From: Cephalotus follicularis
Lineage: Eukaryota > Streptophyta > Magnoliopsida > Oxalidales > Cephalotaceae
Length of the DNA stretch: 64,000 nt
Assembly (NCBI GenBank): GCA_001972305.1
Contig: BDDD01001355.1
Coordinates: 160,529 to 224,528 of the forward strand
Direction of reading: 5' to 3'
The notes below the pieces were generated by a model, which saw nothing but the letters and a program-made list of their open reading frames with translations, was not told the origin of the DNA and searched no databases. Shown one piece after another: positions 1 through 64,000 of this stretch. Within the stretch, counting starts at the first letter, position 1, and the number at the start of each line of letters is the position of its first letter. The position numbers and the translations under genes were made by a program.

Positions 1-522
1 AGAGGACTTCCAAAAAGCTACTGGTCTAATTTGACATTTCTTGACAGTCGGCTGAAAATATTGACAGTCGGCTGGTTTGCCTTGGCAGTCGGCTGATGCT
101 CTGTTCCAGTCGACTGTTTGAGGTGGAATGGAATTTCAAAAAGCTACTACAATTTTTGCACATTACTTGACAGTCGGCTAGACCTCCTTGGCAGTCGGTT
201 GTTTTGACTTGGTAGTCAGCTGCTCCCCTGATACAGTCGGCTGGTGTGGAGTGTAGTTCTAGTTGCTGGGATTCCTTCAAGATCCAGTTGGTTGTTTAAT
301 CCAAATAGTCGGCTACTCAACCCAAACAGTCGGCTGTCCAACCTGGTCAGTCGGCTGTTTTTGCCTGTATCTGCAGAATTACACTTTGCACAACTGTGGA
401 CATAAAATCAAGTGTGTATATGAATTTGTTAGCTTAGAAAAATATGCATACAAGTGTTACATGTTTGTTAATCATCGAAATAACACATGTTAAGGCATTT
501 AAAGGGGTGGCAAAGGCGAACA
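1..522 (-). repeat. Copia-1 3' LTR, partial
   Basis: Matches 8318-8859 almost base for base, including the word array. On the minus strand the LTR begins TGTTCGCC at 522; its far end lies before base 1. It is bounded at 523 by a polypurine tract, which identifies it as the 3' LTR. Twelve copies of the CAGTCGGCTG-type word fall in 45-357. Confidence 0.9.
45..357. repeat. 21-bp-phased word array in Copia-1 3' LTR
   Basis: Word starts: 45, 65, 86, 107, 171, 192, 213, 234, 285, 306, 327, 348. Within runs the steps are 20 or 21 bp. Confidence 0.92.
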
Positions 523-536
523 ATCTCCCCCTTTTT
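523..536 (-). other. Copia-1 polypurine tract next to 3' LTR
   Basis: On the minus strand this reads AAAAAGGGGGAGAT and abuts the 3' LTR start. It is the expected primer site for plus-strand DNA synthesis. Two further G-rich purine runs lie upstream at 795-804 and 827-835. Repeated polypurine tracts are a published trait of Sireviruses; which tract is used cannot be told from sequence. Confidence 0.75.
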
Positions 537-1050
537 GATGATTGATAAAACATACAAAATTTTGCATAATTTTTGACAAACTTAACACTTTTAATTCCCA
601 AAGTTCAATATAATTAATTCTGTCATAATCACAGCATTTCATAGCATAAGGCACAACAAAATACACTTGCACAACACAAACATTCATAAAATTTCATACT
701 TTTTCTCAACGAATTTTCATTTGCATCATTTACACAAAATTCAACCTCTCAAACATTTCTCTCCCTTTTTGTCAAACAACAAAAAGATTATAGGCTCCCC
801 CTCAACCAAAGCATGTGATTGAAAAACTCCCCCTTAACATTTTCATACTTAATTTATATATCAAGAGAGATCAAAAAGTAAGAATGTATAAGCATTAACA
901 CATAAATGACAAGAAAATGAAGAGCTAAACACACTTTCATTAAACGAAAAATAGCAAGTACATAATCAAACTTAAAGTGTCATTACAACAAAAACATCTC
1001 ATAAACAAACTAAGAATTACATTACATCTTCAACCTTCAACATTTTTAAT
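537..1050 (-). other. Copia-1 3' untranslated stretch
   Basis: AT-rich sequence between the envelope-position ORF and the polypurine tract. I see no coding signal. It holds the two extra purine tracts (795-804, 827-835) and otherwise only A/T-rich runs. Confidence 0.6.
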
Positions 1051-2202
1051 TCAAAATACAAGAAAACATGTAATGCAACAATGGAGCTCATGACGATCCG
1101 GGATGAGGGTTTTGTGGAAAGGCGTTTTGGAACAATTGAATGAGAGTGGTTTGACCTTCATAAATTTGGCCACTCTTCCTCTAAGGTACTCAATATCAGC
1201 TTGAGCCAAGTCCATCCGCGCCTGAAGAGACTCTAGAGTGGGTCTACTACCACTGCTGCTACTTGCTCCAACATTTGGTCTCGTTTCAAACTGCTGACCA
1301 TCATCATCATCTTCTTCCTCTTCATCACCATCTCCTCCAGCTCTCACACTAGGTTCTCTCACGGGTCCTCTTCCACCGACTTGTTGCTTTACCCATACAC
1401 CATCCTCAAGCTTAATACCACAACTCTTAAGTCCTTCATTGTTTAGAAGTTGCTTGAGATTGGGTTTAACCTTGTGCTTATCATCGAAAATGTCAAGGTT
1501 TAGGGATGCTAAGATCCTACTTATAAGCATGGGGTATGGAATGTGGTGCGGTCTAGAGAGCATATGATTGACAATGAGATAGGGGAGGTTCACAAGTGTA
1601 CCATTTTTTATACACGCAACAAGTTTAAGGTCTCGCTCGGAGGGAAGTGTGTACGAGCCTTCTCTAGGCAAAAGAATGTTTCTGACAATTAAAAGGAGAA
1701 TGCGGGTAGCAATAGGAAGATGACCACTAGTGACGGTCAAGATAGGATTAAAATCGGGGCGTTCTAAGAAAATTCCTATTGCCTTCGATTTCTCTATGTC
1801 ATTAAAGTGAGTAATGCCGGAACAAGGAATTCCTATGGTTTCAGCAATGAGTTCAAGGGTTATAGAGACTGGATTACCAAGGATAAAAGATTTGGCAAAA
1901 CATGTGGTGGAATTTTCTAAGTTTGCATAGAAAAGTTTAACTAGCCTAAGGTAAATTGTGTGTGATGAGCACAAGTAGTTAAACCATCCCATTTTTTCAA
2001 GCCATGACTTAACAGAGGCAATATTACTGACTAGAATATCACTATCAATCCATTTTTCATTATGTAATTTCACTCAGTTAAGAACGGAGTGATACCTAGT
2101 CTCATTCTCTTTGGAGAGAAAGAGTTCGTCATCAAAGTCACTCACAGCCTGAGATTGCCGCATATTCTTTGTTCCTAAGCTCTTTCTTCTCTTGGAAGCC
2201 AT
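1051..2202 (-). pseudogene. Envelope-position ORF of Sirevirus Copia-1, one internal stop
   Basis: An ORF downstream of pol. The likely start is the ATG at 2202, followed by 42 codons beginning MASKRRK, then a single TGA at 2074-2076, then about 340 more codons in the same frame. The main part resembles the plant transposon-protein domain often found in the envelope position of Sireviruses, with globular, leucine-rich sequence in the first 200 residues. Near residues 255-275 comes an acidic E/D run, then a Ser/Gly stretch and a short helix with coiled-coil character. The basic KRRK near the start could be a nuclear signal. No signal peptide or membrane segment is visible, so an envelope role is not supported. 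The domain identity is from memory of the family and is moderately certain. Confidence 0.65.
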
Positions 2203-2610
2203 TGAAATTGATTGGAGCAAGTTTGTAGAGAGGGTTAGGGTTTTTGGCAGGTTTTAGAGAGAGGAGACATAAGAAAAGAGGGGAAAATCGGGTTTATAAA
2301 ACCTGATTCCCACACCACCAGTCGACTGGGCTTTTATGGCCAGTCGGCTAGAAGTTTATGCAGTCGACAGGACAATGAGTCCAGTCGGCTGGATTCTGTA
2401 GAACATGGAAAATGCAGAATTTTGCCTTCCCTTTGAATCGTAAACCCTTAGTCAGCTATTATAGACTAATAGTAACTTAGGTACATGAGCAATTTGATGT
2501 AATTGAGTTATAAATTCAATGTTGAATGCATGACAATGTTTGAAAATCATTTTTCACATCAAAGCATACAAGTATTATCTAAACATCGTAAAAATGTGCA
2601 CATAATGAGA
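2203..2610 (-). other. Copia-1 spacer between pol and envelope-position ORF, with word array
   Basis: Non-coding spacer. Four words of the CAGTCGACTG class start at 2319, 2341, 2361 and 2382, spaced 22, 20 and 21 bp. This is the only internal, non-LTR cluster of this word in a complete element of the window. The rest is AT-rich with no ORF. Confidence 0.6.
2319..2391. repeat. Internal array of CAGTCGACTG-type words
   Basis: Word starts are 2319, 2341, 2361 and 2382. Words are conserved while the linkers between them differ, as in the LTR arrays of the same element. Confidence 0.8.
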
Positions 2611-2979
2611 TCAAGAGGGATTTTGCATACCTAGCTCCCTTCGCAAAGTGCAGAACCTTTCATTGTCTAAAGGCTTGGTAAAGATATCTATAACTTGATT
2701 CAAAGTGTCAATATACTCAAGTAAAATATCAGCTTTTTCAACATGATCTCTAAGGAAGTGATGTCTAGTTTCAATATGTTTTGTCTTAGAATATTGAACA
2801 GGATTTTTACTCAAATTTATGGCACTATTATTATCACATTTTATGCACACATTATGAATGTATATGTCAAAATCATGAAGTTGTTATTTCAACCACAATA
2901 CTTGTGCACAACAACTACCCACCGCTACATATTCGGCTTCGGTGGTGGAAAGAGCAACACTATTTTGTTTCTTTGAAAA
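2611..2979 (-). pseudogene. Copia-1 RNase H C-terminal part
   Basis: Reads CDNNSAINL, then KHIETRHHFLRDHVE and IDIFTKPL, the conserved end of Copia RNase H that degrades the RNA strand of the RNA-DNA hybrid. Upstream in the same frame, 2851-2979 gives TTEAEYVAVGSCCAQ, which includes the catalytic Glu, interrupted by a TAA near 2880. Pol ends here, before the envelope-position ORF. Confidence 0.8.
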
Positions 2980-3600
2980 CTATGATACTAAAGAATTATC
3001 AAGAAATTGGCAAGTGCCACTAGTGTTCTTTCTATCTAATTTACAACCACCATAATCGGCATCGGAAAAAGCATGCAGGCTAAAGAAAGAATCTTTAGAA
3101 TAAAATAAACCCAGTAAAGGGGTGTATGCAAGATATCTAAAGATTCGCTTAACCACAATTAGGTGAGTTTCTTTATGTGAGGATTGAAATCTAGCACAAA
3201 GACACACACTAAACATAATGTCCGGTCTACTAGCGGTAAGATAAAGAAGAGATCCTATCATGCTTCTATAAAGTTTTTGATCTACCTCTTTACCATTCTC
3301 ATCTTTGTCGAGTTTTGTAGTAGTGCTTATCGGAGTCTTGCAAGGCTTTGAGTTCTCTATTCCAAAACGTTTGAGTAGATCTTTTACATACTTGGATTGG
3401 TTGATGAAGGTGCCTTCATTTCCTTGAGAGATTTGAAATCCAAGGAAGTAGTTGAGTTCACCCATCATACTCATCTCGAATTCACCTTGCATAATGTTAG
3501 CAAACTCAATGCAAAGAGAATCATTAGTAGAGCCAAAAACAATAGCAGAGAGAATCATTAGTAAAGCCGAAAATAATATCATCCACATAAATTTGTACAA
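2980..3600 (-). pseudogene. Copia-1 RT C-terminal part and RNase H start
   Basis: Contains the Copia RT motif MMGELNYFLGFQI, then the connection region YRSMIGSLLYLTASRPDIMF and the RNase H start DADYGGCKLDRKNTSGTCQF with its first Asp. At 3528-3590 about 30 bp is duplicated (two copies of a stretch reading FGSTNDSLC or its decayed form), just after the YVDD active-site segment. The duplication and a stop separate it from the upstream RT half. Confidence 0.85.
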
Positions 3601-3652
3601 TTAAAATGTCCTCAAGCTTGGTTTTTACAAAAAGAGTTTTGTCAACTAAATC

Positions 3653-4705
3653 TCATTTAAAATCATTTTCCAAGAGAAATTTTGAAACTCTTTCATACCA
3701 AGCTCTTGGTGCTTGTTTTAATCCATAAAGAGCTTTTGACAATTTAAAAACATGATCGGAAAAGTACACATTTTCAAAACCCGGAGGTTGTTCAACATAA
3801 ACTTCCTCATTTATAAGGCCATTTAGAAAAGCACTTTTAACATCCATTTGATGCAATTTAAAACCTTTAAAACATGCAAAGGCCATTAATAATCTAATAG
3901 CTTCTAATCTAGCTACGGGAGCAAATGTCTCATCATAGTCAATGCCTTCTTCTTGACTATAACCTTGTGCAACTAATCTAGCTTTATTTCTAATAACCAA
4001 CCCATTTTCATCCATTTTGTTTCGAAAAATCCATTTTGTCCCAATGGTGGATTGATTTTTAGGCCTAGGAAGTAAGAACCAAACATTACTCTTTTCAAAT
4101 TGGTTTAGTTCCTCTTGCATGGCCACAATCAAAAAATCATCTTTTAAAGCATCAAAAACATTTCTGGGTTCGATATTTGAAATAAAAGCTACATTATCAC
4201 AATACTCCCTAAGAGAGGAACGAGTTCTTACCCCTTCGATAGGATTACCGATTACCTCGTTGTCTTTAACATACTCTCTTTCTCTTCTTGTTACGGGCTC
4301 CTTGGTGACTTGAATTTGTTGGAGTTCTTCTTCATGTACACCTTCTTCTTCAATCTTGTCAACTTCAACATCATCTTTGGAGATGTCCAAGCCTTCCAAT
4401 TGGTCTATGACACCTACATCATCAACAATATTTCCCTTTCTCGGAGCACTATTAGACTCTTCAAATAAAACATGAATAGATTCTTCAATAATTAAAGTTC
4501 GCTTATTGAATACTCTATAAGCTTTAGAATTTAAAGAGTAGCCTAAAAATATTCCTTCATCACTCTTGGCATCAAATTTACCAAGATTATCTTTCCCATT
4601 GTTCAAATTAAAAACCTTGCAACCAAAAGGTCTCAAATGACTAACATTCAGTTTTCTATCATTGAAAAGCTCATATGGGGTTTTCTTTAAAATAGACCGA
4701 ATCAT
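3653..4705 (-). pseudogene. Copia-1 integrase C-terminal region and RT N-terminal half
   Basis: 350 codons. The first part, [11 protein letters not shown] to [18 protein letters not shown], is the end of Copia integrase. An acidic linker follows, then the RT core: [35 protein letters not shown] and [12 protein letters not shown]. The last holds the first catalytic Asp of the polymerase. It ends at [15 protein letters not shown] plus a stop at 3653, before the YVDD segment, which lies out of this ORF around 3590-3610. Confidence 0.88.
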
Positions 4706-4931
4706 TTACTCTATTTATTATATAGCAAGAGGTGTTCACGGCTTCGGCCCAAAGATATTTAGGTAAATTATTTGCACAAAGCATGGTTCTCCCCATTTCT
4801 TCTAGAGTTCTATTCCTCCTTTCAACAACTCCATTTTGTTGAGGAGTTCTAGGAGCCGAGAAGTTATGGTGAATTCCAAGTTCATCACAAAAGTTTTCAA
4901 AACCAAAGTTTTCAAAACCAAGGTTTTCAAA
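4706..4931 (-). pseudogene. Copia-1 integrase middle part, broken
   Basis: Continues the integrase core with NFSAPRTPQQNGVVERRNRT, including the third catalytic residue Glu. A TAA near 4931 interrupts the segment after the second Asp (RSDHGK). Around 4893-4930 a 15-bp unit encoding FENFG is repeated, which looks like a local slippage duplication. Confidence 0.75.
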
Positions 4932-5765
4932 TTATTTTCCGTGATCACTACGAATGCTTATAATAGATAGACTCTTTTCATTTTGAATTCGTCTACCAAA
5001 TTTAATGAGGGAATCTAAAGCATCACTCTTTAAAGCTAAGAATATAACCCAAGTAAATCTAGAGTAATCATCTACTATAACTAGGCCACATTGTTTACCA
5101 CCAATGCTTAGAGTTCTTATTGGTCCAAAGAAGTCAATGTGCAAGAGTTGTAAAATTCTAGTAGTTGAAACAACATTTTTGGCTTTAAAAGAAGTTCTTG
5201 TTTGTTTGCCTTGTGCACAAGCATCACATCGTTTGTCATTATCAAATTTCATTTTAGGCAAACCAATGACTAAGTCTTTTCTAGAAAGTTTTGCAAGAAC
5301 ATCCATGCTAGTATGGCCCAAATGTCTATGCCAAAGCCATTTATCATTTGTGTTAGCATTAAAACAAACATTTTTGGAAAACATTTCTTTTAAATACACA
5401 ACATACACATTTCCTTGCCTATGACCGACAAACTTTACATCATTGGTGCTAGTGTCAATAATGTGACAAACTGAGGATTCAAAATTAACTTTATATCCTT
5501 TATCACACAATTGGCTAACACTAAGCAAATTATGCTTAAGGCCTACAACATATGATACATTTTCAATTAAGATATTGTATTCGTTACCTATTGAGCCAAT
5601 ACCAACAATCTTGGCTTTGTTGTTGTCTCCAAACGTGACCTTTCCACCATCAACTTCTTTAAGTCCAAAGAAGAGTGTTTTGTCACCCGTCATGTGCTTT
5701 GAGCAACCGCTATCTATGTACCATGGTTCTTCCTCCTTGTGGTTTGCTCGCAAACATCTTTCCAC
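4932..5765 (-). pseudogene. Copia-1 protease and integrase N-terminal part
   Basis: 277 codons. An aspartic protease active site, YIDSGCSKHMTGD, lies near residue 17. A GAG-pre-integrase segment with WLWHRHLGHTSMDVL lies near 135-150 (zinc-binding His), with CDACAQGKQTR near 180. The integrase core follows with LLHIDFFGPI (first Asp), VDDYSRFTWV and SIRSDHGK (second Asp). The first codons overlap the end of the upstream ORF in another frame, so a frameshift lies around 5710-5765. Confidence 0.88.
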
Positions 5766-6267
5766 CTACAAAAACGTCAAATGATTTTGATCTTGGTACC
5801 CATTGTTTATTGGGTCCATTAAAGTTACATTTTTTTTTTATAGTTCCTTTAGGAACCCAAATTTGTATAAATCTAATAGCATTTTGATGTGGAGAAGGCC
5901 TAGTATGAGAATGACAATGGAATTGAGAATGAGCAATCCTTTTAAAACATTTGCTAACTACATGTCCTACCTTGTGACAATATGTGCAAGTGGGTCTTGT
6001 TTTAGCATTCTTCAATTTTGTTTTAACTTCTAAAGGAGCATAACCTATATCGGTTTTATCAAGGTAAGGTCTTTGACTAGCAAGCATTTCCTCTAATTTC
6101 TTGCTACCTAATGTGAATTTACTAAAGGATTTCTCTAGGTTCACATTCTTTTCTTTAAGAGATTCTACTTCCTTTTCTAGATCAATGTTATTACACGAAG
6201 TAGGTTTAACTACACAATCAACCTTTTTAGCAACTTCATGTTCCAAAATACTAATATCACTTTTCAA
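5710..6267 (-). pseudogene. Copia-1 gag C-terminal part with second zinc knuckle
   Basis: 185 codons. Residues about 28-60 are charged and heptad-like (coiled coil). Residues 94-107 form a CCHC knuckle, CTYCHKVGHVVSKC. The end leads into protease in a shifted frame. It is joined to the upstream gag ORF through about 70 bp holding two stop codons (6268-6339), so it was originally one gag-pol reading frame. Confidence 0.75.
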
Positions 6268-6339
6268 ATGCTCATTTTAATTAACTAGCAAGTCCTTTTC
6301 ATTTTCAATACTAGCCACATTTTTCTTAAGTGATGAGTA

Positions 6340-7509
6340 TTAAGAGCATTTCTTTTTAAATTCTATAAGCAATTCATCAAAAGCAAATTGTAATTCACCA
6401 AAGGTATAAGAATCGTCTACCTCATTTTTGCTTTCCTCGTTGTCACTCGATGCCATGAAGCAAATGTTGGCTACTTGCTCGGTGACTTCATCATCAGAGG
6501 AGTCATCATCACTTAAGTGCCATGCTTTGAGGGCTTTTTTCTTGAAGAGCTTCTTCTTCTTCTTCAATTGAGGACAATCCACATTGATGTGTCCCGGTTT
6601 GTTGCACTCAAAGCAAGTAGGAGGATCCATCTTGGTTCCTTCTCCCTTGTTGGGGTTTTTCTTTTGAAAACGTCTAGCTTTATTCATCTTTGAGAATTTT
6701 GTGAATCGTTTCGCAAAGAGAATGTAGTCTTCTTCTTCGAGCTCTTCATCACTCGAGATTTCTTCTTTGTGAGTGCTTTTGAGGGCAATATCCTTCCTCC
6801 TTTCTTCTTGAGGCTTTTTCTCCACAAGGTTGGTGGATTTCTTGTTCAATTTCACCTCATGAGTCATGAGGGAGCCAAGTAGTTCTTCGATCTCCATAAC
6901 CTTTAGGTCCTTCGATTCTTCAATTGCCATGACCTTTGGTTCCCATTCATCATTAAGGCATCCGAGCAATTTCCTAACAAGTTCATCTTTGCCAAAAACC
7001 TTGCCAAGGACAAGAAGAGCATTAGTGATATCAAGCAAACGATTATATAAATTTTTGATAGATTCGTTTGGTTGCATTTTAAATAACTCATAGTCTCTAT
7101 TTAGCAAAGCAAGTTTGGCATTTTTAACTTGCTCGATACCCTCATGGGTGAGAATGAGAAATTTACACACTTCATGTGCAGAGGAGCATCTTCTAACAAG
7201 ATTAAATTCGGCTTTATCTAAAGAAACAAGCAAAATATTTAGGGCTTTGTTATCTATGGTCAATTTTTTGAAATCATCATCATCCCATTCATCTTCGGTC
7301 TTAGCAATGCATTCATTTTTATCATTTGTTTTCATAGGGATGTGAGGACCATTTTTAACACTAAGCCAATTCTTGAAGTCTCTAGACTTAAGGTAAATCT
7401 CCATACGACTTTTCCAATATGGAAAATCGTCACCACTAAAAAATGGTACCTTAAATTCGGAGACATCTTCATGGTTTCTAGTTTGATTATTTTTGCTAGT
7501 GGATGCCAT
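6340..7509 (-). CDS. Copia-1 gag polyprotein (capsid and nucleocapsid)
   Basis: 389 codons starting MASTSKNN, the first ATG after the 5' LTR and primer binding site. The N-terminal part, FKVPFFSGDDFPYWKSRMEIYL, is the standard start of Copia gag. A CCHC zinc knuckle, CFECNKPGHINVDC, lies at about residues 299-312, followed by a lysine-rich run and an acidic Ser/Asp stretch. Gag packs the element RNA into virus-like particles. Compared with Sirevirus gag it is truncated by a stop at 6340; the rest continues downstream to 5710. Confidence 0.88.
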   Translation of the reverse strand: MASTSKNNQTRNHEDVSEFKVPFFSGDDFPYWKSRMEIYLKSRDFKNWLSVKNGPHIPMKTNDKNECIAKTEDEWDDDDFKKLTIDNKALNILLVSLDKAEFNLVRRCSSAHEVCKFLILTHEGIEQVKNAKLALLNRDYELFKMQPNESIKNLYNRLLDITNALLVLGKVFGKDELVRKLLGCLNDEWEPKVMAIEESKDLKVMEIEELLGSLMTHEVKLNKKSTNLVEKKPQEERRKDIALKSTHKEEISSDEELEEEDYILFAKRFTKFSKMNKARRFQKKNPNKGEGTKMDPPTCFECNKPGHINVDCPQLKKKKKLFKKKALKAWHLSDDDSSDDEVTEQVANICFMASSDNEESKNEVDDSYTFGELQFAFDELLIEFKKKCS

Positions 7510-7553
7510 GATTTTTAACTCAAGATGTTAATCTTCAAAAAATGAGCACACAA

Positions 7554-7565
7554 GCTCTGATACCA
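7554..7565 (-). other. Copia-1 primer binding site (initiator tRNA-Met)
   Basis: Minus strand TGGTATCAGAGC, complementary to the 3' end of plant initiator tRNA-Met, two bases inside the 5' LTR. It primes minus-strand DNA synthesis. Confidence 0.9.
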
Positions 7566-7567
7566 AT

Positions 7568-8859
7568 TGTAGGAAGTCTAGAGGGGGGTGAATAGACTTA
7601 TAAAAAATAACTAGCAAATATCCTAGAAACAAATCAAACAAAATCACTCAAATGCGGAAATAAAAGAGTGTATGGTTGAGAGAGTTGCAAACAAATGTAT
7701 AGTGGTTCGGCAAACCGCCTACGTCTACTCCCCAAAGCCTCCCATTGAGTATTTCACTAGTATGCCCCAATTCGGGCTTGAAACTCCAACTGAGCTTCAA
7801 TGACTTTCGCTCCAAGCAAGCGAATACAAGATTGCTCCCTCCGAGATATATAAGAGACAATCTCTCTTGTTTACAAGTAAATTGATAGTGTTTTAAGGTT
7901 TACAAATTCACAATGAATTTGCTTACAATTAAGCTCAATGTCAACAAAGCTTCTAATGATAGAAATTGTAAAAACAAATGCTTTGTAAAGTAAGAAATAG
8001 CTTGAATAATTTCTCTTTTGATATTGTGAGTGTTGAGTATGTAGCTTGAGTTGCCTTGAATGATTTTTGTACTCTCTTACTTGACCAATCTAGAAAGATG
8101 CTTCAATTTGGCTTATAAACATGTGCTCCAACGGATCTATTTTTGAAAGTCAGGCATAATCCAATCGGTTGGATTTCCTGGGTAGTCAGCTGGAGTTGAT
8201 GGCGCGTATTTTAAATTATAGCCATTGGTGAAGGCAGTCGGTTACTTCCTCTGGTCAGTCGGCTGTTTCTCCTAGATAGTCGCCTGATGCTCTGTTTTAG
8301 TCAGCTGGTTGAGGTGGGGAGGACTTCCAAAAAGCTACTGGTCTAATTTGACATTTCTTGACAATCGGTTGGAAATATTGACAATCAGCTGGAAATATTG
8401 ACAGTCGGCTAGTTTGCCTTGGCAGTCGGCTGGTGCTCTGTTCTAGTTGGCTGTTTGAGGTGGAATGGAATTCCAAAAACCTACTGCCATTTTTGCACAT
8501 TACTTGACAATCAGCTAGACCTCATTGGCAGTCGGTTGTTTTGACTTGGCAGTCAGCTGCTCCTCTGATACAGTCGGCTGGCGTGAATTGTAGTTCCAGT
8601 TACTGGGATTCCTTCAAGGTCCAGTCGGCTGTTTAATCCAAACAGTCGGCTACTCAACCCAAACAGTCGGCTGTCCAACCTGGGCAGTCGGCTGTTTTTG
8701 CCCGTATCTGCAGAATTCCACTTTGCACAACTGTGGACATAAAATCAAGTGTGTATATGAATTTGTTAGCTTAGAAAAATATGCATACAAGTATTACATG
8801 TTTGTTAATCATCGAAATAACACATGTTAAGGCACTTAACGGGGTGACAAAGGCCAACA
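7568..8859 (-). repeat. Copia-1 5' LTR
   Basis: 1292 bp. On the plus strand it runs TGTAGGAAG to GGCCAACA, so it has TG..CA ends on the minus strand. It is adjacent to the primer binding site. At 8860 the sequence changes abruptly to the gag start of Gypsy A'. Nineteen 10-bp words of the CAGTCGGCTG class lie between 8162 and 8694. Its copy at 1-522 differs by scattered substitutions, mostly G/A and C/T, so the element is not very recent. Confidence 0.9.
8162..8694. repeat. 21-bp-phased word array in Copia-1 5' LTR
   Basis: Word starts: 8162, 8183, 8235, 8256, 8277, 8298, 8362, 8382, 8402, 8423, 8444, 8508, 8529, 8550, 8571, 8622, 8643, 8664, 8685. Most steps are 21 bp (20 twice). The larger gaps of 64, 51 and 52 bp recur at the same places in the other LTR. 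Word consensus is CAGTCGGCTG with C/T and G/A transitions. Confidence 0.92.
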
Positions 8860-8942
8860 TCTTCCACAGAAGTCTCATTTCTGAACTCTTCCCGAGCCCC
8901 AGCTGGTGCAGTTCTCTGAGGGGTGTTCCTTGTTCGTACCAT
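8860..8942 (-). pseudogene. Gypsy A' gag start, truncated by Copia-1
   Basis: Start ATG at 8942 gives MVRTRNTPQRTAPAG, which aligns with MARTRNAVRRTAPVE at the start of Gypsy-A gag (48918). The frame runs into the Copia-1 LTR at 8859. Confidence 0.8.
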
Positions 8943-9100
8943 CTACGAAAAGACACCGAAACATGAAATATCAAACAGAAACACAAAAACCAAAACATAA
9001 GACATATCAGAATGACTATACAGGAATAGCCTAACCCAACTTCTACCCAATCTCACAGGTCAAACCTAAATAGGTCTTCTAAGGAAAGAAAAACATATTC

Positions 9101-9110
9101 TTTGATACCA
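9101..9110 (-). other. Gypsy A' primer binding site, decayed
   Basis: Minus strand TGGTATCAAA, one change from the TGGTATCAGA used by initiator tRNA-Met. It lies five bases from the LTR end. Confidence 0.6.
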
Positions 9111-9115
9111 CAATC

Positions 9116-9540
9116 TGTAACACACCGAACGGTGGAAGCGCTTACAAGTCATAATACAGAACTTAACAAAACATAACATAAAATAAAGCTCAACTTTAAT
9201 CAACGTGGCGATCTGAAACATAACTTGATAACATATCTGAATCTAAAACATAGTCTGAAACTTAACATAAATCGAATGTCATAATCCGAAACCATAATAT
9301 CGTTCATAAAAAAATAAAATAGGCCGTAACATGACCATATGACAATAAAAACATAATAGGATCAGCTCCTAGATGATCCTCAGACATAAGGTCGACACCT
9401 TTCATCACACATTACCCCGAAGCTCATGATAACATGTCGAATGGAATAAAAAACGCGGCTAAGAAAACCTCAGTACGATATAGAATGTAAAAACAGTAAA
9501 CGATCATTTTCAAAGACAGTAAGATTTCAATATTTAACTC
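9116..9540 (-). repeat. Gypsy A' 5' LTR, piece 1
   Basis: Begins TGTAACACACCG; aligns with 41591-41975 and 49090-49460 of Gypsy-A. Interrupted at 9540 by solo LTR B1; AACTC at 9536-9540 is repeated at 12536-12540. Confidence 0.85.
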
Positions 9541-12535
9541 TGTAACGACCCGTATTAATTTTGGATAAATTGATGTTTGGGCTTGGAGGAATTTTTTTTT
9601 CTTTTCTCCTTGGTTGTGTTGGTTTGGGCTTCTCCTTCTTGGTTAAGTGCTTGTTGGCTTTGGGCTTGGTGGAGGCCCAATGTTGGTAAGATGGGTTAAG
9701 AGATAAGAGAAGTGTTAGATGGCATTGGGATATGTACAAAGCTTGTTTAGGAAGCTTGTTAGTTGACTTCAGTAGATTTGATGTCCATCTATCACTTTGG
9801 AAGAAGCAGTTGGGAGAATGAGCTTTCATCTTTCATCTGAAGCTTTGAGCACTGTTTGAGGTTGGAACTTTCTTTCACCCGTCTACGCGTTTGGCAGGTA
9901 AGAGTTCTCCTCAGTTTGTTTTGGTGTGTCGCATGGTTGGTGCAGGCACGATCTTTGAGGCTGAGGAAGAGCTTCGCCTTGGTTTTCATGGTTGTTTGTG
10001 GTTCTTGCATAGCTTCAGAGATGTGGTTCATGGTAGTTAAGCGTTGTTGTGTGTTGGTCTTGCAGAGGAAGATCTAGGTACAGAGCCCGCGCAACAAGGA
10101 AGCTAGCTGAGAAAACTGTTGATACTAGTGAGTGGGATGTTCTTCTTTCTATCAATTGATAACTGAGAGTTTGTCGATTTTATACCCTTCCATGATATTA
10201 CCTTTGACTAGGATTTCTTCTCCTGTCATCTTGTTGATATTGCATGTGAATACTACTTGCCTGGGTTGAACTTGTTGTTTCCCCTCTCTGTTTAAGTATT
10301 CATGCTTTATTTGATATCATGTGTTGTTGTCCTTGGATACTGGTTACTGGGTGCTGGTTACTTGGTTACTTATGAGATTGCCGGCACGAGATGGTCTAAG
10401 TGGTGATACACTTACCTCTGAGCTGAGGTTCTCCTCTGTCTTTCTCGTCAAGGGTGGAGCTGAGCGGTGATTCACGGGCCCCTTGGACGATACTAACGCT
10501 ATGTGATTGCCGACGAGGTAGCACCTCGATCGAGGTTCACCTGGTGTAGTGCTGAGCTCATGATTGCCGATGGGGGTGGGCTTACGTAGCCCCTCGTTCG
10601 ATGTTCATGTGGTGAGGTGCGCTAACGTATGATTACCGGGGGAGGAGTGCTTGCGTAGCCCTTCTACCGATGTTCATGCGGTGCTCTGGAAGTGGGTATC
10701 TATATTGAGTATATGAGGGATGTGTTCAATCCTGTAGCCCATGACCGCGTTGATAGAACGTCAACGGAGTTTGTTAACTATGCTGCCGAGGTGGTTCCGG
10801 CTATGGAAGTGTGTGAGTCGATTGTGCATGTGCGTGTGTGGAATGTGCTTGTGATTGATATAGTACCAGTAGTCCTCTTGAGAATTGTTGATCCTTAGAG
10901 TTGATCTTTTGTTGATCCTTGTCCTGTTCTTATATATATAAACTGTTTATCTTCTTTCCTTGAGGTCAGTCATTGAGTTGGTAGCTCTGACGTCTCCTCG
11001 GACTTTTCTTTGTTATCGATATCCTTATATACTTTCACCTCTGCCTTGTTTCGTTGAGTAGGGGAGATGGGTTGTTCTCGGCCCAGTTGGGGCAGGGCAC
11101 GTTCACCATGACTCGTGGCACCCCGGTGGAAGTGGGTCGCCCAGGATATTCCTTGATCTTACTCACTAGTCAGTTGGACTAATCCCCTCTCAGTTTTGTG
11201 TGCAGAGGGAGTGGGGCAGCAGTGTTCTTGAGATCCACTAAGGACAACTTGTAAAGAGAGGTAGACGCCGGACGCAGTAGCTTAGGACGACTTCTCGGCC
11301 ACGAGCACCTTCATGCATTTGGGGACATTCATGGGGTTTTTTGTATAGATTTTGTTGATATCTATGTCTTGTAAAACCTTTTTGTAAACTTGTGTAAAAC
11401 TCTTGGATGTTGGGCGTCCTCGGCAGTTTGCCCGGGACAGTGTATATAATTCATTCTTTTGTTTTATATACCTTGTTGTTTGTGCTGTTCTCTCAGCCCT
11501 GGCGTTGTTTTTGCTAAGTGTTGGGCGTGCAGGGACGACGTGTGAGTGCGGGGGTTGTGGGACCCTGGGTAGGGTAGCAAGTCTTCCAAGTCCTGGCCTT
11601 GGTGAAACTGTAGTTTTTCTCCTCGGGTCTGTTGTGTGTGGCACCTCTGCTGAGATGCCGGGGGAAGGGGTGGTTTGATCACGGTTGGTCAAACCTTAGG
11701 TTGACCTTGCAGCTCGGGTTGGTTGACCTTAAGTTGAGGTCTGGTGGCGTCCCCGGGCGTTAGGTGGAGGTAAGTAGTTTTCCTTAGTTTTGCCTGACTT
11801 CCCGACCCCGAACCAGCTCGGTCCCTGGAGATGTTTTGGTGGGTGAGATCCCCTGGGCGCCTGACCGGGGTGAGATGTTATCTCCTTAGTGTAGTTCGAG
11901 CATTGGTGGGACCTCGGGTGGTTGTTCCATGCACTTGGCGTTTGTCCCCGGGCCCTTGTGTTGATCCCAGGCTTAGCTTTTGTTAAGAGTTGTCGTCCAA
12001 TGAGGACATGTCCGAGGATGGTTTATCCTGGGAAGGCATGTCTTAGGATGGGGCGTAGGCCTGGCTTGTGCCATGTTGTGATGTGTTGGCATCCCTGCCC
12101 GGGACCCCAGGCAAGACGTAGTATTGCGTTCTCTGCCCTGGCTCCCTTCCTTGGCATGTTCCCTTTAGTGGAACGGTGCGTTTGGGCAGTGGGTGTGGTG
12201 CACGTTCCCTTTAGTTAAATGGTGCGTTTTCTAAGTGGGTGTTGTGCGCATTTCTTTTAGTTAAACGGTGAGTTTTGAGGAACAGTTTTAGTAGGGGTTC
12301 TGTTTACGGTTTTACGCTTCCTTCTTTCTTCCTTCCTGCTCGAGCATTTCTTGTTTTTATGCCCTGGGAGCGTTTGGCCTGGGGAGCGCGGCTCTCCCCG
12401 TGCATTTTTAACGCCTGCCCTGGCCTTAGCGTTAGTCTTTGTTGTTGATGGGTTTTGGTTAGGGATCCAGGTGAGGGATTCTTCCACCTGGCACGGCCGT
12501 CCTCGGGCGGGGGTGCTCGGGAACAGGGCGTGTCA
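9541..12535 (+). mobile_element. Solo LTR B1 (Gypsy type), TSD AACTC
   Basis: 2995 bp with TG..CA ends (TGTAACGACC to GGCGTGTCA) and a perfect 5-bp target duplication, AACTC, at 9536-9540 and 12536-12540. No gag or pol is inside, so it is a solo LTR left by recombination. It shares with B2 the block around 11161-11207 (matching 52895-52940), the same size and a similar 3' end, so both belong to one family. Orientation is taken from that block. Small ORFs inside are not protein-like. The 3' half is GC-richer than the surroundings. Confidence 0.88.
10375..10690 (+). repeat. Degenerate tandem repeat in B1
   Basis: Three to four imperfect units of about 60-70 bp, each starting with a GATTGCCG-like phrase (10378, 10506, 10563, 10630) and ending near GTTCAC/GTTCATGYGGTG. 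B2 carries a different tandem repeat at 52340-52520. Confidence 0.65.
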
Positions 12536-12540
12536 AACTC

Positions 12541-14174
12541 AAAGTAGAAACCTTAAACAATAATCAGTTTAAACATTCTTTATAAATTACCTCAGAAATT
12601 TTCGTATAAACCAAAACCCATAACTTTCAGAACATAAAGCGTATCTTTCCAAAACATAAAGCATACATTTCAAAACATAAAGTTCCATACTGAGCATCAT
12701 AACATATCACATATCTGAACACATATAAGCAAGGTATTCACGACGTCCACATGCCAAATAGAAATGACGTGTACGGCACTACACAATGAATTCTCATAAC
12801 ATAAAATATTACATATTTCTAGGATCAATCCATACGCCTCTATCACAAATCCTCCACATAGGATATCATAACATAGAAAGACATCGTAAACTAATCAAAC
12901 CGCCATGGAAAGTGTCATGCTTCCGTGCCAAAGGACATGCCTATGGTACGCCCCATAGGTGGGTACAAAAAGCTCAGTACTTCACCATTTCAAAACATTG
13001 ATTTAATCATAATTAATTTGAAAACATGTATAGAAAGGTTTTCTGAACATATCCAAAAATGATTGTTATCAAACGATATAACTTCACATTGCACATAATT
13101 TCATAATCATAAATCAACTCATTTATTTTCACAATAAAGGAGATGATTGCATAACATTTCGTAAACAAATCATAGCTGGATTTATAAAGCCAGAAATATT
13201 CACTTTCATAAAAATATCAATGCTGACTTTATTTCGAAACATATCAAAATCCGAAGTATAACGGAGTTCATAAAACCCAAGGAATAAAACAAAGAAGGAA
13301 GTATTCGTACAATATCCATTAAAAACCAAAACTGAATTTATTTCAATCAAATCAGATGTCCAAGAAGAGAATTATCCGTATCTTATGCGATCACAGAAAT
13401 AACTTACGAATTGACCGATAATTTCTAAACTGCCCCTCGGTAGCACAATATATCTATAAGATACAAAATCATTCATATAAGGACTTGAAATGAACTGCGG
13501 ACATAAATCAGAATTATAACGGTATTTAAAACAGACCTTGATTCAAAAGAAGAACAAATGGCTAAGGAAATTTGAAAGCAGAAATTCATTGGACACACCA
13601 GTCGACTGGAATAGGACTCCAGTCGACTGTTCAAAGCTTGGAAATCGACTGCACAACATAGCTAGCCGATTATTCAAGCAGAACTGTAGCCAGTCGACTA
13701 TGATAGGGGTCTAGTCGACTGTGCAAGACATAACAGCCGACTGAACGATAGGGCAACTGACTACTCAAAGCAAAACAACTGACTGTTCAATAAGTCAGTC
13801 GACTGTTCTGGGCGACAGAAAACAAAAATCTAACAGTCATATGAAATTTTCTGTCAAAAACCTGGATGTCACATTATTAGAGGATCACAACCATTTAAAT
13901 AAGCATTTATGCAGTGTCTAAACTGTGAAGAGAACACAGAATTAACATGGAGTATGTAGACAGTGGCTATGCTAAAAGTGTGTGATGAGTTCAAAACCAT
14001 AGCATACATATACACATAACCAGTTTATTGTCCGAAATGCCAACTACCAGATATCAAAACCAGATTACTACCTATACAAGATGCCTAAAGGCTTGCTAAC
14101 AGGCTCAGAAACAATGACAGAGCATTGAGTGGCAGGAATCAAAAACAAAACTCTAACAACCTATATACACATAC
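12541..14174 (-). repeat. Gypsy A' 5' LTR, piece 2
   Basis: Continues the A' LTR after B1; aligns with about 41980-43500 of Gypsy-A, including phrases around CATACGCCTCTATCACA. It contains a word array and ends at the CATAC target duplicate (14170-14174) of Gypsy-F. Confidence 0.85.
13599..13805. repeat. 21-bp-phased word array in Gypsy A' LTR
   Basis: Word starts: 13599, 13620, 13642, 13663, 13691, 13712, 13734, 13754, 13776, 13796. Steps are 20-22 bp with one 28-bp step, the same step that Gypsy-A shows at the corresponding place. Words range from perfect CAGTCGACTG to decayed forms such as CAACTGACTG. Confidence 0.9.
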
Positions 14175-14505
14175 TGTCACACCCCGTTATTTCCATTCAC
14201 GTATAATGGACAAGCATATGTGGTGATATCAGAAATAAGCATAAATAATATTCCAGCATAACTCATAAATAAAAATTTTTGCGGAAGCATTCGATAAGCC
14301 GAAATATAAATAAAAGCTGTCCGCACGCATCCCATACTACGTGCGGGTAAAACCAACAATTATCCTTACAAAAGGAATACAAAATAACACGGGCTGTGAT
14401 CCGTTCGATACAATACAATACATCATCAACATTAAAATAACAACCTTAAAATAACAATAGAAGCTCTCCTAGCTTCAGCAGCAATATCCGAGGTCTTCGT
14501 TTAAT

Positions 14506-14547
14506 CTGAAATTGTAGGGGGTTAGCCGTTGTCCTCACTTGGCTAAG
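14506..14547 (-). promoter_or_regulatory. Conserved branch-point/3'-splice-site-like block in Gypsy-F 3' LTR
   Basis: Minus strand: CTTAGCCAAGTGAGGACAAC, then GGCTAACCCCCTACAATTTCAG. It has CTAAC followed by a pyrimidine-leaning stretch and CAG. The same block is at 21986-22027 (F 5' LTR), 58722-58764 (G), 30590-30640 (E, plus), 11161-11207 (B1, plus), 52895-52940 (B2, plus), 35803-35850 (C', minus) and 54410-54460 (C, minus). Function is inferred only. Confidence 0.5.
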
Positions 14548-15529
14548 TAAGGAAGATAATGCATGATAAGGAATATATGAATGCAACATGTATGGCATTT
14601 ATATATTAAAATAACATTTAAATGTGCCAATATATAAGCAATCATACCAAGTGGCCATAAACAATCCATATGCAAGAATACCGCACAAGGGTACAATCAA
14701 TTCATCCATCAATTGGGTGTCACATGTCGCTAACTCCTAGCACCAACTGTGCACCACCTATCTATCACCCTACGCTCCGAAGATGATAAATTAGGTAACA
14801 TTTACTACCGACATTGGCGGGCAGTTTAACAATCAAGCTCTGCATTGCAGGCAGTTTTGGTGTGTACTCTAGCCAACTCCTGGCACATAGGACCACCTCC
14901 GTTAGCCAGTGACATCTGCCATCAGTCGACTAATCGGCAATAACATAGACAATCAATTCAATCAATTCAGTCAATAATAATATCACATATATGTATAACA
15001 TGCAATATAAAAATTGTTTGCTTTAGAAACATATAACAAGTCATTTAACGTACATCTCTTCGGAGGAAAACGATCTCATTTCAATAGTGGTTTCTAGTTT
15101 GGGAAACAAAACAGTAGGTGCCTCTCATATAGGAGGAAAATCAGTAGTTCATTTGGCAATAATCATTCATTTGAAAGTGATAGTTAATATCATAAATTGG
15201 GTACGTAGCCTGTAGTTGGTTTCAATCATTGAAATACAAGTGGTAGTGGTGTTAGAAGACACCAAAACAGTTTATACTAATATGACAGTAGCATATTCAG
15301 TAACAATATCATAAATCAGTAGTTCTTGCAATAATAGTTTCATTTGAAAATGGTGTTTAAAACCATGAATTGTGCATATAGCACCTAGTTCGTTTGATCG
15401 TTGCAATACAAGTAGTAGCGATGTTAAATAACATCAAACAGTATATACTATATGGTGGTAGCATATACAATTCAATAACAGTACCAAACAGTAGCAATTC
15501 AATCAATGTTATGCAATTCCTACCCAGAA

Positions 15530-15642
15530 CAGTCGGCTGCCCTCAAGATTAGCCGACTGTTTGGGTTGTGTAGTCGACTGCTTGGGCTTGGCAGTCGACT
15601 GAAAGGGTTGAGTAGTCGACTGTAATTGTTGACAGTCGACAG
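15530..15642. repeat. 21-bp-phased word array 1 in Gypsy-F 3' LTR
   Basis: Word starts: 15530, 15550, 15571, 15592, 15613, 15633; steps 20-21 bp. Mostly CAGTCGACTG or TAGTCGACTG. The array is missing from the F 5' LTR because of a deletion there. Confidence 0.9.
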
Positions 15643-16662
15643 CCTCTGCCAAGAAAATGCAGGCAGTGGCATGTCATGCAATGCAATTTCGATTTTTAAT
15701 CAATTTCAATACATGTAGCATGTAGAAAATAGACATACACAATATGCATACTATATCTTCCATAACATATCATTACCCCTACCTCAAATTGCTATCCCAA
15801 GATCAATTGAGTTTGATCTTTCTCTTTGAGTTTCAAGCCTTCACCAACAATCTTTCAATCCAGCAAGTTCAATCTATGTATGCATGTTTATGGACTCATG
15901 CATTAGTACCAGTAGGTTTCAGTAGCTACTTATAACAATTACAATTCCAACAATAGCTTTAATCATCAAGTTCCCCAAGTCTTAACTTCCATTTAACAAT
16001 TTCCTTTGAACTATATGTCAACTATTATTCAATCTCGAATTCATTGATCTTAAGTGTGTTGACAGAAGATGCATTTACATTTAAGAACTAGTAAACATAT
16101 ATCCCAACATTAACAACAACTATAATCCATTCTAGAGGCTATAGTCACCATTTATACTTGAACCATTTATCATCTTCTATTCCAATTCTAAGAGTTGTTG
16201 ATTCTGATCCATTAACAGGAGATATTAACATTCCTAGTCACATTATCATCATAACAACAGAGAATTCGGATTGAGAACTTACCAAGAGACCAAAGCTTCA
16301 AGGTTTCTTCTTGGAGCTCTCTATAATTCCTCCAATGCAAGCTCCAATAATTTCTCTCTTCACTCAATGTTTTCTAACACTCATCTCACAATTCAACAGC
16401 TAATATAATGTCAAAATCTCTTTTGAATTCGTCAGATTCCTTCTCCAAGTCACATGCACTCACTTTTCTCTCTTTTCTTTCCATCACATGCATCCCTCTC
16501 TTCACTTTTCTCTCATTAATTATCAATTTGCAGGTTGTAGGTTTGCAGAGAACATGAAAACATTCACTTTTGCATGTTCTGGCAGGTGGTGAAACGCATG
16601 TGCCTTCTACCCACCTGTCATTCTTGTCTCTGCACATGCCAGGAATCTGTCCTGGGCAATTC

Positions 16663-16742
16663 CAGTCGACTGGATATAGTAGGCAGTCGACTGCCTTCAA
16701 CACGTAGCAAACAGTCGACTGTTGCCCTGTGACAGTCGGCTG
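16663..16742. repeat. Word array 2 in Gypsy-F 3' LTR
   Basis: Word starts: 16663, 16684, 16712, 16733; steps 21, 28, 21 bp. The same cluster is at 22827-22906 in the other LTR. Confidence 0.88.
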
Positions 16743-16914
16743 TTTGGGCTAGTTTAGGGCTTCTTAACTTTGATACTTCACCAAAAGTACATCCATTCAT
16801 CCCAAGCATTTACCAATCATAGAAATTAGTATAATTGAACAATTAACTCAACTAAAATGTATATTTAATTTCAACATTGGATCAATATACATTAATTGAG
16901 TTGCGGTTATTACA

Positions 16915-16931
16915 TTCCCCCCTCCTTAAAG
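16915..16931 (-). other. Gypsy-F polypurine tract
   Basis: Minus strand CTTTAAGGAGGGGGGAA directly next to the 3' LTR. Confidence 0.8.
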
Positions 16932-16960
16932 AAAATTCGTCCTTGAATTTGGCCCTTACA

Positions 16961-17872
16961 TTACATTCCGAATAAGTGGGGAAATGTTTCCTTCATTTCA
17001 TCCTCACGCTCCCACGTAGCTTCCTCAGCTCCGTGAAAACGCCACAACACTTTGACCATAGGGATGGTCTTGTTCCTCAGAACCTTTTCCATTCGATCAA
17101 CAATCCTTGTCGGCCTTTCTTCATAAGTCAACCTCGGGCTAATGAATCCAGGGTCGTAGCTCAAAATGTGAGATGGGTCGGGTATGTATTTCCGTAACAT
17201 GGAAACATAAAATACATTATGCACGTCCGACAAGCAAGGCGGTAGTGCAATCTGATATGCTACCTCCCCCACTCTCTCCAGTATCTCGTAAGGTCCAATA
17301 TACCTTGGAGCCAACTTCCCTTTAAGGCCAAATCGGTGTATCCCTTTCGAAGGCGAAATCTTCAAGAAAACATGATCTCCCTTTTCAAATTCTAGCTTCC
17401 TTCTCTTGCTATCGGCATAACTCTTCTGTCGACTCTGTGCAGCTAGCAATCTCTTCTTGATCATCTTTACTTTATCAGTGGTCTCTTGTACCAAGTCCGG
17501 TCCAAGCACTTGCCTCTCACCTACCTCATCCCAGCAAATAGGTGATCTGCATTTCCTTCCGTACAAAGCTTCATACGGAGCCATTCCAATGCTGGTGTGA
17601 AAACTGTTGTTGTAGGAGAATTCAATCAATGCTAGATGATCCTCCCAACTCCCAGCAAAATCAATCATACAAGCCCGTAACATATCCTCCAGAGTCTGGA
17701 TAGTCCGCTCGGACTGTCCGTCAGTCTGTGGATGAAATGCAGTGCTGAAATTCAAGGTTGTTCCCATGGCTGTTTGGAACTTCTTCCATAACCTTGAAGT
17801 AAATCTAGCATCACGGTCGCAGACAATACTGACCGGCACTCCATGCAATCTCACTATCTCCCGAATATACAA
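16961..17872 (-). pseudogene. Gypsy-F integrase C-terminal half and chromodomain
   Basis: 303 codons continuing the integrase after a stop at about 17885. [16 protein letters not shown] gives the second catalytic Asp, and [20 protein letters not shown] gives the catalytic Glu. A basic linker follows, then the region [18 protein letters not shown]. The last 50 residues are a chromodomain-like module: [20 protein letters not shown], then [15 protein letters not shown]. Such modules steer chromovirus insertion toward heterochromatin. Confidence 0.9.
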
Positions 17873-19630
17873 TCGAGCAAACTTCTAGATAGAATAAGTC
17901 ATGTTCATCGGAAGAAAGTGTGCAGACTTAGTAAGTCTGTCCACAACAACCCACACTGCTTCATGCTGATTCCGTGACCTCGGTAATCCTGACACAAAGT
18001 CCATGGTCACGTGCTCCCATTTCCATTCCACCACTGGTAGCGATTGTAGCAGTCCCGCAGGTTTCTGATGTTCAGCCTTCACTCTCTGACAGGTCAAACA
18101 TCTTGCCACATATTCAGCAATTTCTTTCTTCATGCCGCTCCACCAGTAATTCTTCTTCAAGTCGTGCCACATCTTGGAACTCCCTGGGTGAACATTGTAT
18201 CTTGATTTGTGAGCTTGTTGCAATAGCTCACTCTTGATACTCTCATCATCCGGAACACATATCCTCCCCCGGAACCTCAGTATGCCATCTGTATGAATGG
18301 AGAACTCAGAATCATCGTATAGTTTCTCGCGAATACTCCACAAATCAGCATCACTATACTGAGCAGTCAGAATACGCTCGAGGAGTTTCGGTTGTGCTCT
18401 CATACTTTCCACTATAATTCCTCGGGAAACCATGAACGGATTCCATCTCTGAAATTCCTCCAATAGCTTCCACTGTGAAACTATTGCCCCAGCAATCATC
18501 GCCTTGCGACTCAGCGCATCAGCCACTATATTTGCCTTTCCCGGGTGGTATTGAATATTGCAGTCATAGTCATTGAAGAATTCCACCCATCGCCTCTGTC
18601 TCATGTTGAGCTCCTTCTGGGAAAACAAATATTTCAAGCTTTTATGATCAGTGAAGATTTCAAACTGAGCAACATAGAGGTAGTGCCTCCATTTCTGTAA
18701 AGCAAACACTATGGCTGCCAACTCAAGGTCGTGTACGGGATAATTTTCCTCGTACAGCTTCAACTTCCTCGATGCGTATGCAATTACCCTACCATGTTGC
18801 ATCATAACGCATCCGAATCCTTTCCCAGAAGCATCAGTATAGACAGTAAAACCCTCATTACCCTCCAGTAATGCTAACACTGGAGCCGAAATCAACCGAC
18901 TCTTCAACTCTTGGAAACTCGCTTTACAGGAATCATCCCACACAAAACAGGATTTCTTCTGAGTCAACTGTGTCAGTGGTGTAGCAAGTTTCGAGAACTC
19001 CTTGATGAATCTTCGGTAGTAGCCAGCCAAACCCAAGAAACTACGAACCTCTGTCACGTTCTTTGGTTGGGGCCAATCAACAATGCTTTCAATCTTCGAA
19101 GGATCCACTGACAATCCTTCACTCGACACTATGTGACCTAAGAAAGTCACATGATCCAGCCAAAATTCACACTTGCTGAATTTGGCATACAACTGTTCTT
19201 TCCGTAGTGTCTGCAGTACAATTCTCAAGTGCTGCTTGTGTTCCTCAATGCTCTTTGAGTAGATCAGGATGTCATCTAAGAATATAACGACAAACTGGTC
19301 CAGGTAAGGTTGGAACACTCCGTTCATCAAACACATAAAGGCTGCAGGAGCATTAGTCAAACCAAATGGCAGTATAAGAAATTCGTAATGCCCATATCTG
19401 GTTCGAAATGCGGTTTTCTCCACATCACCTTCTCTGATCCTCAACTGATGGTAACCTGTTCTTAGGTCAAGTTTGGAGTATACAGTTGAGCCTTGCAATT
19501 GGTTGAACAACTCCTCAATATGTGGTAGAGGATACTTGTTCTTTACCGTCACTTGATTCAGCAGCCTGTAGTCAATGCACATCGCATCGATCCATCTTTC
19601 TTCTTCACAAACAGAACTGGTGCGTCCCAC
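17873..19630 (-). pseudogene. Gypsy-F RT, RNase H and integrase N-terminal part
   Basis: About 580 codons. RT palm motifs are [15 protein letters not shown] and [13 protein letters not shown] (active site FLDD in place of YxDD, common in chromoviruses). RNase H follows with [33 protein letters not shown] and [11 protein letters not shown]. Integrase begins with the zinc region ([13 protein letters not shown], then [11 protein letters not shown]) and the first catalytic Asp in [17 protein letters not shown] after NMTYSI (near 17885) cuts the integrase core from the downstream ORF. The N-terminus starts inside a frameshift near 19560-19630. Confidence 0.92.
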
Positions 19631-20982
19631 GGTGATACACTCGGTCTGATAAACCCTTTGTCAAGGTAATCTTGCAGTTGAACTTTCAACTCTTTCAGCT
19701 CAGCAGGAGCCATTCGGTATGGTGCTCTAGATATAGGAGCAGTTCCAGGCAATAGCTCAATACTGAACTCCACATCTCTCTCCGGTGGCAACGAAGTGAG
19801 TTCATCTGGAAACACATCAGGAAATTCACATACAACAGGCACTTGTTCAATGTTAGGTGTACCTTTCGTATGATCAATCACGTACGCCAAGTAACCTTCG
19901 CATCCTTGCTTGAGATATTTTTGTGCTCGTGTATATGAAATGATCGGAGCAGTAACATTCTTCTCCCTGATAAACTTGCACTCAGTCCCATCTTGTAAAT
20001 ATAATGTCATCATCTTGTTGTAGCAATCAACACAAGCATGATGAGTATACAGCCAATCCATCCCCAATATTACATCAAAATCTCGGATAGGTAACACTAT
20101 CAAGTCAACAGATAGTTCAATCCCAGCTATCACGATTTCACAATCTTTCATAACAATATCAGATAAAAGACAAGTACCCGCAGGAGTACTCACTTCCAAA
20201 ACATATGATAGTCTAGAAGTAATACCATGCAAATTGCAAGCAAATTCAGATGCAATGAATGAATGCGTCGCACCAGGGTCAATCAATACATGAGCTAATA
20301 TGCCAGATATATAGATAGTACCTCCCACAACAGTAGTAGATTCTGGCACATCGTCTTTAGATAAGGTATAGACCCTACCTTTCATAATTCCTTTTCCGGT
20401 GTCTCTCCGCGGTTGAGCCGCCGCAATACAACCACTCGCGCCAGCACTTCCCTGTTGGCCGCGTGTATGATCTCTCATCATTGGGCAACCATCCATCATA
20501 TGTTCTTGCGAACCACACCTTAGGCATTGCCCCATCTTCTTCCAACATTCACTCTCATTGTGGTTCTGACGTCCGCAGAAACTACATCCTTCAGCGTTCT
20601 CTTGGCCACTTCGGTTAGGAGTTCTTGATCGGAAATTGTTGCGTCGAAAACCTCCTTGATACTTATTTCCAGACTTTGCGAAACCAGTAGGATTGTTGCT
20701 ACCCTGCCTTTGTGACTGTGCTGGTCTCGATTGAGTACGAGACCGCTCTATCCTTCTGTCATTTGCATCAGACTCCAGAATCCTAGCTCTCTCAGCAATA
20801 TCTACAAAAGATGTTAGTTGCAACAGTAATAACTTAGATCGGATATCTGGATGAAGGCCTTTCAGGAACCTTCGGATCTTTCTGGGTTCACCCTCTACGA
20901 GATAGGGCGTGTGCCGAGCTAACTCCACAAAACGGGTATGGTACTTAGCTACCGTCATATCACCTTGACGTAGCTCCATCAA
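19558..20982 (-). pseudogene. Gypsy-F gag C-terminal part, protease and RT start
   Basis: 474 codons. The capsid part is MELRQGDMTVAKYHTRFVEL. Two zinc knuckles are CSFCGRQNHNESEC and CLRCGSQEHMMDGC, near residues 133-170. The protease active site is LIDPGATHSF (DPG instead of DTG, also seen in Gypsy-G), with DVILGMDWL downstream. RT starts at PISRAPYRMAPAELKELK and is lost at KKDGSMR by a one-base shift; the next residues of the motif (CIDYR) are in the overlapping ORF. Confidence 0.9.
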
Positions 20983-21534
20983 TTCTGTCTCTCTCCTGTC
21001 TCACTCCATCTGTGGAACATAAGCTGCAGAAAACTCTGATTGAAATCAGTCCCAAGTTCTGTCCAGATTTTGAGATTCCCACTTTGCTTCAACCATTTCC
21101 CACCAATGAGTAGCTTCACCCCATAGGCGGTACACAGCAAAGGTAATCTTCTGTTCATCGGTACATCTCAAGGCGTCAAATATCCTCTCCATGTCTTTCA
21201 TCCATCGCTCAGTGACATTGGCATCCAACTCTCCCAGGAATGTAGGAGGATTCTGCCTCATGAACCACTCCAGGTCTCTGCCAAAATCACCAACATGATT
21301 GACTTCTGGAACACACTGTCGGGCTTGGGTAGCCTCATACATCTGTCTCATCTGTTCCATGTGTGCAGCATTGGCTTGGATCTGCTGTTGGAAGAGATCT
21401 GCCATGCGCTCGAAGTTACTCCTCTCATCGTGTACTGGAGGGACATTCACTTCCGGGGCATTTCCGTGAACAGGCAGGGCATCGTTCCCCTCGTCAGCTC
21501 TATGCCTTCCACGTCTGCCTCTCCTTCGATCCAT
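20983..21534 (-). pseudogene. Gypsy-F gag N-terminal part
   Basis: 162 codons starting MDRRRGRRGRHRADEG, the first ATG after the 5' LTR. It contains the gag phrases FLGELDANVTERWMKDMERI and WGEATHWWEMVEAKWE. A stop near 21045 and a shift before 20982 separate it from the remaining gag. Confidence 0.88.
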
Positions 21535-21624
21535 TCTGCTTCCCTATATGGAATGGCAAAATCATTAGGAAACATTTCACTCAATTTCCGAGAAACTTAT
21601 CCCAGCTTAGCATATATGGAATAT

Positions 21625-21636
21625 GCTCTGATACCA
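21625..21636 (-). other. Gypsy-F primer binding site (initiator tRNA-Met)
   Basis: Minus strand TGGTATCAGAGC, four bases inside the 5' LTR at 21641. Confidence 0.9.
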
Positions 21637-21640
21637 TGCT

Positions 21641-23078
21641 TGTCACACCCCGTTATTTCCATTCACGTATAATGGACAAGCATATGTGGTGATATCAGAA
21701 ATAAGCATAAATAATATTCCATCACAACTTATAAATAAAAATTATTGCGGAAGCATTCGATAAGCCGGAATATAAATAAAAGTCGTCCGCACGTATCCCA
21801 TACTACGTGCGGGTAAAACCAATAATTATCCTTACAAAAGGAATACAACATAACACGAGATGTGATCCGTTCGATACAATACAATACATCATCAACATTA
21901 AAATAACAACCTTAAAATAACAACCTTAAAATAACAATAGAAGCTCTCCTAGCTTCAGCAGCAATATCCGAGGTCTTCGCTTAATCTGAAATTGTAGGGG
22001 GTTAGCCGTTGTCCTCACTTGGCTAAGTAGAAAGATAATGCATGATAAGGAATATATGAATGCAACATGTATGAAATTTATATATTAAAATAACATTTAA
22101 ATGTGCCAATATATAAGCAATCATGCCAAGTGGCCATAAACAATCCATATGCAAGAATACCGCACAAGGGTACAATCAATTCATCCATCAATTGGGTGTC
22201 ACATGTCGCCAACTCCTAGCACCAACTGCGCACCACCTATCTATCACCCTACGCTCCGAAGATGATAAATCAGGTAACATTTACTACCGGCATTAGCGGG
22301 AAGTTTAGTCACCATTTATACTTGAACCATTTATCATCTTCTATTCCAATTCTAAGAGTTGTTGATTCTAATCCATTAACAGGAGATATTAACATTCCTA
22401 GTCACATTATCATCATAACAACAGAGAATTCAGATTGAGAACTTACCAAGAGACCAAAGCTTCAAGGTTCCTTCTTGGAGCTCTCTATAATTCCTCCAAT
22501 GCAAGCTCCAATAATTTCTCTCTTCACTCAATGTTTTCTAACACTCATCTCACAATTCAACAGCTGATATAATGTCAAAATCTCTTTTGAATTCGTCAGA
22601 TTCCTTCTCCAAGTCACATGCACTCACTTTTCTCTCTTTTCTTTCCATCACATGCATCCCTCTCTTCACTTTTCTCTCATTAATTATCAATTTGAAGGTT
22701 GTAGGTTTGCAGAGAACATGCAAACATTCACTTTTGCATGTTCTGGCAGGTGGTGAAACGCATGTGCCTTCTACCCACCTGTCATTCTTGTCTCTGCACA
22801 TGCCAGGAATCTGTCCTGGGCAATTCCAGTCGACTGGATATAGTAGGCAGTCGACTGCCTTCAACACGTAGCAAACAGTCGACTGTTGCCCTGTGACAGT
22901 CGGCTGTTTGGGCTAGTTTAGGGCTTCTTAACTTTGATACTTCACCAAAAGTACATCCATTCATCCCAAGCATTTACCAATCATAGAAATTAGTATAATT
23001 GAACAATTAACTCAACTAAAATGTATATTTAATTTCAACATTGGATCAATATACATTAATTGAGTTGCGGTTATTACA
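21641..23078 (-). repeat. Gypsy-F 5' LTR, internally deleted
   Basis: 1438 bp, against 2740 bp for the other LTR. Sequence corresponding to 14829-16143 of the 3' LTR is missing, with a 2-bp TA overlap at the junction near 22307. The remainder is about 99 percent identical by eye. The deletion removes word array 1 and the middle of the LTR. Confidence 0.9.
22827..22906. repeat. Word array in Gypsy-F 5' LTR
   Basis: Word starts: 22827, 22848, 22876, 22897, with steps 21, 28, 21 bp, identical to the 3' LTR. Confidence 0.88.
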
Positions 23079-23083
23079 CATAC

Positions 23084-23822
23084 AATCAGATTCACAATAA
23101 AACATGACGAACCATCACAAGTAAAACAAGAAACCAACCTGTAATGGTGATACAGAAATCGTAGAAGGAACACAACAATTTTCGAGACTTACAACGACTG
23201 TTAAATAGGAAAAAGAGAAGGAATCACACGGATTCAAAGCCTGCCTATGGAGTGTATAGCAAAACCATCCATAAACCAAAACATGGAGAACAAACCTGAT
23301 TTTGATGAAGCAATTGCACGAAGAACAAAACGAATTCCCAAGTTTTGCAGGTCGGTGCGTCCCAGGCAAGAGAAAAAGAAGATAGCATAAAACAGTGGAC
23401 AAAAACGCATACTTAAACTGAAGAGAGAGACAATTTCGGCTAGGATAAGGAAAAGAGGAAACAAAATCTGGTGGGATAAGGAAATAGGGGGATTTTTAGG
23501 GAAGTTAGACGAAAAGAGAAAGAAGTTATGGGAGAGAGGGAGATAGGAGAGAGAGAATCGGGTGAGGTATGAGAGAGAGAGAAAATTAATTAAAAAGGAT
23601 TAATTTTAAATGTTTAAAATAAATAAAAACTGATTTATAAAAAAAATTTAAAAAAAGAAATAAAATAAACCTTTCTTACCCATATACACATACTAACATA
23701 CCTAATAAGCCAAGGCTGGTATCAGTCAGCCCAAGACACATAAACCAAAATAAAGTAGACAGACTACTTAATGAAATGGATTAAAAGCCCGAAAATTACA
23801 CACGGACAAACAGGGTATTACA
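23084..23822 (-). repeat. Gypsy A' 5' LTR, piece 3
   Basis: Resumes the A' LTR after Gypsy-F and ends CAGGGTATTACA, like both Gypsy-A LTRs (44323, 51349). Contains a GA-rich tract at 23516-23583, matching the purine tract of the A LTRs. Confidence 0.85.
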
Positions 23823-23829
23823 AAGAAGA

Positions 23830-25405
23830 TGTAACACTTACCTTGAGTTCTTTACTCCTAATCTTTTCAAAACACTATCTTGCTTCAAGGCACTTTGAAT
23901 AGCAAATGGCATGCTATATCTCCAAGATGATCCATGCCAAGAGAGAAGCAAGAGTGAGTGTATGGGAGAGAGAGTAAAATTTTGGCCAAAGAGGAAGAAG
24001 AACCAAGGAAGAGATGTTAGTCACTTAATGTCTTAGTCTCTTTTCTACTTCTGGTGAAATGGGCTCTTAAGTCTTAACTCATAATACACTTCCTTTATAT
24101 AGTAAGTGATGGTCAAAGCTTATTACCTTCACCAAGTCAAAGGTAAATAGGTCATAAGAATAGACAACATGATTAATCTAATTAATCATGTAGCTTATCT
24201 CATAAGCTAATTAATTAAACTAATAGTATTAGTATAATTAATTAATTCTTTAATTAATTATCTCTCTCTAATTCTCTTGCATTATCACACTTGTATTGTG
24301 TATGACTCTATGGATTCATAATTACGTTGCACATAGGATTAATCATAACACTTATGATTGTCCAATTAGTCATTCATAATCACATTAGAAACTTATAATC
24401 GAAATAAAAGAATTAAACCCTGATTTTAAATTTTTGTTACACGTGATTAATAATCAATTAATCTATATTATCCTAATGATCAACATCCATATCTACCAAT
24501 GCATATAGACCCCCAGGTAATATGAATATAACCTTGAATCTCGAACTATAGTTACGTGTACGCAAATCCCTCTACCGACAATGCTCGAATTAAACTTATG
24601 GCAAGAAACATGTCAGGCCCTAATAGTTCATTCATTAAAATGATATCGTAGGTAATTAGCTATAATGATCAAATTAGAAAATCTTTCTAATTAACTGATC
24701 TTTGATATTATAATCAACATTCCAATACCTCTTCATCATGGCCAGGAAATCTTACCGTTAGTAATCCTAAACGTAAACTCCCTTTATTCCATATTGCTCA
24801 CTGACATATCTCCATGCATAATCTACCATACCCAACTAAACCTGTATACTCCTCGTGGTTAGAAGATGTACTTAAGTATTATCAAAGCATGATATCTTAT
24901 ACATAAGACACCCAATGGTGGCTCAGGACTAAGGACCACTCACACTACTGTAATACAAAAAGCCTATCTGACATATAAGTAAAACTCCATACAGGATTTC
25001 TTACAGCGAGCCGTTTCAATGAACTTATAAATTAATGAACACCCACGTGTATGTCATATAGTCACTATATGATGACTTGTGGGAATAGTCAACCTCTTCA
25101 ACGAGCTAGCATACAAGGTGCTAGTCTATTCGGATAACATATGTCCAAGTATGTTATTCTACGACTAGGAAGGTTCTAGAATAAAGCTTACCGATGTGCT
25201 AAGTCTCACAGCCTGATCTCATCATGGTCTTAGTCATCAAATTTTATTTTATAGACATTCATTGATTATACATATATTTTATAAACATATATTAATGAAC
25301 AATTGTCATTGATTATAATGAAGGGCATCCTTTATTAAAGTATAATGTTTATTAGAAACTATTGTTATTACAAGATAACCTAGCTTGTAGGACTTATCTC
25401 TAACA
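23830..25405 (-). repeat. Copia-H 3' LTR
   Basis: Starts on the minus strand with TGTTAGAGATAAG at 25405 and ends with GTGTTACA at 23830. The start is anchored by the purine run next to it; the far end is inferred from TG..CA ends and the adjacent A' LTR. No word array is seen in it. Confidence 0.75.
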
Positions 25406-25415
25406 ATCTCCTACT
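25406..25415 (-). other. Copia-H polypurine tract
   Basis: Minus strand AGTAGGAGAT, directly upstream of the 3' LTR; compare AGTGGGAGAC before the D 3' LTR. Confidence 0.65.
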
Positions 25416-25419
25416 AGTA

Positions 25420-25918
25420 CTAAAGCCAGTTACTCATGTGTTTTACACCCATCCCAGAGAGATGTTTGTCGAAGACGCTCTTCGATAAGGCTTTAGTAAA
25501 GGGGTCTGTTGTGTTGTCTTCTCCTGGTATTCACTCTACTTTGATATCTCCTCTTCCAATGATCTCTCTAATCAAATGGAAGCACTGCAATATGTGTTTA
25601 GACCTTTGGTGTGACCGAGGTTCCTCGGCCTGTGCAAAAACCCCATTGTTGTCACAATATAAAGATATTGGATCATCAATGGTAGGAACCACACCAAGAT
25701 CCATGATGAACTTCTTCATTCACAAACTTTCCTTTGTAGCTTCTGATGCTGCAATGTATTTAGTCTCAGTGACCGAATCTATAGTGGTTGGTTGCATGGA
25801 ACTCTTCAAACTTACTGCATCACCATTCAAGGTGTACGCAACCCGATGTAGATCTAGAATCATCCACATCTATTTGAAAGTCAGAGTAAGTAAAAACCTT
25901 AACTTTCAAACTATTTCC
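25420..25918 (-). pseudogene. Copia-H RNase H C-terminal part
   Basis: Reads TSGCVHLE, then TIDSVTETKYIAASEAT, SLYCDNNGVFAQ, RSKHILQCFHLIREII and NTTDPFTKALSKSVFDKHL, ending MGVKHMSNWL before a TAG at 25420-25422. This is the RNase H end of a Copia pol. Stops are present after KESL and after DIKVE. It is truncated at its N-terminal side by Copia-D. Confidence 0.85.
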
Positions 25919-27663
25919 TGTTAGAGATAAAGTCCTGCAAGCCAGTGTCGACCTTGCATTTACTCTATCTTGTATATAACGATTTATATTCAATAAAGAT
26001 GTTTATATTTTATCATTGGATATGAGTTCATTATTTTAATACATGTTTGATTAATAATAAATGAATGTTCTGGAATAAAGTTAGAGAACTAAGTTCATGA
26101 TGAGATTATGAGGCATCTCAGCATACTTTATTTCGAATCTTCCTAGTTATAGGATTGATACTCAGGGCATGATCAATCTAGATAAACCAGCACATACTGT
26201 TAGATCAGTAAGCAGAGGGTGATTGATCTCACTCACTCATATGGTCGATGCTATGATAACTACGTGGGTGCTCGTTGACGTATAAACGAGTTAACGTGAC
26301 TGTAAAATAGAATATCTGTATGGAGTTTTACTTACTTGTCAGACAGAATTCTAGTTTTACAACAGTGCAAGTGGTCCTTGGACATGAGCCGTCACTGGAT
26401 GTCTTGCGCATAGGGTACTATGTTTTGATGGTGCTTAAATACATATTCAATGAAATGTATACATGCATTAGTTGGACATAGTACGCTTATGTACGGAGAC
26501 ATGTGAACATGCAATAATGAATCCATTGCTTCTAGTAAAAGAAGATTATGCCCAGGATGATTTTTGTTAGTAATTTAGTGCCTTGCCAAGCTAGCCATGA
26601 TATCAAATGTCTGATATCATTGGTAAAATATTAGAGGGGCACCTCTAATATTATTTAAGGCTGACGAAAGATACTCACGTAGCTAAAGATTAAGTTATTG
26701 GGGTCTGACATAATCCGTATCATAGATTTAATCGGAGCATTGTCAGTGGAGGGACTATACGTACATTTACATGTAAATCATGGTTCGCAGATAATTCATA
26801 TTACCTAGGGGTCATTATGCATTGCTAGATATCGATGTCGACCGGTAGGATGCCCGATATTGAATTGATAATTAATCTTGGAAGAAAAGAATTAAAAGGG
26901 TTTTAATTCGAAAAGTACGAGATTGTGTTTTTCTTTTTATGTGATAATAAATACCTAATCGGATATTCGGGGGTTTTACAATTTAATCCTACGACAAGCG
27001 TAATAGTGAACTCATAGGGTCACACACAATATATGCTGATATTTCTGACACCGTATGAGAGAAAAATAATTATGATAATTATTTCTTAATTACATTTAAT
27101 GAGATTAAATGTCATTAATGTGATTAAGGAAAGTAAATAGTTATCTATTGAAAGGAAGGCTATTTATGCTAAGTGGGATACTTGGCTAAAATAGGAGATT
27201 GAGAAATTGTGTTAACACGTTTTGGCTAGCACTAAAATAGGAGAACACGTGTTTTCTCTATATATGTCTCCCAGCAGTTCCTATCTATCTCTCAACCGAA
27301 AAAGCATAACCTGCAATCAAGAGTTGAAAGCTTGAGAAGACTGGTCTTGGAGATTGAAGCTTGGTGTGGATACCTTGGAGGCATGCTATTCTTGGAGGCT
27401 AGAACCCGTGCCAATCAAGCAAGGATATCGCCACACCTTGGAAGCAAGAAGCCGTGATTATCAAGGAAGGAGCCGCTCCATCTTGTGAGTTATTTTCACC
27501 CGCTCCTTCTTGTTTATTATATGTATTTCTGACTGTATACATATGCTCAATGATCTTGGAATGAAGCTTGTGGCTTGTTGATCATGAGATGATAACAAAT
27601 TATTTTAGGGTTGCATGCATCTAGATTTTTAATTAGTTGTTTGCTCACCATAAGGTTCCTACA
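25919..27663 (+). repeat. Copia-D 5' LTR
   Basis: 1745 bp, TGTTAGAGAT to TTCCTACA, adjacent to the primer binding site. It aligns with 40805-41149 and 57975-58338 of the broken 3' LTR with visible divergence. Confidence 0.9.
27256..27266 (+). promoter_or_regulatory. Possible TATA box in Copia-D 5' LTR
   Basis: CTCTATATATG about 400 bp before the LTR end, a good match to plant TATA boxes. The 3' LTR in this window is cut before this point, so conservation cannot be checked here. Confidence 0.4.
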
Positions 27664-27666
27664 AAA

Positions 27667-27678
27667 TGGTATCAGAGC
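27667..27678 (+). other. Copia-D primer binding site (initiator tRNA-Met)
   Basis: TGGTATCAGAGC, three bases inside the 5' LTR. Confidence 0.9.
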
Positions 27679-27935
27679 GGATTTGATGCATATATGCAGT
27701 TAGAATTTTGTTGTTGATGATATGCTTGAATTGTTTGGGTTAAACCGTGAGACGGAAACATGAGATGTAAACAGCAGATTTCTCTGTTGCTGTAACGCCC
27801 GAGGTTTTCATTAATGCGATGGTGTGTTTCCCGATGTAATCTACACCTTGAATTTATGAGAGTCATGAGTTTCCTATCTTGTGTATTGAAACTTGCATGG
27901 AGAGATAAAGTGCAAAGTGTGGGAACAAGGGCGGG

Positions 27936-28066
27936 CAGCCGACTGCCAGAAGGAGGCAGTCGACTGGATCCCCTGTAAGTAAACCAGCCCACTGCTAGGG
28001 GGAAAACAGCCGGCTGGGGAGAGTTTCGGCAGAAACAGCCAACTGCCGAGACAAGGCAGCTAACTG
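27936..28066. repeat. Word array 1 in solo LTR E
   Basis: Word starts: 27936, 27957, 27985, 28007, 28036, 28057, with steps 21, 28, 22, 29, 21. Words are CAGCCGACTG, CAGTCGACTG and variants. Confidence 0.85.
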
Positions 28067-28601
28067 CCACGTGGTCTGTCAGTCAAAAACGTGTTGAAAT
28101 ACCGAGATTTTGGAGGAGAATTGACGGGAGAGAAGTGTTGTTGAGCAGAGAAGTGGAGAGGGGCAATTTTCCTCCATAAAACCACATCTCTTCTCCTCCT
28201 TGAATTATTTTTCTTGAGAGAAACAAAGTGCGAGGAAGAAGGAGAGGAAAGTGAGTGTGTGACTAAGCCTAAGTGCTTTTTTTTGAATCGGGGACTTGGA
28301 AGCTCGGACCAGTGGGAGAACAGGACTTGTTGGAGTTGCTGGACAGGCCTGGGAGCGTGGAACGCCTCGGATCCGGGACTTAAAAAGGTGGATTGCAATT
28401 CCTAACTTGGAATTCAAGGTAGGGGAAAGTTGTAATTGTGATTTAAGTTCAATCATAATAATGTTAATGGACGAAATGCGTGCAATATACTGTGATATGA
28501 GCATGAATGTGTGTTGTGGTGATAGTGCTATGCGTTTTGAGTGGATTAAAGTGGGTTGAACATGTGTATTTTTTGCTGTTTTGGGGCACTGCCCGCAGGG
28601 C

Positions 28602-29014
28602 CAGCCGACCGTCCATGGAGGACAGCCGACTGCCCGAGGCTACCAATCGACTGTTCAATGAGAACAACCGATTGCTCATGGGAAACAGCCGACTGTGCAA
28701 AGGAGCCCGTCGATTGTTCATGCTTTGTGATGAAGGACACCTCATGCTGTTTGACCAGCCGATTGCCAAGAAGGGTAGCTGACTGTTGAGGTAGGACAGC
28801 CGACTGCCAAGAAGGGCAGCCGACTGTTATTTGAGGACAACCGACTGCCAAGGAGGGCAGCCGACTGTTATTTGAGGACAGCCGACTGCCAATAGAGGAC
28901 AGCCGACTGTTGAAGGAAAACAGCCGACTTACAGGGGGAGACATCCGACTGCCAGGGGGTGACTGCCGACTGTTGAAGGAAAACAGCCGACTGTCAGTGA
29001 GAGACAGCCGACTG
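28602..29014. repeat. Word array 2 in solo LTR E (longest array)
   Basis: Nineteen words at 28602, 28623, 28644, 28665, 28686, 28707, 28756, 28776, 28797, 28817, 28838, 28858, 28879, 28900, 28921, 28942, 28963, 28984, 29005. All steps are 20 or 21 bp except one of 49. The consensus here is CAGCCGACTG, the reverse complement of the CAGTCGGCTG form in Copia-1. The linkers are G/A-rich and variable. Because 21 bp is seven codons, the array is open in several frames on both strands; this does not make it a gene. Confidence 0.92.
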
Positions 29015-29129
29015 TTTGGGACTGTTTTGCATTGTGAGCATATGTGTGCATCGTGTGCCGTGATGAACTGTATTGTGAATTGGTTATTGATGATTGTGAA
29101 ACATTTTACCCCTTTTGGAAGTGCAAACA

Positions 29130-29900
29130 TGATTTATATAAATCATTACTTTACACGAAAATGTATGTTTTGAGAAAATATATATTTTCGAAAGATTGTG
29201 AAAATGGCTTCCAAAACATTGTGAACCGAGAATTGTGACATTGTGAAAATGTGTTTGTTTTCAAGTATTTTATGTTTTATAACTTGCTTGGAAATGTTTT
29301 GATCGAATTGAATTGTTGATTGAGTAATCAACTGTTTCCAAAAATGTACTCCATTTTGGAAGTGAGTAAATGGTTTATTAAAATCATTACTATGGGGAAA
29401 AGTATGTTTTCCAAAAGAATTGTGAAAATGGTTTCAAGGGATTGAAAAACTGTTATACGAAGATGAGTATCTTCGCGTATTTGAATGTGGTTCAAATGAC
29501 TTGTTCTACCTCTTAAAAATGTATTGCTTTCAAGTATTTTATGATACGCTAAAATTACTTGAAAGGGGTTGAAACAAGATTTCAAATGATTGTTACATAT
29601 TTTGAATAAATATGTTTTGGCAAGTACTTCATTTTATATAAATTACTTGCTGACTGTTTTGAAGAGAAAAATATATGTTACAAGTATTTATATCTATAAA
29701 TTACTTGAAATGAATTGAAGGAAAGCGTATTGTTGCAAGTATTTTATGAAGCATAATTTACTTGGGAAATGGAGTGTTATATATATTGACAAATATATAT
29801 GTTGTAAGTATTTATACTTTTGAACGTTTTGGAGATGAACTGCAACGTATTGAACGATATGTTTTGATCAAGTAATTATTTTATAAATTGCTTGAGCTGG
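29130..29900 (+). repeat. AT-rich degenerate repeats with CAAGTA/TACTTG inverted phrases in E
   Basis: Recurring phrases CAAGTATTT and AATTACTTG (for example 29530-29560, 29619-29650, 29678-29710, 29735-29765) alternate and could pair as short stem-loops. The phrase TTGTGAAAATGG occurs near 29196 and 29420, with a repeat distance of about 220-240 bp. No ORF of note. Confidence 0.55.
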
Positions 29901-29949
29901 ATTGTATGTGCTGTGATTGCACTGTGCTATTGCTGTGAGTGTACTGTTA

Positions 29950-30250
29950 TCGTGACTGTGACTAGTGTTGGTACTTAGCCGCTATGCTAGTATCGTTTAT
30001 TGTGTCCTGATTGTTGTTACTTAGCCACCGCGCTAGTAACGTGGATGTTATTGAATTGATTGTGATTGAGTGTTGCCGCTAGCGGGGTAATGTTGGTGCT
30101 TAGCCACCGTGCTAGTATCGTGAGTGTTGCCGTTAGCGGGGTAGTGTTGGTACTTGCCGTCGTGCTTGTATCGTATTGTGTTCCGAGTGTTGTTACTTGC
30201 TCGTGTCAGTAACAGGGACAATTGTTTGCATTGAGTGTATTGATTGTCTG
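29950..30250 (+). repeat. GC-richer tandem repeat in E
   Basis: Four to five imperfect units with the phrase TTAGCCACCGTGCTAGTATC or variants, alternating with GCCGCTAGCGGGGTA. Similar in position and style to the tandem repeat of B1 at 10375-10690. Confidence 0.6.
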
Positions 30251-30985
30251 ATATGACATGCCTGATTGATAGGAGTGTTGCCCTATGTGGCGTGACTGTT
30301 TGGTTGATTGTTTGATAGTGTTGGACTGAGTTGTCCATTGTGGCTTTATTGACTGGATCGAATTGATGGGTCCTTAGGGACCTAAGGCTTGGTTGATTGC
30401 TTGTGTGGTGACTGGTCCCTTGCGGACATCACTGTTGTTTGAGTCAGTGTAGCTTGGTCGAGTTACACCTGTGCTGTGATATGCATATATATAGCATATA
30501 TGTATATACTGTTGTACATACCGTACTGCATCATTTTATATTCATACATGACATGTTTTATCTTTGACCCTGAATTACTCTTATGACCTTAGCTGAGTGA
30601 GGACAAAGGCTAGCCCCCTACAATTTCAAATTGATTTCAGGTTGATGCAGCGGATTGTTACCGTTGAGCTCCGAGGAACAAAGTGGAGTTTTATGTTATT
30701 TCTACTTTTGAGAAACGTTGTTGGATCATTGTAATAAATGAATTGATGTACTGATGAATATTGTTCACGCTCCGTTTGAGGGCAGTTTACTGTGATGTTT
30801 TGTTGTAGCATGTAGTATAGGATGCATGTTACGTTTTAATTCGGCTTATATTTAAATGCTTCCGCAAGTTGTTAATGTCATTGGAAAGTTTTAATTTATG
30901 GTATATTGCATAAGCCGGATTTATTTGTTGATTGCCACCACTATATATGTTGTTTGTGAAACGGGGTGTGACAACAGCTGTCTAA

Positions 30986-31260
30986 CCGTCGACGGTTTCG
31001 TATAAACCGTCGACAGTTAGACGTATCGCTCACAATATAACGCACATGGAAGTAATAAAGCATTGACGGTTTAGAGTAAACTGTCGACGCTTAGGGCTTC
31101 ACTTTGCTGTATTAAAGCGCTGACGGTTTAGAGTAAATTGTCGACGCTTTAGCACTAAGCGCTGACGTTTTGATAAAACTGTCGACACTTAAGGCTTAAT
31201 TTTAACGCTCTGTACCAAAGCGCAGACGATTACGCAAAGCGTAAACAAAAGCGTCGACGC
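30986..31260. repeat. GTCGAC-core array in Copia-D leader
   Basis: Hexamer positions (GTCGAC or one-step variants): 30988, 31009, 31062, 31083, 31119, 31140, 31161, 31181, 31222, 31253. Six of nine steps are 20 or 21 bp. Flanks differ from the other arrays: CC-GTCGAC-GG, GC-GTCGAC-GC and GCTGACGG. Between paired words lies GGTTTAGAGTAAACTG, so pairs can fold into perfect short stems. Confidence 0.8.
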
Positions 31261-32028
31261 TTAACGTACAACCATCGAATGTTTAATAGCAAATCTGAAA
31301 AAGTGTTTTTCTTAAATTACCCAAATTAATTGTCTATATTTATAGAAGCATATCTATCAAAATAATTAGGTAATTCAATGAGATTGAATTATATTTTTTG
31401 CATGATGGTAGGGTTATGGACATAACCTAGGTTTGTCTTATTTAATTCAATTGTTGAATGTATGTTTTATACTCATAATTTTCAAGTTGTAATAATTTTT
31501 GGAGACTTGCATGTCTCTCTTCTCTCTCTTGATTTGTATCTATAATTCTTCTTAACCTCATTGTAACTCCCCTTAATTTATTTTAAGGTTTCTGTAGTTT
31601 ATAGTTGGTTTATGTAATTGAAACTGTGAGTGTCGCAACAGAAGCAAGTTTGAGAAGAGCAAAGATATTACTAGACCCATGCATGTATGGGAGTTAATGT
31701 ATGATTGTAATAACATACCTAGGAATGAGACCAGCAGCTTGTTTGAGAGTCAAACAAGTTGCAGTAGTAAAGTCCATAACCTGTCATTAGTTTTAATATG
31801 TATGTAATGCATGTCTAAATTATGTACCAAAGGTTCCAACGGCCTCTTTATAATATGACATCTACCTGTAATTTGATTAATAACGGGTTGGCTAATAATG
31901 AATATATATCTGTCATTATTTGTCATTTATCCCATGATATCAAGTTAAAGCGAAACGGACACAAGATAGTGCTCGGTCGTCGCCTTCTACCATTGTAACT
32001 GATATAGATGCTCTTGGAGATTGTGAGT

Positions 32029-32330
32029 GTTTTGGCCCCCGTCAAGACTTGCCTTCTCTGGGTACATCTGTATAAGTTGAACATGAGATTGTGCATGCAG
32101 ATGAATTATGTATGTGAATGTTTTGGCCCCCGTAAAGATTTACATTCGTTGATTCATCGTGTGTTTAATGGTGGGTTAAACTTGACTAGAACACATATGG
32201 CGTTTTGGCCCTCGTCAAGGTCATATGTACGCTAGAGGCAAAAGCAATGATCGGGAATCATACTATTGTATGGTTGGCAAGATTTTTGCCTAACTGCAAG
32301 TTTCACTATAATGTTTTGGCTCCCGTCAAG
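32029..32330 (+). repeat. Four-copy GTTTTGGCCCCCGTCAAG repeat in Copia-D leader
   Basis: Copies at 32029, 32120, 32202 and 32313 (91, 82 and 111 bp apart), each with at most one to two changes, embedded in otherwise unalike sequence. Confidence 0.75.
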
Positions 32331-32571
32331 GTTATACTGAATATGTTGCATGACACCGATCCCCACTCGGAAATGAGATCCATGAGACTTGGATTGTTGT
32401 TTCTCGCCTCCCATATTTATAAGGATTATGGGATTCGCGAAAAATAGTGGGAGCCTAAGAGGCAAACATACCTAAAATATTAAAGGCCAAATCTTTATGG
32501 TTTTAAACATTGAAATTGAATTTATCTTATTTAATGATTGTTGTCCTCATTTTATATCTGCAAACATCGAA

Positions 32572-33443
32572 ATGACAAACCCACTAGCAATCATTCTTGA
32601 AAAGAATTAGCTAACAGGTCTAAATTATATGGACTGGCTACGGAATGTCAAAATTGTTTTGAATTCCGAGGACATAGATTATGTCCTTGAGGCCCCCATG
32701 CCAGCACTACCTGCTGAAGATGCCTCAACTGAGTATTATGCCATCTATAAGAAATGGGTGGCAGATGAAAAGAAAGTCTGAAGCTACCTAATGGTATCGA
32801 TGAGCAATGCTTCACAAGTCCAGCATGAATCGATTCGAGACTCTAGGGCTATTCTACTACACCTCTATGAGTTATACGGAGAGAATAGTAGGAACGCTTG
32901 GTTTCAGCTCACTACTGAGCTGTATGGCACAAAAATGGCTAAAGGGTCTTTAGTTAATGATCATGTGCTCAAGATGATCAATGCGATTGAACATCTTGTA
33001 GCGCTAGGCATCATTCAGGATGCTGAACTAAGCACAGATCTGATCCTTCATTCACTTCCACCTTCCTTCTCTGGTTTTATCACCAATTTTAACATGAATA
33101 AGATAACAGCTACTCTGGCTGACCTCCTAAACATGCTGAAAGAAGCAAAAGTGAATATGTATAAGGGCAAGGCATCTGTCATGATGGTAGGTCAATCCCG
33201 TAGGCTCAAGAGGAAGGGCAAGTCGACCCTTGCAAAAGGGAAGGCTAAAAGCGGGATGCTGCCACCATGACCGACAGCTTTCAAACCAGGGGTAGCCAAA
33301 CAACCAAGTCAAGGAAAACAGCAACTGTTACTACGCCAGATACTGTTGCAAGAGTTGTACCTACTGAGGAGTCTACCTCAGAGCCTCCTGCTAAGGGACT
33401 ATGCTTCTACTGTAGGAAGCCAGGACATTAGAAAAGGAACTGC
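32572..33443 (+). pseudogene. Copia-D gag
   Basis: Starts MTNPLAIIL at 32572, a standard Copia gag start, and runs through LNYMDWLRNVKIVLNSEDID. A TAG after 13 codons and a TGA near 32779 interrupt it; the longest open part is 32791-33270 (LLHLYELYGEN, DHVLKMINAIEHL, LILHSLPPSF). The CCHC knuckle at 33400-33443 reads CFYC then GH then a TAG, followed by KRNC: a tryptophan codon has turned into a stop inside the zinc finger. Its N-terminal part corresponds to the UBN2-type gag domain. Confidence 0.85.
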
Positions 33444-34417
33444 ATGACATTCCTTAAATCAATTGGCAAATGTATGCCTTACTTGTCTTATATAGAGGTG
33501 AATTTGTATATTCCTGATTCATCTTCCTGGATTTTAGACTGTAGATGTGGTACTCACATATGTTCTAATTTGCAGGCCCTCACGGACAAAAGAAACCTTG
33601 AGAAGGGTGAGGGAGATCTACGGCTTGCAGATGGCTATGTTGTTGAAGCCATGGCTGTAGGATCAATTTATATTATGTTGCCTTCGGGCCAGAGCTTTGT
33701 ACTCAAACAATGCATTTATTCACCTCACATTTTGCATAATATCATTTCTATTCCGGCACTAGATGTCGAAGTTTTTCAATTTTTTTTAAGGACAAGTGTT
33801 GTACCATTTTAATGAATGATGTGATATATACAAAATGTTTTCTTAGTGATAGATTATATGTATTGAATAAACATGAGATTGTTTTCAATATGCAAAAAGA
33901 CAATAAAAGAAAGAGAGATGAAAGTAATCAATCTTACCTATGGCACTATAGACTTGGTCATATTGGTGAGAAAAGAGTACACTGGTTGATCTTGGATGGA
34001 TGCTTTGATTTTTCAGAGTATCCACCATTTCCAACTTGTGAACCTTGTCTCAAAGGAAATATGACTAAATCTCCCTTCACAGGGAAAGGGGAAAGGTCCC
34101 CAGAACTGCTAGGTCTAGTGCACAGTAATGTGTGTGAACCAGTGACAGTGGATGCCAGAGGTGGATATTCCTACTTCATAACCTTTACCGATGATCATTC
34201 ACGATTCTGTTATTTATACCTAATGCGGTACAAATCTAAAGCCTTTGATAAATTTAAAGAATTTAGACAAGAAGTAGAAAAATAGACTAGAAAAAGTTTG
34301 AAAACTCTTAAATCATTTCGAGGTGGTCAGTATCTCTCCACTGAGTTTTTAACTTATCTCAAAGATAATGGGATTATCTCTCAGTAGACGCCTCTTGGAA
34401 CACCATAGCATAATGGT
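33444..34417 (+). pseudogene. Copia-D protease and integrase core, decayed
   Basis: Protease region SSWILDCRCGTHIC keeps the Asp but has lost the Ser/Thr-Gly of the D-S/T-G active site. GAG-pre-integrase LWHYRLGHIGEKRV and CEPCLKGNMTKSPF (zinc residues present) follow. In the integrase core the first Asp position reads LVHSNVCEP (Asn for Asp) and the second reads LKSFRGGQY (Phe for Asp). Several stops at 34285-34410. The protein cannot be active. Confidence 0.85.
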
Positions 34418-35230
34418 GTGTTTGAAAGGAGAAATCACACATTGCTTGACATGGTGCGGAGTATAATGAGTAATGCTCAACTTCCACTGTCTTTCTGGGG
34501 TTATGCCTTGGAGACTGCTGTTCTCATATTAAACAGGACTCCAACAAAATCTGCTCTCAATACTCCATGTGAGATATGGAATGGGGAGAAACACAATCTT
34601 AGTTATCTGAGAATATGGGGCTGCCCTGCATATGTCAAGCAAGCAGCAACAGATAAATTGGACTATAGGTCCATAAAATGTAAACTTGTGGGATATCTTA
34701 AAGAAACAAGAGGATATTACTTCTATTACCCACATGACAACAAAGTGTTTGTAACCAGGCAAGCTATTTTTCCTGAGAATGACTTCCTATTGGAAAATAG
34801 TAGTGCGAGTATGATATAGCTGGATGAGCAATCTACAGCATCACGAGTTCAGGACCTATCCACTCCTGTTCAAATTGATAAGCCTGAAAAATCAACAATC
34901 ACAGTCACACAACCTCTGCGTAGAACTACCCGATTACCTAGGGAACTTGGGAGATACTATGGTAGTTTTCTCAATGAAGGAACCCAAGAGGTAAACCTCA
35001 TGAATGATGATCCGGTTAGCTACAAAGAGGCCATATCAGATATGGACTCGGAGAAGTGGCTTAAAGCCATGAATTCTGAAATGGAATCCATGTACTCCAA
35101 TCAAGTTTGAAATCTAGTGGATGCACCCGAAGGAGTTAAACCCTTAGGTTGCAAATGGATTTTCAAAAGAAAGCTTGAAGATGATAGGAATGTGAAGACC
35201 TTCAATGCTAGGCTCGTAGCCAAAGGCTAC
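34418..35230 (+). pseudogene. Copia-D integrase C-terminal region and RT start
   Basis: FERRNHTLLDMVRSIM keeps the integrase Glu. LSFWGYALETAVLILNRTPT and LRIWGCPAYVK are the Copia integrase tail. A stop at 34817 and a TGA at 35108 follow. RT starts at CKWIFKRKLEDD, then ARLVAKGY, where solo LTR C' interrupts at 35230. Confidence 0.88.
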
Positions 35231-38200
35231 TGTCACACTCGTCCTAACAGAGACAGATGTGACCATCATGCGGCGAGTCTCCTTTCGGAAACTTCCACGT
35301 GATATAATAAAACCCGTTTGAAAACTTCTTAAAAACCATATAATTAAAAATCATATAAGTTGAACTTAACCAAAACTTGAAAATTTTTCTAACTGTCAAA
35401 TATTTACAAAAATCGGGCATGTAGTATCCATTAATCGGACTATGCCCCCTGTAAAGAAAACACAATTTATATGACCATACTCCCGAATGAGGAATCATCA
35501 ATTTATAAATGGGCTCAGCCCTCAACAAACCACAGTTTAAACTAATAAGTATGTATGGGTTGGGCTCTGCCTCAACCGTTTTATCAAAACATGAAAAATG
35601 TATATATAGAGCTCAGCCCTTTAAAACAAAACCATAAGAGAAAACATTTATTTAAAAATATAAGTAAATGCGTAATTTTTATGTTGATGTAGTGATGTTA
35701 TGCATGTGTTGAAACCCTGTCCATATGTTGAAACCCTGGTAGCATGCCTTGCCCTCGTGGTCCATCATCTACTAAAGTCGTCTTAGCAACTGCTCGCCAT
35801 TATCTGAAATGGAAAACTGTGAGGGGGTTAGTCCAAATGACTAAGTGAGTTGGGACAAGTCATTCCCTGTTGCATTCGTACAAATAACCGGATGCGCTGA
35901 AAGAAATATATACCACAATATAGAAGAATTGATCCACGAAAAGAACATAGTCATGAACAAGGTTTTATAATGAAAGCTAACAACTCAATACTGAAACTGA
36001 AAATACAATAAGTGAAACTGGACTATAAGCTCAAAGTAAACATCTGGTCATCCGCTGAATGAAACAGCATAACTAGAGACAATACCATCCGAGTATAACA
36101 AGATCATAATGAAATCATAGTAGAATAAAATATCAGGAATAATAGATCAAGGTATGTACCCATAAGAAAAGCATAACATCTGGGGATGCTGATACAACTA
36201 TATATTATCCTATCTCTGTTATCACATCTATCTCTCTCACATCTAATGGCAATACTATTCTGCTGTATCATCAACTTCACATCATCATCCTCACATTGTC
36301 ATCCTCATATCATCATCATTCTCATATCATCATCCACATGCACCGGTGCAATATCTTAAGTCACCGCCATATCTCATGGCACTGTTATACATCATCCCAG
36401 CCACACAAGCTACACATTATCCCAGCCATACAGGCTACGAGTCTAATCCAAACATCATCCCAGCCACACAGGCTATGGGTCTAATCCGATCATCATCCCA
36501 GCCATACAGGCTACACATCATCCCATCCATACAAGCTACGAGTCTAATCCAAACATCATCCCACCCACACAGGCTACGGGTCTAATCCAATCATCATCGC
36601 AGGCACACAGGCTATGGCTATAATCCAAACATCATCCAAGCCACATAGGCTACAGGATCTAATCTAATCATCATCCCAGCCACACAAGCTACGGGATCTA
36701 ATCTAATCATCAGACTAGCAATATGAGTAACAGAGCTCGGCTGCACTCACACTCAGCATACCATCATAGACAATAGTATGCCGCAGGTCTAGGTATGGAA
36801 CCTGGAGGCAGTTCCCATATAACATCCCATCATAGACCAATGGGCATGCTAAGGAGAGGGGGCATCAAATGTACACCTCACCCTAGACCATTATTACAGT
36901 CACAGACAATATAATACTCAGCATCATAGTACAAAGTACTGTATCAACGATACATAAAGAAAAACAGGAAGGTGACCTAGTCACCCAGAGTCTATCACAT
37001 AACAGTCAACAACAAGCTCAACATAAGACATGTGGGATTCAAATCCCGATCAAACCATCAATAACAAACAAAATGGCACATATAGAAACAAGAGTCTTAA
37101 AGACAATACAAATAAATGAAGGGAATGTCCCACTCACAGATTTACTAAACTTGGCTATCACTGACTAACCCTGCGATACTCCAGATCAGAAACAGGATTC
37201 ACGTCTACAATACTATCACATGACAATATCCAATAAGCATACTTCTATGCATATACAACGAAAGATGTATATAGTGCACTTATAAGCTGTATGATAGCTA
37301 CATCCCCTAATTTAACAATTATTAGTATTTCTAAACAATCAATGAATCTCAAGGATTCATTAGCACCCCATTCTCATCACTCTTTGGTATAAAACTAGCA
37401 TTACAACTTACTTGGATACATACATATCGGATGAATGCACGTATGAGCTACCTTATGCATTAACATGTCATATCAAAGTGAAACTTTCCAGATCATAATT
37501 AAAAGATCTCGGTAGTCTATCATTCAAAAATCGATTGAAACCGACAAGCTGAGCTTTAGCCTCCTTTGTAAAGTCATTGCCAAACGAGTTTTTCGCAAAA
37601 GCAAAAGTTAACACCCTTTTACCAACTTTAAAGATCCAATGGAGTTGAAACTTTGGGAAATGTGTTTATTCCTACCCAAGAGTCTACCACTAAAAAATAA
37701 AGTCAAACTGATGGCCGGAGCTACAAGCCACTTTGTAAAACTGAGGTTTGAAAACTATTTTTCCGTAAAAACTGCAAAAACGAGACTTTTTGGCCAAAAC
37801 CATATCCGTTTGACACAAAACTTTCAGGAATGTTTTTAAACATATCTAGAAGCTTTTTTCTCAAAAATAAATTCAAACGGATAAGCAGAGCCATATGCTC
37901 CTTTGTAAAATCACAGTTTCAAAATGATTTTAGCGTAACTTCACATTTTTTGGTCCAAACCAAGTCTGTTTGGTACGAAACTTTACAAGTAATATTTAAA
38001 TATATCCTAAGGTCTACCATTAAAATTTCAAGTCAATTGGATCACTCTAGGTTCAAAAAGTGACTAAAACACCATTTCGGCAACATGACGGCTATAGATG
38101 CCGATATCAACCAATAACTCTTTGAACCATATCACTGGTTCATAATTACAAGAAGCAACTTCACTTGTTTATAAATACATACTAGGCAGAAATCTCCCAA

Positions 38201-39428
38201 CCTTAAGAAGATTTAATATCTTCAATTACTAACAACCCCAACATCTTTATACCTTTAATTTCTTAATACACATACTTACTAACCTTTTAATTACCACTCA
38301 ATAAGTTAACATAATCCATCTTTAAACTTAAGAAAATCAGCCCTTCATCCCAATGATAGATACTGAAATTTCCAGAAGTTAACACAACATGCAATTCATA
38401 AAAATTTCATCTCCTTACTACTCCAATCATCCAAAAACAAAATATCATTTCTCCTTGCACATAAGAACCCGAAAATTGAGAGAGGTAAAAGAGAAATTAA
38501 TTCATGCTATAAAACTTCAATTCCCACTCAATTACATCTATACATTATGAGAATTTTATCTTTTCCTTAATACCCATAAAACATGGAATTAGAGAAACTA
38601 AAAAGGGTGATGCATCCTTAAAAACAATGCTTCAATTCTAGTTTAAACAACATCTAATATGCAACTTTAAACCACTACTTCGACAATTTAACACTTACAA
38701 CAAGTGATAGGATTTGCATGGTTACTACAGCTGGATCAACAATAAGGTTGTAGAACTTATAGATTATTATAGAAGAATAAGAGAGAAATCACTTCTAGCC
38801 TTAATCCTTGAAGAATCCTTGAAGAAAATGGAGAAGAATGTGAAGTATAGCAAGGGAGGAAGGCGTCGGGTTGCTTGGAGTGGAAATGCTGATGTCTTCC
38901 TTTGGAAGCTTAAATAAAATTCTACATATGGACAAGTCTAGAAGCTTGGGCCGACGTTTAGGAGAAGGAATAAAAACATTTTTGGGCCTTAACAAGTGCA
39001 AATTTTGGCTGCACTAATGGAAGACTACTTGGGCAGATTTTTGCAAGATTTTTGGGCGTTAAAGAATAAAATTTTGGGCTTTAATAGCACAAAAAACAGC
39101 CATGAATGTAGATAAGAAGTTTGGGCCGAAAATTTAACTTAAAAAAAATCAATACTTGGGCCTTCAACATACACTATCCAGTCATGCTTCTAGAGGATAG
39201 AATTTAGGCCCTAATCATATAATCAGCATCTAAACAACATTATAACTTTAGCCCAATAATAAAATCCCAAATAGCTTGACCCATTTAGAACCTCAATAAC
39301 TTAGTCTAGAATAAATTAATGCATGCCTTAAATAAATCACCAAAGTTCCATAATTATTATACAAGGCATGCACACATAAAATGCATTCTTAAACGATTAT
39401 AGTCCAAAATATAGCACGGGGTGTTACA
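35231..39428 (-). mobile_element. Solo LTR C' (Gypsy type) in Copia-D RT, TSD GCTAC
   Basis: 4198 bp, TGTCACACTCG to GGGTGTTACA, flanked by perfect GCTAC duplicates (35226-35230, 39429-39433). Removing it restores the RT phrase ending ARLVAKGY and continuing into EEIDYEENFSP. It aligns with solo LTR C at both ends and at several internal blocks (for example 35700-35860 with 54320-54470), so they are one family. Orientation follows the splice-acceptor-like block (35803-35850, minus). No pol inside. Contains pyrimidine-rich and AT-rich sequence plus one tandem repeat. Confidence 0.9.
36390..36715 (-). repeat. CATCATCCCAGCCACACAGG tandem repeat in solo LTR C'
   Basis: About ten imperfect units of 25-38 bp built from CATCATCCCAGCC, ACACAGGCTAC and sometimes GGGTCTAATCCAAT. 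At the equivalent LTR position, solo LTR C has a quite different 60-bp tandem repeat. Confidence 0.8.
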
Positions 39429-39433
39429 GCTAC

Positions 39434-40810
39434 AATCAACGGGAAGAGATTGATTATGAGGAAAATTTCTCCCCCGTAGCCATGTTTAAATCCATTCGAA
39501 TTTTACTTGCTATAGCTGCACATCTTGACTATGAGATATGGTAAATGGATGTGAAAACTGCTTTCCTTAATGGAAACATTGATGAAGACATATATATGAC
39601 CCAACCTGAGGGGTTCATATCCGTTGGTGAGGACCAGAAAGTGTGCAACTTCAAAAGTCCATTTATGGACTAAAGCAAGCTTCGAGAAGCTGGAACATCT
39701 GATTCAATGAAATAATCAAAGAGTTTGGTTTGATAAAGGATCGAGATGAACCATGTGTATACAAAAAGCTTAGTGGGAGCTCAGTGACTTTTGTTGTCCT
39801 GTAAGTTGATGACATACTCCTTATCGGAAATGATGTGATCACGTTCTCCAACGTAAAGGCTTGGTTATCCATAGTTTTCTCCATGAAAGACTTGTGAGAA
39901 GCTTCCTATATCCTAGGTATAAAGGTCTATCAGGATATATCAAAAAGGATGATAGGATTATCCCAATCTTTCTATATTGACAGAGTGCTTGAGCGTTTTA
40001 GCATGAAAAATTCCAAGAGAGGTTACCTGCCTCTTTGCCATGGGATTTCACTTTCTAAGCAGATGTCTCCCAAGACACTAGAAGAAAGACAAAGGATGAT
40101 GCATATTCCTTATGCTTCGGCAATTGGAAGTATCATGTTTGCTATGCTTTGCACCAGACCAGATATCGCCTATGTTGTATGTGTTACAAGCAGATATCAG
40201 TCAGATCCACGTGAGCAATACTGGAAAGCTGTCAAGGATATCCTCAAGTACCTTAACAGGATTAAGGATTTATTCTTAATATATGGAGGAAAAGGTTTGA
40301 AGATTCAAGGTTATACTGACTCTAATTTCCAAACATATGTGGACGATTCAAAGTTAACATCAGAGTTTGTATTCACCTTAAATGGTGGTGCAGTGAGCTG
40401 GAAGAGTTCGAAATAGCCTACCACTGCAGATTCAGTCACAGAAGCTGAATACATTACAACATCGGAAGCTGCCAAAAAAGGTGTATGGATGAAGAAGTTC
40501 ATCGAAGATTTGTGTGTAGTTCCTGACATTGATGATCTGGTATCTTTATATTGTGACAACAATGGAGCAATAACGCAGGCCAAGAAACCAAGATCACACT
40601 CAAAATCGAAACACATTCTCAGGCGCTTTCACCTTATACGTGAGATCGTTGATCGTGGAGTTTGTAAAAGTGGAGCGTGTACCAGGGAAAGACAACACTG
40701 TAGACCCGCTTACTAAAGCATTACCAAAGGCGGTCTTTGACCGACACCTTGATGCTATGGGTGTGAGACACTACAGCAACTGGCTTTCGTCCTTAGTGGG
40801 AGACTGTTAG
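39434..40810 (+). pseudogene. Copia-D RT remainder and RNase H
   Basis: Continues RT with EEIDYEENFSPVAMFKSIRI and a stop replacing the residue before MDVKTAFLNGNIDEDI. The VDD of the active site is visible near 39807 after a stop. From 39949 one frame is open: YIDRVLERFSMKNS, YASAIGSIMFAMLCTRPDI, then RNase H YTDSNF, SVTEAEYITTSEAA, LYCDNNGA and KSKHILRRFHLIREIV. The tail VDPLTKALPKAVFDRHLDAM ends at a TAG (40808-40810) just inside the 3' LTR. Aligns with Copia-H. Confidence 0.88.
40795..40804 (+). other. Copia-D polypurine tract
   Basis: AGTGGGAGAC directly before the 3' LTR start TGTTAGAG at 40805. Confidence 0.7.
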
Positions 40811-41149
40811 AGATAAACTCTTGCAAGCCAGTGCCGAGCTTGCATTTACTCTATCTTGTATATAACGATTGATATTCAATAAAGATGTTTATATTTTATC
40901 ATTGGCTATGAGTTCATTATTTTAATACTTGTTTGATTAATAATAAATGAATGTCCTGGAATAAAGTAAGAGAACCAAGTTCATGATGAGATCATGATCT
41001 GAGAGTTGGCATCTTGGCATACTTTATTTCGAATCTTCCTGGTTATAGGGTAGACACTCCAGGCATGATCAATCCAGATAAACCAGCACGTACAGTTAGA
41101 TCGGTAAGCAGAGGGTGACTGATCTCACACTAACTCGCATGGTCGATGC
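40805..41149 (+). repeat. Copia-D 3' LTR, first piece
   Basis: Aligns with 25919-26250 of the 5' LTR and ends in GGTCGATGC, where solo LTR C is inserted. Confidence 0.9.
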
Positions 41150-41590
41150 TGTCACACCCGTTCCCGACAGCACCCGATATCCTACTGAGAACGGATATGA
41201 CATTCCACATGACAACTTCCTTTCGGAAGTCACCACATGGTTTTTATAAAACTCACTTTAAACATTGAAAATCAATTTGAAATCACAAGTTAACTTTCCT
41301 TAAAACCTTGAAATTTTTTTCTAACTCCTACATTTTTACGAAAATTGGGCATTTAGTATCCGTTTATCGGACTATGCCCCCTGTAAAGAAAAACATAGTT
41401 TATAACCACACTCCTGAAGGAGGAATCAACAGTTATAAAATGGGCTCAGCCCTTATCAAACCACAATTTTAAGCAGTAAACATGGGTTGGGCTCCGCCAA
41501 AACCATATTATCAAAACATGAAAGTAAATAGGGATCATGTAACACCCCGTACCTTTTTGGAGCTTTAAGAGTTCTTTTTAAGTTGATAAA

Positions 41591-44323
41591 TGTAACACCC
41601 CCGGACGGCGGGAGTCGTCACAGGTCATAATACAGAACCTATCATAACATATCAGCCAAAACGTGGCGGTCTTATCATAACTGAAACATTAAAACTTAAC
41701 AATTAAGCGTTTTTGGAAAGACTTAAAACATGTTTAAGTTCCAAATTTAAAACATAAAAACATAAGCATCATTGTTTATGACCACTAGACATAAAACACA
41801 GGGATCACACTCCTAGGGATCCAAAGACATAGGGTAGTCATCTCTCGTTTACACATTTCCCCGCTGCTCCCGATAACCTGCAGCATGGAAAACAAAAACG
41901 CGGCTGAGCAAACCTCAGTACGGATAAGAGAAATAAAAACAGTGAACGATAATTTAAAAGCAATAAGATTTCAAATAAATTCATAACAGAAATCTTAAGC
42001 AAATGAACAGTTTAATCATATTCGAATACCAATTTCATATCTTTCGAAACATTTACGAAACATTTGAAAATGTCATTTCACGATTCACAGAATCATACTG
42101 AGCCACATACATATAACATTTCACATCATATATTATCAAGGGAGGCGCTAATTCTACATGCCCACTAGAATTGAAGCGTACAGCACTACACAAGTCAATT
42201 CTCACATATCACATATCAGATCATACATCAGATCACATATCATATACTAGAATCGATTCATACGCCTCTATCACATAGCGAATCCATAAATCCACCTAAT
42301 GGGATTTATTCATAACATTCAGAGACGCCGTAGACTAATCACACCGCTACGGAAGTGTCATGTCCCCGTGCCAGGCCTACGACATGCCTATGGTACGCCC
42401 CATAGGTGGGTACAATACTCAGTATTCAATCATTTCGAAAACATTGATTTATCAAAATTGATTCAAAACACATAAAATATGCTTACACAAAACATATTTG
42501 AAAATCGTTCACAACGATATCATTTCATAATCCAAGCATCAACTCGTTTATATTTCGCTATAAAGAGGTGATAACATATCGTAACATATCGTATCATTTA
42601 GTATCATATGATTAAAGTCGGAATCATTTCTAATTATCAAAACCAATTTCATTTTCGAATCATAATCCAATTCATAAAACGAAGGAACATAGCATAAAAC
42701 AAAACTGATTTCAGTTCAAAAATAAGATAGCCAAGGAAAGATAGAAATCCATACCTTAGACGTTCACAATACACTTAAGGATAGATGATTTAAATCAATC
42801 TCCACTTGAAGCACAACAATCTAAAAGACACCCAAAATCATTCATATAAGAGTCTAAGACACATCAGAAACATTAAACAGACTCATTACTGTGTTTGGAA
42901 AAGACTCGGATCGATTCGAGGAACAAACGAATCAAAACAGTTGAAAACAGTACTTTTCTGGACAAAACAGACGAATGTTACAGAGCACAAGCCAACTGGA
43001 GAAGCTTGGCAGTCGACTAATCACAAGGGCAAGCCGACTACACAAGACAGACTACAGGCAGTCGACTGTCACTTAGATCCAGTCGACTACACAACCCAAG
43101 ACAATCGACTGTGTTCATATGGCAGTCGACTACTCATCCAAACCAGCAGACTGTCCACAAGAACAGCCGACTGTTCTGGAAGACAGAACAGCAGAAACTA
43201 AATAATTTCAATACAGAAACTGATTCAAACGAGTACAACGTTAAACCAGAGACACAAGGACATAAATATATGATCATATATGACATGTAGATGACATAGA
43301 AACACATAATTGACACAGAATAAGATGATCAGTGGCTCAACTTTAAAAGAAAGAAATAACTCCTTAAACACAAGCACATGTTCAAGTCCAAATTCTCTGC
43401 CCATGTTCAATAACAGACATGTAAAACCAGATTGTGACAAGTCATGGTACACAAAACATGTTGACAAACTTACTAACACCATGACAAAACATATACATAC
43501 ATAGGAATTCAAAACTTAGAGGACACTAAGAACACTAACAACAAAACCAAAAGACTAGTGAAATGAATCATTACAGTGGGATTACGAACCTGCAATGATT
43601 GTCCAGAACACGGAAAACACAGGAAGAACACCACCGCTAATTTGTTACTCGGCTGTGAACAAAACAGAAGAAGAAGGTAACAGTCTTAACAAACTAAAGG
43701 AACTCAACCAAATAACAATGGAGGACTAAGATTACCTCTGTAGACTGACGAACCACTCCCCAGCAATTCACACAGGCTTCAAAGGGCAGAATTCGGCAGT
43801 GAGATATGGAGGAAACGAATGGCATATCCAAACACACTAGCACTCTTAAAACAGGAAAGAGAGGAGTGATTTAAGGAATGAATAAGGAATAAATGGGGAC
43901 AAAAATCAGTTTAATATGGATAGGAAAGATTGAAGACGTGTGGATTTTATGAGGGGAAAGAGAGAGCTTCGGGAGAGGAGAGGAAGAAAGAAAGGAAAGA
44001 AAAGAAGAAAGAAGAAAGAAAAGGAAAAAGGAAGAAAAAGAAAGAAAATAAATTAAAATAAATTAAAGGAAATAAATGAAATGTTTTAATAATGTTTAAA
44101 AGTTATAAAATAAAATAAAGTTTTGATAAAATAGAATTTATTAATATAAGCCCAACCCACATAGCAATAACATATCAAAATATTTAGGCTGGTATCAAAC
44201 AGCCCAAATCACATAGGCCCAAAACACAGGGCAACCGGACTTCAAAATTAACCAAATTAAAAAGCCCGAAAACAAACACATAAAAAGTCCGTAAAAACAC
44301 ATACGAACCAGCAGGGTATTACA
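41591..44323 (-). repeat. Gypsy-A 3' LTR
   Basis: 2733 bp, followed by a polypurine tract. Contains the word array (43010-43173) and a purine-rich tract at 43950-44070 (pyrimidine-rich on the element's sense strand). Confidence 0.92.
43010..43173. repeat. 21-bp-phased word array in Gypsy-A 3' LTR
   Basis: Word starts: 43010, 43031, 43059, 43080, 43102, 43123, 43144, 43164. Steps are 21, 28, 21, 22, 21, 21, 20. Mostly CAGTCGACTA/G with decayed members such as CAATCGACTG and CAGCAGACTG. Confidence 0.9.
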
Positions 44324-44340
44324 TCCACCCCCCCTAAAAA
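44324..44340 (-). other. Gypsy-A polypurine tract
   Basis: Minus strand TTTTTAGGGGGGGTGGA next to the 3' LTR. Confidence 0.8.
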
Positions 44341-44377
44341 GAAGATTTCGTCCTGAAATCACAAACATAAACATACC

Positions 44378-46246
44378 TCAAACAAACAAGTGCGGATATC
44401 GCTCCCCAATATGCTCCTCCAGCTCCCAAGTAGCCTCACGTTCGGGATGATTTCTCCACAGCACTTTCACAAAAGAAACGGTCTTGCTACGTGTCACCCG
44501 TTCCTGTCGATCCAGAATAGCCTCAGCTGCCTCATCACAAGATAGGTCCTCCCGAATACTGTCCAACGGATAATGAACCACATGTAGGGGATGATACTGA
44601 TAACCTCTCAGCAAAGACACGTGGAACACGTTATGGACGTGTGCTAACTGCGGAGGCAAAGCTAAACGATAAGCAACCGCGCCTACCTTTTCCAGAACTT
44701 CGAAAGGCCCGATAAACCGCGGACTCAACTTTCCCTTCAGCCCAAAACATCGGACTCCCTTCCAAGGCAAAACTTTCAAGAACACATGTTCTCCCACCTT
44801 GAACTCCAAGTCCCTCCGATGTCTGTCCGCATAACTCTTCTGTCGAGATTGAGCTGCCTTCAATCTCTCCCTTGCTATAGTCACTTTCTCTGTAGTGATC
44901 AGCACTAGCTCGGGTCCCTCAATAACTCGCTCTCCAACCTCATCCCAACATGTCGGAGCTCGACACTTCCTCCCATAAAGAGCTTCAAACGGAGCCATAC
45001 CGATACTAGCATGCCAACTGTTATTGTAGGCAAAATCCACCAAGCTCAAATACTCATCCCAGCTCCCAGTCCACTCCAAAACACAAGACCTCAACATATC
45101 CTCCAAGGTCTGGATGGTCCTTTCAGTCTGCCCATCTGTCTGTGGATGGAACGCTGTACTGTAACTGAGCCTAGTACCCCAAGCATTCTGAAACCCTTTC
45201 CAAAACCGCGAAGTGAAACGAGGATCCCTATCCAAAACAATGGATACCGGAGTCCCATGTAGTCTCACTATCTCCTGCTGAAACACTTTAGCCAAACGAT
45301 CCACCAAAAAGTCCTCTCGGATAGCCAAGAAGTGAGCCGATTTAGTCAATCGATCCACTACTACCCAGATAGCATCGTTCCTCTTGAAAGTTCTCTGTAA
45401 ACCTGTCACAAAGTCCATCGATATACTTTCCCATTTCCATACTGGGACTTCTAAGGGCTGTAACAAACCACTAGCACGTTGGTGTTCAATCTTTACCTGC
45501 TGACAGATCAAACACTTCCCAACATACTCCGCTACATCCCTTTTTATTCCATTCCACCAGAAGTTCTTCTTCAAGTCCCTATACATTTTCGTAGAACCCG
45601 GATGTATAGAAAATGGAGAACTATGTGCTTCTGACAAAACAGCATTTCTGATAGAAGTATTTGACGGAACGCACAACCGATTACCCAGCCATATCACACC
45701 ATGCTCATCCATACGAAACTCTGTCTGCTTACCCTTTTCAACATTCTGGACTAAGGCCCAAAGCTCTCCATCATCATTTTGAGCTGTCTTAATCCGAGAT
45801 ATAAGAGTAGGCTCTACATTCATTGCAGCAACACAACATTCAGAACCCCGAACATACAGATGTAAATCCATCCGCTCCATATCAGCTATCAACTGCGGCT
45901 GAGTAAGCAAAGCCGCTACACTCCCAAAACTCTTCCGACTAAGAGCATCAGCTACCACATTTGCTTTACCAGGATGGTACTGAGTATTTAGATCATAGTC
46001 TTTCAGAAGTTCTAACCACCTTCTCTGACGCATGTTCAACTCTTTCCGCGTAAAGATATACTTGAGACTCTTATGATCGGTAAAGACGTCACAAGTTTCT
46101 CCGTACAAGTAGTGCCTCCAGATCTTCAACGCAAACACTACTGCTGCCAACTCAAGATCATGTGTAGGATAGTTAACTTCATAAAACTTCAACTGTCTCG
46201 AAGCATAAGCTATCACATGACCGTGCTGCATCAAGACACACCCCAA
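44378..46246 (-). pseudogene. Gypsy-A RNase H, integrase and chromodomain (long intact ORF)
   Basis: 622 codons. RNase H part: [39 protein letters not shown] and [10 protein letters not shown]. Integrase zinc region: [13 protein letters not shown], then [11 protein letters not shown]. Core: [10 protein letters not shown] (first Asp), [16 protein letters not shown] (second Asp), [20 protein letters not shown] (Glu). The C-terminal chromodomain-like module has [19 protein letters not shown] and [17 protein letters not shown], ending RYPHLFV. All catalytic residues are present. The first RNase H Asp (SDASKKG) lies just upstream of this ORF, beyond a stop near 46362. Confidence 0.92.
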
Positions 46247-46852
46247 ACCCTTCTTAGAAGCATCGCTGTAAATCTGGTATCCACCCGATCCAGATGGTAA
46301 ACGAAGGATCGGTGCTGATACAAGACCATACTTCAGTTTCTCGAAACTTGCTTCACGCTCTTAATTCCATTCAAACTTAGCTCACTTCCTCATAAGCTGA
46401 GTTAGTGGTAAGGCAATAGAGGAAAAGCCTTCCACAAACCGCCTATAATATCCAGCCAAGTCCAAAAAGCTCCTAACCCCCGTCACTGTGGTAGGTCTCG
46501 GCCATTTAGTAATAGCCTCAACTTTAGCAGGATCCACACTAATCCCTTCAGCTGTAACCACATGACCCAAAAACGCCACTTGTTCCAACCAGAACTCACA
46601 CTTTGAAAACTTTGCGTATAACTGATTCTTCCTCAGAATACCCAGCACAATGCGAAGCTGTTCTTCATGTTCTTCCTTCGACTTGGAATAAACGAGGATG
46701 TCATCTATGAATACAATCACAAACTGATCCAAGTACTCATGAAACACCCTATTCATCAGATCCATGAAAACTGCCGGTGCATTAGTGAGTCCGAAAGGCA
46801 TCACCAGAAACTCATAATGCCCATACCGAGTACGGAAAGCAATTTTAGGCAC
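46247..46852 (-). pseudogene. Gypsy-A RT C-terminal half and connection
   Basis: Reads [20 protein letters not shown], then [16 protein letters not shown] (RT active site FIDD), [20 protein letters not shown] and [17 protein letters not shown]. Stops at 46380 and 46362 separate it from RNase H. Confidence 0.9.
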
Positions 46853-47520
46853 ATCTTCATCTTTAGACGAAGCTGATGATAACCCGATCTCAAATGGATC
46901 TTAGAGAAATACCGAGCACCATGGAGTTGATCAAACAAGTCATCAATCCTAGGTAGCGGGTATTTATTCCGAACAGTAATCCGATTCAACTCTCTGTAGT
47001 CTATGCATAGCCTCATAGACCCATCCTTCTTCTTCACAAAAAGAACTGGAGCACCCCATGGTGAAACACTAGGCCGAATGAAACCTCGATCTAACAGCTC
47101 TTGCAACTGTTCCTTTAACTCTTGCAGTTCTAACGGTGCCATTCTGTAAGGTGCCTTAGATAAAGGTGCCGCTCCAGGAATGAGTTCGATGGTAAACTCC
47201 ACTCCCCGTTGCGGTGGCAAACCCGGTAACTCCTCCGGAAGCACAACAGAAAATTCTCTGACCACAGGATAGTCTTCAAGGCGAGGCTCAACCTTTGAGA
47301 CATCCTTCACAACAGTTAAGAAACCTTCCGCGTCCTTAGCCACCAACTTCCTAGCCTTCACAGATGATATAACCTTCACTTCTTTTCTCGGTCGTGAAAC
47401 CTGATAAATAAAATCAGGTCTATTCACATCCCCAAACAGAACCCTCCGAGCGTAGCAATCAATCGTAGCCCGATGACGATCCAACCAGTTCATACCCATA
47501 ATCATATCGAAGTCATACAT
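46801..47520 (-). pseudogene. Gypsy-A protease end and RT N-terminal half
   Basis: Begins [15 protein letters not shown] (protease end). The linker is [20 protein letters not shown], then [40 protein letters not shown] and [17 protein letters not shown] one-base shift near 46855 moves the frame to the next ORF. Confidence 0.9.
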
Positions 47521-48249
47521 ATCAATAGGCAGGAGATCCGCATCTCAAACCCGATCATCGAAAACAAGAGGACAATCATAAAAACACTCAGATATCACAA
47601 CAGAAGAACCCGTAGGGGTCGAAAGAACCACAGCTGGATCAAGCAACTGTGAAGACATCCCAATATGCCGAACAAAAGACCTCGCTACAATCGAGTGGGT
47701 CGATCCAGTATCATACAAAACATAAGCCCTACGGTTACCAACAGAAATAAAGCCCGAAACAGTACCTGGTGCATTAGCAGCCTGCTGAGTCGTGATAGCA
47801 AAGACACGACCTCCCACATTGCGCATTCCATGATCTGCGTTGTTCCCCTTCCTTTCCTTCGCACGAGGATCAGGACAATCCTTCACGAAATGTCCCTTCT
47901 GACCACATACAAAACAGACCCCGATAGCCTTGTAGCACACTCCCACCGGATGCTGTCTACCATATACATCACATTTGGCAATCTGGACATCCGCAGCTCC
48001 CTGTGTCTGCCTTTGATCATTTCCGGGCTGTTGCTGTCCCCGGTTATCATTCCTCCTTCCTCGCTTGCCATTTCTATTCTTATTATTCTGTCCAGAACCT
48101 AGCCCCTGAGAATCTCCTTTGTTTCTCTTCCTGTCACTCTCCTAACGAGCTGCTTGGAAATCTAACCTTTCCAGCTCTATGTTTTTCGCTGCATTCGCCA
48201 CTTCAGAAACATCAGCAAACCTGGTGTTGATCAGTTTACCCCAGAGCTG
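47521..48249 (-). pseudogene. Gypsy-A gag zinc knuckle and protease
   Basis: CCHC knuckle CFVCGQKGHFVKDC lies near 47905, and the protease active site YVLYDTGSTHSIVARSF near 47695, with a normal DTG. A stop in the 47521-47544 interval cuts it from the next ORF. The part at 47947-48249 joins it to gag and is broken by stops and frame changes; it reads as Gln/Gly/Asn/Arg-rich linker. Confidence 0.85.
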
Positions 48250-48918
48250 TTAGTGTAACTTCCACTTGAACTTTTCTGCCTGCTCCAGTGCTGTCCCCGT
48301 CGCGGACCCAGAAAAACCAGCAAGCCTAGTGAAACGAGTCAGAAACTCCGTGACCGACTCTCCATCCTTCTGTTTGGTATTGATGAACTCCCTGGCATAA
48401 GCCTCCTTATCAGCAGCGGGAAAGCACTGCTGATAAAAGACTTCACAAAACTCGGACCAGGTCAAAGTCTCCGCATAGTTGCCACCCTTAGCCAAATCCA
48501 CAGCTTTCCACCATTTCTGAGCATCACCCTCAAGCTTGTAAACAACTAGCTTAATCTTCTGCTCGTCACTACAACCAAGCACATCGAAGATTTTGTCCAT
48601 ATGAGCAATCCAGTGTTCAGCCTCCACTGGAGTCACGGCTGAGCTGAAAGACTGCGGTCTCTGCTTTTGGAACCGCTCTAGCCAGATATAAGTAGGTGTG
48701 TCAGTCCTGCCCCCAGCTTCTTTTCCCAACTGAACATCAGCTGGAGCATCCTCAGCAACAACCGGCTCTCTACGGTCTTGATCCTGATTCTGCTCACCTA
48801 ACACGCGTCGTACCTCCTGAGCGACTGCCTGCCGTACTAGCTCCTCCATAGTAGGCTCATTTCTGACACCCTGAGCCTCAACGGGTGCAGTCCTCCGAAC
48901 AGCGTTCCTTGTACGTGC
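48250..48918 (-). CDS. Gypsy-A gag N-terminal part (capsid)
   Basis: The likely start is the ATG at 48918 (MARTRNAVRRTAPVE), matching the A' gag start. The frame is open further upstream to 49032, but that leader is in the 5' untranslated region and its hydrophobic sequence looks fortuitous. Capsid phrases are TYIWLERFQKQRPQSFSSAV, WIAHMDKIFDVLGCSDEQKI and KLEGDAQKWWKAV. A stop at about 48250 ends it before the zinc knuckle, so gag is divided in two. Confidence 0.85.
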   Translation of the reverse strand, partial: ARTRNAVRRTAPVEAQGVRNEPTMEELVRQAVAQEVRRVLGEQNQDQDRREPVVAEDAPADVQLGKEAGGRTDTPTYIWLERFQKQRPQSFSSAVTPVEAEHWIAHMDKIFDVLGCSDEQKIKLVVYKLEGDAQKWWKAVDLAKGGNYAETLTWSEFCEVFYQQCFPAADKEAYAREFINTKQKDGESVTEFLTRFTRLAGFSGSATGTALEQAEKFKWKLH

Positions 48919-49069
48919 CATATACGAAAAGGCACCCAGAACATAAAACATCATAAATAACAAAAACCGAAACAGAAAACATATCATAAGACCATAACGG
49001 AAAAGCCTAACCCAGTGTCTACCCAATCTCACAGGTCAAACCTAGTTAGGTCTTCTAAGGAAATAAAAC

Positions 49070-49085
49070 CTCTCTCTAATACCAA
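49070..49085 (-). other. Gypsy-A primer binding site, weak
   Basis: Minus strand TTTTGGTATTAGAGAG, four bases from the 5' LTR. It differs from the initiator-Met site (TGGTATCAGAGC) at two or more positions, so it may be mutated or use another tRNA. Confidence 0.55.
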
Positions 49086-50015
49086 AATCTGTAACACCCG
49101 CGGACGGCGGGAGTAGTCACAGGTCATAATACAAAACCTATCATAACATATCAGCCAAAACGTGGCACTCTTATCATAACTGAAACATTAAAACTTAATG
49201 TTTTTGGAAAGACTTAAAACATGTTTAAGTTCCAAATTTAAAACATAAAAACATAAGCATCATTGTTTATGACCACTAGACATAAAACACAGGGATCACA
49301 CTCCTAGGGATCCAAAGACATAGGGTAGTCATCTCTCGTTCACACATTTCCCCGCTGCTCCCGATAACCTGCTGCATGGAAAACAAAAACGCGGCTGAGC
49401 AAACCTCAGTACGGATAAGAGAAATAAAAACAGTGAACGATAATTTAAAAGCAGTAAGATTTCAAATAAATTCATAACAGAAATCTTAAGCAAATGAACA
49501 GTTTAATCATATTCGAATACCAATTTCATATCTTTCGAAACATTTACGAAACATTTGAAAATGTCATTTCACGATTCACAGAATCATACTGAGCCACATA
49601 CATATCGTATCATATGATTAAAGTCGGAATCATTTCTAATTATCAAAACCAATTTCATTTTCGAATCATAATCCAATTCATAAAACGAAGGAACATAGCA
49701 TAAAACAAAACTGATTTCAGTTCAAAAATCAGATAGCCAAGGAATGATAGAAATCCATACCTTAGACGTTCACAATCCACTTATGGATAGATGATTTAAA
49801 TCAATCTCCACTTGAAGCACAACAATCTAAAAGACACCCAAAATCATTCATATAAGAGTCTAAGACACATCAGAAACATTAAACAGACTCATTACTGTGT
49901 TTGGAAAAGACTCGGATCGATTCGAGGAACAAACGAATCAAAACAGTTGAAAACAGTACTTTTCTGGACAAAACAGACGAATGTTACAGAGCACAAGCCA
50001 ACTGGAGAAGCTTGG

Positions 50016-50179
50016 CAGTCGACTAATCACAAGGGCAAGCCGACTACACAAGACAGACTACAGGCAGTCGACTGTCACTTAGATCCAGTCGACTACACAA
50101 CCCAAGCCAATCGACTGTGTTCATATGGCAGTCGACTACTCATCCAATCCAGCGGACTGTCCACAAGAACAGCCGACTG
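50016..50179. repeat. 21-bp-phased word array in Gypsy-A 5' LTR
   Basis: Copy of the 43010-43173 array with the same 21/28-bp step pattern and a few base changes. Confidence 0.88.
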
Positions 50180-50964
50180 TTCTGGACGACAGAACAGCAG
50201 AAACTTGATAATTTCAATACAGAAACTGATTCAAACGAGTACAACGTTAAACCAGAGACACAAGGACATAAATATATGACCATATATGACATGTAGATGA
50301 CATAGAAACACATAATTGACACAAAATAAGATGATCAATGGCTCAACTTTAAAAGAAAGAAATAACTCCTTAAACACAAGCACATGTTCAAGTCCAAATT
50401 CTCTGCCCATGTTCAATAACAGACATTTAAAACCAGATTGTGACAAGTCATGGTACACAAAACATGTTGACAAACTTACTAACACCATGACAGAACATAT
50501 ACATACATAGGAATTCAAAACTTAGAGGACACTAAGAACACTAACAACAAAACCAAAAGACTAGTGAAATGAATCATTACAGTGGGATTACGAACCTGCA
50601 ATGATTGTCCAGAACACGAAAAACACAGCAAGAACACCACCACTAATTTGTTACTCGGCTGTGAACAAAACAGAAGAAGAAGGAAACCAAAATACATAAC
50701 AGTCTTAACAAACTAAAGGAACTCAACCAAATAACAATGGAGGACTAAGATTACCTCTGTAGACTGACGAACCACTCCCCAGCAATTCACACAGGCTTCA
50801 AAGGGCAGAATTCGGCAGTGAGATATGGAGGAAACGAATGGCATATCCAAACACACTAGCACTCTTAAAACAGGAAAGAGATGAGTGATTTGAGGGATGA
50901 ATAAGGAATAAAGGGGGACAAAAATCAGTTTAATATGGATAGGAAAGATTGAAGACGTGTGGAT

Positions 50965-51080
50965 TTTATGAGGGGAAAGAAAGAGCTTCGGGAGAGGAGA
51001 GGAAGAAAGAAAGGAAAGAAAAGAAGAAAGAAGAAAGAAAAGGAAAAAGGAAAAAGGAAGAAAAAGAAAGAAAATAAATT
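50965..51080. repeat. Purine-rich (GAAA/GGAA) tract in Gypsy-A 5' LTR
   Basis: More than 90 percent A/G over about 110 bp; same tract at 43950-44070 in the 3' LTR. The 5' LTR copy has a short extra AAAGG unit, a sign of slippage. Confidence 0.8.
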
Positions 51081-51354
51081 AAAATAAAATAAAGGAAATA
51101 AATGAAATGTTTTAATAATGTTTAAAAGTTATAAAATAAAATAAAATTTTGATAAAATAGAATTTATTAATATAAGCCCAACCCACATAGCAATAACATA
51201 TCAAAATATTTAGGCTGGTATCAAACAGCCCAAATCACATACGCCCAAAACACAGGGCAACCGGACTTCAAAATTAACCAAATTAAAAAGCCCGAAAACA
51301 AACACATAAAAAGACCGTAAAAACACATACAAACCGGCAGGGTATTACAATAAA

Positions 51355-54238
51355 TATGCTTTCTTTTGAATTTTGGGCTTATGTGTAATAATAGATAAGA
51401 GAAGGATATGTTAAGCTAAGGTTTAAATGAGAATTGTGGAAGTTGGAGGATATAAGTGCAAAGCTTCTTGAAGAAGATTCCAACTTCCAAGACAAATGAC
51501 GGCTTAAGTTGGGATTAGTGTGGAGATATCTTGATATTTGGCCATCCTTTCTTCTAGCTTCTGCAGGTTAGAGAGAGAGTTTTAGAGAGAGAGAGTTCTA
51601 GTTTTCTTCTTCTTCTCATTCTTGCGCCTGGACCAGTAGCAGTTGAAGCTTTCCGAGCGCAGCAATGGAAGAAGCAGACAAGGTAAAGGAAAGAAGCAGA
51701 CAAACCAGAGGAAGAAAGTAGCAGAGAAGAAGGGACGTTAACGTCCAAGGAAGTAGCAAGAACTGTGAGTGGCACATCCTTTCTTTTAAAGCATTTTATT
51801 GTTCATCTTATTTTCTTGAGATTTCTTCTCCTCAGCTTCAGTTTGAGTAAGTGAGTTATGATGGGAAGTTCTTTTCCCTAATGTCTTATGTTAACCATTC
51901 TTTTTGAGTGGAGTTTTCCCAGAGCCCAGAGCAAGATGTTATGTATCCTTTATATCGATCATCTTTGGATGAGATGACGTGTATGTGTTCACCCCCCCTC
52001 CTCAGCGTACCTATTGTCTATGATGGGTTGTTGAGCAAGTCTGACCCCAGGTCCTACCTGGACTCCTTACATTGTGGCTACGACAGTGTACAGGTTTGAG
52101 CGCAGCTGAACACACATGTACAAGCTCCTTCCTCTTCGGACTATCATCACAGGATGAGAAGTTGAGTGAGTCTATCCCCGGATTCCATACCTGGATCTCC
52201 TTGCATTGTTGCTAGGACAATGCAAGGGTTTGAGTACAATTGAGCTAAGTTATCAGATTTAGTAGTATAGAGAGCCTTTCAGTAGGTTTTCTAGAGGAGG
52301 ACCTTGTCCTCGAACTTTTAGTCCCCAACCCAGCATTCAGTGATGCAGTAAGCAAAGCACAGATGAGTCGATAGGTAAGCTACCCAGCTCGGCTTAGGCC
52401 AAAAGAACAGAAAGTACATATGAGTCAGCAGGTAAGCTGCCCAGCTCGGCTTAGGCCAAAAGAACAAAAAGTACAGATGAGTCGGCAGGTAAGCTGCCCA
52501 GCTCGGCTTAGGCCAAAAATCAGCTCAGCTCAGGCCACTATAAGTTGGCAAGTATATTTATGTAATCAGCAAAGCAAGCATAGCAGAGAAAAGCCAGTTT
52601 CCAGCTTAGTTGTTCTCCTCGGGTTTTAGCCGAGAAGGACCCATGTTCTTTTTCAAATCTCTTTCTTTTAATCAGTTGTATTCTTTTGTTTATTTCAGCT
52701 TTCATGAATATTCTAGAACTAGCTAAGCAGAGAAAAGTGTAAGTTTTCTTCAAGTACTTTGAGCGTCCTTTATTGTATGCCATGACGTATATTTTGCTTA
52801 TAGCTCACTTCCCAGTTGGGATATTAATCATGTTCATGGTAAGTTTTCTTCAGCGTATTCCTTTCATGAATGCAACAGAGGATATTTTGTTCCTAGTCAC
52901 TTAGTCAGTTGGACTAATCCCCTCACAGATTATTTTGCAGACCAGCCAACCGGAGGAGACCCTCCAGCTCAGCAGTAGATAGCTAAGCAAGGTAGTTTTT
53001 GAGCTCAGCACCATGGAACACCAGCTCGGGCTTTTAGCTTTGCATTGCATTGGGCATTCCTTCGGGTTCCCTTACCTCCTTTTTGTTGTATGGTTGTCGG
53101 GTGATGTTTTGTTGTGATATTCTTTTGATGTAGAGAAAGATAAGGATATGTTATTCTTTTGCCTGCCAGGGAAGGCAGTGTATGTTTATGCCAGGGACGG
53201 CATTGTATGTTATACAAGGGCACAAATATGTAATGGATTTATACTTTCGAGGAACTTTATGGATGTTTTGACTTTGTAAATGTGTTTATTTTGTGATTTC
53301 ATGGATATTTCATGTTATGAGTTTTTAGTTATCAGGTCTGTCCCGGGTGCTGGGGAGCCCTTGGGTTTCTAGCGGGGGATAGCCCAGCAGGGGTGTTATG
53401 TTTATGCTTGGGAGCACGGGTTATGTTCAAAGAGCCTTACCCCGGGGAGGCCAGGTGTCCCCAGGGTGATGATGATGTTGGGCTTTAAGAAGGGAGCAGG
53501 GAAGGTGTCCCTGGAGAGAGTGGCCAAGGGTGCCATGTTAGAGTAAGTCCCGTGACGAGTTATATGTTAAGTGCTTATCTTTTTAAGTTAAACGGTGCGC
53601 TTGATGTCTGTTTTGTTATGTGATCCTTAGGGACATGCAGAGGAGGTTGTACGCCGGGGGACAATTTATGTATGCGTGGTCTCATGTGTGGAGTTTAAAT
53701 GATCACGTGAGGCGTGCGTGGGTTTCTCCCCGGGTGTTAGTTATGCGTAGCATTTTGGAACTTGAGCTAAGGATGTTTTAGCCCGGGAAGGACAGACCCA
53801 AGGACAAGGGGTGTCCCCGGGCATGTTGGACCACAGGTTGTTAAGAGAGCTCGTGAGTTGCACGTGTGTGCTCTCCCCGGGCATGTTATTGCGCGTTAGC
53901 CCAGGCCCTCTCCCCAGGCATGTCTTTGCGCGTTAAGTTAAGTGATCATGTGAGGAGCACGTGGGTGTTCTCCTCGGGCTTAAGTGATACGGCGCGTTTG
54001 GAGCCTTGGTTAAGTAGAGCTTTGGGCACAAGCAGGAGAGGAGTTGGATCCCTTGCCCCGGTTGCCCCGTTAGCTGCGCACCCAGCCCAGTCTTTCTCCT
54101 CCGGCTTTTTGCGCGATAGGTTCCTGGGGAGTTTTAAGACAGCTCCTCGGGCAGTTTCAATTCGAGAGGGTTGTTGGCAGGAGTGCCATCCCCGGCAGGG
54201 CACGTGTCCCATAGAGTGAGCGGGAACGGGTCCTGACA
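51355..54238 (+). repeat. Solo LTR B2, main piece
   Basis: Continuation of B2 after Gypsy-A. It contains the tandem repeat at 52350-52520, the conserved block at 52895-52940 and a GC-richer 3' half with repeated CCCCGGG-like phrases. No protein-like ORF. Confidence 0.85.
52350..52525 (+). repeat. 55-60-bp tandem repeat in B2
   Basis: Three units of about 56 bp containing GATGAGTCGRYAGGTAAGCT and CAGCTCGGCTTAGGCC, nearly identical to each other, starting near 52362, 52418 and 52475. Confidence 0.85.
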
Positions 54239-54243
54239 GATCA

Positions 54244-57200
54244 GCCTTTCAACGAAACCATGTAAAATAAACATTCATATAAAACTTAATAAATGCATAA
54301 TTAAAATGTTGATATAGTAATGCTATGCATGTGTTGAAACGTTGGTAGCATGCCCTGCCCTCGTGGTTCATCATATACTGAATAGATCTAACAATCACCT
54401 TGCCTCTATCTAGAAGGGGGAAAGAAAAAGGAGGGAGTTAGTCTAAATGACTAAGTGAGTAGAAACAATAAATGCATCTCCCATAACTATATACCAAATA
54501 AAAGGAGAAATAATATAAGCTCAAGGTAGAAAACAAGGTAAATCCATGGCAAGAAATGAAATCAAGGATCACAAAGGAAATCAAGATGCAACTAGGATCC
54601 ACAAAAGAAAAAAGATTCACAAAAAGTACACAAACTCTAAAAGATAATCAAGATCCACAACCCTATCAAGATGCCCGAATGCAACGAGATTAATAATGTA
54701 TACAAGAACCACAATGTGAATAAGATCTACAAAGACACCCAAGATCAACAAGGATATCCAGATCCACAAAGGAATATCAAGATCCATGAGGATATCAAGA
54801 TCAACAAAGGGTATCGAAATTCTCAATGATATCAAGTTTCACAAAAGAGGTCCTCAAGGATGACAAGATCATCTCAATACTCAACAATCAAATTCCACAA
54901 TTATGACCATAGACATTAACAAGGCTCCATAAATGAAACTCGGAAGTCAACGATAACAGTTTCGTTGAACAAACTCAAAGCTCAGGACTTCTCAAGTACA
55001 ATAAAATATCAAGAATTACGGATATGGTCAACAATCATGAAAATCACAATAGCACGACTCCAATGAAATAACCAGTGACTCAACAAGGAAGTCCACTGAA
55101 CAAATATCATACTCAAGACACCAATCAAATACATGAGAGTCACAATAATATCAAGTATCTGGATATCAAAGCTTAAAGATACGATCATGACAATATCAAT
55201 ATCAAGGATGTAATATGTGCCCAGGAAAGCATATAAATATAAGAGGATGCTGGCACCAATCATATCACTGTCTCATAGCTACCGCCAAATCACATGGTAA
55301 TACAATCTGCTCTGCCGCCAAATCACATGGCGTCATATCATATCACCGCCAAATCCCATGGCGTCATATCATAACCGTTGCAGCAAATAATATACATATA
55401 GGCCAATAGGCTACAGGATGTGATCATCATCCATCATACACCGGTGCAGAGTGCCTATGGTAAGCATAATATCCATACCTCGACCGAAGGGACGTCATTA
55501 TTTCACGGATCTGCCCTCGTTGGAATCACATACAAAACCTCGACCGAGGGGACGTTGATATTTCACGGATCTGCCCTTGTCGGAATCACATAGCAGAGCC
55601 TCGACCGAGGGGATGTCGTTATTTCACGGATCTGCCCTCGTCGAAATCACATACAGAGCCTCGATCAAGGGGTCGTCGTTATTTCACGGATATGCCCTCG
55701 TCGGAATCACATACAGAGCCTCCACCAAGGGGACGTCGTTATTTCACGGATCTGCCCTCGTCAGAATCACATAGCCAATACGGTCAAATGGATGAGGGAT
55801 AGAAAGTCTGCTGCACTCACACTCAACATACCATCATAGACAATAAATAGTATGCCGCAGATCCAGGTATGGAACCCGAGGGCAGTTCCCACATAGCACC
55901 CCATCATAGACCAATGATAAGTTAGAAATCCCGATACCCAGCATCAGAGTATAACATTGTATAACAATATGACAAGTCACAATATCACAAATGTGAGAAG
56001 GTGACCAAGTCACCCAGAACATCAAGCATACATCCGCTCGGAAATCATATCACAAATAAACATGCTCAACAAAAGACATACGGGATTGCAGATCCCAATT
56101 GAATCATAGCACATCATGAAACATAAATGGGCACATGAATGTATGAGAATCTCAAAGACAAATAAAGATAGGAAGGGAATGTCCCACTCACGGATATCTC
56201 AACAAAACACAAAGTAAAGGTGACATTGTCACCAGAGTCAGAAATAATCATTCAGTTCACAACAATGGTATCACATCAAGGAAGTGTCTCGACAACTCAA
56301 TCAAATATGAAAATCCAAATCCAACTCCAATTCCAAAACAAAGGTATCATAATCAATGGACAAGGAAATATCACGCTTGATTGAACCAATTACCAGGGTA
56401 TACATCACATCAAGGCATTCCCAAGAATAAACGAGATAAAAGAAGGGAATGTTAAAAACAGGAGCTCAATTATGACGATACGGAGATTGAAGAAGTAATT
56501 ATATCTCCGCAGGAGCCCAAATGGATATAACAACAGCAACACTAACAATATATGTCCACAGGAGCCATTGTGGATACGACATTAAGAGACGAAATGAATA
56601 TATGATTACAAAGGTCTCATATCAATGTGAAAGTTCAAACAAGAATACTCAAAAGATTTCCGATTAACCAACAATGAAATCGTCATGTGACAAGTCAGTC
56701 ATATGGTGGAGTCATCAATAAGGTCTATCAACAATTATATAACATTTAAGAAGCACAATCAAAGCATGATCAATGATGGAAACATCAGGAAACAAGTCAT
56801 ATCACGAGATGAAATCCAATAACAAAGGCTATCAACAAGTCATGCCATCAACAAACATGGCATTTAAGAATTTCAATAGAAGCATTAAACTCATCATCAA
56901 AGAATAGCAATAACAAATAATGTAAAGGAAGGAGATGTTCTACTCACAATATCAATGCTGATTACTACCACAGACTAACCCCTTTATGCTTTGAATCAAC
57001 TATCGGATTCCCGTCATCGTTTCGAAATTCTACCTTCCTTCACATTGTATTAACAACATGTATCGTTACGACCTACACACAGAAAGAAAACACTGTCGTC
57101 ATCGGAGCTCTGGCCAGATTTCTGGTCAACCTGCCAAGGTTCCGACGACACCCAAAACAACCCCCAAAAACTACTGGTAAACATATTACTATCGGAGAAC

Positions 57201-57974
57201 TACCGTGACTCGGCCCAAAATCGCCTGGTCATGGCCAATAGTGAGCTCGACTCACTGAGTCGACTCGCCGGTCATCCAACAATTCTGATCACTTCACAAA
57301 AACGTCACAAAACGATCGGCTCCATATGTCTCTACCCAAGACTCACCGGGAATCGGTGTTGTCACCTCTCCGGAGCTCTGGCCGAGTCGCCTCAGCTCCG
57401 GTCAAGCCACCACTGGCCTCCACAACCTTAAGTCTATGTGTTGGTGACCGAAACTCGCCGTGATTCGACGCCAAACGTGGCGTCATAGCCGGTAGCGAGC
57501 CAAGGCGACTGAGTTGACTCAGCGCCTAGAATCCGGTCGATTCCGGCCAAATGACCCTCAACTACCGTCAAAATACAAATAGCTGGTCTTCTAGACAACG
57601 ACCGGCCCAACCCGCGATGATACCTGTGGCTGGGACGTAACGGCAGTGGCTGTTCAGCGCATAAGGGAAGAAAAGATAAGGGAGAAGAAAAAAGAAGAAG
57701 AAGGAGAAGGATACCTGCCAGTGGAGGTCACACCGGTCGTTGTCTTTCCTGGCCTCCGGAGCCTTGCCCGGCATCTTCTCTGGCTCTCTGCATCTCTCTC
57801 TCATGTCCACTCTGTTTTCTTCCTTCTATTTTAATTTGAAGTGCCTAGCGTTTTCTAGAAAGCGCCGGGCATTTCACTACTTTTCTTTTCTTTTTATATA
57901 CTAAAATCACACTTACAATGACACTTACGTGTTTTTCACGCCGGATAAACATAAATGTGACACGGAGTGTCACA
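54244..57974 (-). repeat. Solo LTR C, main piece
   Basis: Continuation of solo LTR C after B2. Contains short direct repeats of CCGCCAAATCACATGG (55273-55360), a 60-bp tandem repeat, and phrases shared with C' (for example ACTCAACATACCATCATAGAC near 55820, matching 36750). No protein-like ORF. Confidence 0.85.
55485..55775 (-). repeat. 60-bp tandem repeat in solo LTR C
   Basis: Five units of about 60 bp, each with CCTCGACCGAGGGGACGTCG (a short palindrome followed by GACGTCG) and ATTTCACGGATCTGCCCTCG. High identity between units. CpG-rich compared with the flanks. Confidence 0.88.
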
Positions 57975-58338
57975 AATGCTATGATAACTACGTGGGTGCT
58001 CGTTGACTGATAAATGAGTTCGCTAAAGCTGACTGGAAAATAGAATATCTGTATGGAGTTTTACTTACTTGTCAGACAGAATTCTAGTTTTACAGCAGTG
58101 CAAGTGGTCCTTGGATATGAGTCGTCATTGGATGTCTTATGCATAGGGTACTATGTTTTGATGGTGCTTAAATACATATTCAATGAAATGTATACATGCA
58201 TTAGTTGGACGTAGTACGCTTATGTATGGAGACATGTGAACGTACAATAATGAATCCATTGCTTCTAGTAAAAGAAGATTATGGTCAGGATGATTTTAGT
58301 TAGTAATTTAGTGTCTGGCCAGGCTAGCCCCGATATCA
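57975..58338 (+). repeat. Copia-D 3' LTR, second piece
   Basis: Aligns with 26250-26610 of the 5' LTR; ends at GATATCA where Gypsy-G is inserted. The rest of this LTR lies beyond the window. Confidence 0.88.
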
Positions 58339-59119
58339 TGTCATGCCCCCGTTTCCACAACAAGACAACATATAAAGTGGTAAGGCAATCAACATAAAAT
58401 AATCCAGCTCATGCAAAAATACCAAGACAATAAAAACCTTAGATAGCGGAAGCAGTAACATAAATGAGCCGAATTTAAGTACGCATCACGCATCCCATAC
58501 TACGTGATGCCCAACAAGTTTATAAATAAACCCAACATAACTGTCGATCGCCCAAAACGGAGCGTGAAATAATAATACAGTACGAGATAACAAAATATCA
58601 TTTGTTACAAGATCCGAATAACATGATCAATGTTCCATAACCAAATACATAAATAAGAGAGATAACAAAGTCTTCTCTTTAAGTCTCCATGCATGCTCCA
58701 GATCATATCCACCCCGTCAATCTGTTACAGTAGGGGTTAGCCTTTGTCCTCACTCGGCTAAGTGAATAAACCCATAAATACAGTTCGAGTCATATGATAA
58801 TGAGTATCATGAATGAATGCATTATGATGAGCCATGACATGTAAAACCTTTTAAAACATTTCTCGTCATTGGAAATACTTCCCCAATCATTTCAAAAATA
58901 TATAAATTCATATGTTGACAAATATACATTTTCGTACAAAATGATTATTATAATCATACAAGCTTTTCAAAATGGTTAACACTTTTAGAAGGCAACCATA
59001 ATGCAAATCACAGTAACAATGCAAACATATGCTCAGAATGCATCTAGGTTCGTTCCTAGAGTCGTTTCGGCTCTAGCGGGTCCCATTCGAGTAAAATTCT
59101 ACTGATCAGGGGAAAAGGC

Positions 59120-59539
59120 GTCGATGTCAATCCTTAAGGCGTCGACGTTTTCACACTAAGGCGTCGATCCCATGTACAAATATTCCCAAGCGTTTTTGGA
59201 CCAAAGACGAAAATGTCTTTGCAAAGACGTCGATGTCTTTATGATACCAGAGAGTATCAGTTCGCGAGTCTTGATTCTAGAGGGTAGAATCCGGCCTTTT
59301 AATCCCTCATGTAAACGAATATCACTCTCAAAACGTGTAAGGCATGCTACTGGTTAATAGGAACATAACCAGAACATCAATTCGAAACCAAACAGGTGAT
59401 TCCAAGTGGCTAAATGGCCATCTGAAATGAACATTACAATTCTACGATTTCCCAGAAAAGGCGTCGATGTCAATAAAAAGACATCGATGTCTTTCACATT
59501 TTCACACGAAGGCATCGTCGTCTTTACATAGACGTCGAT
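59120..59539. repeat. GTCGAC/GTCGAT word pairs, cluster 1 in Gypsy-G LTR
   Basis: Core hexamer starts: 59120, 59141, 59163, 59229, 59463, 59483, 59514, 59534. Neighbouring pairs are 20-22 bp apart. Flanked form AAGGCGTCGACGT or AGACGTCGATGTCTTT. Confidence 0.8.
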
Positions 59540-60287
59540 GTCTTTACAGCCCAGAACGTCTTTTCCCACAGTTTTAACATACCAAGCCATTATCAAATCC
59601 ATCCTTTACACAACCAACTCACATATTCATGTGATCGTACATGCATGATTAACTCAGTTTATCACAGTAACACCACAACAAGCTCAGAATCATAATCCAA
59701 CCATTAACATGCTATTCATCATGTTATTCATTAACTTAAAATCCAAAATGCATGTATGAATCTATCACTTTCCCCTACCTTATTGTTCCAAGTTAGGAAC
59801 TGGAAAGTCCACCTCTTTGAGTTCCCAAATTCTGGCTACCAGCAGCTCCAAGATCCCCTTAGCAACTGCTACCCATGAGCTCCAAGCAAACTCAACAATG
59901 GTGGCTCTCACACTCACTGTTTTCTTTCCTCTCTTTCCTTAGGTGTTTTAAAACGAGAGAGAGAAGTGGGGAGGGTTGTTCTTATGCAGATGGCTCCCCC
60001 CTAACATTCTTCTCCTTACATTTAATGGGCACACTCGTGTTCTCTCCCACTTTCCAGATTTCTGCATTTTCTTTTGTCTTCTTCCTTTCTTTTACAGGTT
60101 GCATGTGAGGATGGTTTATTCCTTTGCATGTTCCATGTGAGGGGCATGTTTGGAGCATGCCAGGCAACACCCCATCATGATCCACTCGTCACAATGCACT
60201 TGTAAAGGCATCTGGTAAAGCCCCCAAAGATCCCATTGCATGTTACTCTGCCAGTGAAAAAGCGCGACAGATGTTCTTTACAAAGGC

Positions 60288-60432
60288 GTCGACGTCTTTA
60301 CTTAGACGTCGATGTCTTTTACCCTTTTCGTAAGAAGGTGTCGATGCCTTCTCTCAATGTCGACGTGCATGCCCATGCCTTCACGTGTACCTCGGTTCCC
60401 ATAGGCGTCGACGTCTTTCCAAAGACGTTGAT
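60288..60432. repeat. GTCGAC/GTCGAT word pairs, cluster 2 in Gypsy-G LTR
   Basis: Core starts: 60288, 60308, 60340, 60359, 60407, 60427, that is three pairs with 19-20 bp steps. Same flanks as cluster 1, near the LTR end as in Gypsy-F. Confidence 0.8.
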
Positions 60433-60609
60433 GTCTTTACCCCAAAACAGCGCCGTTTCAAGCTTTTGATACACACATTCCATCCTTAATCAATATTTAG
60501 GTTTTAGAGACCTCTTTTGAGTTTGAAACTTCAACATTCTCATTAATTCAAGTTTAAGATTACATCATAAATCGAAATATTACACTCAGGAAAAATACTG
60601 GGCGTTACA

Positions 60610-60626
60610 TCCACCCCTCCTTCAAG
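60610..60626 (-). other. Gypsy-G polypurine tract
   Basis: Minus strand CTTGAAGGAGGGGTGGA, next to the 3' LTR. Confidence 0.8.
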
Positions 60627-60654
60627 AAATTTGGTCCCCGAAATTAACACGATA

Positions 60655-62250
60655 CTAGAACAAGTGTGGGTAACGTTCTCGGATGTCATCCTCACGTTCC
60701 CAAGTCGCTTCATCTGGCTGATGAAATTGCCACTGAACCTTTACCATCGGAATGGACTGGTTCCTCAAAACTTGTGTCTTCCAATCCAAGATTCTCACGG
60801 GTGACTCTTCGCAGGAAAGGTCATCCCTCACCGTTACCGAGTCATAATCCAGGACATGTGATGGGTGTCAGATATAACCTCGTAGCATCGATACATGAAA
60901 GACATCATGTACACTCGACAATGTAGGAGGCAAGACTAGCTGATATGCTACCTCCCCAACCTTCTCCAGAATCTCGAAAGGACCAATATAGCGTGGCGCT
61001 AATTTGCCTTTCTTCCCAAATCTTTGCACACCTTTCCACGGAGATACCTTCAAAAACAATTGATCCCCAACATTGAAGGTTAAAGGCCTTCTCTTCACAT
61101 TGTCAGCATAGCTCTTCTGCCAACTTTGCGCTGCTAGCAACTTCTCTTTGATGAACTTGACTTTCTCCATAGTCTCCTCCACCAAATCCGACCCAAGCAG
61201 TGGTTGTTCACCAACCTCGTCCCAACAGACATGTGACCTACACTTTCTCCCGTACAGTGCCTCGTATGGAGCCATACCAATACTCGAGTGATAGCTATTG
61301 TTATAAGAAAACTCTATCAGAGGGATATGGTCCTCCCAAGTCCCACCAAAATCAATCACACAAGCTCGAAGCATATCCTCCAAGGTTTGGATGGTACGCT
61401 CCGACTGTCCGTCTGTCTGAGGGTGGAAGGCAGTACTGAGACGCAATCTCGTTCCGAAGGCTGTCTGGAATCTCTTCCAGAAGTTGGAAGTGAAGATCGA
61501 ATCCCTATCACAAACGATGCTCACCGGAACACCGTGCAGTCTCACAATCTCCTTCACATATAACCGAGCCAACTTGCTTGCAGAATCAGTGACATGTGTG
61601 GGCAAGAAGTGTGCTGATTTGGTGAGTCTATCAACAATAACCCACACGGCATTATGTCGATGCCTAGTCAGTGGAAACCCAGAAACAAAGTCCATTGTGA
61701 TGTGTTCCCACTTCCATTCTACCACTGGTAATGACTGTAACAGTCCCGTAGGCCTCTGGTGCTCGGCCTTGACCCTCTGGCAAGTCAAACACTTCGCGAC
61801 ATATTCTGCAATCTCGCACTTCATGCCGGGCCACCAGTAAGTCTTCTTCATATCTTGGTACATCTTGGTGCTACCAGGATGAATACTGTACAGGGATTTA
61901 TGAGCCCCGCGGAGTAGCTCATCCTTCACTCTCGGTTCATTCGGAAGACATACACGTCCCCGATATCTCATAATACCATCATCATGTACTCTAAAATCAG
62001 ACTCTGAATCCAGATTCTCTCGGATCCGCTGCAGTTCAGGATCATGCGTTTGTGCATCTTTGATGTGATGCAGTAACACTGGTTCTACCCGCATGTCGGC
62101 TAGAAAGATCCCCGGTGATTGATTGAATGGAGACCATTCCTAAAAATCTTCCAACATCTTCCATTGCGACACCATTGTACTGGCAACCATAGCCTTACGG
62201 CTCAAGGCATCAGCGACTACGTTCGCTTTCCCCTGGTGGTACTGGATACT
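60655..62250 (-). pseudogene. Gypsy-G integrase and chromodomain
   Basis: The main open part is 60868-62094 (408 codons). It has the zinc region with [13 protein letters not shown] and [21 protein letters not shown] (first Asp), VCDRDSIFTSNFWKRF (second Asp) and [20 protein letters not shown] (Glu). A TGA after MLRGYI interrupts it. The same frame then continues with the chromodomain: DWKTQVLRNQSIPMVKVQWQ and [13 protein letters not shown], ending RYPHLF and TAG at 60655-60657. The RNase H tail at 62095-62250 ([13 protein letters not shown]) has further stops. Confidence 0.9.
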
Positions 62251-62560
62251 TCAGTCATTATCATTAAAGAACTCCACCCACCTGCGCTGTCTCATGTTCA
62301 GTGTGTCCTGACAGAACAAGTATCTCAGACTCTTATGATCGGTGAAGATCTCAAACTGCGCCCCGTAAAGATAGTGTCTCCACTTCTGAAGGGCAAAGAT
62401 AATAGCTGCAAGCTCAAGGTCATGATTCGGGTAGTTTTCTTCATACGGCTTCAGCTTCCTAGAAGCATAAGCAATCACCTTTCCTCGTTGCATTAGCACG
62501 CAGCCCAAGCCCTTACCCGATGCATCACTATAGACTGCAAAGCCTTCATTACCCTCGTGC
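62251..62560 (-). pseudogene. Gypsy-G RNase H, fused to protease end by deletion
   Basis: Reads [40 protein letters not shown] and [11 protein letters not shown], with all RNase H acidic positions present. Immediately upstream the sequence jumps to the end of the protease-RT linker in another frame, so no RT precedes it. It ends in FFNDND plus a stop. Confidence 0.9.
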
Positions 62561-64000
62561 TTTCGAAATAGGAGTTGTACCTGGTGTAAGATCGATGACA
62601 AACTCCATATTTCTTCTCGGTGGCAAAGATCCCAAGTCATCCGGAAATACATCTAGAAATTCGCACACCACTGGGATCTCTTCCAGGCTCAAACCTTTCT
62701 CCTTCCTCCGATCAATCACATAAGCAAGATACCCTTCACATCCTTTCTCGAGACACCTCGACGCACGGATGAAGGATATAATTGGTGTAGAAAATCCCTT
62801 GTCTCCCTTGAACTGGAAAGTAGTACCATCGGGCAGACGAAAATCAACCGTCTTGCTGTAGCAGTCCATGTAAGCATGATGTGCTGACAGCCAATCCATC
62901 CCCAAAATAATATCAAAGTTGCGGATAGGTAATACTATCAAGTCCGCGTACAAGGAAATGCCTGCCATAGACATCTCACAAGCCCTATATACAGTGTCTG
63001 TATACATGGAAACTCTGACAGGTGTGCTCACATCCAAGGTATATGGCATACAGTCAGGTGTTACATCTAAACATGATGCAAAATGTGATGAAATGAAAAA
63101 ATGTGATGCTCCAGGGTCCATCAATACTCTAGCAGCAGAACCATAAATATACAGTGTACCTCCAACTACCGAGGTAGACTCCGGAACCTCTGTCTGTGAA
63201 AGGGTAAAAACTCTACCTTTCGCAATGCCCTTGCCGGTGTCCCTTCGCTGTGAAGGCCCCGCTGCGGCCCCGCTGTTGCTAGTTGGTCTGGTAGGTGCTG
63301 TAGGCTGACTCTTCGAGCAATCTTTCATTGAATGGCCAGATGCCCCACACCTCAAACATAGCCCGTTCATCCTCCAACAATCCTTCTGCAAGTGGCCCTT
63401 CCGACCATAGTGATAACAAGCTCCGGTTCTCGCATTACTCCCCTGACTAGGAGTCCCCAGTGTGGCAGTCTGTCCAAATATGTTCTTCGAGGATTTAGTC
63501 GGAGAACCTCTGTCTCGCCATTTCGAAGAAGCTGGTCTTGTCGGGCACTGTTTATTTTGCTGTGCTCGGGCCCTCTCTGCTCGGTCCTCACTGGATATGC
63601 TCTCCAGCAGTCTCGCCTTTTGAGCGACCTCTGAAAAAGTACCCAGCTCCATAGCCCTAATCCTTGACCGAAGGTCCGGTCGCAAACCCTTCAAAAACCT
63701 TCGTATCTTTTTCACATCATCAGCTACCAGATATGGTGAATGTCTGGCTAGCTCCATAAACCTGGCCTGGTACCCGGCCACAGTCATCTCCCCTTGCCGT
63801 AACTCAAGAAGCTCTGTCTCCCTCCGCTCTTGCTCGATACTAGGTACATAGGAATCGAGGAACTCTGTATGGAATCTCTCCCATGTAGCATCGAGTCCAA
63901 CTGACTCCCACTTCGCTTTGACCATCTCCCACCAGTGAGTGGCCTCTCCCCATAGACGGTACACGGCAAATTTCAGCTTCTGAGCATCGGTACAGTCCAT
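62549..64000 (-). pseudogene. Gypsy-G gag and protease (N-terminus outside window)
   Basis: 483 codons open to the window edge. Gag phrases: WGEATHWWEMVKAKWE, LELRQGEMTVAGYQARFMEL and FLKGLRPDLRSRI. The first zinc knuckle, CYHYGRKGHLQKDC, has lost its second Cys (Tyr instead); the second, CLRCGASGHSMKDC, is intact. Protease LMDPGASHFF has DPG, as in Gypsy-F, with DIILGMDWL downstream. The frame ends in [11 protein letters not shown] and a stop, exactly where RT should start ([11 protein letters not shown] in relatives). Confidence 0.9.

Follow-up and report, generated by a model that had tools for sequence, protein, structure and literature searches.

A near-palindromic word at 21-bp steps in the LTRs and before the extra gene of a Cephalotus follicularis Sirevirus is shared with Ty3/gypsy LTRs

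Within the window, that is the whole 64-kb stretch of Cephalotus follicularis DNA that was analyzed, one near-palindromic 10-bp word recurs at 8162–8694 (minus strand) with freely varying linkers in between. This raises the question of which element carries the array, whether the words are conserved more than the linkers, and what such an arrangement might do. A scan allowing two mismatches found 18 words, and a further word at 8508 with three mismatches was recognized by eye outside that scan, which together give the 19 words counted in a preliminary description of the locus. That description called the 21-bp step strict. The step was 20 or 21 bp in 14 of 18 cases, but the remaining four were 52, 64, 64 and 51 bp, and "strict" is therefore slightly too strong. 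On the sense (minus) strand most of the words are spelled CAGCCGACTG; the dyad is CAGTC/GACTG, and the perfect palindrome is CAGTCGACTG. A chance origin was rejected because the best 10-mer seed is found 18 times in the array, as against a maximum of 5 across 200 shuffles; the best seed confined to the linkers had 4. Higher-order duplications are present inside the array, and linkers are sometimes alike locally. The word forms arrays or short runs at ten other places in the window that the preliminary description had missed, namely 45–357, 2319–2391, 13599–13805, 15530–15642, 16663–16742, 22827–22906, 27936–28066, 28602–29014, 42968–43173 and 49974–50179. A coding repeat was considered as well, since 21 bp keeps reading frames open and an open reading frame at 28546–29130 crosses one of the arrays; it was rejected because the linkers are free. 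Other tandem repeats of the window, at 36267–36712, 52354–52518 and 55478–55773, have units of about 38, 57 and 60 bp.

The main array spans 166 to 698 bp, in the sense direction, of the 5′ LTR of an element designated A. This LTR (7568–8859, minus strand) is a 90.2% repeat of window positions 2–522, has TG...CA ends, and is adjoined by the primer binding site TGGTATCAGAGC (7554–7565, minus strand). The 3′ LTR (1–521, minus strand), recognized from the LTR repeat and the word scan, is cut by the window edge and contains 12 words. The gag and pol pieces at 2980–7509 (minus strand) have the Ty1/copia domains Retrotran_gag_2, gag_pre-integrs and RVT_2. A terminal PPT with an AT/TG attachment site is present at the 3′ LTR (AAAAAGGGGGAGATTG), further PPT copies (GGGGGAG) lie at 833, 801 and 531 in the linker region of the element but are absent from gag-pol, and a poly-C signal (CACCCCCCT) lies near 7600, close to the 3′ end of the 5′ LTR. 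In a related copy on another piece of the assembly, L040, five GGGGGAG copies were found. The primer binding site, the terminal PPT with AT/TG, the GGGGGAG copies and the poly-C signal fit the Sirevirus features given in the available sections of PMC2829016. By its pol and gag domains, PPT and poly-C signal, element A is a Ty1/copia Sirevirus.

The occurrence of the word throughout the 1.577-Gb assembly was quantified by an exact-word search. The two main spellings together occur about 375,000 times. CAGTCGGCTG was found 88,820 times in forward and 88,572 times in reverse orientation, compared with 622 and 708 for a control, the word read backwards, and the perfect palindrome has 197,377 sites compared with 939 for its control. 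The number of exact CAGTCGGCTG pairs separated by 0–30 bases was 17,189 + 17,115 = 34,304. The gap was 10–12 bases in 15,952 + 15,848 = 31,800 of these pairs, i.e., the words were 20–22 bp apart. A sample of one 10-kb stretch from each of 20 contigs, with the same offset throughout, contained 115 words with at most one mismatch versus 14 for backwards-read words. Among the 73 successive distances that did not exceed 30 bp, 64 were 20–22 bp and none was shorter than 20 bp. At the positions one step to either side of an exact word, which were not selected for matching, the commonest letters again spell CAGTCGACTG. The 21-bp spacing noted in the window is thus also the genome-wide peak. A scan of IMG/VR for two spaced words returned 11 stretches with one pair each and no array, which was judged to be chance.

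The word is also present in Ty3/gypsy elements of the same window, which the preliminary description had overlooked, as it had an internal array before the extra gene of element A (see below). The 3′ LTR of gypsy element B (14175–16914, minus strand; target duplication GTATG) contains 11 words, in arrays at 16663–16742 and 15530–15642 plus a single word at 14923. Its 5′ LTR (21641–23078, minus strand) lacks about 1.3 kb of the 3′ LTR and has 4 words (22827–22906). Element C, a gypsy element with a chromodomain just above the Pfam cut-off and the target duplication TTTAT, has 12 words with at most two mismatches in its 3′ LTR (41591–44323, minus strand) and 12 in its 5′ LTR (49090–51349, minus strand). 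A fragment, E, which is 66% identical to the LTR of C, carries the array at 13599–13805 (minus strand). Stretch D (27787–29302, plus strand) is LTR-like, is related to the LTR of a gypsy element on another contig, L042, and includes the arrays 27936–28066 and 28602–29014. In L042 itself, gypsy pol is flanked by LTRs of 95.4% identity that contain 20 and 21 words, each LTR having two arrays. For B, C and L042, gypsy pol between the LTR pair was confirmed, and the word is present in both LTRs of each; target duplications were confirmed for B and C. The internal regions of B and C contain 4 and 3 words with up to two mismatches, respectively, and none with up to one. Among 15 arrays in the sampled 10-kb stretches, similarity of word-masked LTRs assigned 6, all of them gypsy-like, and some of the 9 others adjoin gypsy pol. 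Two segments of the 3′ LTRs, 42115–42594 (480 bp) in C and 14829–16141 (1313 bp) in B, are missing from the respective 5′ LTRs. Because the related fragment E has the 480-bp segment, it was deleted from the 5′ LTR of C.

When the words were masked, the LTRs of A, L012 and L040 yielded a single, marginal match to gypsy LTRs, 37 bp shared by L012 and C (E 0.008); the remaining matches were copia–copia or gypsy–gypsy. At the sequence level, the same word and the same step are common to Sirevirus and Ty3/gypsy LTRs that have almost no other likeness. The converse was seen with gypsy element F. Its pol matches that of L042 with 80.7% identity across 2.0 kb, and a 0.7-kb portion lying further upstream matches with 73.3%. 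The approximate LTR of F (57960–60608, minus strand) contains no word with up to one mismatch and two with up to two, and instead has a second TCGA-centered palindrome, about GACRTCGAYGTC, at steps of about 20 bp (19–22 bp; 59117–60440, minus strand). Close relatives can thus differ in the word, while unrelated elements share it. Palindromes of the GACRTCGAYGTC type were also matched in L021, L033, L036, L039 and L041.

The conservation of words and linkers was compared in three aligned pairs of diverged LTRs, C with E, A with L040, and L042 with D. Identical positions amounted to 79/100 in words versus 55/105 in linkers for C/E (Fisher p 7e-5), 141/170 versus 168/333 for A/L040 (p 4e-13), and 164/190 versus 415/746 for L042/D (p 3e-16). 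Identities were thus 79–86% for words and 50–56% for linkers, with the caveat that in one direction of two of the pairs 10 and 60 word positions sit in alignment gaps. Word identity peaked at mask offset 0, and shifting the mask by one base in either direction lowered it. The flanks outside the arrays had identities of 0.57 (C/E), 0.71 (A/L040) and 0.76 (L042/D). The linkers were therefore less conserved than the flanks in A/L040 (0.50 versus 0.71) and L042/D (0.56 versus 0.76), and part of the contrast thus comes from linkers that evolve fast or under relaxed constraint. The earlier statement that the linkers are free held in all three pairs, and an ordinary satellite was rejected, because the words and the step are kept while the linkers drift and the 21-bp peak is genome-wide. 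The two LTRs of single insertions gave a different picture. The values for words and linkers were 99/100 versus 104/106, 101/110 versus 186/203, and 180/190 versus 743/760. An excess of word conservation was thus absent in 3 of 3 pairs, and in the last one words were even slightly worse kept than linkers (p 0.046). Words favored between lineages but not within an insertion argue for constraint over element generations and against a mutation bias of the site. The constraint is as expected for a site that active elements would need.

The position of the words relative to TATA boxes was regular in the Sirevirus-type LTRs. In the 5′ LTR of A, read in the sense direction, TATAA (8113–8117, minus strand) starts 45 bp past the last word. 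Eight Sirevirus-type LTR arrays were compared (A, L012, L018, L029, L031, both LTRs of L040, L044), of which L029 and L031 were classed solely by the bases around the TATA box, masked-LTR similarity having placed neither. TATAA or TATATA was found 44–45 bp past the last word in seven of them, and TATTTAA in its place in L044; L012/L018 and the two LTRs of L040 look like pairs of one element, so the independent cases are fewer than eight. The sequence between the last word and the TATA box is partly conserved, and the fixed distance is thus partly due to common descent. In the gypsy arrays the distance was not fixed; the nearest TATA-like match was 70–121 bp away, or none was present within 130 bp.

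Element A contains an additional, internal array of four words at 2319–2391 (minus strand), with steps of 21, 20 and 22 bp in the sense direction. A TATAAA at 2293–2298 (minus strand) starts 21 bp past the last of them, and the extra (env-like) gene follows at 1051–2202 (minus strand; PF20167, Transposase_32), in a copy broken by a stop codon, with an open reading frame at 1051–2073 after the stop. Eight copies of the extra gene were collected. The upstream sequence was available for seven (window, L040, L044, L045, L046, L047, L048), and the copy in L018 is cut by the edge; L045–L047 were picked where LTR arrays predicted an internal array, and L048 lies beside the gene seen in L018. All seven copies are preceded by a short array of 3–4 words at 19–22-bp steps, with two additional words further upstream in L048. 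A TATA-like box lies 19–21 bp past the last word in 7 of 7, with the sequences TATAAA (2), TTTAAA (3) and TTAAAA (2), so that five boxes differ from TATAAA. An ATG follows at 103–117 bp past the last word in all seven and begins a similar basic start; that it opens the extra-gene frame was seen in the open reading frame listing for L040, and earlier ATGs are present in the window copy (49), L044 (9) and L048 (27). The regular distances to the TATA-like box and the ATG are best read as a putative internal promoter before the extra gene.

The extra gene has at least 297 relatives, and the 120 matches listed of these 297 are all from C. follicularis. An intact copy is present in L040 (2625–7250), in which the LTR parts are 98.6% identical and the internal array and the intact extra gene are all that was kept, whereas gag, the greater part of pol and the end of the 5′ LTR have been deleted. 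The intact protein starts with a basic stretch and includes an acidic run; judged by the usual hydropathy cut-off for membrane spans, it has no clear span (best 19-residue hydropathy 1.53). Its structure prediction had a pLDDT of 42, and no DNA-binding relative was found among PDB sequences. PF20167, the family of the extra gene in this Ty1/copia Sirevirus, has in sunflower been reported for the Athila aORF, and the available part of that report describes a nuclear localization signal in the protein (PMC11728184).

The preliminary description had named VANDAL elements as a loose precedent and had added that maize Sirevirus LTRs also carry palindromic repeats. The Sirevirus precedent is not a loose one: the array sits inside a Sirevirus LTR and, by the available sections of Bousios 2010 (PMC2829016), belongs to the palindromic repeated-motif (RM) boxes of Sireviruses. 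RM boxes are described there as palindromic motifs in the LTR upstream of the TATA box, with more copies immediately ahead of ENV in the elements that have this gene. The array has the same features, namely many palindrome copies in the upper LTR a short way upstream of the TATA box, and the additional copies before the env-like gene were found in 7 of 7 cases with upstream sequence. The Vitis motif CGGTCGACCG, the Tnd-1 motif ACAATCGATTGT and the word described here all fit C-R-R-T-C-G-A-Y-Y-G (PMC2829016). In two respects, the lack of a CGG-CCG core and of CpG enrichment, the array is an atypical RM box. The core is present in 12 of the 13 RM motifs of PMC2829016 and absent from CAGTCGACTG and CAGCCGACTG. 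It is also absent from Tnd-1, which is listed nonetheless, so that the core is not defining. The CpG islands of RM boxes have no counterpart here (CpG observed/expected 0.53 in the main array versus 0.50 in the remaining LTR), and the RM boxes of Tnd-1 and Sorghum likewise lack them (PMC2829016). A 21-bp step, a comparison of words with linkers and an identified internal promoter are not stated in the available sections of that paper. Among the Ty1/copia elements that were studied there, these sections call the RM motif specific to Sireviruses, whereas here the same word also occurs in Ty3/gypsy LTRs. The sections also state that an internal promoter for the ENV gene had been proposed but not conclusively identified, and leave the role of the RM boxes open.

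For maize, palindrome clusters have been located in the cis-regulatory part of Sirevirus LTRs (Bousios 2016, as cited in PMC5311732 and PMC10760457), and the same palindrome is enriched in Helitrons, a case of sharing across families (PMC10760457). As far as these sources could be consulted, the emphasis there is on hairpins and small RNAs, whereas here folding of the sense RNA was not beyond chance. In the literature searched, which lay mostly outside subscription papers, no 21-bp array common to copia and gypsy elements was found. Taken together, our verdict from the sequences is that the locus represents a variant, an RM-type array that is shared with Ty3/gypsy elements and that also precedes a regular putative internal promoter.

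The observations to be accounted for are the words, their step, the constraint between lineages, the placement before TATA-like boxes and ATG in the Sirevirus, and the sharing across superfamilies. We consider it likely that the array acts as an upstream activating sequence in which the words are repeated sites for one DNA-binding protein. Such an array would serve two Sirevirus promoters and be shared by gypsy elements. A single sequence-specific protein would recognize the dyad CAGTC/GACTG, probably as a dimer, and with sites two helical turns apart the bound protein would be aligned on one face of the DNA just upstream of the TATA box. The LTR array would serve the LTR promoter and thus the production of genomic RNA, and the internal array would serve the internal promoter just before the extra gene. 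Binding, dimerization, activation and the use of both promoters are steps that we infer. The earlier idea, that a dimeric protein binds the words along one face of the helix, fits the step, the drifting linkers and the place upstream of the TATA box, and it is retained as a prediction. As the same word and step occur in their LTRs, the gypsy elements B, C/E and D/L042 would probably answer to the same protein. We favor a host-encoded protein over one encoded by the element, because gypsy elements without a recognized extra gene carry arrays. RCCGAC, which we take to be the core recognized by plant DREB proteins, is contained in CAGCCGACTG; the perfect palindrome lacks it, and DREB proteins are therefore a lead only. 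In foamy viruses, one transactivator controls both the LTR promoter and a second promoter located internally, ahead of a 3′ accessory gene; the likeness of the Sirevirus arrangement to this is an analogy only.

That the element itself encodes the protein is the alternative to which we give most weight, although we regard it as unlikely. The env-like gene product would be a transactivator, or an anti-silencing protein, that uses the spaced arrays; as a nuclear transactivator it would bind the LTR array and the array at its own internal promoter in a positive feedback, which unrelated gypsy elements, having taken up the word, would exploit. If this were true, a single protein made by the element would act at the LTR promoter as well as at the internal promoter of its own gene and would have hundreds of thousands of sites in this genome. 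The same word before both the LTR TATA box and the extra gene would be explained, the intact L040 protein with its basic start and acidic run and without a clear membrane span would be compatible, and so would the nuclear localization signal of the sunflower Athila protein (PMC11728184) and, in the available sections of Bousios 2010, the restriction of linker motif copies to elements with ENV (PMC2829016). However, the structure prediction and the lack of DNA-binding relatives among PDB sequences do not speak for a transactivator, and no copy of the extra gene was recognized in the searched pieces of array-bearing gypsy elements. Still less probable is a binder of the VANC type, which would strip DNA methylation from the arrays instead of activating a promoter. 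The available passages on VANC describe targets that resemble the arrays, namely short motifs that are arranged in tandem in non-coding sequence and turn over rapidly between relatives, and report the VANC6 motif also in one unrelated element, AT9TSD1 (PMC5735166, PMC10398659); the different word of F in spite of its pol identity to L042 would be similar. But VANDAL elements belong to the DNA transposons and carry a VANC gene; no VANDAL-type element and no VANC gene was seen here, the arrays sitting in LTR retrotransposons, and the same passages mention no fixed spacing. In addition, CpG observed/expected hardly differs between array and remaining LTR, and the tight placement before the TATA box suits a promoter better.

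The two remaining explanations dispense with a DNA-binding protein. Adjacent near-palindromes might pair as hairpins in the transcript, in line with the predicted structure of the maize Sirevirus palindrome clusters and their attraction of small RNAs, as described in the available parts of PMC10760457 and PMC5311732. The antisense strand indeed folded better than shuffled sequences (z −4.37; 0 of 100 shuffles were as good), but the sense strand did not (z 0.15; 56 of 100). Moreover, almost every imperfect word in A, D, L042, L040 and L037 has the C.A form, which breaks pairing in the sense RNA; this argument fails for C-type arrays, which lean to the G-U form (C: 4 T.G, 1 C.A). A function at the RNA level is thus very improbable. 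The strong folding of the antisense (plus) strand at 8162–8694 may be a chance orientation or may reflect avoidance of sense hairpins. Least probable of all is a functionless repeat that expands by slippage. The higher-order duplications and locally similar linkers would be expected of it, and duplication creates neighboring copies in any case, but the linkers do not share the conservation of the words between lineages, the two LTRs of an insertion show no excess of word conservation, and the same word and step are found in unrelated elements.

The reading that we prefer, repeated sites for one DNA-binding protein, suggests that a single protein may serve many retrotransposons of this genome. 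As the word, the step and the distances to the TATA box and the ATG are all regular, the role of the RM boxes and the expression of the extra gene of Sireviruses become simple questions of binding and reporter experiments.
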